A stretch of DNA of 64,000 nt, taken from NCBI RefSeq assembly GCF_000003815.2, contig NC_049983.1:12307454-12371453 (forward strand). The letters run 5' to 3'. The notes under the pieces were generated by a model, which was given only the letters and a program-made list of their open reading frames with translations, made no database searches and had not been told where the DNA came from. This DNA comes from Branchiostoma floridae (Eukaryota; Chordata; Leptocardii; Amphioxiformes; Branchiostomatidae). A program made the translations under genes and the position numbers. The first letter of the stretch is position 1; every line of letters begins with the position of its first letter. Below are positions 1 through 64,000 of the stretch, one piece after another.

Positions 1-300
1 AAAATCCAAATTGTCTGCAGCTTGACTCTGCCTTAGCTTTGTTTTCGTTGGAATCCAAATTGTCTTCAGTCTGAATTGTCTTACAACCTTTCCTATTGGA
101 CATCTGAAATTGTCTTCATTCAAAGTTAGAGTATAAAAGACCTGTTTCTTGCAGATCACTTCAGTGTCACTGACGAAGGAAAGTGGATTCTTTCCGAAAC
201 GTCTGACCGTTTCAAAACCATATCCAGTTGCTTGAGTAATTATTTTTGGCGTATCTTATTTACCTGGATGTCTAACCTACATCGACGTATATAGCTAAAA
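1..300 (+). mobile_element. End of a retroelement, probably Penelope-like
   Basis: This stretch lies in an intron of the downstream KMT2E/SETD5-like gene. It has a TATA-like box (TATAAAAG, 132-139), three spaced copies of a motif close to CCAAATTGTCTTCAG in the first 120 bases, and then a block near 170-290 that reads in one frame as ESGFFPKRLTVSK. Peptides of that form are familiar to me from ends of Penelope-like elements, where a hammerhead-type RNA motif and a coding tail overlap. Family assignment rests on that motif and on memory of repeat families, not on a visible reverse transcriptase. The left end is outside the window and the right end is approximate. It is a fragment only. Confidence 0.4.
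166..207 (+). ncRNA. Hammerhead-ribozyme-like motif
   Basis: The two hammerhead core boxes are present: CTGACGA (170-176) and GAAAC (196-200) followed by GTC (201-203). Between them GGAAAG (178-183) pairs perfectly with CTTTCC (190-195) as stem II, with a six-base loop. GTCA (166-169) pairs with TGAC (204-207) as stem I. Stem III has no loop in cis, but ACGT (199-202) is self-complementary, so it could form only between two copies, as described for Penelope-element hammerheads. One extra A (177) sits between the first box and stem II, which departs from the consensus. Activity is unproven. Confidence 0.4.
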
Positions 301-444
301 TTATTCATTTCAAAGAGACATAGTAACAGCAGAAGTCTAAAATGTTCTGTTTGCAATATTTGTATGCATGGTCATTTTCCTAGATATGTGATGCAATTTG
401 ACATTGAGCTGCAAGGGCTGTACTAAAAACAGGTGTCTTTTCAG

Positions 445-2848
445 GTGTCATTGTTGGAGTACCGCAAGAGGAAGCAGCAAGGACAGAAAGATGGCAACTC
501 CAGTGCCAATAGTAGTGCAGCCTCTACACCCACTAAACTAGCTCCGGACAGCGCACCCTCCACCCCTATCAAGAACCCAATGATGTCCCCACTCTCCACA
601 ATGCCATCATATGAACACACAGTGGAGGCAGAATGCAAGGACAAGGAGAAAGATCGGAAGGCAGTGGATGATCTAGTCAAGCGCTGGTATGTGTGTTTTG
701 TAATCTCAGCAAAGAAAGCTAGATAGGTACATACATTGCAGTTTTGAAGCTTTCTTTACCAACACGGCTCTGATGCTTCAATCCTTCTATTTTTGCCCAC
801 AGGAACTCTATTTATGAGCATTCTTACCCTCAGATCAGTCCATCTTCTTTTGCTCTTTGAATCTTTTGCCTTTCCCTGTAACCCATTGATTCGTAGGCCT
901 TCACTCTTCCATTCCTTTGCCTCTGCTAGGTCTGTACATTACATGAGATTGCAAAGGTAAGGCATTGGTGGCATCTGTGGCAAATTATGTAACTGTATGT
1001 GCAAGAAGTTGCTATAGAAACATGACAATTTCATCTGCATTTAGCTTTTGATCAATGGCACTTGATTTTTCTTTTGTACAATATGTCAAATTTCTATATT
1101 TGTGCAATTTGTGTTCCTTGGTATTAGTGTTTGTTTGGATAAGAATTATTTTCCATGTCTGGAGAGAACAGTTTCAGGAGTCGAAATTTGACTTCCGATT
1201 GAGGAACCTTTAATTGAATCCAAGTCCTAGGAAATGAAAGAATACTTAGTGTGGACTTGTAAAGATGGTGTTTGTTCTCTATTGACAGGAGTACTCCCAC
1301 CTCTGTGGAGAGGATACGTGAGGAGGACCCACTGCAAAGGTTTAGACGAGAACTCAAGCAGAGCACTGAGAGAGGCATGGAGAAGAAAGACAAGGACAGG
1401 AAGGAGAAGGAGCCAGGTAACTTGGCGATATGGATCACTCAATCTTAGCATGTCCTTACAGCCTCTCATGATGTGTTTTGGCATTTGATTTTTGAGACAT
1501 TGTGAAGTATAGGATTTACAGATTGTATTCCAAATGTTAAAGTGTGGATTGTATTTGTCTACAAGAAAATGACATAAATTACATGTTTTGCATTTTTGTG
1601 AAAGTGTCACCAAAATAAGGAGCATGTTTTGCTTATCTTATCTGTTTTACTTTTCTTCCACAGGACATGTATATAGTCGCTCAGTGTCTGTGGACAGTAG
1701 CCACTCTCCAGTCCGGTCCCATTCCCCAGCCCCTCCACCACCACCGTCCAGCAAGCACACCCCTCCTCCCCCTCCCAGCAAGCGCAGGACACCACCCCCA
1801 CCCCCTCCTCCCATCAAAAATGGCCCTGACGCCAGATACAACCATGGTAAGGATCTTAAGTTAACCCTATTGAATACTGATGTTTTATGTCATTATCGTG
1901 ACATTTGGCTATGTTTTTCAACTTAACTGATTTCAAGTACATAAATACATTGCAATAACGATTGTTTGATGTTGCTGTCCTTTCCCAGATAAGCTTTCAG
2001 AGGGAGAGACCAAGGATCCCCGCTCCTATGTGAAGAGCCCAGTAGCGAGCAGCCCTGTGCAGGCTGGTGCTTCTCCTTCCCTGAGTAGATACAACCCTGT
2101 AAGTAGTACTGTGTGTTGGTCTTTTGCTGCTTTAGTGTGTGTTGTGCAGAGCAGTTCACATTTCTGATTTCTTCTTTGATTGATTGATGGGTCTTTGGGG
2201 AATGGCAAGCATTCAAGAATAACCTTACAGAGAGTACAAGGAACATTGTTGTCACAAAAAATTCACAGCAAGAATATTGAACTTTTCGGGTACTGACATT
2301 TGTCTTCACTTTTACAGAGACAGGAGTTCAGGAGTCCCAGTGCACAGCAGCAGCAGCAGCCCCAGCCCATCCCCACCACGTACCCCGCCCAGCCGCGCTC
2401 CAGCTCCTACAACCCTCCAGCTGCTGGAACACCAGGTTACCAAGAGCAGCCTCCGGCACCGCCTCAGCAGCAACAACAACAACAACAACAGCAGCAGCAG
2501 CAGAGCTACTACAGCCGCCCCCCGCCACAGCAGTACCACGCCACCTCTGCCCCCTCAGGGACAACCTATCCCCCCGCCCCCCAGCAGACATACACGTCCT
2601 ACCAGCAGCAGTACCCTTCACAGTACCAGCAGCCCCAGACGTACCCACAGTACTCCGCACAGGCCCAGTCTGCACAGGGCAGCCAGTATTACACTCAGCA
2701 GGCATACAGTGGAGAATACCATCAACAGCAAGCTACTCCCTCTGGGGCCTACGGACATAACCCCATTGGCAGGGCACCCACCCCGCCTCCCCCTCGCCCC
2801 CCGTACCCACAGTCCTACTCTGCCAGTAGTTCCTACTACCGACAGTAA
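445..2848 (+). CDS. KMT2E/SETD5-family chromatin protein, C-terminal part
   Basis: Five terminal exons (445-686, 1289-1416, 1664-1846, 1989-2098, 2318-2848) join in frame with GT-AG junctions to give 397 residues and a TAA stop. The first exon opens with VSLLEYRKRK, and the next carries TPTSVERIREED. Both resemble the region C-terminal to the PHD and SET domains of human KMT2E (MLL5) and SETD5, where VSLLEYRKR and TSVERLRE occur in the same order. These proteins are chromatin-associated SET-family regulators; KMT2E and SETD5 have weak or no methyltransferase activity. The rest is low complexity: proline runs (exon 3), serine-rich stretches, a glutamine tract and a Tyr/Gln/Pro-rich tail ending SSYYRQ. 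The SET and PHD domains are upstream of the window, so KMT2E and SETD5 cannot be told apart; lancelets may have one gene ancestral to both. Confidence 0.85.
2465..2503 (+). repeat. CAG/CAA glutamine-coding tract
   Basis: A run of CAG and CAA codons in the last exon of the KMT2E/SETD5-like gene codes for an uninterrupted glutamine tract of about 12 residues. The middle is CAA and the flanks are CAG, which limits slippage. Length variation between alleles is likely. Confidence 0.9.
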
Positions 2849-5800
2849 CCGCTTTGTACATTGACCAGATTGCTTGTGTTATTTTCTCGACTTCAGTGTC
2901 AGTATGTCTGCCTCCTTTATGCCTACCATCTGAAAGTCTGTTGTATATATACAATACTGTCTGTATCCTTCCTGCACAGTAACTGTCAGATAAGCTTGTA
3001 AACTTGAGCCTCTCTGTCCAGCCTGTCTACAGTTTTGGATCTGTCAATGTTGTGAGTGTATAGTATTGTAAAAATGATCTCAAAAAATAATTCAGGTGTA
3101 TAGTAACTGCTTACAGTAATTACCAACTTGTGAAATGCATTGTTTTTAAGGTTCTTTGGAGTACTTTGCAAATTTTATCATATTGTGGCTGATGGCCCCA
3201 GTGTTATTGATTGCATTTGACCCATGCAAGATTAAATACATGAAGAACTCTGAATATCAGAGTTACCTTACCCCCCAAAAGATGATAACTCTGTTCTGAT
3301 AACTCTTGTTCTTATTTGAGGATGTTCTACGAAGTAGATGACTGACTGTCACTCAGTAAATGTACAAGCTGTGTACTCTGTAGAGGTATTTTCATGTTAC
3401 TAGTCTTTGAGCTTGGAACTGCTACAGTTATACCTTGTACTAGAAAAACAAAAGATTGTAAGATTGAAGGTTAAACTGTTAAACTTGTATAGACAACTGT
3501 ATACTTTGTTCCAACAAAGTAAACCATGCTTCACGTTCTGACATTTTGTTTCTAACATTCCATCAGTTGATGTAACTAGATTTACTCCTTCCCATGTCAG
3601 ACATAGCGTGAAGGTCTACTCTAGACAAGAGTAACATGTGTGCTAGTGGTATTGTTCGTAGGATGTTTTTGCCTTCTACGTTTGGTTCTGTTTGTTTTGC
3701 ATTGCTTAGCATTGTGGTAGGTAGTAGTGGCAGAAGATTTGTTTTCTGGTAGGTGGGGGGAAACTCAACAAGAAATATCCTAACACTTTATTTCCGTTGC
3801 AAATAATTGGAAAAAGTCTTGTACCCCATCCTTCTCTGAGTGAGTACCAGTAAAATGTATGTTTCTTCAGGTTTAAGTCTTCTTGCTAATTCTGGTGTAA
3901 AAATGGTCAAAAAGGTGTATACCTGCTCCATAGTAAAACTGTTCTATTGTACATGTACAATTGTTGTTGTCTACTATGTGTATAAAATTCCCATAGGATG
4001 AAAATGTAAAGGAGATATTTTTGATAGTACATGGGTTCACCTGTAATATGGTTTAAAAAAAGAATAATGTAATGATTTGTCTACATTGTAGAAAGCTTTA
4101 GATGGCATTTGGAGGCAGTTTTAGTAGTACCCCATGGTGTAGTGTTCTATGTAGTCTGTTCTATAGGAACCAAGTGCATGATTTTAGCCTGAATGCTGTA
4201 CAGAGAGTAACCCAGTTTTTTTTTTCGGCACCATCTTGGCTGTATATTAGCGCCTGGCTTTCTAATGGAAGACTTTGTGTACAAATAAAATCTGCCCGGG
4301 AAATGGTGTTGGTGTGTGCTCTCCTTTTCTACTGGTGTAAGTTGTGGAAGTATGATTTATACCAATACAGTAGTACTAATCAGTGCACTCACATAAAAAT
4401 CCTATAAACTTAATAGAGGTTTAACAGCCACGCAAAAGCATCAGACTAATACCAGGTGAAAGACATATGCTCTCAGAAATGATGGCAAAGGATGCTTTCA
4501 TTTATTCTAGTTAATCAATGCTATTTCATCTCACCTAATGTGGATTCAAATATGAGAAACAGTGCACATTCATGGTCAGTAAAGGAAAGTACTTTATTAT
4601 AGAAAAATTGTTACCTGGAAGTGATCAGGAGAGAAGGTCTTTTTAGTCCAGCCACATAGCATGTCAAGTAGAGGGCATCAACTTGTGGCCAACTATAAAT
4701 GCTAATGTTGAATAAAAGATAAGTAAACTTCAACAACGTAAGACATGAAGTGCAGAGCCAGATTTGCATAGATTGTTCTGTCAAAATCCTATTATCTTAA
4801 GGGCACCCTGAACATTTGAACCCAGTTGTCCAGAGCTAAGTAAGGGTATAGTGTCTTGGCTGTTATTCACATTTGTTATTCACATCCATTGCCTGCAGGA
4901 AACACAGTTGATAACTGGATCCTTTGCCTGTTTACACAAGGAATAATCAGCTCATTTCTGTCCATTAACAATGTGGGACAAACACATCATCAATTGAGGA
5001 GCATTCCAACCATCAGCACTGGTTGCTCAGGTTGATCTCCTGTATCCGCTAGATGCCAAGTCAGCCCAGAAAGGGACACAGCCTGCACAATCATCCAATC
5101 TCTCTTGGTTACTGATTCCAAGGATGCTCGTAATAGAGCTTTCCGATTATTGACTTGTTTGAAAGTATTGCTGGATAGGTTGTGAATTTAGAAAGAAACA
5201 TTCCAGTTTTGAGTTCCACATCCTGAAGTGAGGTCAGCAGTGGAGTTGTGTTGTGAGCCTGTCGTCAGGGGTGTGTCAGGATATATCTGGCAGGTTCTGC
5301 ATTGCTTTGTCACACTGCGACAGGGCTTTCTGACGGTGAGTATGTGTATCTCAGCAAAAGCTTAAGTTTTAGTTTTTCTCTTTGCCTGATTTGTGGAAGC
5401 ATACATTCTGCTTTTCCCCCCAGCATCATGCATTAAGGTTTTATTTCCAGTACCTTAAAACCACACAGTCTGACTTGAGAGTTGCACTTGAGTGTTCCCA
5501 TGACAAAAGTCATCTTTCTGACCCTGCTGTTTTTCTAACTTCATACAAAAGCTTTAATCCTTGTATATTCTTAATGTTAAATAGATGTATGTAGGATGCT
5601 AGGTAAATCAATATCATGCTCTTTACGTTTTCACTCCCAATAGTAAAAAAACTTTCCAATCGCCCAGCTGAAAACTCTCACACATTGTATCAAATATTGT
5701 ATTCAATACCAGGATTTGGAACCTGACGCTCCCTGCCTCTGTTAGTGCCCGCACTTCAACCAGGATACAGTAACAAGTGGATGGTGCCAAGAGGTGAGCT

Positions 5801-8127
5801 TAAGGTGAAGTTGTGTTTCAGACTTTATGCAAAAAGGGTAGTCCCTGAAGATTTTGTCAAAAAGAAAATGCAGCTTCCATGTAGCCTGCATTAAATACTA
5901 GTAATGCTTACAGTGGCCTACACATCTTCAGGCAGCCCCCATTAGAGCCATGGACAACAGTTTTTGCAGCGCAAAAACAACTCGCCTCTGCTGCCAAAAA
6001 AATTATGGTACATGATTCCAGCATTTACCAAAAGCAACTTCAAGCTATTCATGATCTGGTTCTAAGTGGCAATATGTAACTTGAACCTGCAATGAAATGG
6101 AAGTGATATCACAATCAAGCCAGGAAAAAAAGCTCTATTTTAACTGCATGCAACACCATTTTGTTATTGGCCTAGGAGTGTCAAAAGAAAATAATCATAC
6201 AGCATATTTGATCTAGATTTGTCCACATTTTGTTTTGTCTGTGTGGGATTGCATCAAAGCTGAATGTTAGCTTCATAAAGGTTGAAACCTCCCTGCTTTC
6301 ATTTGCATTCCTGACATGCAAAAAAAATGTTATTGCCAAGTTATCAAGCAAATGGCATTAGATGTACACTAATCATTCACTTTGTCCAAGCAGCCCCCAC
6401 AAATGCTGGATTAAAAGATCACTAAAATTATGATCTCTTCTTTTCATCGAACACTTTAGCTGATTTGCAATGTGACGAATCACTCATCTGTTGCCACTCT
6501 TACTTCTTATCTTAACACAATCTAATCAGAGCCATTAATTATTTTGCTGAGAGATTGGGGGGGGGGGCTTTATTGCAGTCCAAAGAAGAAATTAGAGACA
6601 TATAAATAAACTTCTTAGCCATCCCCAGCTATGCTTAACTGTATATTTGAACAATAACTTGTGCAAACAACCTTTTGAAAGCGTGCCACTATTTATATTC
6701 ATTGCAAGGATCAGTGATATTTTGATAGGATTGCTTTTGTCTAACCCTAAGTCAACCGACAGTAATACCGGTCTCCCTTGATGTAGTTAATCCTAGCATC
6801 TTAGAGTTACAAGATAAGACTGCCCTTGCTTGTGTGTAAACAGGTTCTAAAACTTTCATAGACGAATTCCTTTGCTTGGTGGATTAGGTTTTACCTCCCC
6901 TCCATTCAGTTGGCTGGAATGCGGTGTATATCACTAAACATTGCCCCTAGCACCGAGGTTACTCGTATCAAAACAAATCCCCAAACACAAAAGCAGCATT
7001 TTCCCATGAAGGCTTGTTTACCATGACCTCGGCCTATGGGACTTAAATGAACGGTTAATGTCTATGGTTACTATGGCAATGAAAACTAGCGAAGGTTAAG
7101 CCAAGTTTGGACGGATGTTAAGTAGATATGCGGACGGTAGGTTGGGTTTCGTGGCCACTGCTATTAATCCCCCGCTGCCATTCACCTGACCCCACCGTAC
7201 AATGAATGCCACCCGTCTACAATTTATGCAGGCTTTTCTATACCTGTTTACTTAGCTTATCTGACATGGATAGGTATTGTCGGCACCAGGCGGGGAGAAA
7301 GCCCGTTACCAGCACTTGTTACTGTGATGCAAACGTACAATTTCCGAGACAACACCGTTAACGTTTTCTTCTTGGTAAGTCAGCAAAACTGAGAAGTTCA
7401 TTATGAATAATGGCGTTTTGTGTGTATCAAAACCTGTAGATGTGCCCTAAATCTAATTCAGGTCAGTCATTTAATTAAGAACGCCTAACCTTTCAGGTGG
7501 GCAGTCGTAACCAAAACACCGTAATTCATTTTGTTACAAGAGGCCCCTTGGGTATTGTAGAGGGTCTGTGTGGGACATGTCTGTAGGCCTGCCCTACCAG
7601 CTAGTCTCCTACAGGGCTCTAGGTTCCCAGGAGGATTATCAGGGAATTATCAGAGGTTGATAAGCTCAGCAATCACCACCTGATGAGGTGATTATCACTC
7701 AGCACCAGTTTGACCACCTGTTGATTTTAATGACAGATCCAGGATACACAAGGTGACATGTGAACAACGGTCTGGAGCCAACTGGAAACTTATGGATATG
7801 AAGGTAAATACACTTTTTACTTTAGCTTACGTAAGGTCAAACTACATAGTTTTCGCCACGCAGTGTCTCCCACATTGATATGTCACACCACTACAAAAAG
7901 GTTGATTTTTTGTAAGATAATGCGTTTTACCATTAGAAAAGAGACCAGAAATTGGCTGGCTGCACAGCTTGACCACCAATGGTAAAGAAACTTCAACAAC
8001 AAGAACCATGATGTTAGTATAGTGTGTACTGCAATATCATGACTTTTGACCATCTGTCTCTCACTCTTGCTGGGTTTGATACTATTCCAATACTGAGTGT
8101 TGCAAAAATATGTGAAATTTGTTTCAG
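2849..8127. other. 3' UTR of KMT2E-like gene and gap before next gene
   Basis: No coding exon can be supported here. The first 1.4 kb is A/T-rich and probably the 3' UTR of the KMT2E-like gene, ending near the AATAAA at 4284. The stretch at 5100-5335 ends in a good donor (GTGAGTATG at 5336), but no reading frame supports an exon. Two candidate non-coding first exons for the downstream FN3-thioredoxin gene end at donors at 7375 (GTAAGTCAG) and 7804 (GTAAAT). A poly-G tract lies near 6560. The rest is featureless to me. Confidence 0.5.
4284..4289 (+). terminator. Poly(A) signal, KMT2E-like gene
   Basis: AATAAA about 1.4 kb past the stop codon, followed by T/G-rich sequence (TGGTGTTGGTGTGTGCTC), the usual downstream element. 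This is the best candidate mRNA end for the gene; no earlier AATAAA with a good downstream element was seen. Confidence 0.45.
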
Positions 8128-8153
8128 GACAAGAAGATGAAGTATTGACAACA

Positions 8154-11100
8154 ATGCTGAAGGGCAGGACAGCAGGTGGAGCAGGCTGGACAGAAGGCCA
8201 GCCCAAACACAGAGGTTCAAAGATCAGGTGAGATGCTGATTATAAAACATGATTTTCAGCATCACGAAAACATATCTGGTTCTACAGTCTGCAATGATGT
8301 CAATGAACTTTTCTTTGTAATCACAAATGTGAAACACAATATGTGCTTGATGCATTGTATATTCTGCGAGGCTAATATATACAGGCCATTCATTATAAGA
8401 CTGAGGGATAAATGGATTGTGTGTTTCTTTAGCCCCAAGAAAAGAACAGTTCCTCAGCGTGCAAGGACCAGCTCTGCCAAGCAGCCGCGAGTGGGGGCAG
8501 TGCCAGAGTTCCCCCTGGTGCTGGTGTCAGCAACTGATGCGGCCATACATGTGCAGTGGCCAACACCAGGGAAATTGGGTAGGAAATTACTACATCTTCT
8601 CAGTCACAATACTACCTGAATTGACTGATCGACATTATATGACATTGTGTAATTTGTTGTAAAGTATTTTATTGGATTGCATATAGAGGACTCCAGGAAG
8701 ATTAGATTGATGTATTCAACTAAGGGAGATTCCTAATAAACAAACAAACATTTGTCAAATTGTTAACAAAAACATCTTTATTCTGAAGAACATTTTGCAT
8801 CGCCTACATAAAGGCCTACTAATCCAGGATTTTAAATTTCTGTCACGTCAGCCACGTAAACACTTTTAATTTGATATGTTACTTTGCAGCAAAAGCTCAA
8901 TGGAGAATATTGTAGCTTAATGAATAACCACGTGATGGACAAGAAAGTCCATTTTCCCTTTCAAACCCATGAAAGACCAGGCATATAAATTACCCTTTCC
9001 ATTTCACTGGTATCTGTCCGCCCCACAAACTGTTGTCAACAACAATAACAAAACAGCAGATTTTATTACCTTTTCTCTCAATGATAGATTGTGCTTGGGT
9101 CACTTTCTCCTCACAGTCATTATCTGGAACACTTGTGATGAATACAGGTGTGATATCACATGACTGTACGCTTTAGAGGCCGTTTCAGGTCACCTCTCCT
9201 GGAAGAATTAGACTGATCAAGTTTTACGGGGCATTTCAGTGTGAATCAATTAATGCGTCAATCGGTTCAGTGACAATGAAAAGGTATCGACCAGAAATCA
9301 ACCATAGCTCTGCTGCTGTCAGATCACTTTGGAACATTTATGCTGTACGTTATAATCGTCTTTTTCCTAATCCCCCTCACTATACACTCGTTCTCATTGA
9401 AATGTCGAAAATGGCATTTTTTTGGTCGAAAAATAAATCGGCTTTATTTTCAGTGAAAACTACCTGGTTGTTTAGGAAAATTCCTCTTTTAACCATAGCC
9501 AAAAAATTGCAACTTATTATTTTCGGTCCCATTGGTAATACATTACAGGGCGGGTAACAAACGTTACCGGTAACGTTTGTTACAACAGTAAACTTTACCC
9601 TGTTTTCTTCTAAAGGACTTACTTTATTGACTACATCATTTAGGTATACAAATGTAAGTGGATGTCTCAAGGAATATTTGAAAAGTGGGCAGCTTTTTTA
9701 CACCAGGTCAAATAGAAAGCTTAGACAGCATCGAACAATGGTAACGTTTGTTACAGTCATTTTTGTACAACATTTTGTTAAGCAAGGTGGGGTACAAATA
9801 ACAGTCAACAACCCTTTCTTGTTTCTTTAGGAAGCCAGAAAAACTGTACAGCGTCACAAAAATGGTCATTTCTAGTCTTATACGTGGATAATAAAACCGT
9901 GGCAACCATCATACTCGTAGTGGTAACGTTTGTTACAGAATCTGGCGACAGGCATAAACCACCTCACACAGCCTCCAAGATCAGTGACAGTAGCGGTCTG
10001 ACGTGATCGGTCAGAGGGCCTTGGTGGCTGGTTTCACCTGCCGAACAATTATTCTGGAAACTGAATTGTTACATTTTTGGCTACTATTTGAATTCTTCGT
10101 TTCTTCTCAGGCGACAGCCATTTTTTAGGGTGTGAAATCCGACCCGTGGCTTTAATAACCGTCTAAGCCATCAACCAATACGAATGTTGTTGTGCATCTT
10201 TTGTAAAACATTACAGGGGTTATGGAAAAATGAAGGAACCAGTTATGTTGTCTTTAATTTTCTCCATATCAAGTGGTAACGTCAGGCGACAGCATTTCGA
10301 CATTTAAATGAGAACGAGCCTATAGAGCAGGAAGTGTTAATCTGAATGCTGGAGAAGAAAGCACTGAACTAGCATTATGTCGGCCTGAAAAGACTACAGT
10401 ATTTTGATACATGATGAAAGTATTTTGACAAATGCACCTTTTCACACAAAGCATTATTGCTTCACACTTTGCTGTTAAGACATAGGTATCATAAAACTTC
10501 AGAAATGTTTATCAAGGGCAAACTTAATGAAACTTAGAAATAATGCCTCACGTCTGTACTACACTGTAACCAATGCAATATTGATTAGTTTGTAATCTCA
10601 CAGCGGGGGAGGATTAAAAGATTAGGTTAGCTATATCTATGTATATGTATATGCGATTCTAAATGTGTAAACATAATTCTATCTTTTGTTTAACATTACA
10701 AAGCTTTATTAGTGTTAAGAAAATGTTAAAATGTCAATTGATATTTTTTTTAGTAATTTTACTACTAATGTTTAGTATTGTTCTTTCAATGTTTTCAGTT
10801 CTGATTAACACAGCTTTGCCTTGTATCTACAACAAGTCTCAGTTGACTCCACATCTAAGTAAGACATAGTCACGTTGTCTAACAATGAAGATATGTAAGG
10901 CACCTCCCACCCTATTAAATTCCAATTAAGGTGGATTTATGTGTTGGATGTTTGTATCTGTTTTGTTACAGGTGTTGGGAGTCTAAGACACATTCAGGTG
11001 CAATGGAGCAGTGCTACCTGTCCAAAGGTGTGGTCTTGTCTACATTATTCTGTTGTCAGAATGATATGTTGACACCAAGCGCAATGAGTGCTTGACAAAT

Positions 11101-14100
11101 TGACATAGACGCTGTTTGTATTGGCACTGGATTTCTTTGTTTAATCTTGGTTCTTGGGAACAAGTATTATATTTTGATCTGAGGGCACAGTAGTTAGTAC
11201 CTGGTACATTTAGGCAGCACCTTGAGGTGGACTCTCACAATGTCAGACCATCAGAATAACAAATTCAAATACAATGTACATCACACATTCAAAAAGAACA
11301 CTGGTCTTCTTTAGGGAAGATGCATGTCCAAGTGTACCTTACCCTGGGGAACCAAACTCAAAGACGCGGTACAAACGAGAGTTACCGATCCCCGCCTGCC
11401 ACATGCGCACACACAACTATCCGTGAGAGGCAAGCGATAGTTGGGGCCAGATCGTCGGGCATGCGGGTGTTGGGTGTGCGGGCGTCCCGGGGGCGGGTGT
11501 GGCGGTGATCGGTAAACCTTGCACGCGGTTCTTAAGAGTCTGGTTTTCCCAGGGTAAGTGTACCTGATTTCTCTTATAAAACTCCAGCTGAAAAACGTTT
11601 TGGCCTCGTTCAAGAAATGGATTTTCCTTTTCAAAAACATGGATTGATATAACATTACAAATTATCTAGATTAGAACCAAGTTCCCAAAAGAGAACACAG
11701 TTTAACTAGAAATAAGCTAGTGCGGTAGTCTCAATCCCCATAAGTGGTTCCTGGGAGTTTATACAGGGTTTGACCTACCTTACCAACAGAGCTATTGTTT
11801 GCATGGAGCTTAGGACCCAGTGTTAGCTTTGTAATGAAACCATGACAACCTCCATTGTAGCTACATGTCCACATAAAAATATATAATAGTTTGATTGCCA
11901 GTATGTTTACTCACCTCTTACACCTTCACAATGACGCAGGCAGATATCAAACAGTTTGGAAAAAAAAACACTTTTCATATCACATGCGTTTCATCGCGTT
12001 GGTCCTTTTTATAGAAGTCGTTTCAATTCCTTTGTAAATATGTTTCTTGCAATACTCACAATGCTAATATTTCACCACAAACATACCATGTACCATAAAT
12101 ATATTTGGTCTATTAGCTCAGGTGTTTGAACAATCTACCTTTATGGATCGTCTACTTCACATGTTGGAATTATATTTGCACAATATTTTAAAAAAGAAAT
12201 GCTAAATTATTGAATTGGTGTTAGCAATACATGTGTATTTGCCTTTTGTGTTGTAAAACTTTCATTTTATCTAAGGGAGAAAATATGTTTGCTCCCTTTA
12301 GGTGAAGCAGACTATTTTGCCACCACGGGAGACAGGCTATGTGATTGGCCATTGCCAGGCTGGTGTTGTGTACTATGTAAGGGTGCTACTGGTTGGTGGG
12401 TTGCTGGAGAAGGCAGTTGTTTGCAAGTCCAGACAGCTGACAGTAGAGACAGTGGGTCCTCCTGATCCACCTGTTGTACGTGTCAGGTGAGTCCTTCGGT
12501 GTTGAGTGAATGTTGTTTACAGTGTCATGTACTTTCTTATGTTGCCACCTCAAAATGAACAAAAATGCTTATAGTTGTGGTCATGATCAACATTACAGGG
12601 AGCACAGGATACTGTAAATGCAGAAATGTTTGCAGTGTATTAATGTTTGCGGTTTTCGCGGTGACCAATTTACCACAAACTTAAAACCACCGCGAACACT
12701 TTTCTATTATGGTATAAGACCGCGAAAAGTCCTTTAACCCGCTACCGCAAAATTAAATCCCCGCAAACTTACATGCATTTGCAGTATTTTGGTTCCATTG
12801 AGGTTTTGTTGAGAATAGTTGAGACACCAATTTACATTGTAGGCCCTGTCAGACTGAATGCAATTGCAGTTTTCTTGTTTACATTCTAGGCGCTCACAGT
12901 ATGCTATACAGGCTTTTCATTGACGTGATATTAATCATAATTTGAATCCTCTGACGACCATGTTGACGGGTAATTAAATTAGCTCTAGCATCTTTGTGTG
13001 GTGTACAGACATACGCTGTAATCCAACAAGCACAGGTGACGTCAAATGAAAAGCTTGTATTGTCTATGCTATTGGACTACCAAAAATCCAAACAGTCAGT
13101 TAGAAAAAAAATGGCTGCTTCTATTAAAACATTGTTTACATACAAAACACAACAAATGAAACTGCAGTGATTGATACTGGTAACTTGTTGTATGTGCAAA
13201 TTGACAACATCTGCTTTTAATTTTTGTTTTCAGGAGCTGCATGTTCTATGGAATCACTGTAGAATGGAGCAGGCCCAGAACGTACGGTGCCTCAGAACTG
13301 TGTGGATATGATGTGTACATAGACAGGGAGTTTGTGGCCAAGTTTCAGCCCCATCAGCACTGGTACATGTACAGACTAGGGAACCCATGTCAGCAGTATG
13401 CCTTCCAGGTCCAGGTAAGGTCCCTTCCATTTTATAAGTGCATGAGGAGATACATACCCAAATTACCCTGACCCTACCCATTCTGTTTCAATTGTCTGAA
13501 CAGCATGTGTTGTCAATTTTTTTTACCATTTTTTTTAAGATCGTCCATTAAAATCAAAGAACACAACGGAGAACTAATGGGTACATTTATGTTAACATCT
13601 TCTATTCATTGGCTGAGGAAATAAGTCAGGTATTACCTGCTCACCCACATTATGTTACGAAATACGAACAGAACATAATTTCAGCACCAAGGACAGGTCA
13701 TCCTTGTTTCCATTCAAAATGAACTATGCCTTATACAGGTATTTGTTGATATATATCCTGGTACTTCTGCTATTATTCAAACGGATTCAATGGCAACTTA
13801 ATGATGGATAAACTGACAAAGGGCAGACTGCTTTCATCATAATTGTTCTTCTACTCGATAGGCCATTTCCAAACAAGGAGACCAGGAGTTTTACAGCAGT
13901 CGGTCAGCGCCTGTGAAGGCCATCTGGCCAGGTGTGAAGCCACCTGAGGTGACCAGAGCACCTACTGACAGAACACGTGCCATCGGGGTCAGGTGGGATG
14001 ACCCTGAACTTACAGCTGTGGGGGTCAAGGTCACTGGTTTTAAGGTAGGGTTTGAGGAATAAATGTCTAATGCTACACTTTTGTGAAGCATATCTGACAT

Positions 14101-17100
14101 AAGCTGGACCTATGAATTCTTCTCATTGTTTATACATGTAAAGGGTTATGGTAACAAAGTTGTACTTCTAATGGCCTGTCTTAGAACAGACATATTCATG
14201 CATATGAAATATAACAAGTGTGTTGCATTTATCACAGGTGTTCTGTGAGGAGGATACACCGGGTGAAAATAGACAACAACTTGTCCAAGGCCCCCTACCC
14301 CCCAGCATCAGACACACCATGTTCACTGAGCTGAAAGCTGGTGCATCATACACCATCTATGTGGAAATACTGGTAAGCTTACTTCTGGGGGCCTCCAAGG
14401 GGAACTTTCAACCTATCCATCATTCCATCATACTAGTAAATCATTCCATCATATGATAACTTCATACATTAATTTCTCACATTTTATTGAATTTCTTATC
14501 AAAAATGGTGATCTAAGGGAAAGAACCAAAAGCAATCAAACCAGGATTAGTATTTTACCTTTAAAGCCAATGTTTTGCTAAGATTGGCTATATTTTTTTT
14601 TCCTTTTCAGGTTGAAGGCCTTCCTAACCCTGTCAGGTGTAAACCAATCAGAGAGGTCCCTGCACAGGTCCCACCAGCACCTCATCTAAGGCTGTCTGTG
14701 ATTGGCCAGAGGGAGAGGCAGAAGATTGAAAACATTATATTTGAACTAGTTAATAGGAAAAACAGGTAAGGGCCAATGACATATCTACACTTCATTCTGA
14801 CATCAAAGAAAGCTCAAATGTAAGCAACAGGCAAAGAGTAGTATGACGTGACTTTTAGCTATTGTTTGGAACATGCGTGACTCTAATTCTATTTTGGACA
14901 CTTGATGACATACAGCAGCTTTGAAACTTGTGTACACAAATTCTGTCTCACCAAACTGTTAATTAAAACTGTACTTTATCTACTTCCACAGTCTGCAGAA
15001 ATCAGTGCAATATCAGCAAAGTCTTCAAAGTCACAAGAAACCATCCAAGGAACCAGAGGTAGGTTATAGTTGGTTGCTTTGTCCTAAAAATACATAAAGA
15101 CTAAATTAAAGCATATACATTGTGACATCAACTGTCATAATTTCACCGGGTGCCATAAGACCGCCACATAAAAAACATTTTATGGAGGCCTTCCCAAGAT
15201 TGTCTTTATCACCTAGATATCTGATGTGTGTACCTTAGGATTACTGATGCTGCATTAGTACACCTCTTTAAATCACTTTAATTTCATGTATCTTCTTATG
15301 TGATGGTGTTATGGCATCAGATGGAGTTACGAGAGTTGATGTTACAACTTTGACAAGTACCTGAAACTGATAGTGATCTACTTACTTTTTCATACTTAGA
15401 GGGGTACCAATCTGTCAATACAAAGATACCGTACGGTAGGATATATTTCTTAAGTTACAGTTACCCTTCGTTTTTCTAATTCACAAACAGCATATTATCT
15501 CATTCTTCCAGTTGGAGAGATTGCAATCTTCCAAGAAAGAGTTGGAGAAGATGATTTACAGGTGTTTCAAATCTCTGCCACAATATACAGGTTTGTCTTC
15601 TACCTTGCATTTTCCTTCTCATAACATCTTGTTTATTTTGAAATATTTTACAGTTAGCAAATAGTAGGCCTCTTGTAACCCGATACTCTGTCGAACTCGC
15701 ATAGCAACGGGAAAGAATACCCTAGCAACCGACCGCCGTGATAGATCTATACAATTCTATGCAATTCTCGGTCTCTATGATGACATCATTGTAGACAGGG
15801 GTCACCTGGTTCTTCCCTGGTTCTTACCATTAGTCCTGTATATTGCCATGTTGCTGTGATTAAGCTCCATCAGAATCTGGTTGCATCCTAGTCTATGGGG
15901 TCATTGTCTGTATCCCATTGGTCACTAAATGGTGATTAACAAAAGTGAAAAGATGGTGCTGAGACTTGTGCACAGTAACTTACAAGTAATCTCATAACAA
16001 ATTTAATACACAGTGGCACCAGTATTTCCCATTCCTTTCTGTAGACGCATTCCCACTGTGGGTCTCTCCTTGGTGCTGAAACAGTTATCATTCTGTACTG
16101 TGAAGTTTTCCTTCTTATATAATGAAAACCAGCATTCATCTTTTTGTATTCTACAAAGTAAAAATGTACCAAGTGAATATATAATGATTCGATGATAAAT
16201 GATTCATTTGTTTGTTGTTCCTACCAGGTGTGGTGAACTTGACCCTTGAGTGGGAGGTGACAGACACCATTGATGCAGTAGTGAGGGGGTATATTGTACA
16301 GGTGAATGGGGAGCAGTATGGAACTGTACTGCATGAAGGGGTCACCAAACTTGACATCCAGGTAAACACATCTCATTACACTATTTGATGTAATAGCTGT
16401 GGGATCTACATGTGATGCATATCTCATCACACAAATCTAATAAAACAAGTTTTGATAGATTGTTTGTCTTCTTTGTTTGCATTGCCTTTCATGGTGCAGC
16501 ATAGCTGAGTAGTAATACGATGTACATGTTTTTTATAACCTGGGCTGGAATCAGTCATAAGTTAGTGTATGGTAGGAGGCAAACTCAAACATACAGTCTT
16601 TAATCTGGCATCACCTAATAGGATAATAGCAGACTCAATGAGTCTGCAAGATCTAAAAGGACATTTGTGTTCTGAATATGGCCATTGTCCTCTTGATTGC
16701 CATGTAGTTTTAGGGATTGGTCAATGTTTGTTTGCTCCCTAACCCCATTCAATTTGACAGTAGATTTTTAAGCAAAACTTACGCTTGAATCTCTGACAAT
16801 TTTGAAAGTGTCTTTCTGGTGATTGCCAAATTCAGTGAAATGCCATTGACAATTTAATGCTGGCCTTATGGGCAGTGTTGATTCCATGTACTTGGTGTCA
16901 TGACAGAATCTGATACATCTAGTGATGGTGTTACTTTCTCAATGATGACCTTTGCCCTCCAGCTGGACCTGGAGAGACGTTTCCACAGTGTGCAATTATT
17001 GACAGTAACTCACTACCCCGAGGACACGCGGCAGTCGTCCACACTGCAGGTCTGTACGGAGGACTTCCTGCCGTTTGCCGTCTTCTGTTTCCATCACGTC

Positions 17101-19661
17101 CACAAGCAACTGGCCAGGTACTGGAGAACATGATTGTCACATATCGCAACTGGTTGTACATTTGTATTTCATTTATTAATGTGTTAAACATAGGTTATTG
17201 TTCATGCATTGTTGTCTGATGTTCTATGATATGAGTAGCAGTAGATTTCTAACAAATTTTTTATTCTGGTATGCTTATTGCAGATGGCCAGATAAGGGAT
17301 GCTGTTACTATGGTGACAGCCTGCCTGAGGAGCAGCAGTCTGCCCCACCTGTCAATCAGTGGTTGCTAGGGCGATGCACCCCTCCCCCTGCCTGTACAGT
17401 GTATGATGTAATGACAGAAGGTTGTGCACCACTGGTGACCAGGAGACAGATCCCCCGACCTGATGTCATACTCTTCTGGACAAGCTGGTGAGAAATGGAT
17501 GATCTTTCATCTGCTCTATGAGGCCTTATTAATATTGAGTATATCATGGGTACTTCTCTTTTTCTTTAGTGTGCTGAGACAGGACTGCCAAAGAACACTT
17601 TTTAAAAAGAAAAGTAATATACATGTATAGTAGTATTATTCTCAAACAAAATTTATGGTATTCAGGATGCTTGTTCAGGGGCTATCAGCATAGGAACATC
17701 ATTTTCATTTTCAAACACCTTCTATGGTAACTGTTGTCCAGGTGTGTGGCATCCAAGAGAGTCATGCCTTTCTTTGTGGACTACGCCCGAGAGAACACGC
17801 TGCGGTGTGCCTTCACTGCCTGCTGCTGCGGCACGGCGAGCGGCCACGATCACATGACCAAACTCCAGGACCTGATCCTGGACCGCTGCTGGAGGAATGA
17901 TGTCACCGTCAGACACTGCTGCTGTTGCCAGGCAACCAGAGTGCAGCTGGAGAGGGACACGCCGGTGCAGAGAGGAGCCATGCTGCAGAGACTGTCGTCC
18001 AACGTGCCGCAGCTGTTTGGTGTGCCTGGGGTGCCAACCATGGTGGTCATCAGTGCTGATGGTGGGTGGGGACGTACTAATGTTACTTGTTTCAAAGTCT
18101 GTGGATCACTTTAAGCACCTTTAAATGGAATTTCAAGACTGTAACCTACTTAGATTTCCTTGAAATCCACCTAGTCCAGTACTTGTTTTGCTCCTTGTCA
18201 TTCTGCTCTATGTTCTGAGAAGTGATGTCAAGAGCCAGAAATCAAGTAGCTGGCCCCGGGGAACATCCGTATGTTGTTAGAAATATATACTAGTAGACTA
18301 TACATCCCCAGAATGTAATTGGTAAATGTCTCAACATACCATGTGTACAGGGTCATATTCCCTGTCAACACGTTGCTAGATTTTTATGTCAATTAAGTCC
18401 ATCCAATAGTAGTTAAAGAGACATTACCTGTTCCCCCAGGGTACCTAGCCTGGAGAGGTCAGATCTGTGCAATAGATTACCCATCATTCAAAGCCACCAT
18501 GGATGAGGTGGTGGAGAAGGTTCTGTCTCGTCGGCCGGCACCAGCTGGCTACAGTTCTGTTGGGCACAGTCTGGCTTTGGGAAGACCAGGTTAGTTTTCC
18601 TGAGTTATCTTCCATTTGTACAGTTGTATAGGTGGGATATTGTGTCCAAACCTCTGCATTACTACCTGACAGTATTTGGTTTAGTTCCAGTTTGCTTGTG
18701 TAACCAGGACAAAACTGTACATAAAATTTCATATAGCCTCAATGATAAAACTTACTGGCGTTTTATAGTGATTCCTGTGTTAATGTTCATAAATAGGTAG
18801 AAATCATAAACAACTAGTTGGAACGGAAGAGACGATCTCAGGGATAGAACTGAATATTGAGTCAATTTCATAATTCCAATGTCATATCAGTCATTGATAT
18901 CAAACAGAGTCTTTAACATCAGCAAGTTCTGATGAATGAGGAGCCAATTTGCTTTCCTGTTCCCCTTTGTGCTCATAGGTCGGCCCAGAACCATGTCTGC
19001 TGTCTCCAAGACTTCGTCCTCCCAACACTCCACCATGTCTGAACCCACCATGTCCAGACTTCCCCAGACTGGCAGGGCAGGTAACATCAACAGGCACAGT
19101 GCACCTATACTCAGGTACAGAGGGACTCAGGGTTGTTAGGGTAACACTAGATGAATGAACAGGATAGACAAAAATAAATAAAACTTAAAAAGATATACTG
19201 TTTTACTCCTGCAGTTCTCTACAAGTGACACTCCAGATATTCTCAAGAACCTCCTTTCAAACTGTACATTGATTTTAAACCATACTGCCTACTAAGTATT
19301 AGGAGAAATCATCCATTACACAAGGTATCTAATACATGTACATACAAGTTGACTGTTTTGATATTTTCATATCAGGGACATATTTTGATATTTCAGACTG
19401 AGAGAAAGGATGAAAATGCTGAAACTGAGAGAATCACAACCAACAGAGGACAGAAATGCGTGGGATGGGGAGGAACCATTGTTACTAAAACCGGTAGCCC
19501 CTATCATTGTGGAGCCAAATGGGATCACCCCTCCCTCAACTATTATTGTAACTCCCCCTACACCTGAGAGGAAGAGAGTTGCAGGTTTCAAGTCCCAGAA
19601 TTCCTCTGGCCCAACTTTTGTCCTGTGGAGAAGAAGAGATCCAAGGGCTGCTTCTCAGTGA
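8154..19661 (+). CDS. Tandem fibronectin III protein with CxxS thioredoxin domain
   Basis: Seventeen exons (8128-8227, 8433-8578, 10972-11027, 12302-12486, 13234-13414, 13862-14044, 14238-14372, 14611-14765, 14992-15058, 15512-15590, 16228-16361, 16963-17117, 17284-17487, 17742-18061, 18440-18589, 18979-19114, 19397-19661) keep phase throughout, giving 874 residues from the ATG at 8154. Several fibronectin III-like units can be seen (for example ITVEWSRP...YDVYIDREF and LTLEWEV...YIVQVNGEQYG), with a short coiled coil near residue 370-420. They resemble FN3 units of RIM-binding proteins only in general style. Residues about 575-720 form a thioredoxin-like domain: DVILFWTSWCVASKRVMPFF, then GVPGVPTMVV with the cis-proline. 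Cys586 is kept, but the second active-site cysteine is Ser589. A Cys-rich insert (CCCG, HCCCCQ) of roughly 50 residues lies between. There is no signal peptide, so it is probably intracellular. I do not recognise a named orthologue. The start could be further upstream. Confidence 0.8.
9380..10325. mobile_element. Non-autonomous TIR DNA transposon
   Basis: The ends are inverted copies: CTCGTTCTCATTGAAATGTC at 9388 and, on the other strand from 10318, CTCGTTCTCATTTAAATGTC, both preceded by CTATA plus two bases. The element is about 946 bp, lies in intron 2 of the FN3-thioredoxin gene, and has no transposase-like reading frame. Inside are three copies of GGTAACGTTTGTTAC and three of a motif close to CAGGCGACAG. 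The superfamily is not clear. Confidence 0.6.
9554..9583. repeat. Perfect 30-bp palindrome with two half-copies downstream
   Basis: GTAACAAACGTTACC is followed directly by its reverse complement GGTAACGTTTGTTAC. The same 15-mer recurs as single copies at 9740-9754 and 9922-9936, spaced by about 171 and 182 bases. All lie inside the TIR element. They look like repeated subterminal protein-binding sites, as transposase-binding motifs often are. Confidence 0.85.
11331..11565. mobile_element. Hairpin MITE in intron of FN3-thioredoxin gene
   Basis: About 40-bp imperfect inverted repeats: the left end reads GTGTACCTTACCCTGGGGAA and the right end, on the other strand, reads GTACACTTACCCTGGGAAAA, both followed by an ACGCGGT or CCGCGT block. 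An inner pair (CGATCCCCGCC against GGCGGTGATCG) continues the fold. The element is about 235 bp, GC-rich inside, and has no coding capacity. Confidence 0.6.
12609..12787. mobile_element. MITE with ATACTGNAAATGCA ends
   Basis: The 179-bp element starts ATACTGTAAATGCAGAAATG and ends, on the other strand, ATACTGCAAATGCATGTAAG. The interior is rich in CGCGGT and ACCGCG and also folds back. MITEs with these ends are, to my knowledge, common in marine invertebrate genomes. It lies in intron 4 of the FN3-thioredoxin gene. Confidence 0.7.
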
Positions 19662-22600
19662 CTATAAAGGCAAAGGGCACACCATGAAGCCTGGTGGAGA
19701 ATTGGAAAATAAGCAATGCCATATGCAGTCGCAGTTGCATGGTTTACAAAATTTCATTATGATAGTTTGGGGAAACAATTTTCCCACAAATGAATGATAG
19801 AAGAGAAGTAATTTGCTATTCTTAAATCATTTTTAATCTTGGGTTTGAATACATGTATGAGAAAAATATATCTTTTATTCAACACTTGTAGGTTACTGGA
19901 CTTACAATGTAGTCACACATATCATATTGCCACTGACCCTGTTTTCTGTGACAGCATGCCTTTAATATGTTACACGTACTATTTTTTTGCACATGATAAC
20001 AAAATTTTCAAGATAATATTATTTTCACATTACAAAGAAAGAACAGGATGGTTATAATTTAGGTACATATAATACAGTTTGGAATGAACTTTGATTTTCT
20101 TAACCATAACTAGTCAGATATGCTTAAATGAGGATTGTTGCAAAGTATTTATTAGTAGGTATGAATTAAAAATTTGTCAAAAGTTAGAATCAATTTGTGT
20201 ACAGATACTAACAACAGAGATATAGATCTCCTATTAACACAAAATTGAATGTAATTGGCACAAAGTCTCAAAAGACTTAGTGCACCACTATAATGGTAAC
20301 ATGTTGAAGGTAAATGATGACCAGGATGTTGCAATATTTCTTCATAGTTGTTCCATTTATAAAAGCATGTTAGAATAACTTACCTACTTTTCAGATTTTG
20401 CTTTTATGTTTTTCTACAAAGTAACATATTGTCACCAATTCTTGAAAAAAAATCAAATCACTAGATGTGCTATTTTAAACTTTCAAAGATTCAATAATCA
20501 TACTGTAACAATGGAAATCAAACTGTAATTGACTTCACTGTAGAGTATCCCTTTGTAAAAGGTATTGGGCAATAGTACGGTTTGTAGCTACAAGTTACAT
20601 TTGTACAATGTTAGACAAATGCGCGGAATGACTCACCGTCATATCAGTGAGACCGTATAAATATACAGAGTGTATATCGTTCTCATCTTCGAGTCAATGA
20701 TTAATTCAGAATGTCTCAAATTGACTCTCGAGTTTTGTCGTCAGTGTGTGCGTGCTTGCTGCATTCAGTCCACTTAAAATACATCCCTACTAGCTACGTA
20801 TGTAGTCCGAATTGAAATGGCATACATATTGACGAAAAGGGCTCCAAGTTTAACCGCTTGCAAAAGCCGTACTTAGAATTTTTTGTCTCAAAATGAGCAA
20901 ATGTATTTAATACCAGACCGGTTTCGTCCTAATAACTTCGTGATATCTAAGTAGTCGTGCGTGATCAGCCTAAACAAGGGCAAGAAAGTCCTGGAGTGAA
21001 ACCCCTACGAGAGCCAAATCTCGTTTCCGAAGTCGTGAAATGGTCTAATCTGGGAATGAGAGGCACTTCCTTAAACTTGCGGCCGAATTTATAAATCGAC
21101 TGGCAAATGGCTGGAACGTCAAAATCGCCCGATTTTTCCCTAAAAATCTATCCCGACACAAATTGTACTGGGCTCGGTGTATCACTCCGGCAAGTTTTAA
21201 GTTATTGTCTTTTCTACCATTTGGTGCAGAGCTGACATCACATGGATTAAATCCTAACGGGCAAGCTGCTAAAAATCGTCTGAATGTCGTTGTAGTTGCC
21301 TGGATGTCGACCACCAACAAGGATCCCCTTGTGTCTCTGTGGTGGCAAAGTTAATTCAACCGACCGTTACCGACTTGTCTTACAAATCCATAAAATCGCC
21401 TAGCGGGACCCACTAATTAACCTTAGTGCTAATAGGGAAAAGGGTGACCATCTAAAGCTAAGGGACGTGCAATTTGTCCGTACGTCCACCACGTATTTCT
21501 GAAAACGTTCCGGCTGTACAGGGCAGGCGCGTTGTCCGTACTGACACGTACGGGGGACGAATCCACAGCCCGATGGCACACAAAGTTTTGCCTGCACGTA
21601 AAGTTCTATGGTGTGTCTGCCTGCTCCAAAATCCGTCGGATTCCCTACGAGTGGCACTTTTTTTTCACGTAGTCAGTACTTATTTGTACGTACGGCGGGT
21701 TGTGCCCTTAGCTCAATGTGCATGTTTATAATTATATATGGAAAACAACTTATTTGAGAGACGTGCAAGGCGGAAATCGTAAACGTGTCGCACAGACGTG
21801 GCTGTGGACAAAATACACAACGTGAAAAGAGAACAAATATAATGAGATAGAAACATGGAAACACCAAAGAAGGTTGGGAGGTGTGAGCAACCCTCATTGT
21901 CGGTGTGACCAACAAGACTACCTGTTTTTGTGACCCGCTGTTTGTTAACGCCATGGCAACCGCCTTGGAATGACAGAATTGATGACACACTTGGAGGCCA
22001 GAGGCAGACGAGGTAAGCGGGCCTTTACAGAAGCTGCAACTGGTGAGGAATTGATGTTTTAATCGCCAGAGCGCTATAGCAGGAGAGTGTCTCAGAGAGT
22101 AGGACACCAACCAATTTTATACCACTGCGGATTCACAACTTAACTCAAAGGTGAGACACAGAAGGATGTTGATTATCTGTGGTATTGCTTTCCCGGCCGC
22201 GGCTTCTTTGTTCATACATCTTGGTATAAACGAGAGTAGATAGTGGACCAAGGAAGTTATATGAAATTAATCAGAATAACCTTATTGGTGTAGTACTTCA
22301 GGGCCAAGTGACAGCCCGACCAGTTGACTTTGATTTTCTCTACAGAGTCTATCATCGCTGCCTTCGTTGCAACAAAAATATTCAATCACCATCCCAAATT
22401 CCAGAACAGGACACAAACTTCGCCATGGCAATGTACCAAGGCGGTTCAACCTCCTTGCCATGTACAAAGCGCCGTCTTATCAAATAACATGTCAATCGAC
22501 TTGTTGCGCCAATCAAACCTTGTACATGGCATTTAAGGACAATACTTACTAAGTTCTATCATGGAATTTTGTTATTTTTCTGAAAATAATCCATTAATGT

Positions 22601-22939
22601 TCCGTCTCACCTCGCGACTGTTGTCCTTTGGTTCTGTACCGTATATAACCGCCTGTTCAACCAAGGTTATATCAAGGTTAAAACCTACTTGGTTATATAG
22701 AGTATATAACCCCCTTGGTTCAACGAACATCCTATTGTTAAAGGATCATTGGACCAAGGTTACTAGTATATGGGACAAAGAGGTCGTCAGTGAAAGGAAT
22801 TCACAGAATCCGGTGACTAAATTGCTTTCTTATTGTACACATGACTGCGGTTGGATAAGACCGTAGTAGAATCGTCGAGTAGAATCGTCGCCGGGTGACA
22901 GATGTTCAGTGCAAGCTGACAAAGTTGCTTTGTTCAAGC

Positions 22940-22963
22940 AAGGACGTTTCATATAACGTCCTT
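22940..22963. repeat. Short hairpin AAGGACGTT / AACGTCCTT
   Basis: Perfect 9-bp arms separated by TCATAT. An outer, weaker pairing involves the repeated GTTCAAGCAA on each side. The design matches the hairpins at 23697 and 35895. Confidence 0.6.
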
Positions 22964-23696
22964 CGTTCAAGCAAAGATAAGATGGGCGAAAAAATTCTTA
23001 TGTTTTCTGGTTGCCTCTTTTTCAATGTCATTTTTTTCAAGTTTGACAAGCAAAAATGCAATCATTTTATTGGAGGAACGTTTACGTGTTAAAAACGCAC
23101 ACAAATACTACAAATTTGAGTACAATTCTCTTGAGTACAGTTCTACACGACACATTGGATGAACGGTTACAAATATAACAAGAACTGACCGTAAAAAAAT
23201 CAAATAGGTGTAAATTCGGGGTTATCTGTGAAATAAATCAACTATGAAACTCAATGAAAACAATTTGACTGGTAGGCCCATGGAGCTTAACAGAAAGTTA
23301 ACTGTCGTTGATTTGTCTGCACTGTCTACCCGCACATGATAGTGCCAGACACTCGATGTGTATTCTAGAAGGTGTATTGTACATCGTTTTGTGACAAAAG
23401 AATAAAACCATTGCGAAGGACAATAACTATGAAGGAATATTTCATAGTGATGCAAATTCTACTTGTCTTGGTTACACATGGGTAGGAGCAGCGCGCATGT
23501 GCAAATTCGCCTCAGTTTCAAATAAGACGCGATGTCTAGCACACAAGACTGAGGGAACACAGCAAAGCTGGTGGGTTACGTGAGTACACATTTATGAGTT
23601 TTATCTTGTGTTGCGGCAAATTATGGAGTTTGATACTTTCTGACATAGTTAACAATCTAGCGGGGTGACATGGGGCGGAACAGGTGTTGGTAACAG

Positions 23697-23737
23697 CAAG
23701 GAGGTTATATAGACATGTCTATATATAAACCTCCTTG
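23697..23737. repeat. 41-bp near-perfect palindrome of AAGGAGGTT type
   Basis: The left arm CAAGGAGGTTATATAGACAT faces GTCTATATATAAACCTCCTT(G). The arms pair almost fully. The same AAGGAGGTT/AACCTCCTT design recurs at 35895-35927, so this is probably a very short palindromic repeat family. Confidence 0.65.
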
Positions 23738-24131
23738 GTAACTGCATCCCGTCTACGCGCATAACTTGTATCTAAAGACGATCTATCACAGAGTACCACT
23801 TGTAGGATCTTGTAGCCAATGAAACTAAATTCAAAGTAAAGTAATGACACTGGACCGACTGATGAAAATCCCCAGAGCAGATCGTGTGGTTTCGAACGCT
23901 GCCATTGGGCGTTTGGTCGGCAACCTGAGGAATCACGCGTTACGAGCAAATTAATAGCTGGGCGAATGAATGACATGGTATTGCCTGAAAAGTTTCACTG
24001 GTATCTAGACTATGTGTTCTCACCATGTGATACTTTTCTCCGGTTAACTTGAAGAACCACACGTTACAAGAAAGTAGGTTAAGTACGCACCTGTCCAGAC
24101 AGCTGACTGAGCCATCAGCAGGAAATTGCGC

Positions 24132-24279
24132 GTAGCCTCTACCAGCGACTCCGCGGATCGCTGGACCCGGGTCACGTTCTGACTCATATGGCCGACCGGC
24201 TCCCCTAGCATACTGTTCCCTCTACTCGTCCAATTTCTACAACTTGACCAGTGGATCCGCGCAGCCTGCTAGAGGCAAC
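24132..24279. mobile_element. Short MITE with GTAGCCTCTACCAG ends
   Basis: The left end GTAGCCTCTACCAGCGACTC matches, on the other strand of the right end, GTTGCCTCTAGCAGGCTGCG, and both continue into GCGGATC and CTGG. It is about 148 bp long and has no reading frame of its own. Confidence 0.55.
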
Positions 24280-24950
24280 AGCGTCGTGCCAACACCTGGC
24301 TAGGGACCCATAGGGGAAGACAACTGCGCGTATTACACTTACGTGCAAACTCCGCTTGTGATGACGTTAGCCCGTGTATCATTCTTCACACGGGGTACCC
24401 AAAAATTAGCTTATTGTATCTTTAGAATTAGTAATGACGATGATGTAGATCTATACTAGTATGAAACCTGCATCATCTTATGAGTCATCTTTGTTCAAAT
24501 GTTACATTTTCGCAATTGCACTCTGACGCATTTACCTTGTTCTAACCTGACAGTCTGGCCATTGAAGGACGTCCTTGGTCTGGCATACTCCGTCAAGACA
24601 AAATTACAGAAACAAGGAGGTTGTAAACTAGATGCATATCTGCATAATTATATAGATGTGTATGATTGTTTCCATTGTTACATACATGTGATCCTTACCA
24701 TGTGATCTGTACTTTTTTAATAGCCCAGTGGGGCAAGTTGCTGGAAAAATAGTAGAAATTTGTCAAATATGCCAAGAATTAGCAAATTGTACTCCTAGTC
24801 CTCCTGCATATACATGCATCTATTATTCAGTCTATCTGGCCAATTTCTATTTCCCAGCAACCTACGGAATCTGGTAGAGTTACAACATCCCTGAAAGAAC
24901 TAACCACTGTAGCTTACATCACAGCTGACAATGTTAATTCCCCATGATGG

Positions 24951-27092
24951 ATGCAGCACAGCAGCAGCAAGAGGAAAGCGAGGAAAACTGTGGCCCAGAA
25001 ACAGACTCACTCAGGAGGGACGAGGAAGAAGCAGCGCAAGGCACCCAAGAAGGGTACCCCGAAGATGCGTACCAGGGCAAAATCCACCAATAAGAGGTTG
25101 TTCAAGTGCCAGGAGTGTGACAATTCTGTCTCAAAAAAGTGCTTGCTGAAATCGCATGTGATGGCCAAACACACAGGTGAGAGGCCCTTCAAATGCCAAC
25201 AGTGCGACTATTCTGCAACACAGTCGCATTACCTAAAGGATCATGTAATGGCTATACACAAAGGTGAGAGGCCACACAAGTGTCAACATTGTGACTATTC
25301 TGCAACACAGAAGTGTGCCCTGAATAGGCATGTAAGGGCTAGACACACCACCGAGAGGTCGTTCAAGTGCCAGCATTGCGACTATTCTGCAAAAACAATG
25401 CGTGTCCTTAAAGTACATGTAATGGCAAGGCACACTGGTGAAAAACCACACAAGTGCCAACAATGTGACTATTCTACAACACAGAAGACTGCCCTGAGGA
25501 TGCATGTGAAGGCTAGGCACACAGGCGACCGTAAGAGACCGTTCAAGTGCCAGCAGTGCAACTATTCTGCTACAGGGCTGCATGGCCTGAAAATGCATGT
25601 AATTGCTAGACACACAGGTGAGAAACCATACAAGTGCCAACATTGTGACTATTCTGCAGCACAGAGAGGAGCCCTGAAAGTGCATGTGATGGCTAAACAT
25701 ACCGGTGAGAGACCGTTCAAGTGTCAGCATTGTGAATATTCCGCAACAAGTAAGGGCATCCTGAAGCAACATGTTAAGGCTAAACATAGCGATGAGAGGC
25801 TGTACAAATGCGAACAGTGTGACTATTCTGCAATAAAAATGTGTGACCTCAAGGCACATGTAATGGCTATGCACACAGGTGAGGCGCCACACCAGTGCCC
25901 GCAGTGTGACTATTCTGCACCACGAAGGAATACCCTGAGGATGCATATAAAGGCTAAACACACTGGTGAGAGACCACACAAGTGCCCTCGATGTGACTAT
26001 GCTGCTTTAAAGGCGGATACCCTGAAAGATCACATTATGGCCAAACACACCGGTGAGAAACCACACCATTGTAACTATTGTGACTATTCAGCAACCCAAA
26101 AAAGCAGCCTCAACAGCCACATTAGGTCAGTACACTCTGGGGAGAGACCATTTCAGTGTGATCTCTGTGATTATTCTGCATCACAGAGGGGTCATCTGAA
26201 GGACCACATCATGGCGAAGCACAGCAACCACAGGCCTCACAAATGCACGCAGTGCGACTATTCTGCAATGACCAAACAAAGATTGAATCGTCACATGGCT
26301 TTGCATACAAATAAGAAACCATTTAAGTGTGAGATATGCAGCTACTCTTCCATCCAAAAACAGGATCTGGAACGACACTTGGCAATCAAACACAGAGGAG
26401 AGACCCCTTACAAGTGTGACATCTGTGATCGCTCTTTAGCCAGTAAAGCAGGTTTAAAACGGCACATGGCGGCTACACATGCTGTTGAGAAGCCACACAA
26501 ATGTATTGTTTGCAGTTACTCTGCAGCAGAGGAATGCATGTTAAAAAGACACATGTCTACACACACTAAGGAGAAGCCTTACAAATGCGACGTTTGTGAT
26601 TATTCAGCAACATTGAAGTCGATTCTAAAACAACACATGATCATACACTCCGGTGAGAAGCCATTCCAATGTGATGTTTGCAAATTCTCCACAGCATCAA
26701 AGTCAAGTTTAAAGACGCATTTGACCATACACACTGGCGAGAAAAAGTACAAGTGTGACATTTGTGGATATGCTACAGCAAATCTGTCTTACTTCAAACA
26801 ACACGTGGCCATGCACACTGGTGAGAAGCTGTACAAATGTGAACTTTGCGACTATTCTACAGCAATAAGGACAGGTTTAACCCAACACATGGCCACACAC
26901 ACGGGTGACAAGCCATACAAATGTGACATCTGCGGTTATTCTGCTGCACGAATGTCTGCTTTGAAAAAACACATGACCAGACACACAGATGAGCAGCCTT
27001 ACAAATGTGACGTCTGTAGTTACTCTTCAGTACGACTCAGCAGTCTGAGACGTCACATGACCATACATACAGGCACAGACCTTAAAAAGTGA
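24951..27092 (+). CDS. C2H2 zinc-finger protein with 23 fingers
   Basis: A single uninterrupted exon encodes 713 residues. A basic N-terminus of about 50 residues (KRKARK, RKKQRKAPKK) looks like a nuclear localisation region. It is followed by 23 tandem Cys2-His2 fingers joined by TGE(R/K)P(F/H/Y)KC-type linkers. Fingers 1-13, 15 and 16 have H-x4-H spacing; finger 14 and the last seven have H-x3-H, so two blocks of different origin were probably joined. Most fingers share CDYSA after the first cysteine pair, a form abundant in lancelet zinc-finger families. It is a likely DNA-binding nuclear protein; targets cannot be inferred. An in-frame TGA at 24945 fixes 24951 as the first possible start unless an upstream exon splices in. 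An ATGATG at 24944 opens a different frame of 49 codons that overlaps the start and could act as an upstream ORF. No KRAB, SCAN or BTB domain is visible. Confidence 0.85.
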   Translation: MQHSSSKRKARKTVAQKQTHSGGTRKKQRKAPKKGTPKMRTRAKSTNKRLFKCQECDNSVSKKCLLKSHVMAKHTGERPFKCQQCDYSATQSHYLKDHVMAIHKGERPHKCQHCDYSATQKCALNRHVRARHTTERSFKCQHCDYSAKTMRVLKVHVMARHTGEKPHKCQQCDYSTTQKTALRMHVKARHTGDRKRPFKCQQCNYSATGLHGLKMHVIARHTGEKPYKCQHCDYSAAQRGALKVHVMAKHTGERPFKCQHCEYSATSKGILKQHVKAKHSDERLYKCEQCDYSAIKMCDLKAHVMAMHTGEAPHQCPQCDYSAPRRNTLRMHIKAKHTGERPHKCPRCDYAALKADTLKDHIMAKHTGEKPHHCNYCDYSATQKSSLNSHIRSVHSGERPFQCDLCDYSASQRGHLKDHIMAKHSNHRPHKCTQCDYSAMTKQRLNRHMALHTNKKPFKCEICSYSSIQKQDLERHLAIKHRGETPYKCDICDRSLASKAGLKRHMAATHAVEKPHKCIVCSYSAAEECMLKRHMSTHTKEKPYKCDVCDYSATLKSILKQHMIIHSGEKPFQCDVCKFSTASKSSLKTHLTIHTGEKKYKCDICGYATANLSYFKQHVAMHTGEKLYKCELCDYSTAIRTGLTQHMATHTGDKPYKCDICGYSAARMSALKKHMTRHTDEQPYKCDVCSYSSVRLSSLRRHMTIHTGTDLKK

Positions 27093-27505
27093 CTCGGAAG
27101 TAGCCTGAAAATTGAAATGTCACACTAAGGATACTACAATTTTGGGGCTTTTACAATTGTTTTGAAAGTGCCCATCACTGCAAAAGACACTGATAAAGTG
27201 TAGCAATGCATAGAAATGTATTTTCTCTATGTCATCAATGTATTGGCATATTTAGTTTCAGAGTGGTGAAGTGCTAGTTATACTTTGGGGTAGGCAGGTA
27301 AGAACTTCTTTCCTGTGCTACATTTGAGTATGATAATGGGAAGTTGCAAGATATGTTACCCCAAAATTACTTGTACTGCAAAGTTTAGTCCTAAAACATT
27401 ACCATCCTCTCTAGTCTGCCTGAAGTGCTTTTAAGCTAGTATCATTAGATCCTTAGAGATGTATTAAGAAGTAGTATGTAATCCAGTCTCAGGCATTAGG
27501 TGTAC

Positions 27506-27642
27506 CCTGGGAGTCAGACTCTAGCCAGGCCATACAGAGAATCAGTTTTTCCCACTGACATTTATATATAAATAGCACTCCCTCCATTGAGGTGTTGGAC
27601 ACAGAGGTAGATTGACAGCCTGGCTAGAGTATGGCTCCCAGG
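27506..27642. mobile_element. MITE with CCTGGGAG ends
   Basis: The left end CCTGGGAGTCAGACTCTAGC is matched on the other strand of the right end by CCTGGGAGCCATACTCTAGC, followed by CAGGC on both sides. It is 137 bp long with an A/T-rich centre and lies in the likely 3' UTR of the zinc-finger gene. Confidence 0.7.
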
Positions 27643-28396
27643 ATAGCAATGAAGATGGTTAAGTTTATTTTTGGATGCACTAAGATCATGGTCTTTTTTA
27701 ATCATTTAAGGATAAGAATAATCTGTATCAATAGTTAACTGTATTGTTATTGTTGTACACCAAGTGCCAGTGGCATAGGTCACACTGATATTTTGATAAC
27801 ATGACAAATTCATTGGTACATATATGTACTGTAGATATGCTTGGAAGTTTGTATTTTCTTAATTTGTAGTGATTGAGTGTATTTATTTTGTCCATGTAGT
27901 GATGAGTTATTAGTTCTTAGAGCCTTAATGTCTTACGTTTTCCATTGTTATGTTATGATATATAATGTAAACGAACAATGACTCAATAGGAGTAAATATA
28001 CAGTAGACACTGTATTTCATCAGAATCAATGAAATGCTTTATTGTGAGACTGTGCAGTAGTCACTACATTTCTTATGGCCTCTTTTTCTGCCCCACTGTT
28101 AACAATCTGTCAATCTTTGTAGGGAAGGGAAGTCTTTGCACTGTCCTGTCATTTGTTAGAAATTGCTGAAACAAACGGACATAGAACATGTATTCCATAG
28201 AGTATGTGAGGTGAATATTGTTGACCTATGGTTGCATAAATATCTGTAATATTACACATCTGTAATACATTGTATGTATTCCATTTCCAAACTACAGCAA
28301 AATCAGGGACACCTAACAAGCTGAGAGTAGATATTCACACTACAGCAGCATACTACAGCACTAAGCAGTACCATATCATGACATAGGAGCCTTCTA

Positions 28397-28402
28397 AATA
28401 AA
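28397..28402 (+). terminator. Poly(A) signal, zinc-finger gene
   Basis: AATAAA about 1.3 kb past the stop codon, about 420 bp short of the convergent Rubicon poly(A) signal on the other strand. Confidence 0.4.
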
Positions 28403-28410
28403 GAACATTA

Positions 28411-29744
28411 TCTTAAATTGATGAATATAGTCAGTGTCATCTGTACATGTATGCTGTAAGTACCTCTGACCTCACGACTATCCTTAAGACAATGGGAAGA
28501 TCACAAAGCAATGCTACATGGTCAAGTAGGGACTTTAAATATCAAAATAATTACTATCACAATATATATCTTTCATATCAATCGTCATGCAAATCCCATA
28601 CTACTATTACTAGCACCAAGGAGCATACAACCTCCTTGCAGAGACCAAGCAGCGTAATAAGCAGGGATTGTATCCAGCTAAAAGGCACCTCAGCTTTAAG
28701 CATTTTTTTTTACAAATTATACACTTTTGATATCACAGTATTTTGGCACAGTGGTTGGAACTTATCATACTTTTGCTTAGATATAGTTTCTTTTAAATCT
28801 CCATTCTTGGAGGTAAAGTGTCTCTTTATTGGTTTCAGACACATTTAACTGTTGTTTCACCTAACTGCAGTTTGATATTACAGGGTTATCTCTTGGTTTC
28901 ATCACTCATAATTGCAGCATCAATTTTTTATCCATTTGGTCCAAATAAGCAACTAGAATCTTTGCCATGTTTCTTTGTGCATATATCATACCATATAAGT
29001 ACACAAGTTAAAGACTTTGATCTTATTCTTCAGCCCCTACATAAAAGTAGCTCTGTCCCTTTCAAGAAAATTATGCGCCTACTTACAGCCATTTCACCGA
29101 AGACCATATTATTTTCTTAATTTACAGCCTTAAAACATCAAGTTGCCACTCATACTTACTCTAACATAGGCTCTTACTAATACTTCATGGTAGATTTGGA
29201 GAAAAATTAATGGAGAAATGCGCTCACTATAAAAAGCGCTGAAATACATAGTCACAAACTTTCCTATATCAATACTTCATCTCATTCATATGTCGTCATG
29301 ATGATAAATATTAACACAAAATTTGAATCTTATACCATACATACTAAATGTGTCTTATATGCAAGGGAGCTCAGTTTGGCTTTCTGAACACAACCACATA
29401 AAGCTCGAGGTTAGCTTGCACTATTCCACAAAGCAGTTAATAACTAAGTGAGGTATGGCAATCTTCTGGCTACCCTGTCTGGATGAAAAATTCTCTCTTG
29501 CATTTCATTGCATGTTTCCACAACACAGCTTTAAAGTCTATATTTGACTGACAAAGATCAACGAGGTTCTATGGAACCTCCTTGCAAAGACACAGGCAAA
29601 GAAATCTTGATCAAAGAAATCTTGATCAAAGTCTACAGCACATACAGACTGTGAAGGACTTGTCACCAGTAGTGTCACTGACATGTAAGCTACAAAGCCT
29701 TCACAGCATTCAAAAGTCTGCATCTAGATTATTTTGCAGAATTC
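28411..29744 (-). other. Probable 3' UTR of Rubicon and convergent gap
   Basis: No gene is visible. AATAAA on the - strand (TTTATT at 28825-28830) is a candidate end of the Rubicon mRNA, which would give a 3' UTR of about 0.9 kb. A 17-base direct duplication (AAAGAAATCTTGATC twice) lies at 29596-29631. Confidence 0.45.
28825..28830 (-). terminator. Poly(A) signal, Rubicon
   Basis: TTTATT on the + strand, that is AATAAA on the - strand, about 0.9 kb past the Rubicon stop codon. Confidence 0.35.
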
Positions 29745-32700
29745 TCATTCTTGTCCTTCATCAGAGCTATCGGACACACTGGGCTTGGCCTGGGCAAGCT
29801 GCTCTCTCCTGGCCCTTATCCTGGCACACTTGGGGCAGTTCCCATTGTGGAAACACCCCCTGTGGTAACAGGACCCGCACAAGGCACACTGGGTACACTT
29901 CTGCACCTCAAAGGGGAAGATGATGTCTGTGTCGTTCCCACACACCTCGCAGTAAAACCCTTTAGCCTGGCACAACTCACACTGTTTCACATGGGTTACT
30001 GCATCCTCGACAAAGTCCTTCAGTGGACCAATCAACTCCCCATTCTTCACTTGAAGCAGATCGCTGATGGAGAAAACGTGGGGGTCATGGGTCAGGTGAT
30101 CTGGGAGTTTTTTAAACTCGGAGTACAGGTTCTGTCCTAGACGACAGGTGCGGAGGAAATTGCGGAGATGATACAGCTGTTGCCGAACGTCCCTCACAGC
30201 GTCCAAGGCACGCACCTTTCTGTACAGTGCAGGGTTTATGTCTGATATGTTAAAGAGAGGCTCAGTGTGCATCTTGTTGATTAAATCGAGGGAGAAGTTG
30301 GAGACGTAATACTTCCTGAAGTCCCACTTGTGGATGATCTTACCAGGAATCATAGAGGAGGCATTGGTGTGGCAGCACTGGCAGAAGTACTTACCTAGGT
30401 ACTCACAGTACCGAAACCTCTTCATGAACCCAGGCTCAACTTTGGTGCCACAGCCGGCACACATATAACTCTGCTTTGCAAGGATTATCTTCCTCTTGGG
30501 GGGAGGGTGGATGTTGAAGACGACTTGTGCCCGGGGCGGGGCCCACTGGAGGTTCCCACGGAGACGGGTCCTTTTGGTCAGGGTGCTGACCAGGTCGGAA
30601 TTCTCCCCCTCGTCAGGTGACACGGGCAGACTGGTGGGCATGGGCAGCAGGGCCTGGGGGACGTCCTGCTCGGACACCAGCCACTCCAGGTCCGAGGCCT
30701 TGGGAAGCTGGTTGTGGGAAAACTTCTTTAGGAGGGAGATGGCTACAGCCTCGGCAGACGTGCAGTCACTGGTGGCACCATAAAAGGAGGAGTCTGTCAT
30801 GGAGCCGCTTCTGTCGCTGGTCGGGTTCAGGGAGGCACTGCGACTCTCTGACTCGGAGAAGGAGGAGTGGACGGTCTGGGAGATGGAGGAGTCATTGATG
30901 TTGGTCTGACGGTGACTGTCATCCTCCTCGCTGGATGGGCACGAGTCCGACACTACTGTAGAGCCTGAGATTTCAAACACATGAGTGATCTTTCACATTT
31001 AGTCATGTTTTATAACAGTTTCACCAAGTTATCAAATTCTACAGACTGTTCCATTGCTAATAATCTGAAGGGTACATATTTTCAACTTCATTAAAAACAA
31101 GTCGTTATTACATCATCGATAAAAAAGGGTAATTATGTCCATCACTATTAAGTGTTCTCAAAACATTTCGAAATCATGACATAACATAAGAAGGGAGACA
31201 AACAGCCACCAGCATTGAAGTGCTATGATGCATCTAATGGTTGAACAAAAGTCTTTGAAAAGCAAAGATATAACATCTATTGAATTGTCAGTAAGTACCA
31301 TACCTCTGTGAATTGTTATGTGAATCAGACCTGTTTAATACATGAAGGAGAGACAGTTACAGCACAAGAATTGGACTAGCATTACTAGTACTAACTTATC
31401 ATTTTGAATGATGCATGTCTACTGCATGGAAAGTGATGAAGCAACAGATGCCATGCAGATGAAGGAAGCCTACCTGGAGGTGAGCTGAAGGGTTCGGTGT
31501 CCCCGCTGGTGGTGATGGAGGTACCGTCACTGTTAAAGGCAGGGAACTGGGCACGCTTGTGCAGCCGCTCCCGCCGACGCACGCGAATCTGATGCTTCAG
31601 GTTCTGGATCTCTTCATCTGAAGCATCCTCTTCTTCATCTTCTGACAGCCTTCTTGGAACCTACAGAGAGCACAAAAACATTGGCTAATTTGACTTTTTG
31701 TTACAGGTAATACTTTGTAGGAACTTCTTGTTACAACACAAGGAAAAATTGGTAGACTTAAGAAACCCTTGGCTGGAAGAAAGTGATACACACACTCTGC
31801 TCTGCTCTGATTTTGACAGACCCTACATGCTGCGACTGGCTTCAGGATAGCAAGTAAGTAGCCTGGTATCCAGCTATATCATAGTTTCCGAGTCTCTTCT
31901 GAGAGGACAGAAGAGACTTGAGAGCTACAATACGGTCAGATACCAGGCAAGTAGGTAATACTAATAAGAAAGTAAATACTACTAGTTACTAGTAGTTACT
32001 AATAAAGAAAATGATAACTCTTCATACATGCAAAAGATAGTATTTGCAGTCATTGTTCTGTGTTAAACATTTCAAATCAAAGAAACACCATAGCTACCTG
32101 GGTACATCTGATCTGTTCGATGGCCGCAATCAATGCTTCAGAGATGCTAAAGTGTGCGTTCTCCTTGTCCAGGTCTGGGCATGTGCGGAAGTCCTGGGCT
32201 GACAGGTACGTCATCAGGAACTCCCCCTCCATTGGTCTTGAGATGTAGGTACTGTCTGTGACTCCTGCCACGCCCGAGTCAGTTTCGTCCTTGTCGTCTT
32301 CATGCTTCTTGTTTTCCATGGCCTTCTCCATGGCCTCCACTCGTGCAGGTAAGGAGCTGGACAGCAGACTGGCTGTCTCTTCCTCAACAGCATCTTCTGT
32401 CTTCTGTTTCGGCACCTTCTTCAATGCCTGAAGGTTTGCATCTGACTTGGACCTGCCATGTGTCTTCTTTGGAGTACTTGGGGGATTCCCTACTGGCGAA
32501 ATATCCATGGGTTCTGTATGATGTGGCTTTATAGTTATACCAATGTCTTCTTCATCATTTCCATTCTCTTCAACTCTTGACAGTTCCTTTCTCACAGCAG
32601 GAACAGTCTTGTCCGGTGTCTGCTGAACCAAACCACATCTCTGGCACACATTGTAAGTACTGTCACCAAAGCTGTTCACATTTGCATTCAACAGATCGTC

Positions 32701-33687
32701 TCTCCCTATTTCAGTATTGCACTGACACACCATTCTTCCCAGTAACAAAGCACTGTCACTGCTCACTTTTCTTACTGACAACGGGCTGTCCACCACTGGG
32801 CTGAATGCCAAATCAGCTATGTCATCATTCCTGTTATATGCAATCCCCAGTTGACTGCTGCAGGAGTTTGGTGACATTTTGTTAATGTTTATGACGTCGG
32901 TACTATCAGTCTTCTTTCCCTCAAGAATAGACATAAGAACGTTCCGCGCTGCTGACTTGCCATCTGAACTGAGTCCGATGTTACTGCTGATAGGAGTTGC
33001 ATGTTCTGCTGTAGTTGTTACATGAACAAATTCCTTTTCCCTCGGAGGGGAAAATAAGGGTAGGTTGACGTTGTGGTTGGACTCACGTCCAATGCTGGCA
33101 GGGAGGGAGGCACTACGGACATAGATGTTTCTGTGATCCGTTGTTGCGACTGTGAGTAATGTGGGATCGATCTGTGCTAGGATGGCTGGGTTATTCTGCT
33201 CTACAGCTTGCAGACACAGCAACATGGCAGCTACACATCTTTGGTTACATAGGAAACTTGTGTCTTCATAACACTTTCGCAAATGGTCCTTGTTGTCGGT
33301 CAAGACTTTCAGTTGGGTTGCCAAGTTGTGGTTTTCCAAGCTTTTCCTGAGCCAGGCCCGGCCCGGGTCGGCTTCCTCCTGTTCCTGTGCATCAGAAAAG
33401 CGGCTCGCCTTCTCCAGAGCCGGTGCAAGGGTCGGGTGCAGCCACCGCAGACCCTTTATGAATGCCCAATAATCGGTGACGTTTCCAAATAATCCACGCC
33501 TTTCCTTCAGTCCGTTGCGGAGTATATCTTCCACTGCCCGGTACATCCTAGGCAGGCCTCCGTACGTGGAGAAAACATTGCTGGTTCTGGTAGCCAGGAG
33601 GCCTTCTACGGTCGATTTCAGCGCACGCAAGAGCGCTTGATGTTCCGAATTGATGAAAAAGTCTTCGCCGTCACTGGAAGCCGCCAT
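29745..33687 (-). CDS. RUBCN: Rubicon autophagy regulator, complete
   Basis: Three exons (33687-32098, 31660-31474, 30964-29745) join in frame to give 998 residues from ATG (MAASSDGED). Residues about 18-170 are a RUN domain: the sequence around TVEGLL...[27 protein letters not shown] and [18 protein letters not shown] is very close to human Rubicon. Residues about 757-985 are the Rubicon-homology zinc domain, with [39 protein letters not shown] and a final CxxC series ending CPKCARI. Exon 2 encodes a short basic helix ([16 protein letters not shown]). In animals Rubicon binds the Beclin1-VPS34-UVRAG complex and Rab7 on late endosomes, restrains autophagosome maturation and supports LC3-associated phagocytosis. 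Vertebrates have a second paralogue, RUBCNL (Pacer); this gene could be ancestral to both, but the RUN domain favours the Rubicon type. The whole RUN half is in one exon, fewer introns than I would expect. Confidence 0.93.
31861..31948. mobile_element. 88-bp MITE in Rubicon intron 1
   Basis: The ends GCCTGGTATCCAG and (other strand) GCCTGGTATCTGA are inverted, and the centre folds as AGTCTCTTCTG against AGAAGAGACTT. AAGTA flanks both sides and may be the target duplication. Confidence 0.65.
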
Positions 33688-34381
33688 TTTTAGGATCACG
33701 GCGAGTCACACGATCTCATCTACCGGTATTCATCTCCGATGTTGATCGCTTTAAACTGGCATCAAATCATGACAGAGTACCTTGAAAAAGTGCCAGAAAA
33801 AGCAATGAGAAGACACAAAACCATGTACTACTACATATTCAGCAACCATTTCGTATCTAAGGAATATTTCCTGAAAATTATAACTCACCAAGGACACTCA
33901 GTTTGTTTTTTGTTCCACCCATTTCAAGAATTAGCCGCAACTAAATGTGACCAAATTCCCTTTCTGTCTAATAACTTTTCTCATCAAAGCTTCCAAATGT
34001 AACATAACATTTCAGCTGCAATTAGCTTAAATTGATATTCTATACATTATATTAAAGTTACTCGTGTATTTTGGGGGCATTTTAGTGAGAAGAGCTGATT
34101 TTCGATACTGTTGCACTTAATTGCTGTCAAATGAACTTTAGCCCCTCCAACAACTGCGCAGAAAGGGGTGCGCAGTGATACTGAGGTGAACTTTGTAACT
34201 TTGTTTGCCTGATTTGTTTGTTTCGAGCAAGCAGTTCTGAGCCAATAAAAACGCTTTTGGCTCGAGCCTTTCGCACCTGCCTGTCGTCACGTCGCACCTG
34301 TCGGAAGGTGAACTCCAGACGCCCTTACACTTGTCAGAACACCTGAGCTGGACCAGCAGCTGCGCCTCCTCCTCTCCAGTC
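33688..34381. promoter_or_regulatory. Shared head-to-head promoter region, RUBCN and PHYH copy 1
   Basis: Only 694 bases separate the start codons of Rubicon (leftward) and the first PHYH gene (rightward), so both promoters must lie here or overlap. There is no clear TATA box. The two CpG-rich patches are next to each start codon (33560-33730 and 34255-34380). The middle is A/T-rich. Confidence 0.55.
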
Positions 34382-37300
34382 ATGGCTGACAGGTTGCTGA
34401 CAGTTCTCCGTCACCTGGAACCTGGAAAGCCTCATCAGGGCATCGTATCCTTGAGTTTTATGTTTTCACTTTTTAATAGTGTTATACCTTGAGTATTCAC
34501 TTTGTTTAGAAGAACAAAGCTCTATATGGACATTCATTCATGGCAGTTGATAAGGAAGAAGAGCGCATCTCCTTTGACAGAATAAGATAACGTTACTAGT
34601 AGAAGAAGAAGAAGGTCCTGACTCTATTTGAGTCTATAGCCAGGAAGCAAGAGGGTGAGTAATGTAAGGTGTCTTCAACAATGGCGCAGTTTCTTATCAA
34701 CGGTTGACCAGATCTAAAGTCCAATGGCCTTGGCACTATATGGCCCTCAGTCTGAATAGTAAATCTCCTTTGACAGAATAAGATACTACTGGTAGTACTC
34801 TACTCTTAGGCGCGATCTACACACAGTTTTTCCCGATATCGGCGAGCCTACTACCTCTCGCCGACAGCTTTTTTTCAGCGTCTAGATGCAACTACTATAT
34901 CGCCATTACTATATCGGGAAAATTTCTCCCGAATGGTCCGGACCATTCGTAAGCCATCTAACGATACCTTACCGATACCTTAGCAGGGGTCCCCGACATG
35001 TTCCGCGCGCGTGTAGATGCTCCACGAATTCGCGAAGCTCATTAGCATATAACTACAGTTAACGCGGGCTCATTAGCATATAACACGGGAACAGCGCGGG
35101 AGAGCAAGATGGCGGAGGGAAAAGCTGGGCGCTCCCGTTGCACATGGAGCCATGCAGAAACCGCCTTTCTTATAAGTGTATGGTCGTCGTCGGAGATCCC
35201 AAAAGGACGCGGGATTCCTTGGTACACCCCGGTGTATAGGCTCTCCACCCTCCGCCACAATCAGGGCAGCGAGAAAGAACGCTGCGTTCACTCTAGCCGG
35301 TCGCTGTCGTCTCTCCCTGTATCTCAATCGCCTCCTGCGCCCTACCCTTGCATGGCGTCTCATGTTTAAGATCACGTGCATAAGATACAGAAAGAACATT
35401 ACCTGATTGATAACGAGTGGAAAAGCTACTGGCATTCCCGCCATTTTGAAATCCGCGGGATGTGTCACCAGAGGTCAAAAGGGGTCACGAATGTTCCGCG
35501 TCGCGGGTGTTCCGCGCTACGAACGGATATCCCGCGCTACCATTTGCAAAATGTGTTTAGATGCGCCCCGATATCGGCCCCGCCGATATCGGCGGATGCG
35601 GCTATATCGGGAAAAAATGTGTCTAGATCGGGCCTGAGTCTCCTCTACTCTGTAGCCTTTGCAGCAAGTAAACTGTATGCTGTCTACCCAACCAAAGGGC
35701 AAGGAGTCACAGTTAAATACATGGCGCAGTTTATAGACCAGTTGTATTTTGATCAGATCTAAAGTCCAGCGGCCTTTGGATCATATGACCTTTAGCCTGA
35801 AACGTAAATCTGATATTTTATATTTAGTTGCTATGTGCTGCTGCCTGTAAGTTTGAATTTTTACTTCAACTGGAATAGAATTAAGACTTTTCCCAAGGAG
35901 GTTTAAAAGAACTGTTTTAACCTCCTTTCACCTAGGCTATTTCAAGATAAGATATCTTTGACATGCACAATGTAATAAAGTACAGATTAATGGCCACGGA
36001 ACATCCTTAACCTTTTGTCCAGTCCCCAAACCCAGTGTCAGCGACAAACTACCAGTACAGTCAGCCATTCTCCATCCTGTCTGATGAACAGAGGAAGTTT
36101 TATGAAAAAAATGGATTCCTGGTCATCAAGAACCTTGTCTCTGGAGACAAAATAGACAAATACAAGTATGGACTTGCCTAAATTATGTATTCATGTCTTT
36201 GCCAATTTTGATTACTATTTACCAGTAGATTTTAAAGTTGGTCTTTGGTATCAGCATATTAGCCATACTAGTTAATGTTATTGTAATTTGGGTCCTACAC
36301 TTTAAAGATGTGTAACATTTGCTTCCTACATCCACAGGGAGCGTTTCCAGAAGGTCTGCACAGGCGAAGTGAAGATCCCAGGAGTCATCATCATGAGGGA
36401 TGTGGCCATCGCCAAGTCCGAGTTCGTGCCAGGGGAGCATGCTGTGACCAAGATACAGGACTGGATGTTGGATCCTGTTCTGTTTCAGTACTGCTGTGAT
36501 CCAGAGGTAAAGGTGTTACAATAGAAACAAAAACTAGCAGAGTTTTTCTACTCCATTTTGTCCTGAAAGCTTTAGGTTTCATAATGTATCTTGTGCCACA
36601 AAGGTTTCTGGCTGACATGCCACTGTCACATCTATTTGCAGATCCTGAAGTATGTGGAAGCCTTCACTGGACCTGACATAGCAGCGATGCACACCATGCT
36701 CATCAACAAGCCTCCAGACCCAGGTCTGTCTTTGGTTATGCAGTTATAATATTACATGTTAAGTTAGCAGAAAGAATCATTATTTCTACATGATGTATTA
36801 GGCATAACAAGTCATTTGAAACATGAAAGCTAACCTCACTATTATTATAGTATTAAGTTGATCAATGTGTCTCTGATTGTACATTAAACTACAAATTTGA
36901 AACTTTTCATTAACTGTTTACAAGCTTCTGGATTAAAACAATTGATGACTGACTGTCGGACCAGGCATGTGAAGTGTGATAGATGAAAGATGTAATGTCT
37001 CCTCCTCCAGGCTCCAAGTCATCCCGCCACCCTATGCACCAGGACCTGCACTACTTCCCCTTCCGTCCGGCAGACCGCGTCGTGTGCTCCTGGACTGCCA
37101 TGGAGAAGGTGGACCGGTCCAACGGCTGCCTGGTGGTGCTGCCTGGCTCACACACTGGGGACCTCAAGCAGCATGACTATCCTGAATGGGAGGTGAAACA
37201 TTGTTCTGTTCCAACTTTAACTGTAATTCATGCTCAAGTAGACATGCAGGCTCCTATTTGTCAATCACTCACCATAGAAAACTAATGTTATAAAAAAGCA

Positions 37301-38286
37301 TTGCACTATGTCACTTTAATTTTCTGAATACAAGTACATGCACTGGTATGTAATGGTACACAGCTATACATAAAACAAGTCCTTAAGTAATGATTGAAAG
37401 ATTAAATGTAGTTTGTATTTTTCAAAGGACATGATCAGTCATATTTGCAGTGTAGTGCTGATTCAAATTACAATGTTTGCAATAATATTAATATGTTTCA
37501 TGCCAGGTTTTTTCACATTGTTGATTCTTTGTTGATTCATTGCTGACTCTTTTATGAGTAGAAAACAGTTGTATATATGCACCCGTTAGGAAAAGATTTT
37601 GACACAAAAAATTGTCTTTTCGAAGGGAGGTGTAAACAAGATGTACCACGGTGTGCGTGACTACTCTCCTGATCACCCCCGTGTGCACCTGGAGATGGAG
37701 AAAGGAGACACCGTCTTCTTCCACCCCATCCTCATCCACGGGTCTGGCATGAACAGGACACAGGGGTTCAGGAAGGTGGTTCATCATTCACTTCATCTGA
37801 GCGCATCCTATTTGAATGACTGGTTTTGTGACCTAAAGTTTGGGAATAGATTTTGCATGGAAGACTGCTTGGCAATTGCAATTAAAAGGAATAGCAAGCT
37901 ACAATTTATTTGTCACACATCTGGATTCATGTGTTTTACAATATAGCTCACAAATGTTTTGTCTTGTGCTTTTTAGGCCATCTCTTGTCACTATGCCAGT
38001 AACCACTGCTACTACATCGATGTGGAAGGGACAACTCAGGAGAACATTTCTGATGAAACTCTTGCACTAGTCAGGAGAAGGCTTGGTGACAATGTTAACC
38101 TGTCTTTCAAGGTAACATAGTCTTGATATCTAGAAGTCAGCTTTATGTTGAAGAGGGGTGTTTCATGCCATTTGATGGTTTACCAGTTATGTGATTCTGA
38201 CTGAGATATCTTTTCTGCTGCTACAGGATGTGTGGCGCCTGCGTGCACGACTGGTGAAGGGACAGCCTGGAAACATTGTGGAATAA
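34382..38286 (+). CDS. PHYH: Phytanoyl-CoA 2-hydroxylase, peroxisomal, tandem copy 1
   Basis: Eight exons (34382-34444, 36023-36165, 36338-36506, 36642-36723, 37011-37192, 37626-37775, 37977-38111, 38227-38286) give 327 residues; human PHYH has 338. The enzyme uses Fe(II), 2-oxoglutarate and O2 to hydroxylate phytanoyl-CoA, the first step of peroxisomal alpha-oxidation of branched fatty acids. Iron ligands are visible in [10 protein letters not shown] (H-x-D) and [10 protein letters not shown], with the 2-oxoglutarate arginine in [11 protein letters not shown]. Near-identity to human PHYH runs through [20 protein letters not shown] and [20 protein letters not shown]. Residues 4-12, RLLTVLRHL, match the PTS2 consensus exactly and align with RLQIVLGHL of human PHYH. 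The ATG at 34382 is therefore the right start, and import should be PEX7-dependent. Intron 1 has U12-type signals. Copy 2 lies 2.5 kb downstream in the same orientation. Confidence 0.95.
34567..35815. repeat. Imperfect ~200-bp tandem duplication split by a transposon
   Basis: Unit 1 begins at 34567 with CTCCTTTGACAGAATAAGAT and contains ATGGCGCAGTTT and AGATCTAAAGTCCA. Unit 2 begins with the same 20 bases near 34768, is interrupted at 34808 by the Harbinger-like element, and resumes at 35635, with ATGGCGCAGTTT at about 35722 and AGATCTAAAGTCCAG near 35755. The duplication came first and the insertion second. Confidence 0.65.
34809..35634 (+). mobile_element. Harbinger-like DNA transposon remnant with Myb/SANT reading frame
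   Basis: The TIRs are GGCGCGATCTACACACAGTT (left) and, on the other strand of the right end, GGCCCGATCTAGACACATTT. Both continue TTTCCCGATAT. The flanking triplets TTA and TGA fit the 3-bp target sites of PIF/Harbinger, and the uninterrupted tandem unit next door shows the empty site as TTGA. From 35109 the element encodes an 86-residue frame starting [20 protein letters not shown], whose W..AET.FLI..W pattern resembles the Myb/SANT-like protein carried by Harbinger elements. No DDE transposase is present, so the element is non-autonomous. Confidence 0.7.
35895..35927. repeat. AAGGAGGTTTAAAA hairpin
   Basis: AAGGAGGTTTAAAA (35895-35908) pairs with TTTTAACCTCCTT (35915-35927) across a six-base loop, about 95 bases before the acceptor of the U12 intron. 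It has the same design as the palindrome at 23697. Confidence 0.6.
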
Positions 38287-39582
38287 CAGAATTACAAACA
38301 AATAAATCCTAGCAGCTTTTGCTTCCAAAATTCTGAACACATAAATCCTATCAGCTTTTGCTTCAAACAGCCAACAGCAACAAGATATCATAGTTTGTAT
38401 TGAAGAAATAAGCTGAAGAGAATGCATCTCATTCTTGAGCATACATCCTGTGTGCTACAGTTTTGTCTGGTTGTTTGGCAATAGCTCGGGAGGAATAGTT
38501 TGTGGTTACAAAATTGAAGTGTAAGTGAAATGGATAACATATGAATAATATGAATAGAAATATATGAATTATAATTTTATCCAAGTACAGGATGTATTTT
38601 CTTGTAATAAGTCTGAAGTCAGTCAAGATCCAAATGAAACAGCAAAAGTCTGATATAGTCTTATCAAATAGAGAAGTAATTTTAATGTATATAAGTTAAG
38701 TGTATGACAAAACAATTGATTATAAGCAGCAACATTTTCCGCCTGCACCTAAACGTTTATATGCATGATGTGCATAATGGAGTGTTTAACATATTAACAT
38801 TAGTAAGGCAGTAGGTAAAATGTTTCAAACCGCTGAAACTATCATATCTTTCAGCATTGTATATTTGAAATGTACAGCTAAAGTCTCATGAGAAGCGGTT
38901 ACTGAATTATGTTATGATAAAACAATTTATCTGGTCTAATAGATGCCAAGGTGTTGCACAAATGTAAACTTTAAGGATGTTATGATGAATGGATCTATAT
39001 ATGACAGATAACATGCAGTCTTTTATGGAGTATGACAGTTGACAATAAATAATGAAGCAAACTTGAGAGCAATGTGGCCTCTATTGATTTAACAGGAACA
39101 TTTTATCTGAAAAATATGATCCTTCTTTAGTTTTAATAGCAACAATTAAATTACCTGAAAATTTGTGCCTGTTCTGTTTCCCCACTATCACAAAGGTTTA
39201 TCATAAAGGTTGAATTTGTACTTAAAACAGAATACACAAATGTTTTCAGTTTCCATCTTAACTTACAAAAACATTCATCTGCATTGCCCTTAGAAAAAAT
39301 GCCCTCACCGGGTAGATGTTGTTTTTTTTCCTCCAGCTGTGCAATCTTCAAGAAGGTTAAAGGAAGTCTTACTCTTCTTGCCCCTTCATATTGAAGCTAC
39401 ACATTACATGACATAGACAGAGAGTCAGGAGTTACAATGGTAGGATTGATTGGTTCAGTAGAGAAGAGACCTTGCCAAGGAAGGACATTATGTAATCTCC
39501 ACTGTCCAAGTCACCTGTGTATTTACTGTAAATTTGCATAAAGTGTGAATAACTAATAGTTAAGACAGTCATTGAATACATG

Positions 39583-40193
39583 TACAGTCAAACCTGTATT
39601 AGCGGCCACCTTTGCATACCGGCCACCTGCCCATAGTGGCCACTTTTTGTCGGTCCCTTGGATTCGTAATGATTAAGAAATAGGCTTAGCGGCCACCTGT
39701 CCAACGCGGCCACGGCCACACAATTTCCGGTCCCGCAGGTACAAAAACACTGCCGATTACGGCCACGCGGACCGCTGATCTATATTTCGGCACGCGTTCG
39801 GCCATATACAGCGGCCGTATTGTCACCCTACGCCGGATTTAAAACCTCTTTGACTTATATTCAAAACAAAACTTCGTAAACTGGCGCTACGGACGGTGAA
39901 GTATCAAAGGATACAAGACGGAAGATCAAAGAAATATGACGATACCGGTCTCTTCAGACAATATCAACTGTAGAACATTTAAAACTTTTTATAGCTTTTG
40001 TTTTCTTAATACATATAGTGGAAAAATCATTGCAGTACATGTACAGTACTGTATTATGTGAATAAAGATCAATGGGTACTAAAACCATTGCTTGTGGTCA
40101 ATTAATCAGCATATTCTCTATAGTGGCCACCTCTCTATAGTGGCCAATTTTGACCAGTCCCTTGAGTGGCCGCTATAGACAGGTTTGACTGTA
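39583..40193. mobile_element. Non-autonomous pogo/Tc1-mariner-like element
   Basis: The ends TACAGTCAAACCTGTATTAG and, on the other strand, TACAGTCAAACCTGTCTATA are inverted and both run into AGCGGCCAC. The terminal TA is consistent with a TA target site. CGGCCAC and GTGGCC motifs repeat inside each end. It is 611 bp and has no transposase frame. CAGTCAAACCTG-type ends suggest the pogo group, but this is tentative. Confidence 0.6.
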
Positions 40194-40257
40194 TTTAATG
40201 TTTGGTAGACATACAGTATATTTTCCAGTACTACACAGTAGATTTTCAGTACTGAAG

Positions 40258-40425
40258 GTTTGCCAAAGGGTCACCCCGGTTCAAAAGCTGAGTGAAGGGT
40301 GGAAAGTCATGTAAAGTGCCTTTCCCAAGGTCACAAGATCAGTGACACATCGACAGATTCAAACCCAGAACCTCTGGGTTATGAAGCGAACATCCTGCCG
40401 ATTGCGCCACACGACCCACCATTCA
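40258..40425 (-). mobile_element. tRNA-Met-derived SINE
   Basis: On the - strand the head reads like a tRNA: TGGCGCAATCGGCAG (box A region, 40409-40395), CTTCATAAC with a CAU anticodon (40383-40381), and GGGTTTGAATC (box B, 40366-40356). The acceptor stem does not pair well and no discriminator end is seen, so it is not a working tRNA gene. The body continues with TTGTGACCTTGGGAAAGGCA, which resembles the conserved central domain of animal V-type SINEs. The tail is not clearly defined. Confidence 0.6.
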
Positions 40426-40750
40426 TTGATTTGCATAGAAATGTTACATGTAAGTGTATTGATGAAAATCTAATGACGAATAGGTGTAACATTACACCAC
40501 TAAGCATAGATTAAGTGAATGTGCAAGTCATGCGCATGATTATGTAACTTGATTACTTTTGGTTGAGAAAAAAACCCTACAAATTATTCATGGCAGTAAC
40601 GTTACGAGGTCTCTGAACTCTTTTGTGTGTGTTGTGGTTCATTTTCTATTGCAAAGGCAGTTAGCTATAGCACCAATTGGGTTGCCCTCAGGCTGTTTGT
40701 CTGTATCACAGCCAAATAAGTGGAATCAATAGGAAAGAGACGTTGCCCTT

Positions 40751-40775
40751 TGACCTGTTCAAGGTATTGAGGTCA
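40751..40775 (+). promoter_or_regulatory. Nuclear-receptor half-site cluster before PHYH copy 2
   Basis: TGACCT (40751), TCAAGGTA (close to the ERR site TCAAGGTCA, 40758-40765) and AGGTCA (40770) lie within 25 bases, ending 5 bases before the start codon. Peroxisomal lipid genes are often nuclear-receptor targets in vertebrates, but such half-sites are short and may occur by chance. Confidence 0.25.
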
Positions 40776-40780
40776 TCAAG

Positions 40781-43564
40781 ATGGCTGCCAACAGGCTGAA
40801 GACTATCACACAGCACCTGACAGTGTCGCCTGAAGGGTCTCAGGGTGGACTTGTATCCTTCATCTTCAAGATTCAAGATCTAACATTTTCAATGTATTAA
40901 CTAGCTGTGTTCTTTACGCAATAGGGCTATTTAAATGCTAAGAAAAGCTGTTGTGTTACAAGTGTTGACTTACTGTGTTTGTTGTTGGACTTTGTACACA
41001 AGTTGCTTTAGATAATCAATGAAAATTCCCTCAGCGGGGGAAAGCAACCCGTTTTTAGTGAGATAAAATCTAATGAAAGTTACTATCCTGCCACTGTTAT
41101 CTGCATTGTAAATTGTATTGAGGCAACGTTATGTAATTTTAATTAAGATCATGGCCTAAAAATAAACATCAGCCAAATAGGTTTGAAAACAGTTTCTATA
41201 AAAAAGTAGAATATTGCACACTTTGAGTTGTAATCTCAGCAAGCCATCACATTGATTGAAAAAGAAAAAATTTTTGGGGCTATACATATTACGTTATGTG
41301 TGTATGGATTTTCCTTTCTCGGTGTGTTTGTTTCCTGAACACATCCCACAGAAGGTGACAGCTGTCCCCAGGAGTGGTGGACTCTCCAGCGTCCCGACTA
41401 GCCATGAGTTCCGCTACACTGTGGATGGCGGGGTCCTCACTCACCAGCAGAGAAAGTTCTACGAGGAAAATGGCTTCTTAGTCATCAAGAATCTGATATC
41501 ACATGACAAGATTGATGTCTACCGGTAATATATGAATGTACCTCTTTAATAGTCTGTATACATCCTGTATCTTATCATCTAATACCTGGGTCAGCTCTAA
41601 CGTTACACTGAAAGCAGTAACCTTTCAATGTCTCAAATTGAAAGTTCAGTGTCAAAGGATGGCTTACTCTCAGATGGCAGATAGCAATTAGATCAGAATC
41701 AGATTGATTTGATATTTTTATTCCAATGTCACACATTACAAAGCCAAAATATTCCCAGTTGTTCTCTACTGAGTCTTACTTTTTGTTTTCTCCATCTCCC
41801 AGCCAATATTTTGAGGATATCTGCCGTGGTGAGGTGACTGTACCTGGCCTGACCATCATGAAGGACATCAGCCTCCTCAAGTCAAAGGCCAACCTTCCTA
41901 AAGACAGCTCATCTGTCACTAAAATACAGCAATTTCAGGATGACCCTGTGCTGATGGGATACTGTGCTGACCCAGAGGTATGCCCTTTGACCTGTTGCTA
42001 CCATGTGCTCAAGAAGTTATCGTAAATTACTCAAATACCAGTTAGGTTTATGGTAGGTGGTTAAAATTTTTATAATGAATAAATTGCAAAGTTTGCTACC
42101 ACCAACATACACAGGTACTGCAGTATGTGGAGAGCTTCAGTGGCCCCAACATCTCTGTGGTTCACACCATGCTTATCAACAAGCCTCCAGACCCAGGTAC
42201 AGTCACATTAGTTTTATACATCCATGTCTTCTGCCAGTCTTCTTCCAGAAGAAAGACTTAAACTTGCTTTAAGTACCTGATAGACACATCCCTTATAAAA
42301 CATCAGTCTGATAAATTCTGTTTGAAAAAATTGTTTCTGCTCCAGGCAGCAAGACTTCCCGCCATCCCCTGCACCAGGACATGTACTACTTCCCCTGGCG
42401 CCCCGTAGACAGGGTGGTTTGTGCCTGGACAGCCATGGAACACGTGGACCGGTCCAACGGCTGCCTGGTGGTGCTGCCTGGTTCCCACAGGGAGGGCGTC
42501 ATCAAGGAACATGATTCCCGCAATGGAGGATCATCTAGCTCAAGCTTCTAGTTGTTTTTTGTCAACAAAAACTAGTTACCCCAACAGGACAACTGCAATA
42601 GTCTTAGGTCCAATGTACCATTTGTTTTTTCTAGAATCAATAAAAGATTAAAAAGGCTCAACATCTATACAAAACCATAGTAAAATACCGGTTACTACAA
42701 AAAAACAACAACAGGAAAACTGCAGTATACAATATACTTTTTAGGTGGGAAAACATAGCCTTGCATCTACATTTACTTAACTTGTCAGTGTTGAATGTTT
42801 CAGGGAGGAGTGAACTATTTGTACCATGGGATCCTGGACTTTGATGAGAAGAGTCCCCGTGTGCACCTGGAGATGGAGAAAGGAGACACAGTCTTCTTCC
42901 ACCCCCTCCTCATCCACGGGTCCGGTATGAACAGGACCAAGGGGTTCAGGAAGGTGATATGTCATCATCTCTGTTTTTGTTAACTTTGCAAGGTTTTCTA
43001 AGTGATAAGCAACCCTACTGAGATGTCTTTAATCGGACCTTATGCAGCATGTGTGCCCCTCCCATTCCAGGCAATCTCTGGACACTATTTCCAGACAGAC
43101 TCCACCATTATAGATGTGACAGGAACAGTTCAAGAGAAGGCCCAAAGGGAGACAGTTGAAATGTTCCTTAAGAAGGGGAAGCTGCCCAAGGACCACCCCT
43201 TGAACAAAATGTCAATGAAGGTTTGAAAGCTTTTACACAACTTGGTCTACATTATAATGCTTATATGTAAATCTAAGGGCATTGGAAGCGACAAACTGAC
43301 TGGGTGTTATATTAGGATGAAATAGCCTCAACAAAACTTCATTTATCTTATTTACTACCATAGCAGCCTGTGCTCGTCCCACATTAGAATGCGTTTTCCT
43401 TTAGGCCTTGTTTTTCATCCCCTTCATGGCCTTCAAGTGATGCTGGCTTTAAGTAAAAGTTACAGTTTGTCCTGCAATGTTTTGATACTCAGGAACTGGC
43501 CTTCGTGATTACCGAAGGTAGAAGCCGTGTGGTGAGGGGTAAACCTGCTGGTCTGCAGTACTGA
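40781..43564 (+). CDS. Phytanoyl-CoA hydroxylase-like, tandem copy 2, exon 5 donor lost
   Basis: Exons 40781-40852, 41352-41524, 41803-41977, 42115-42196, 42346-?, 42804-42953, 43071-43220 and 43493-43564 mirror copy 1. RLKTITQHL (residues 5-13) is a PTS2-like signal, slightly off consensus at the sixth position. [10 protein letters not shown] (iron site), [10 protein letters not shown] and [11 protein letters not shown] are intact. At the place of the exon 5 donor (GAATGGGAG|GT in copy 1) this copy reads CAATGGAG|GA: the GT is absent and one base fewer is present, and reading on meets a stop at 42549. A weak donor GGC|GTCATC at 42497 is in the right phase and would give 341 residues while skipping a loop of about 11. 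The C-terminal exons differ from copy 1 ([17 protein letters not shown]), which suggests an old, separate paralogue. Either it uses the weak donor or it is a recently damaged allele. Confidence 0.8.
40853..41351 (+). other. U12-type intron 1 of PHYH copy 2
   Basis: The donor GTATCCTT is identical to that of copy 1. The branch region TTCCTGAAC lies before ACATCCCACAG, with the branch adenosine about 13 bases from the AG. It has the same position and phase (0) as in copy 1, so the minor-class intron predates the gene duplication. Confidence 0.75.
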
Positions 43565-45355
43565 GGTCAAGACTGAGGCAACTGGCTGTTGGCAAAACTT
43601 TCTGACAGAAACATCAACATTTTCTGCGGGTAATCCTGAAGGAATAGCTTAAAAATGATTCTGAAAAAAAAGATTTCACTACCACATTCCTTTTTACATC
43701 AAGAATCAGGAACTGTCAGAAGGAGTTCAGTGATTCTATGACATGATGAACTAAGAAATCTTGGGCTATCATGAACATCACAATCTGTAATACACTCAAT
43801 AACACTAGATTTAAATGGTATTGGTTGGGGTTGCAGTCTCTCAGAGGGGACACATTCAGTTTAAAGTGAGGCACATCTTGATGTCAAAAAGAGAATTGTC
43901 ACACCCATCACTTCCCAAATCACACACGACAACACAACTTGGTTATGCTGTGAGACATATGAATTTGTTTTATATACATACGAGGGGTGATCAATATGTT
44001 CTCGGCCTAACCCAGAAATAATAAGCACAACTCAAATTTTGAGGCACAACTTTATAGTAAGAAGCCTTTTATCAATATCCTCCAAATTACAAATCATTGG
44101 AGTCATTACTTTCCAGGCATTCGTTTTATGCAAATTAGAAGGTAAGTGGCGAGAAAAAGAAGGGTGAAGTGTGATCAGACAATTTGACCCGCACACCTCA
44201 GGTTTCAGATCAATTGTCCATTTTTTTTTCGTTATCCCTTACCTAACGTTACTGGGTGTCACCTGCAACGTAATGATCACAATAATTTGAATTTTGGTAC
44301 ATATTTATATAAGGTTTTATACAAGTACGTGGGATTATCAATAAGTCCTCGGTTTTGCGGAGAAATAATAAGCACAGCTCAGATTTCGAAGCATAGATGT
44401 CAAGTATAACGTCTTATATAATTCTGTACCAAAATTCAAATTATTGTGATCATTACTTTGCAGGCGACACCCAGTAATGTTAGGTAAGGGAGAACGGAAA
44501 AAATGGGACAATTGACCTGACCTGAGGTGTGCGATCGAACTTGCGCTGCTGGAAGTCAGACACCCAATTCTTTTTGCTTGATATAGGAGGAGAATGATTA
44601 TCAAACATTTTGACAATGTCTTTTGTTAATTTACGGCATGGGGAACTCGACCCACACATGTCTGATCACAATTCACACCACTTTTTTCTCGCCACTTACC
44701 TTCTAATTTGCATAAAACGAATGCCTGGAAAGTAATGACTCCAATGATTTGTAATTTGGAGGATATTGATAAAAGGCTTCATACTATAAAGTTGTGCCTC
44801 AAAATTTGAGTTGTGCTTATTATTTCTGAGTTAGGCCGAGAACTTATTGATCACCCCTCGTACAGTATATAAGATAAGGTTTCATTGCTCTCTACTGAAT
44901 AAACCATGAAAGCTGTACCCTGACCAAATATATACACAATGGTTTATATTATGGTCCATGCTAGACCTTTAAAATCAATTTGAATGAATACGGTAACAGT
45001 GTATTATGTATTTTTTAAGTACATGTAATACAAGTTATGACATTTTAGCTTTCAAGATTTTTGTCTCTCTGTATTCTGATAAATGAGCTGCAACATAGCT
45101 ATTTACACAGAAAAAAAGTCTTCAAATCTGTGGTAACCTTATAAAAATCAACAAATGTTTTTAATCCATTGCTTCTGTCTCATAAAAAAGCCAAGAGTTG
45201 AAAGAACTGACAACAATTATAGTACATGTAAATGCAAAACACAAAGTTCTTTTACAATGATATAGGCTGTACAAATATTAAATGGAAAAAGATAATCTGT
45301 ACAATAATTTGTCACTAAAAGTGGTGAATAAATTATAAGCTATTTGTCTTAAACG
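43565..45355. other. Convergent gap between PHYH copy 2 and TSR2
   Basis: It is dominated by the fold-back mariner-type element (43981-44860). The rest is A/T-rich 3' UTR sequence of the two converging genes, with no coding signal. Confidence 0.5.
43981..44860. mobile_element. Fold-back mariner-type element, 880 bp
   Basis: Both ends read CGAGGGGTGATCAATA(T/A)GTT, next to TA on each side, as in mariner elements. The inverted arms extend over about 215 bases (43981-44195 and 44645-44860), far longer than a normal mariner TIR. Inside, a second inverted pair (about 44196-44325 and 44405-44530) encloses a diverged mariner-like end at 44327 (TACGTGGGATTATCAATAAG). A stretch of about 110 bases (44531-44640) is unique. 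It looks like two related copies joined head-to-head and rearranged. There is no transposase frame. Confidence 0.65.
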
Positions 45356-48300
45356 TCAGCGTTTTTTCTTCTTGGTCACCACAGTCCAGCCATCGTCAAT
45401 GTCCTCTTGACTTTGTGATTCCATATCTTGTGCTGTGTGCAAGTAACAGAATATACATGTTTATACATGTATAACATTATATTATATATATATGTGTATA
45501 CACACACACACATATATGATCAACAGACATTTGGCTGATATGAGAGGTTGCTATTTGGTGATAGCGTAAAAAATACCAAAGAAAAAATACTCAGTTGTTG
45601 TACAATCATGCCAGTAAAGGTAAAATAATGCATATACTAGTACATGTATTATGAATACTATGCTGAGCAATTAGCTACCCACCTTTCTCAGCAAGTCACA
45701 GTGTACCGGCTTTCAAAAATATAAATTACAGAGCAACATTCTGATAGCGAAACATACATTGCCTACCTGAGGTATTGGGAGTGTTGGCTGCTTCTGTTTT
45801 TTGGTGTGGCCCATTTTCTATAGAACTGGATGGAGTCACCTCCATGTCCTGGTGCAAAGAGGGTAAGACTGTAAGGTGATGGGGACAGCCACAACAAGTA
45901 AACTATCATAAAGGAAACATTGCTGAACCACATTGTCTAGTTACAGGTCTTGAACAGCCCTGGCAACATCATCAAAATGCAACTAGCTGCTAGGAAGACT
46001 AAATGATGATGGGAAGAACATAAAAAAAAGCATGACAGTTTCTACCATTTTTCCAATTGTTGAAAAATATATTACTGCTGGCAGCATTTCCCAAATCAAA
46101 TTTGAAAGGACCAGGCCTTACTTACTTCATCCTTCTCTTCTTCCTTCTCATCTTCCTCCCCATCATCATCATCATCATCATCCTCTTCTGGCCCTGTTGC
46201 TGCCACACAGCCGGACAGCTGTGCTTTGGGCAGCTGCTGTATCCGGGACAGCACCTCTTGATGTCTTCCTTGCCGACACAGCCTGTAGGAACCACAGATC
46301 TGCTGGGCCACCTGGAAGACAGTCCCATTGATTTACTATCCACCAATAAAAACCAATTCTACCATAGAACTAGTGTAAAGTGCAACCAGGTGCTCTTCTT
46401 TATCGCTGTACTTAGTATTACCTAGCCTCCTTCTCAGACTTTGAGCGGGTCTGGCTTTCTGTATTTTATTGGGGTGGGGGTGGGGGGTTAGGGATTGGTT
46501 TTGCTAATTTCAAAGTTGACTAAGGTTCTCTTAACCCCTTGGAAAGGGAGTTTGCCTAGAAAAGTAGTTTGCCCTTAAACTAAGTTAAAGGGAGTTTCGC
46601 CCCACCTTGAAACTCCCTTTCCCAGTATTAGAGATCCTTGAGACTAGTGGTGAACCAGCCCTCCCCCCTATAGAATAACTCCCTTTCCCAGCATTAAAGT
46701 CCCTTAGTCAACTTTGAAACTAGCAAACCAGCCCCCCATAAAATGAATGCCATCCCCGATAGAATTCTGTAAAAGAGGCTACTACATACCTTTATACAAA
46801 ACTGTAGTAAGTGATTGACTGTGATACGTACTTGAGCAAGACTGCCATCATCTGCGACTGTGTCAAACTCATTGTTCAAAACTTCTGCCAGGAAATCTTC
46901 CAGCTCACATGGGTCTATGTCAGCTGAAATTCATACAGAACAAAATCTGATTTACAAGATTTTATTTTTTCATTTCATTAGTATCATGACAATTACAAAA
47001 TGGACAGTTATGGTCAAGATTGTGGCCATGTGAGTCATAGCTTGAGTAACATATTGCTTCCCAAGTTATATGAACCTTTTTGGGGAATCTTTTTTATTTT
47101 TAATATTAGGCTTAGTATGTCAAAGAATATGTACCATGTGTGTGTCAACTCAGAAAATCTACATGTGACAGTTATTATAATTCCTACGTGTAATCTCTTA
47201 AACATCCAAACATCCATGTGGTCTGTCAAATGCCTTTCTTTCAAATCCCAATTGGATGTACCCTCTGGACAACCCTTTGCCTAATTTATTCAGTTACCAT
47301 TCTCCTGGAACCACTGACTGACAGCATCCACCATCCACTCGGCCTTGGCTGCACTGTGCACTCCTCCAAACCCATGCTGCACTGCAAGCTGATAAAAGGG
47401 AAAATTTAACTCAAAATATTTCTCAGAACAGCACTCCATTGATCAGCATGGCCACACCCACAAATTTGTCTCTGTTTTCATGGCATTGTTTAGTCTGGGT
47501 ACAATCCGGATACATGTAGTAGTTCGCTCCTATGTGTGCTTCTGCTATCCGTCTGGAGACTTGCGCATTCAAACCGTTTGGTGGTGACGCCAGTTGATGA
47601 GCGATTCAAGGAATGGGTTCTACAGCGCTGGTTGGATGACAACAGGCCGGCGCCCACATGCGCTGGGGGACGTGGGGCTTTTCCAGTGTTGGAACACCGG
47701 TTCGAACGATCACTTTAACCCATTCCATAATTCGCTCATATGTGGGGACCAATCAGCGCCTGCGTCCAAAATTTGGACGATTCCAGACGTTAAGATGGCC
47801 CGGGTTCCCAGGCGGAAACACAGAGAAGCGACTGTATATAGTGTGTAATGAATGTCACAGCTAGAAGCGACTGTATATAGTACAAATGTATATAATGAAC
47901 GCCAGAGCGAACTACTTTCCGGATGGTACCCAGGCTAGCGCTAGGCATTGTTGGGGTTCCTTGCAAATTACGAAGGTGTGTAGCTGGGTATCTCTGCACG
48001 CACAAATTATGTATAAGACTACATGCAAAGAGGTAGTACTAAAAGACGCATTCCCACACATGACCAGGTTTGACATCACGGAACTCAAAAGAATCCCTCC
48101 AACAGTCGCCGCGGCTAGTGGGAGGGGGGGCATTTGCCGACGACATTTTCCCTTGCCTTACCACTAAGTTTGCTCATGTAGAGTTGAAAGTCACTTAAAA
48201 TCTACTTATTTCTATGTACATACCTTTGGAAGCAGAAATCATTACGTACATGCAGTATGAAGCTCAAAACCGTATAACATTTACGTTTAAAATACAGGCT

Positions 48301-48522
48301 TGCAGAAAATTATTGCCTCTCGTGGGAGGGGGGCATTTGCCAACATTTCCCCTTGCCTTACCACTATTAAAGTTTGCTCATCTAGAGTCGGAAGTCACTT
48401 AAAACCCAGCTCTTTCTATGTTCTTTCCTTGGGAAGTAGAAGTGACTACGTACCTGCAGTACCGTCCATCCATCGAGCACGCTTTTCACACTGTCGCGAA
48501 AAATGTCCATGGGCGCAGCCAT
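45356..48522 (-). CDS. TSR2: TSR2 pre-rRNA-processing factor, complete
   Basis: Six exons (48522-48454, 47388-47298, 46923-46832, 46311-46126, 45848-45767, 45432-45356) keep phase and give 198 residues; human TSR2 has 191. Diagnostic blocks are AVQHGFGGVHSAAKAEWMVD, EDFLAEVLNNEFDTVADDGS and the C-terminal DDGWTVVTKKKKR, matching human GFGGVHS..KAKWM, EFDTVVEDGS and EDGWT.VRRKK. TSR2 is a chaperone that receives the ribosomal protein eS26 and delivers it to the pre-40S particle in the nucleus. A run of seven aspartates near residue 130, coded by ATC repeats on the + strand, starts an acidic linker. The start ATG (MAAPMDIF) is followed by the expected helix; a second in-frame ATG lies three codons on. 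Intron 1 holds a MITE and a duplicated copy of the exon 1 donor region. Confidence 0.93.
45482..45520. repeat. AT/AC microsatellite in TSR2 intron
   Basis: Alternating TA and CA repeats (ATATATATATGTGTATACAC and on) lie in the last intron of TSR2. Confidence 0.85.
46476..46738. mobile_element. Hairpin MITE in TSR2 intron
   Basis: GGTTTTGCTAATTTCAAAGT (46498-) is matched by the inverse of ACTTTGAAACTAGCAAACC near 46711-46729, flanked by G and C runs at the two ends. Copies of AACTCCCTTTCCCAG and its complement repeat inside. It is about 260 bp with no coding capacity. Confidence 0.6.
47491..47938. mobile_element. MITE with CTGGGTAC ends in TSR2 intron 1
   Basis: The left end CTGGGTACAATCCGGATACA and, on the other strand of the right end, CTGGGTACCATCCGGAAAGT are inverted and share GTAGTTCGCTC further in. 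An inner pair (GAGCGATTCAAGGAATGGGT against AACCCATTCCATAATTCGCT) extends the fold. AAGCGACTGTATATAGT occurs twice near the right end. It is about 448 bp. Confidence 0.65.
48118..48470. repeat. ~200-bp tandem duplication reaching into TSR2 exon 1
   Basis: GGGAGGGGGGCATTTGCC, CCTTGCCTTACCACT, AAGTTTGCTCAT and AAGTCACTTAAAA occur at 48120-48200 and again at 48323-48400. The second copy ends in the real exon 1 donor (GTACCTGCAG on the + strand, 48451-), and the first copy holds a decayed version, GTACATGCAG, near 48247. The period is about 203 bases. Confidence 0.65.
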
Positions 48523-48864
48523 TTTGGTTTTGACGAATGATGGGAATGTTGACCTTTGGTGAACCCGGAAGTTTGGGAACTGCGGAAGTTACTTGTAGTT
48601 GGTTTCATATGCGACCCCTGCAAACAAGTAGATCAAACGCTCAAAACAAGAAATTTTCTTGTTACTGACTGAAGCCGAACAGGACAAGGGAAGTTCCACA
48701 GAACTGTAGTGAAAACAAGAAGGATAGAAAATATTACGATTTAGGAGGTTTCTACAACGTGAATTTTCAACTAGAAAGGCCGACATTTGCTTGAGAGCAA
48801 ATACAGCATATTTCAGCCATCTCCCTCCTCATGTAACAATAGACTGTTCCAAAATCACCTATGT

Positions 48865-49640
48865 GCAAAAATGGAACACTTCTGCTTAAAATGACTTCTA
48901 CTAATCACACTTATGAGCAAAAATGAATCTTACAAAAAAACCTTCAATAATGGACTCTTCTAGTGCACCCCATGTAGAAAGGTAAAATAGACGACTCCAA
49001 AAACACTTCCGCTAAGAAATGGAATTTTGAATCATCAGCCGTCCAAAACCATATTTAAAAAAACCCTCTGTGCAAGAATCGACTCTTCCTGTTATACCTC
49101 TATGTAAAGTGGAGCGATCCAAAAATACATCAGCTAAAATAGGACATGGACATAATCACCAAAGTCCACAAAATGAATTAAAAAAATAACAACTTCATTG
49201 AAGAATGGAATCTCCCAGCACACCCTGTTTAAAATTGCACAATAGACAAGTCCAGAAATACTCACAGTACATGGCCTTTTGTATAATAAGCATCCCAGTT
49301 CAAAACTGAATTTTGATAAAGTTCCCCGTGCATGAATGGACTCTTCCAGATAACACCAGGCTTGCTGATTGGCTGCCGAATCCTCCTCATGTGTAGTCTT
49401 CAGGTGGGGGTCAACTTCCATTCAACAAATGGAATTCAGAATCATCACCCATGTCCAAAACTGAATTTTTAAAAAATCCCCCCTATGTGCAAAAATGGAC
49501 TGTCCCAGTAGTAGTCTTATGTCAAGTGGTTCAGTGCAAAAACACTTCCGCTAAAAAGAGCATTGGCATTATCACCAAAGTCTAAAAGTGAATTTTAAAA
49601 AACACCCCCTGTCCCAACAATGGACTCTTCCAGCAAAATC
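48865..49640. repeat. Degenerate tandem repeat, ~128-bp unit
   Basis: A module close to AATGGACTCTTCCAG recurs at 48874, 48951, 49079, 49206, 49337, 49496 and 49621, mostly 125-131 bases apart. Between copies lie recurring CCAAAACTGAATTTT, AACACTTCCGCTAAAA and AATCATCACCAAAGTCC. The copies are strongly diverged, so the array is old. Confidence 0.65.
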
Positions 49641-49699
49641 AGCTCGCTCATTGGTTGGTCATTAATTGCATTTACCTTGTCCCCCAACCACCTGGATGT

Positions 49700-50200
49700 C
49701 TATGGACTAGGAAGGTAGGTAGATAATTGGATCTACCTGGCACACCTGTGGCCCTGACACACCAGAATGACCTAGAGGTCGTTGACCTCGGCACCTCAAC
49801 CTCACATATCCAAAACTCTCCCACAAAAACCTCCTTATAGAGCCATTTTGAAGTAATTTATACCAAATATTATACATGGATCCTTTGAATAAGTATCTAG
49901 GGCACCTCTGCCCCAAATTTCAGGTCATTTGGATGTAATACCATGGTACAGGGGGCCAAATTATACAGTTTTTGTCCAAAAGTTGCAATAAAACCTTAAT
50001 AAAATCATTTAAGGAGCAGATATGAAAAAAATTTAAAAAACACATTTTGGTATTGGCCCACTCTACCCTTGTGCCAAATTTCAGGTCATTCGGTCTAGGA
50101 ATGGCGGAGATGAATCACTTTGAAGATTTGACAGGAGAAAGAAAGAAAGAAAGAAACATTACGAATACAATATATTTCACCATACTATGTATGGCTGAAA
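49700..50200. repeat. Unclassified interspersed repeat ending in GAAA tract
   Basis: AAATTTCAGGTCATT(T/C)GG occurs twice (about 49916 and 50078), each after a GCCCCA or GTGCC context. The stretch ends in (GAAA)4 followed by CATTACGAATACAATATATT. This has the look of a repeat family 3' end, but no TIR, LTR or coding frame is visible. Confidence 0.4.
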
Positions 50201-50267
50201 TATAACTAATCAACAACATAGAGTACAGTACATTGTTCTCCAATGATCTGAGGATCCGTTAGGGAGC

Positions 50268-51716
50268 ATGATGGACAGCATCAAGAAGGCATTCCATGCC
50301 AAGTGTGAGGCCGACAACAAAGGGACCAAATATATCAGTGTGGTTACAAACCCCGTGAGTACTCTTTTATTCTTTACTTTTGGAAAGCGGATGGGTTTGG
50401 TCAATCTTTTCAAATTTGTAGATGTATATATTGCAATCTACATTGCAAAAATATAAGTATGTATCTTCAGAGAATGGGCATCTGGGTTGTACTGTCTAGA
50501 GCTGTGAACAATGTATAATGTAGCATAGCAAAGTAGTGTAGAGTGAAGTTTCTAATTAATTTTGAAGGAGATACTAAGTTAGTAGCAAACCTTCCATACT
50601 TAGAGGTATATCCAATGACAAAGTCAGTAGTATCAGCACAGAATTTTTTTATCATATGAAAATGTGCACAAAATAAAAATTGTATTGCAGAACCTTTTCA
50701 CAAAGTGACTGACTTCGTTCTTTATTCCCCAATAGGAAATCTGGGAGAAAGTCAAGCCAGTCTATGACATTCTCTTCACCAAAGCATACAAGATTGAGAC
50801 AGTCTTTGTGGAGGACCCTGGGGGAACATGTGAAGGAAGAGAACATCACACCCAGGATGCTTCTCCTGAGCTGCCTATCACACAGTCCCTTGTCTCAGAC
50901 TTCCTACGTCAGCTTCCAAGCAAGGGAACAGTCAGCCCCATGTTGTCAGCCATTGTCCCGGACATATTCTATCATGGGTTTTCAACCCGTTCTGGTGGGC
51001 TGTCAGTGTTTTCCTCCCTGTCCTCACTGAATCTGAACTTCAATCCAAAGAGACGTGATCCTCGTGTTGTCGTGCAGGAAAACAGATATCGCTTGTCTGC
51101 AGCAGGCGGGTTTGATGTGAAGAGGCTTTTTGTCGCGAAGGCAGAGCATGGTTCAAGGGTCTGGGTGGTAGGGAAAGATCCTCCAGATGCATATGATGCT
51201 ATTGTTACCAACAGCCCAGGTGTTACCATTGCAGCACCAGGAGCAGACTGCATCCCCATGCTGTTTGCCGATCCTGTCAATCAAGTTGTTGGAGCAGCTC
51301 ACTCGGGATGGCGGGGGACACTGGCTGGTGTTGCTGCTGAAACCCTGCGTGCCATGGCAGCAAACTTTGGTACTGTACCAAGTGATGTCCTGGTTGTGCT
51401 GGGTCCATCCATTGGTCCTTGCTGTTTTGAGGTTGGGGAGGATGTAGCAGAGAAGTTTTCCACTGTTCAACCAGCCTGTGTAGTCCGGGAGGAAGGGAAA
51501 GAGAAGCCAACCATAGACCTGAGGAAGGTTTCCCGCCTGCTACTGGAACAAGCAGGAGTCAGGCCAGAGAACATTGATGATGGAACCCTGGGTACTGAGC
51601 CCACTGTGACACTGTGCACAGCATGTGAGCCTGGACAGAGGTTCTTCTCCTACAGGAGAGATGGGGCAGAGTTTGGAACACAGGTTGGCTTCATTGGCAT
51701 CAAGGGAGCAGAGTAG
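50268..51716 (+). CDS. LACC1: LACC1/FAMIN laccase-domain purine enzyme
   Basis: Two exons (50268-50354, 50736-51716) give 355 residues. The C-terminal 250 form a YfiH/LACC1 domain: FYHGFSTRSGGLSVFSSLSS, KRRDPRVVVQENRYRLS, the zinc-site histidine in KAEHGSRVW, cysteine in GADCIPMLFADP, histidine in AAHSGWRGTLAGV, and LGPSIGPCCFEVGE. These match human LACC1 closely. The human enzyme works on purine nucleosides (adenosine deaminase, nucleoside phosphorylase and methylthioadenosine activities) and links to fatty-acid oxidation in macrophages. The human protein has 430 residues; this one lacks about 80 at the N-terminus, so an upstream exon may exist. I kept the ATG at 50268 because no convincing acceptor precedes it; a second ATG follows directly. 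The 3' end converges on UPF2, with poly(A) signals about 150 bases apart. Confidence 0.9.
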
Positions 51717-51899
51717 ACAGTATCAAGAAAAGTTACATCATACTGTCTTTGAGAAGAAGGGATATTTGGTGTATAAACCTTCCACACCATTTACAGCACA
51801 TAATCTAATGTGTATCAGTTTCTAGTAATCTTTTCTGTCAGTTCTTCACTGTCATGGAAGAATGGAAGTTTACATTGGTTATAGCATAAACAAGGTAGT

Positions 51900-51905
51900 A
51901 ATAAA
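51900..51905 (+). terminator. Poly(A) signal, LACC1
   Basis: AATAAA 184 bases past the LACC1 stop codon. Confidence 0.5.
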
Positions 51906-52055
51906 AGTAAGAAAACATGTAATACGCTGTATTTGGTTACACCTAAGATTAGCCTAAGTCCTGTTAATTTTTCAGAGTAGACATGCATATGTATTTGCTG
52001 CTTATATGAACACAGTGAACCATGACAAAGAGACAACATTGCAGGTTAAGCATCC

Positions 52056-52061
52056 TTTATT
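52056..52061 (-). terminator. Poly(A) signal, UPF2
   Basis: TTTATT on the + strand gives AATAAA for the leftward UPF2 mRNA, about 1.1 kb past its stop codon. Confidence 0.45.
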
Positions 52062-53134
52062 TGCTTTGCAGCATCATATTTGACACTGGTTTCTACCTTC
52101 AGCATCTAAGTAATTGTAGAGCATCACACAATTATGGCGTAACAGTTCAAGCACTCTAGCAGTGGATGACTACAGTGCATCAACAAAAACAACATAAATT
52201 GTTTCCACAATGGCCATTTATAGCAAGTAAAAATAGGGCAACTATAATGAAAACATGAAGGCTTTTTCATCTAACTTTGTATCTTATTTCAAGACCTATA
52301 GTTTTACTCCTCCATTGCTGTATTACCCGATGTGAAACGTTCCTTCAATACAGTTGAAGAAGTTACTAAACATACCATTGTGTACTATGTTGACATCTAA
52401 AAGCCAATGGATCTTTTGCTTTCTAGGAAATAGTACCTATTTTGGTAGCAATTGAATGAAATAGACTGTAGGATTCTGCATTGCACTATTGCCCAACTAC
52501 CCATTAAAATTGAGAACAAATTGCTGTTCATACCTGAATCAACACTTACTACTGTGCAAAATAAACAATTGAGAACTAATAAAACAGAAGTGGCTGAACG
52601 CAAACATGCATGATTCCAACTTTGATGGAACTGAAACAGTTCTCTGAGAGTGGCGGTCTCATAATGTATGCGCCCCTTGAGAGCTGCCACAACGTAATCC
52701 CAGGGATCAAACGTAACTCGGGCAGGCGACCAGCCTTCCCTGACCAGCAGACGCCTCGCCAATCGTAACCAGCCATGACCCAGGGTCAGAAACGACCGAA
52801 ATCCGCAGGTCTCTTCACCTCCCAACTTCTCAGACAAGAGGAACCACCTTGACTTGATGAGATTAAAAAAGGCATGTCTTTCTCCCACGTGACATTTTCA
52901 GTGATGTCCCTATGTAGTATCCATCCCTGCCAATGAAACCCTAAACTGCGCGCCACAGATCAACACCCCTGCCCTGCTGGATAGCAGTTGGCCCTTGGTG
53001 TGTCCCCCTGGCATCTGTAGTGTGATGGGTGAGCCTTGTCTTGGGAAGGGCTGTCTGCTGCTGGTGGTGGCCAGGTGCTGTCCCTTGGGCAGATCTGCCT
53101 CGGAGCCCTCTACAGGGTCCGTCTTGCTCTCTCC

Positions 53135-56100
53135 CTACCGCCTCCTGAAACAAGACAGACAGTTAAATACACCACAACCCAATCTTACAACACTCCACCT
53201 GTTTATCAATTCAACCCCTTCCGTTTACTTGGGTCTCTACTCAGTAGCTGTCATCATTGTCTAGTACATGTCAATACTCTACAACTAAATGTTCATAACA
53301 TAAAAAGGAAACAGAATGTAAAATAGTCACTGACACTCAATACTCACTTTCCTCCTGTTGAGAAGATGAGGTCAGCATTGGGAGCACCTTTAGGAGGCTG
53401 GTACTTTGGGCGGCGCTCCCTGTTCAGGTTAGCAGGGCCCGGTCTGTTCAGGGCTGCAAGGGACTCTGAATGGAAGTCAAACAACAGTTTGTATATCTTT
53501 ACCTTTTAGCACTATGAAGTAGCCATTGGCTTACTCAATCTGTATTGGTTATAGAATTAGGCAGCAGGGAAATGGACATGATCAAACATTTCAATCTACT
53601 AATAAGCTAACAGGTTTTGTGTAAGAGCCTCACCTTGCAGTTCCTCCTCCTCCATCTTCTCATGGATGTCCAGTGTCAGCTGTTTCAGCCGCTGCTTCTC
53701 CTCCAGCTCAGCCTGCAGGGGGGAATTAATGGTAATCTTCAATATTCATTGTCATCATCTTAAGTGTATTCACTCACCGTCTGGGTGAATAGATTCCGTT
53801 GTTTGTTGTTTTGTTATCAGTGTTACATGTATTTCATAATTGCTGTCCTTTGTAAAATGTTTTATGTTATTAGTTTGTATTAAAAGATGGACGAAATACA
53901 TTTAAAATGTCATAGTTTTACATCTGTGTTACTGCTGAGCTGTTGTTTAAGAGCTATAGCGGCAAATTTATTGTAGAGGATCGGAATAATTTTAACATTC
54001 TGTACATTTTCCTCATATGTATTTAACATTGTGTCTCGGTCGAAGCTTCTAAAAATTCTTGGAAGTGTTTTTGAAGATGCAGGTTCCAAGTAGAGTTGAG
54101 AATTCAAGTCCTACCTGTTCCCTGTTCCTGAGGTTGATGGCAAGGTCAGAGGTCACAGGGATGTCCAGGTTGTGATACTGTGGGCGAAACAGAACTGTTC
54201 ATTTAGAGCACAGGGCAATGTTGTATTGTAACTAGCACAAGATACATAGAAGGTCTTCTGGACTGCTCTGAATTGGTTTCTGTTCTAAACTTGATGCCGT
54301 ATGAGATATTGAATCATTGTAAAGTGTACAGTAAATTGTACAGTGAAATATGCTCTCTGTAAACCAATCCTATATCTAAGTATGATATAAACTGGTAAGG
54401 TAATCAGTCCCAAACTAGAATCAGCCCTACCTGAGCCTTGTTCCCCCTCCTGGTCATGAGAACAAAGTTGACAGTATCAGTGGGACTCTCGGGTCTTGGT
54501 TCAACAGGAGCTACGGACGGGAAGGAAACAAAAACTACAATCAACTAAATGTATTCCCTGGAACACATTTGAATATGTGTAGATACAAAAGGGCAAAAAG
54601 ACTATGTAGCACATGTTTATTTAGTCCTAATAAATGCTACAACCACTTTTTAATCCAAAGAATATTGTTAAGTATTACATATGATAACACACATATTTAT
54701 GTATCACACATCTCATCTGCAGATAAGAATATTACACTGAAGGAAATTGTGATCAGAAAAAGTCTTGCTGTGTGTGGACTATACATATATTTAGTACCAT
54801 GCTCTTGTGTACTTGATCCAGTATATACAAACAATGAAACATCTCATTACTGCCGTACCTGCTTTAGCCTTGACCTTCATGTTCTGTGGAATGGCGATGT
54901 CCAGGGTGGGAACCTTCACAGTCTCAGTGCTGCGGTGCTGGAAAGTGGGAACATGTTAGGCATAGACTTCTTACTGTGTCAAGCTGATGAAGATACATTC
55001 CAAAGGACTTTTGGAAAACAACTGTCAATACTTTAAGGGGTACATTCCGTAGCATTCTCTTTTCATACCTCTGGACTTACAGCAATCAAACAAATCACTA
55101 GTATTGACATATGATAAACACATCTTGTAAAACAATCTATGAAAAACAAATTTTCTAGAGCAGCTGAGAACTTTGGGAGCTACCAAATGGAGGCTACATG
55201 GGGGTGGTCACACTCAGATACACCTAAAGTCATAGTCTGACTGACAAATGAGAGGATGGAGGTGACAATAGCAGGTCTAGTAATTCCTAATGATAGTAAG
55301 AAGACAAATGAGTCTACCTGGATGTTTTCTGCCAGCATCTTGTCAAAGGCTGACATGAAGTCCTCATCCTCGGCACACTTGACCAGTTTGGGTCCTCCCA
55401 TCAGCAGGGTGACCTCATCATCATCTTCTGTCTCACCTGCCGAGTCCAGCATCTCATCTTCATCATCATCCTCCTCCTCATCATCATCATCATAGTCTCC
55501 CTGAAACATGGGTGTATTGCACTGTTGTTAGTCTGATCAACCTACCTGCTTCAGCTCCAATTTCTTTACATTCTCATGGATGCAGTAAAAAAAATTGGCT
55601 CACACCTACTAACAATAACAGTCAGAGTACAAACTACAAGTGTTACTGACTGCTGACAACCAGATCTAGACTTCAGGCTGACGCAATCTCCATGCATGGA
55701 TGAGTGATTACATGTCTCCTGGCCTGGCAAAAGGCCGTTGGTCATCTTTGCAGCACTGCAGCCTACTAGTCAACAAAGCCCAGTACTTTCACTCTATGAT
55801 TTATGGCATTTTTCTTCACACACATGCTAGCTATCACAAGGCATACCATATAATATAGGAGACATACATGTGTGCAGCTAATGAAAAACATCACTGTTAT
55901 TCCTGGGCCACTTCTGCAGGACCTCCAATGAGTTAGACTTCTTCCCTGCTGCTGTTGTTAGGGAATGTTTATGGTTAATCACACAGATATCAGTGCACAT
56001 GCTAAGAAAAGTCAGGCCTGTGGCTGTTGCTATGGCAACCTTCTCGTCCTCGCCCGTCTCCCACAAGGAGTCCAGTGACTCTTCGTCGTCCCTGTCATCT

Positions 56101-59100
56101 TCAGAGGATACCTGGTAGGGTAGAGGTCTTCATTACAGGTACCTACAAGCACCATGGATACTCTAGCACATGGATGTGGCATAAAGTGTTCACAACGGTC
56201 AGGAAGCAAGTCTTTCAACAAAGCCATTTGGATACAACAAAAAGGACTGAGATAATATCTATGAATCTATGATTCGTTACTCGAGTCACATGTCTCCAAG
56301 TCACGTGCTCAGAGTAATTGAATCATAGCTCCTGAACAAGGTCGACGTAGGTGTGACCAAAAATTCGAGGTGAGCAAATTTTGTGTTGTATGACAGTTGA
56401 AAAACTTCATGACTGTAAATAACTTTGAGTCAAAAGGCTTCAAAGCTCTAAAAAAAAAAAAACAGCCAGCTTCACTGAGGAATCAGTGTTTGGTAGGTCA
56501 TAACAATCATGTTGAGTCTTGTTTTCACAATAAAAAAAACAGATTTCACCACTTCTGGTCAAGACCACAAAGATATAAGCACTGCATGTATCACAGTGGC
56601 AGAACTAAAGACTGATACTATTCTGTCCTGAACTTCCTTTCATGTCTTCCTCTTCCTTTTTTCAGCTTATTCCTCCCTCCAACTTAAACAGAAGACAGTT
56701 CACAAAGAACCATGTTATCTCCTCCCCCTTCCATGTTACACAGAACATGAGAAACCATGTTACCTCCTCCTCAGCCTCATCAGCATGCTCCATCCCTGTG
56801 TGGTGCTGACTCTGACTCTGGCTCTCCGTCTGACTGCCGCTCTGACTGCCGTCCTGCTCGTACGCCATCTCCTCCTGGTCACTCCCCTCGTAATCATCCA
56901 CCTCCTGGATGGACAGCGCTCCCACTTGCTGGGACAGGTCAACTACATGGTGATAGATGGACAATGTTAAGGTCGATCCCTTCCATCCATGTGTGGACAG
57001 TCTATTTGGGTATTTTTTTACCAAAGTACATGTTAACATATTAGAAAGCACTCTCAAGTAACTGTTACATATAGCACCTTTCTGCATAACGGATCTAGGG
57101 CATGAATGAAATGGTACCTTGTGGAGAGGGTTCTGCCTCCTCCTCCCCCTCAGCAATAGTGGTTAGTCCCTCCTGAGTTGTGACAGACTGCTGTACTTCT
57201 GGCTGTCCAGGTAGAGCTGTCAAAAGAATTCCTCTTTTAAACATACTACTACACCATTGTGATAAACTATAAGTACGGCACTGTTAACATTTTCAGTCAA
57301 TAACCTTGGAAAATTAAACATTACAGGTATTGCACATCATTAGCAAAACATAATACTCCTCAAAAAAATTCAATTGAAAACCTGTCAGAATTCCCTTTTC
57401 CCTTTACTTTTAGCATGGCTGACTCTATGTGTCCAGCATTACATTTTTTCTGTCCCACTAATTGTTTGGAAGCCTATGTTTACTGTTAAATCTGCTATTT
57501 TAAGCTTACGAAAATATGTTTTCATAAATTTCACACCAAGAAGGTCGGATATTTTGGTTGCCAAGAAGGTGAATTTTTTGTCTGTCCCAACATGCAAATT
57601 CCCATCCTGGAATGGAGGGACAGATCCTGGAGATATTCATAACACACATGGCCTTATCTTAAAACAAATGGGTCATCTGCCATGATATTTTCCACAGTCT
57701 GGAGAAACCTTACTCACAGAATTTATTCCTGTATTCCTGCTCCAGTTCCTCCACTGCCTTCACAGCCTCCTCCTGACTGGTGCTGAGTTTGAGTTTGGGT
57801 CTCAAGGTCTCTACAGTATCTGATACCATAAAATCCACCTCAATAGGGAAGGGGTGGGCCTCTGTCCACGTTGGGTTAGACTTCTTCACCCAGATATACC
57901 GCTGAAATCAATAGAAGACAAAATGTTTTCAACTGTTCTATAAAGGAACTTGAAGACATTGCTTTTTATTACATCAATGTGATAATGTACACATTCAATA
58001 CATCTCTGTTTTAGATGAAGATAATTCTGAAAGGGTTGTTGGGATGGATGCATACACGTTACATGTACAGTCAATACGTTAATGAATGGTGCCAGCTATA
58101 TCAATGCTTATTCACCATCAGTTTATAGGAAGACATGTCTGGATGACGGTGAACATAAACAGCTATTGCGACCATTCCACCCATTCAAAACATCAGTTTA
58201 CAAGCCTACACCTAAAACCATCACATCATGAAGTTTTCAATGTTCAATAGAATTTATTCTCCAATAGTGTCTAACCTTTAGCACACCGAATGAGCCTTTT
58301 GGCTACCAATGCTCCACTGTTTACAGGGTTAAGCAGTAGGCAGAAGGTGTGTGCGCTACTTGTGTGAATCACAGTACCTGGAAGTAGATGAGGAAACAGT
58401 CCAGTTTCCTCTTGCTGGAGCCCCTGTCAAAGTACTGCCCACAGGTGTCCAGCAGCACACACACCAGCCTGATACGGAACATGTGTTCAGGGGGGTCCAG
58501 GGGGGATGGAACAGCAGCTACAGGGGGAGGTACATGAGGGGTGAATAGTACTGATTTCACTATGTATATTGTACATGTAGTTCAAGGTTATGTAGTCCCG
58601 CTGCAAAGCATGTTAATAACTTCTTGTTGACAAAATCTACCCACAAGCAGACCTTCACATGTAAAGTAATGTACAGAAGGTTTTGCATTTGTTGCAGTTC
58701 TGCAGGAGGTACTGTGGAAGTAAGCCATTTGGACCAAAATCAGGTATTGATCAACCTCGCAAAATACCTAGGGCTCATCACTGATGATGTGTCCTTGTAG
58801 CTTCTTATGATGTATTCTAGGGCACCTATTGTAGTTTAAAGTTCAGAAAAGGTAGTATACCCATAAAAGGACTATTTGTCTCAAATAAAGAAGACAACCC
58901 AGTACGTAAACTTTGAACTTACCATCAAGGGAGACCCCAAATGTGATGAAGGAATAGAGAGTCTTGAAGATGACGGCAGACTCCACCAGTCGGTAGTTGT
59001 ACAGCTCACCCAGGTATTTAGCTGCACTGACACGGCGTTGGTTGTACTTAGGGTCATTGATCTATTGGGAAATATGAACCATTAGCGACAGAAAATATAG

Positions 59101-62100
59101 GCTAAAAAGAAACAAAATCAACATACTGAGACATTGGAATTCTACAAACAAGCATCAGAAAATGGAAGCAAAATTCAGGACAAGAGACTAACCTCCATTC
59201 CAAGTCGGATTTCTTCCAGAATGCCATCAACTATCAGGATCCCAACATTCTCCTAAAGTTGTAAAGATGGTTTAGTTTAAAGGGCAGGAATAATTTCAAA
59301 ATAGACTGCTGATAACTGGACATATCAATTTCCCCATACTTCTGATATCATAACATCCAACCCTTTCCAGGCAAGGAACAGCGGTTGCTAAAACGGATAG
59401 TGAGTGAATGAGTATACAGAAGACAATTACCCTTTAAAACTGATAGTAATGATAAAAAATATCTTAAAAAGTAAAGAGGACCAATAGTTCACCTGGTATG
59501 GGACCAGTCCAGCCAGCATGTTGGCCACACAGTGGACGTTGTTGTACTTGACATTCCAGACACGGGTCAGACTTTTGATGGCATACCTGCAAGTCTATTA
59601 CAAATAGCAATACATTTATGAGACAGTACTTATATCTGGAAAGTATGTAAGGTAATTGTCTTATAATAATGTAGAGTTTTCTGCTACCAGTATATTGGTA
59701 TTTGAAATCACAGCTATAAACTTTACATGGTGTACTTACATCTTCCTCCTGCCAGTTCAGCTTCCTCATCTGTCTCAGGACCTGAGGTAAAATACACACA
59801 AAGTGAGGGGAATGTGATGACTACTGCACACTTCACATTAGCTCAACATGTTTTAACTATCCAAGAACTAAGACAAGCAAATGCATGTATCAACACAGCA
59901 TCGAGTAGTCCTGTTTGAAAGGCGTACCTTCTCTGTGGTGATCTTGGACAGGTCTTTGTACAGCAGTTTTCTGATGTACTCATGCATGGGTGGTCGGATC
60001 TTGATGGGAGCCTGTGAAAAAATCAATAATGATTAATATGCAGGGAAGCACTAAATGTACAATGTCATATAGGTGGCAAATACACATATCTTACAATTAA
60101 CACAGGGCCTAATCAAACGGTTGTTTTACAGATACAGATATGAAGTTGGCTCAGTTTTAATATTAGTACATGTAGTAGCATGTTGACTGACCCTCTCCAC
60201 CTCTGGTGGGTTGCAGTAGTAGAAGGCATTCTCTATCAGTGTGGTGTAGCGCTCGTCCATGTGCATCACCATCTTCTTACGCATCATCTGTTCCTGTAGG
60301 GGGTCAATACCAAACTCCACATAAGCAAGCAGCAAGTAGGTTCATGATTCATTCAATCAATAAAGAGCAATAGTATCAATTACTGTCAAATACTAAATTT
60401 ACATAACCCTCAAAAGTTGGTCTTTCTGGTGATGTTGATAACAATGAATATAGTGAAAGATGCCAAGAAGAAATGTTTCTCCCATGGAAAGTAGGAAAAT
60501 CATTACAAACCGAACGTATATGTAACAAAACTTGATTGGCACAATACTATTGTGACAAGAACTGCTCATTTTGATGACAGAATATCAGTATTTCCCAGAG
60601 GGAAAGAGAAGAAACTACAGAATAAGTGTGCCCTTACCAGTAGAACCTTGGTGCGCAGGTGTGAGTCAGGTGATCTGTACAGGAAACGCCCACAGGACTC
60701 CAGCAGGGCACACGCCATTTCTATCTGGTGGTGCCGGAAGTCTAGCAACAACATCTAAACAGCAAACAAACAAAAGTGTAAACAAAGGTTTGCTGCTGGA
60801 ATATTGTCTGGCATAAATATGAAACAAACTGAACTCAGCACAAGTCTGCAAAAGTCTTTATAAGTCTCTAAAAATTTTTAATGCCAAGTACTTTTGCAAA
60901 TACAAAATCTGTACAAACCTTTAAACAATGAAGAGTCTCCTTTTTTGGGAAGACACTGAACTTTGTCATCTCCCCTGCAAAGACAGTCAAACACTTTGTT
61001 AATGATAAACTGAAATTCAAACCATGGGTGTAACAGCACAAACATTCCCTTCGTCTCAATATTTGAGTAAAAAAATATTTCAAAGCAATCCATTGGAATC
61101 TGAGGGATGATGGAAAGAAAAAATGAGGCTAATCAACTTACCAATGAAGCGGACTGTCTTCAGTTTTGATTCCAGGTTAATTTGGTCCTTCTTTCTTACC
61201 TGTGCAAAAAAACAAAGCAGGTAGCTTACACAACAGCTATTCTCAATGTTTTTGCAAACGGCATTCAGTAACTAGCAAAGTCATCCACAACCCAACCGCA
61301 TCCCAAGTCATCTGGATATCATGTTATTATATGCCACATTCTTGCACGTAACGGTACTTAAGAGTCAGTAGTATCCAGTATTTCGTGGTGGTCATCAGTC
61401 TGCTCGTCTTCATACAGTGTTGCCAGGCGGCTCTGACAAGCAAGGAATAATAAAAGATTTTGCTTGTAAACTGTCTTATCTGTAGTCCAGATCTGACTCA
61501 CATGAAACTTGAAGTCTCCCTTCAGCATGGCGACCAGGTCATCTGCCACGTCAGGGGTGCACGGCTGCAGGGTGGCCACCAGTCGGGAGTAGAAGGGCAG
61601 GAGATCAATCCTGGAGGGACAGGTAAAAACAGTGTAGAAACAATAGTCACACACAAACTGCTATTTCCACCTGTTGTACAACATACTAAATTAGCAAGAT
61701 TTTGATCTTGACACATGCTGATAATCTATATTATGTTATTTGCCCATGTCACAGTGTTATGATAATAGACTAACGCATTGTACCTTGTCCTGTGCACAGT
61801 AAAGAGAGCCCTGACCAGTTTCCTCCTGTTTGTCTTGTTGTTCATGTTCATACAGAACTCCAGCCCAGCCTAGAAGCAAAAAAAGACATGGGAATAAATC
61901 ATTACTTCAACAACATCAAAGACTTGACTTATAGTAATATAACAATTAATTCATCTCTTCCTAAAATCATTGTTACCTTTTATCCATAAAGATTAGGTTA
62001 GTTAATTGTGCAGTTACAGATTCTGATCAAGTTATTGAAAGAAAGTTACATCTTTTAAAGTAGTTGGACCAAGGCTACATATCCATAAAGTTTAACAATA

Positions 62101-63556
62101 GACCCAGTTAAAGTAGCCCACACAAGTGCCCTGATTCCCTGTACACCAGGTTCCTTACATTGTCGATGAACTCCCTGTTGACACAGTTGGGCAGCTGCTG
62201 CAGGAAACCCTCCAGTAACATCTTAGTGCTGGACCCTGAGGCACCCTCTGCATCATCATCGACATCTGGGCACAAAACAAAGAAGAAAGGATATTGCAAT
62301 TACATCCATCAAATTCAGTCAATCTTACTTCTATACAAAGACAGATCTTCTTTGGTTTGTTCCTTCATTCAGACCCTTGTAGAGCCTAGTAGCCACATGG
62401 GGCAGCAAGTTTCCTTGCTATTTCAGGCATAGGGTACATTCTTTAAAGGGGCTTCCTAGCCTTTCAACTTTAACGTGCTGAAGTCACATTCTAAAATACC
62501 TGACCTCCATTTTAGGTTCTTTCCAAAAGAAGATGTTCTCATACACAAACACTTAGTAGCAACTTTGAATCATCATAATTCACTGTATTCTGCATCTACA
62601 TTTTTTGAATAGCCTCAACTAAAAATGGTCATGTGACAATACACATAAAATGAACACCTTTTGCATATTCCAGAAAGGAGAAAATGGCCCAAATAGTAGA
62701 GCAATGAATTTGTTGTAGATAGTTACCTTCCACACTCCCTAGGATCTCTTTCTCAATGTCCTCTACCGACATTTCAGCCTGAGAGGAGTCTGCATCTGCC
62801 TCCGCCTCAGCTTCAGCTTCAGCCTCCACCACTTCCACTGCCTCAGCCAGCTCCATGTTACTCATCTCTGTAGGGAAGGACACAACAGTTTCACTGACCT
62901 TCTGCATACAATAGGGTCATCCATGCAGAAGTCAGGAAGGGGGTTCGCTCCAGCATCTTCAGCAAGAACAAGTTTTTTCTTCAGCTCTCCCGATTTCTAC
63001 GTTTTGTAAGATGGCGCAGAAAAGAAAATGATCCCAGAAGTCTGTCATTATTGTATGAAAGGAGAGTGCAGATAATCGGACAGGTAAGACAGACCAGCAT
63101 CATACACAGGAATATCCTCACCTTCCTCCAGAGCCTCCACTGTGTCTTCAGGTGTGTCTACTTCTGCTTCTGCCTCCTGCTCATTGGACTTCTTCTCACT
63201 ATCCTTGAACAAGATCTGAGGACAAAAGCAAGGTGTTTACAATTATGGACCAGTAAATTGAAACTATGTATTCAGAATTGGATATTCTTAAAGATTATTT
63301 ACTATTATGAGATGAGGCAATATACCTGACAACTTTCCTTCAAATTACAGGTTATAGGCACATAAAGGAAAAGACATGGAAAAAGTATGCTGCTTTGAGC
63401 GATGTTTATTTGAAGAAGTGAGGTTTAGTTTTATTCTGATGTTAAAATGTTCTAAGATAAACTTACAGCAGGTAGGAACTCCTTCAGGTTGGGCAGGTTC
63501 TCATAGAAGCTCCTGGTCTCTTCATCTTCCCACAGGGTGTTCTCTCCTATCTCACC
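53135..63556 (-). CDS. UPF2: UPF2 nonsense-mediated decay factor, C-terminal 890 residues
   Basis: Twenty-seven exons in phase, from 63556-63467, 63215-63122, 62867-62727, 62265-62159, 61869-61784, 61610-61502, 61199-61142, 60974-60919, 60754-60638, 60293-60192, 60011-59928, 59781-59740, 59594-59493, 59252-59193, 59061-58923, 58517-58378, 57901-57718, 57216-57118, 56942-56764, 56111-56040, 55500-55318, 54937-54859, 54510-54431, 54177-54115, 53712-53634, 53465-53348 to 53144-53135. They cover the end of MIF4G-1, then MIF4G-2 (DLLPFYSRLVATLQPC to EKVLRQMRKLNWQ), MIF4G-3 (NQRRVSAAKYLGELYNYRLV, DTCGQYFDRGSSKRKLDCF, the UPF3-binding repeat), a long acidic linker and the UPF1-binding tail ending PNADLIFSTGGKRR. 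Human UPF2 has the same order and ends TGGRRR. UPF2 bridges UPF1 and UPF3 at exon junctions in the cytoplasm. The last exon codes for only three codons. The N-terminus lies beyond the window. Confidence 0.96.
61358..61432 (-). other. Candidate stop-bearing cassette exon of UPF2
   Basis: Within a UPF2 intron, a good acceptor (CCTTGCTTGTCAG, - strand) opens a 75-base block that reads on in phase 0 after residue H of the upstream exon. It codes for 24 acidic residues (beginning SRLATLYEDEQTDDHHE) and ends in TAA, immediately followed by GTACCG as a possible donor. If included it would truncate UPF2 before MIF4G-2 is complete and make the mRNA a decay target. There is no expression evidence. Confidence 0.3.
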
Positions 63557-63900
63557 CTACAGAACACATGACCTTCAAGTTATATACTGGTGTTCTGTCC
63601 TATCTCACCCTACAGAACACATGACCTGAGGTTATACACAGGTGTTCTCTCCTATCTCACCCTACAGAACACATGACCTTCAAGTTATATACTGGTGTTC
63701 TGTCCTATCTCACCCTACAGAACACATGACCTGAGGTCACACACAGGTGTTCTCTCCTATCTCACCCTACAGAACACATGACCTTCAAGTTATATACTGG
63801 TGTTCTGTCCTATCTCACCCTACAGAACACATGACCTACAGGTTATATAAAGGTATTCTCTCCTATCTCACCCTACAAAATACATGATCTGGAGGTTATA
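63546..63900 (-). repeat. 53-bp minisatellite copying a UPF2 splice acceptor
   Basis: CCTATCTCACCCTACAG starts at 63546, 63599, 63651, 63704, 63756, 63809 and 63862, a period of 52-53. The rightmost copies are slightly decayed. On the - strand each unit contains TTCTGTAG followed by GGTGAGATAGGAGAGAACAC, that is, the acceptor and first 21 coding bases of the exon at 63556-63467. The copy at 63546 is the real junction; six more lie upstream in the intron. Confidence 0.9.
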
Positions 63901-64000
63901 CTTTTCTGTGAATACTTAATCACTGAGACATCAGGTTTATTATTTTGCAACTGTGCGTATACGAGACCAGTTGATTTAACTTTCGCTCCAAAATACAAAG
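63557..64000 (-). other. UPF2 intron at the window edge
   Basis: Apart from the minisatellite there is about 100 bases of A/T-rich sequence. The next upstream UPF2 exon lies outside the window. Confidence 0.7.

Follow-up and report, generated by a model that had tools for sequence, protein, structure and literature searches.

Titin and myosin-binding protein C, both of which carry FN3 arrays, are intracellular muscle proteins, whereas fibronectin is extracellular. AGR2 and ERp44 are among the CxxS members of the PDI family, which has the thioredoxin fold. As to the fold itself, a passage of PMC2757866 describes the site between strand 2 and helix 2 as the only region that seems to accept insertions easily, and the helix-strand insertion found there as common to peroxiredoxins, glutathione peroxidases and the cytochrome maturation proteins (CcmG/ResA).

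The gene presented here lies in the window, i.e., the whole stretch of 64,000 nucleotides of Branchiostoma floridae DNA that was analysed (G000:C5:12307454-12371453). Our best reading, a tentative one with a probability of about 0.4, is that it encodes a probably cytosolic adaptor composed of three FN3 units, a charged spacer, a poorly defined unit and a divergent, non-reducing thioredoxin-fold domain with one active-site cysteine. The base of this reading is observed: the gene model runs in phase, the FN3 units and the thioredoxin fold are recognised by sequence, and the second active-site cysteine is lost.

Gene model and FN3 units

The gene comprises 17 exons on the + strand, from 8154-8227 to 19397-19661, that give a CDS of 2625 nt and a protein of 874 aa. 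Each of the 16 junctions has GT-AG borders and keeps the frame, which bears out the 874-residue, 17-exon protein of the original prediction. The ATG at 8154 is the sole in-frame one downstream of the upstream stop, and a non-coding first exon further upstream is possible. On a donor matrix, exons 2, 10, 12 and 16 have weak donors, which score 0.1-1.6 bits and fall at the 90th-95th percentile of window GTs, and the other 12 stand at least at the 97.6th percentile. The features are as follows.

8154..8227, + strand, exon 1: ATG start, residues 1-24 and part of 25
8433..8578, + strand, exon 2: basic leader and start of FN3-1; weak donor
10972..11027, + strand, exon 3: FN3-1
12302..12486, + strand, exon 4: end of FN3-1, start of FN3-2
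13234..13414, + strand, exon 5: FN3-2
13862..14044, + strand, exon 6: end of FN3-2, start of FN3-3
14238..14372, + strand, exon 7: FN3-3
14611..14765, + strand, exon 8: end of FN3-3, start of the charged spacer (helical look, by eye)
14992..15058, + strand, exon 9: charged spacer; four Pfam matches, all below cut-off
15512..15590, + strand, exon 10: charged spacer; weak donor
16228..16361, + strand, exon 11: unit 421-497, FN3-like by eye only, no Pfam or PDB support
16963..17117, + strand, exon 12: remainder of unit 421-497 and linker; weakest donor
17284..17487, + strand, exon 13: linker with C523, C524, C548, C554 and C564; next comes the strand VILFWTSW, ahead of the active site
17742..18061, + strand, exon 14: active-site C586 (17743-17745), S589 (17752-17754), insert, cis-Pro683 (18034-18036)
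17797..18003, + strand, insert within exon 14, residues 604-672: CCCG at 17821-17832, HCCCCQ at 17914-17931
18440..18589, + strand, exon 15: last part of the thioredoxin fold, with YLAWRG and the C-terminal stretch
18979..19114, + strand, exon 16: Ser/Thr/Pro-rich tail; weak donor, no Pfam family
19397..19661, + strand, exon 17: tail and stop codon

Several other elements were seen in the window. A segment of some 950 bases in intron 2 (9380-10325), flanked by 31-base inverted repeats (90%), looks like a non-autonomous DNA transposon; GGTAACGTTTGTTAC occurs in it four times, with two of the copies forming a perfect 30-base palindrome at 9554-9583, and none of 100 window shuffles gave four such matches. 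Downstream of the gene there are one 714-residue open frame in which the C2H2 zinc-finger double domain matches 20 stretches (24948-27092), a Rubicon gene on the minus strand (29745-33705; RUN, PI3K-binding and Rubicon homology domains over two open frames), a PhyH-type exon (37590-37946), a Cu-oxidase_4 (laccase-domain) frame that we take to resemble LACC1 (50736-51716) and, on the minus strand at 55180-57162, acidic frames, presumably reminiscent of UPF2, two of which were searched and gave no Pfam match. A query on the neighbouring genes returned nothing.

The whole protein matches Pfam fn3 with 57.4 bits against a cut-off of 25 (E 1.7e-15) in three stretches, which establishes FN3 membership, while the units cut out singly score 18.0, 24.3 and 24.7 bits (E 0.0035, 3.7e-5 and 2.8e-5), each below that cut-off. 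A possible fourth unit, at 415-500, has no Pfam family and its PDB search returned one weak unrelated chain; since it lacks family support, the FN3 count is set at three, and of the several FN3-like units originally claimed it is these three that stand. Among the 16 solved chains listed for the FN3 part, titin comes first (2.6e-9), ahead of myosin-binding protein C (3.5e-5) and fibronectin (4.6e-4). Because the top two are intracellular and the third is extracellular, the FN3 part does not settle the location. The N-terminus has no hydrophobic stretch (among 19-residue spans that start before residue 60, the top mean is 1.41, at residue 45), which makes a cytosolic location plausible, and with it the first half of the proposal that the protein is an intracellular scaffold with a monothiol or metal-binding module.

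The thioredoxin-fold domain and its active site

Family models recognise the domain poorly. When it was cut out, the best Pfam match was Thioredoxin_8 (PF13905), with 19.4 bits against a cut-off of 27 (E 0.0013) over residues 577-601, and Thioredoxin (PF00085) reached 11.1 bits against 23.5 (E 0.41). The best NCBIfam E was 0.0047, with TIGR01068 at 17.1 against 96.8. Thus no thioredoxin family model of Pfam or NCBIfam rises above its cut-off, which counts against our best explanation, and the gene is absent from the own-genome lists of PF00085 (35 matches) and PF13905 (6 matches). In the PDB, searched at E up to 10, 26 of the 27 listed matches are thioredoxin-family by name, all with E of at least 0.028. 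Structure prediction of exon 14 alone, with no alignment, gave a pLDDT of 39.2, too low to support the fold.

The assignment is carried by an HMM of TlpA-like proteins. It was built from 80 loci, the best 80 of 553, that were gathered with an alignment of three TlpA proteins (L009-L011) and not with the window query, but a remote selection bias remains, since L009-L011 themselves came from that query. The match of residues 560-740 reaches 20.5 bits and consists of two collinear pieces, of 7.7 and 10.6 bits; the best of 2000 shuffles got 8.4 bits (0/2000 as good). When the halves were taken apart, 561-606 scored 11.7 bits and 600-740 scored 11.8 bits, neither being equalled in 5000 shuffles. 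The FN3 part gave no score and the tail -1.6 bits (108/1000 shuffles as good); the 0.8 bits of residues 346-560 (29/1000) indicate how far low scores can drift. On these similarities the thioredoxin-fold assignment is sound, and the C-terminal thioredoxin domain first proposed by eye is supported by sequence in both halves. Pairwise comparison with two own-genome domains, the nucleoredoxin-like L013 and the PDI domain L001, gave a score of 40 each (2/500 and 3/500 shuffles as good, respectively); the pairwise scores of L009-L011 are biased, as these proteins were retrieved with the window query itself.

The active site reads W585-C586-V-A-S589 in the spliced protein, i.e., there is no CxxC with a resolving cysteine, just as the replacement of that cysteine by serine had been described. 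The usual dithiol pair is lost. The Trp585 codon is split TG|G at 17487/17742, directly before C586, and this junction, which had been pointed out at first, has a counterpart in two own-genome exons.

L004 and L005, G000:C10:12430768-12430968 and 12431963-12432172: PDI-type exons

Both read AG and then G TGT GG(C/T) CAC, so that an acceptor there would break the Trp codon just where the window gene breaks it. The junction across the Trp-Cys pair is therefore supported and at the same time unremarkable. The nucleoredoxin-like loci L012, L013 and L015 (WCPPC) and L016 (GCPPC) are all uninterrupted at this place. L016 (G000:C11:13476832-13477041), which lies among clustered nucleoredoxin-like exons, has Gly in place of the active-site Trp.

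The cysteine-rich insert

The distance from C586 to cis-Pro683 is 97 positions, and the clusters CCCG and HCCCCQ occupy residues 612-615 and 643-648. Initially, this span was set against about 44 residues. The count and the clusters hold, but the contrast is weakened, since 44 belongs to classical thioredoxin, and in the two of three TlpA proteins for which a pairwise distance was obtained it is 80 (L009) and 62 (L010); the own-genome PDI domain has 46. Automatic measurement in 34 of the 80 TlpA-like loci gave a median of 74, with unreliable extremes of 36 and 121. The gap between the two HMM pieces spans 45 positions in the model and 70 in the query, thus implying about 25 extra residues.

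The insert aligns to the strand 2-helix 2 place of the fold. Its sequence finds no match in the TlpA model: residues 604-672 were equalled by 1924 of 5000 shuffles, i.e., there is no recognisable similarity. Judged from the alignment, the position of the insert is ordinary, whereas its extra length and its nine cysteines are not. A CCCC run accompanied by another run of at least CCC arose once in 20,000 composition shuffles of residues 561-740.

Proposed adaptor function, rival readings and known systems

Since the second active-site cysteine is lost and a cysteine-rich loop is added, a binding or thiol-trapping adaptor is more likely than an ordinary reducing enzyme. The domain keeps the nucleophile position (Trp585-Cys586) and cis-Pro683, with Ser589 in the place of the resolving cysteine, and disulfide reduction by the usual dithiol cycle would not occur. 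Partners would be held by the FN3 units and the cis-Pro groove. A mixed disulfide at C586 is possible; it would either persist as a trap or be released by glutathione or by a nearby cysteine of the insert, for which C607, C612-614, C634 and C644-647 are candidates. From these features we infer the lack of reductase activity, the binding of partners and the cytosolic location. A stronger version, in which the FN3 scaffold would be cytosolic and possess its own thiol switch, with C586 resolved by one of two cysteine clusters of a lineage-specific insert, so that oxidation and not catalysis would alter what the scaffold holds, is unlikely.

The chief rival, which is almost as likely, regards the thioredoxin domain as a plain pseudo-enzyme, i.e., a binding fold without thiol chemistry, in which C586 would be a relic and the cysteine runs would have arisen in a surface loop by neutral growth of triplet repeats. 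It is favoured by the replacement of the resolving cysteine by Ser589, by the undetectable homology of the insert and by the codons of the cysteine runs, TGC TGC TGC and TGC TGC TGT TGC; with TGC repeated in this way, the runs may be young and could have sprung from a short triplet repeat. It also draws on Leu580, which occupies the place of thioredoxin's buried Asp. Three of five thioredoxin chains aligned from the PDB have Asp at this position and L009-L011 have E, N and N; however, the two other chains have Val and Met, so that Leu580 is indecisive and only suggestive as a sign of lost chemistry. Against the pseudo-enzyme speaks the retention of Trp585-Cys586 and cis-Pro683, while the remainder of the domain drifted under the Pfam cut-offs, and a cysteine at such a helix start is usually reactive.

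Binding of a metal or an iron-sulphur cluster by the insert, perhaps jointly with C586, as in some CxxS-type glutaredoxins, is distinctly unlikely. The nine cysteines in residues 604-672 invite this reading, and in glutaredoxins, according to PMC7351949, whether the function is redox or Fe-S depends on a loop beside the active site. A phmmer match of the insert to [2Fe-2S] ferredoxin (E 0.0051 for the full sequence, 0.62 for the best stretch) pointed the same way. Yet on a ferredoxin HMM the insert scores 2.4 bits, which was equalled or beaten in 56 of 2000 composition shuffles and in 37 of 2000 with the cysteines fixed, and the ferredoxin family is absent from the Pfam and NCBIfam results. 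This HMM was made of 18 search frames. One of them, L120, is off-target, the pairs L121/L144 and L132/L141 each stand for a single place, and two more, L127 and L145, belong to another ferredoxin type. A ferredoxin-type insert was rejected, as the phmmer match did not exceed the shuffle control, and the metal-binding half of the original prediction is unsupported. The idea of a wrong model or of two genes, one with the FN3 units that stops after exon 12 and another, thioredoxin-like, that begins near exon 13, may cite the donor of exon 12, the weakest of all (0.1 bits, 90th percentile), beyond which the frame continues to a stop at 17133, but is very improbable, as the gap between exons 12 and 13 is just 166 bases and their junction is GT-AG and in phase.

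Relatives were sought in the own genome (513,431,437 bases, 431 contigs), where the spliced protein gave 19 matches, i.e., its 17 own exons and two weak ones on contig 18 (E 0.015 and 0.144), and no second copy was seen among the best-scored candidates. The animal sequences compared were those of solved structures and of the own genome. Viral contigs contained no relative, and plasmids gave eight weak matches with E of 4 to 10 (three TlpA, four hydantoinase, one unannotated). Hence the own genome, viral contigs, plasmids and solved chains yielded no relative of the whole protein, which counts against our best explanation. No report of an FN3 array followed by a non-reducing thioredoxin fold was seen among the open-access papers listed, which is weak evidence of absence. 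The parts, FN3, CxxS and an insertion at this site of the fold, are all of known kinds. If the gene is real and conserved, it would add this domain order and would offer a testable example in which a thioredoxin fold has become the binding or thiol-trapping part of a scaffold.

Compared with known systems, the FN3 part finds its best solved chains in the arrays of titin and myosin-binding protein C, but the window protein has only three FN3 units joined to a thioredoxin module; its whole-protein Pfam scan contains no Ig family. RIM-binding protein is approached by FN3-2, which matches PF25523 weakly (0.042, below cut-off); SH3, a trait of that protein, does not appear in the whole-protein Pfam scan at E up to 10. 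Nucleoredoxin is approached through Thioredoxin_8 as the best Pfam match of the domain (577-601), although the score is under the cut-off of that family and the gene stays outside its six own-genome matches. With the PDI family the domain shares the thioredoxin fold and the occurrence of CxxS, whereas the window protein has no leader and carries FN3 units and a long insert; the resemblance to L001, a PDI domain, does not extend past the active-site helix and is weaker than that to TlpA. Unlike the TlpA/CcmG/ResA proteins, the window domain has Ser for the second Cys, an attached FN3 array and an animal gene without a leader, yet both of its halves match their HMM and both groups have extra sequence between the active-site and cis-Pro halves.
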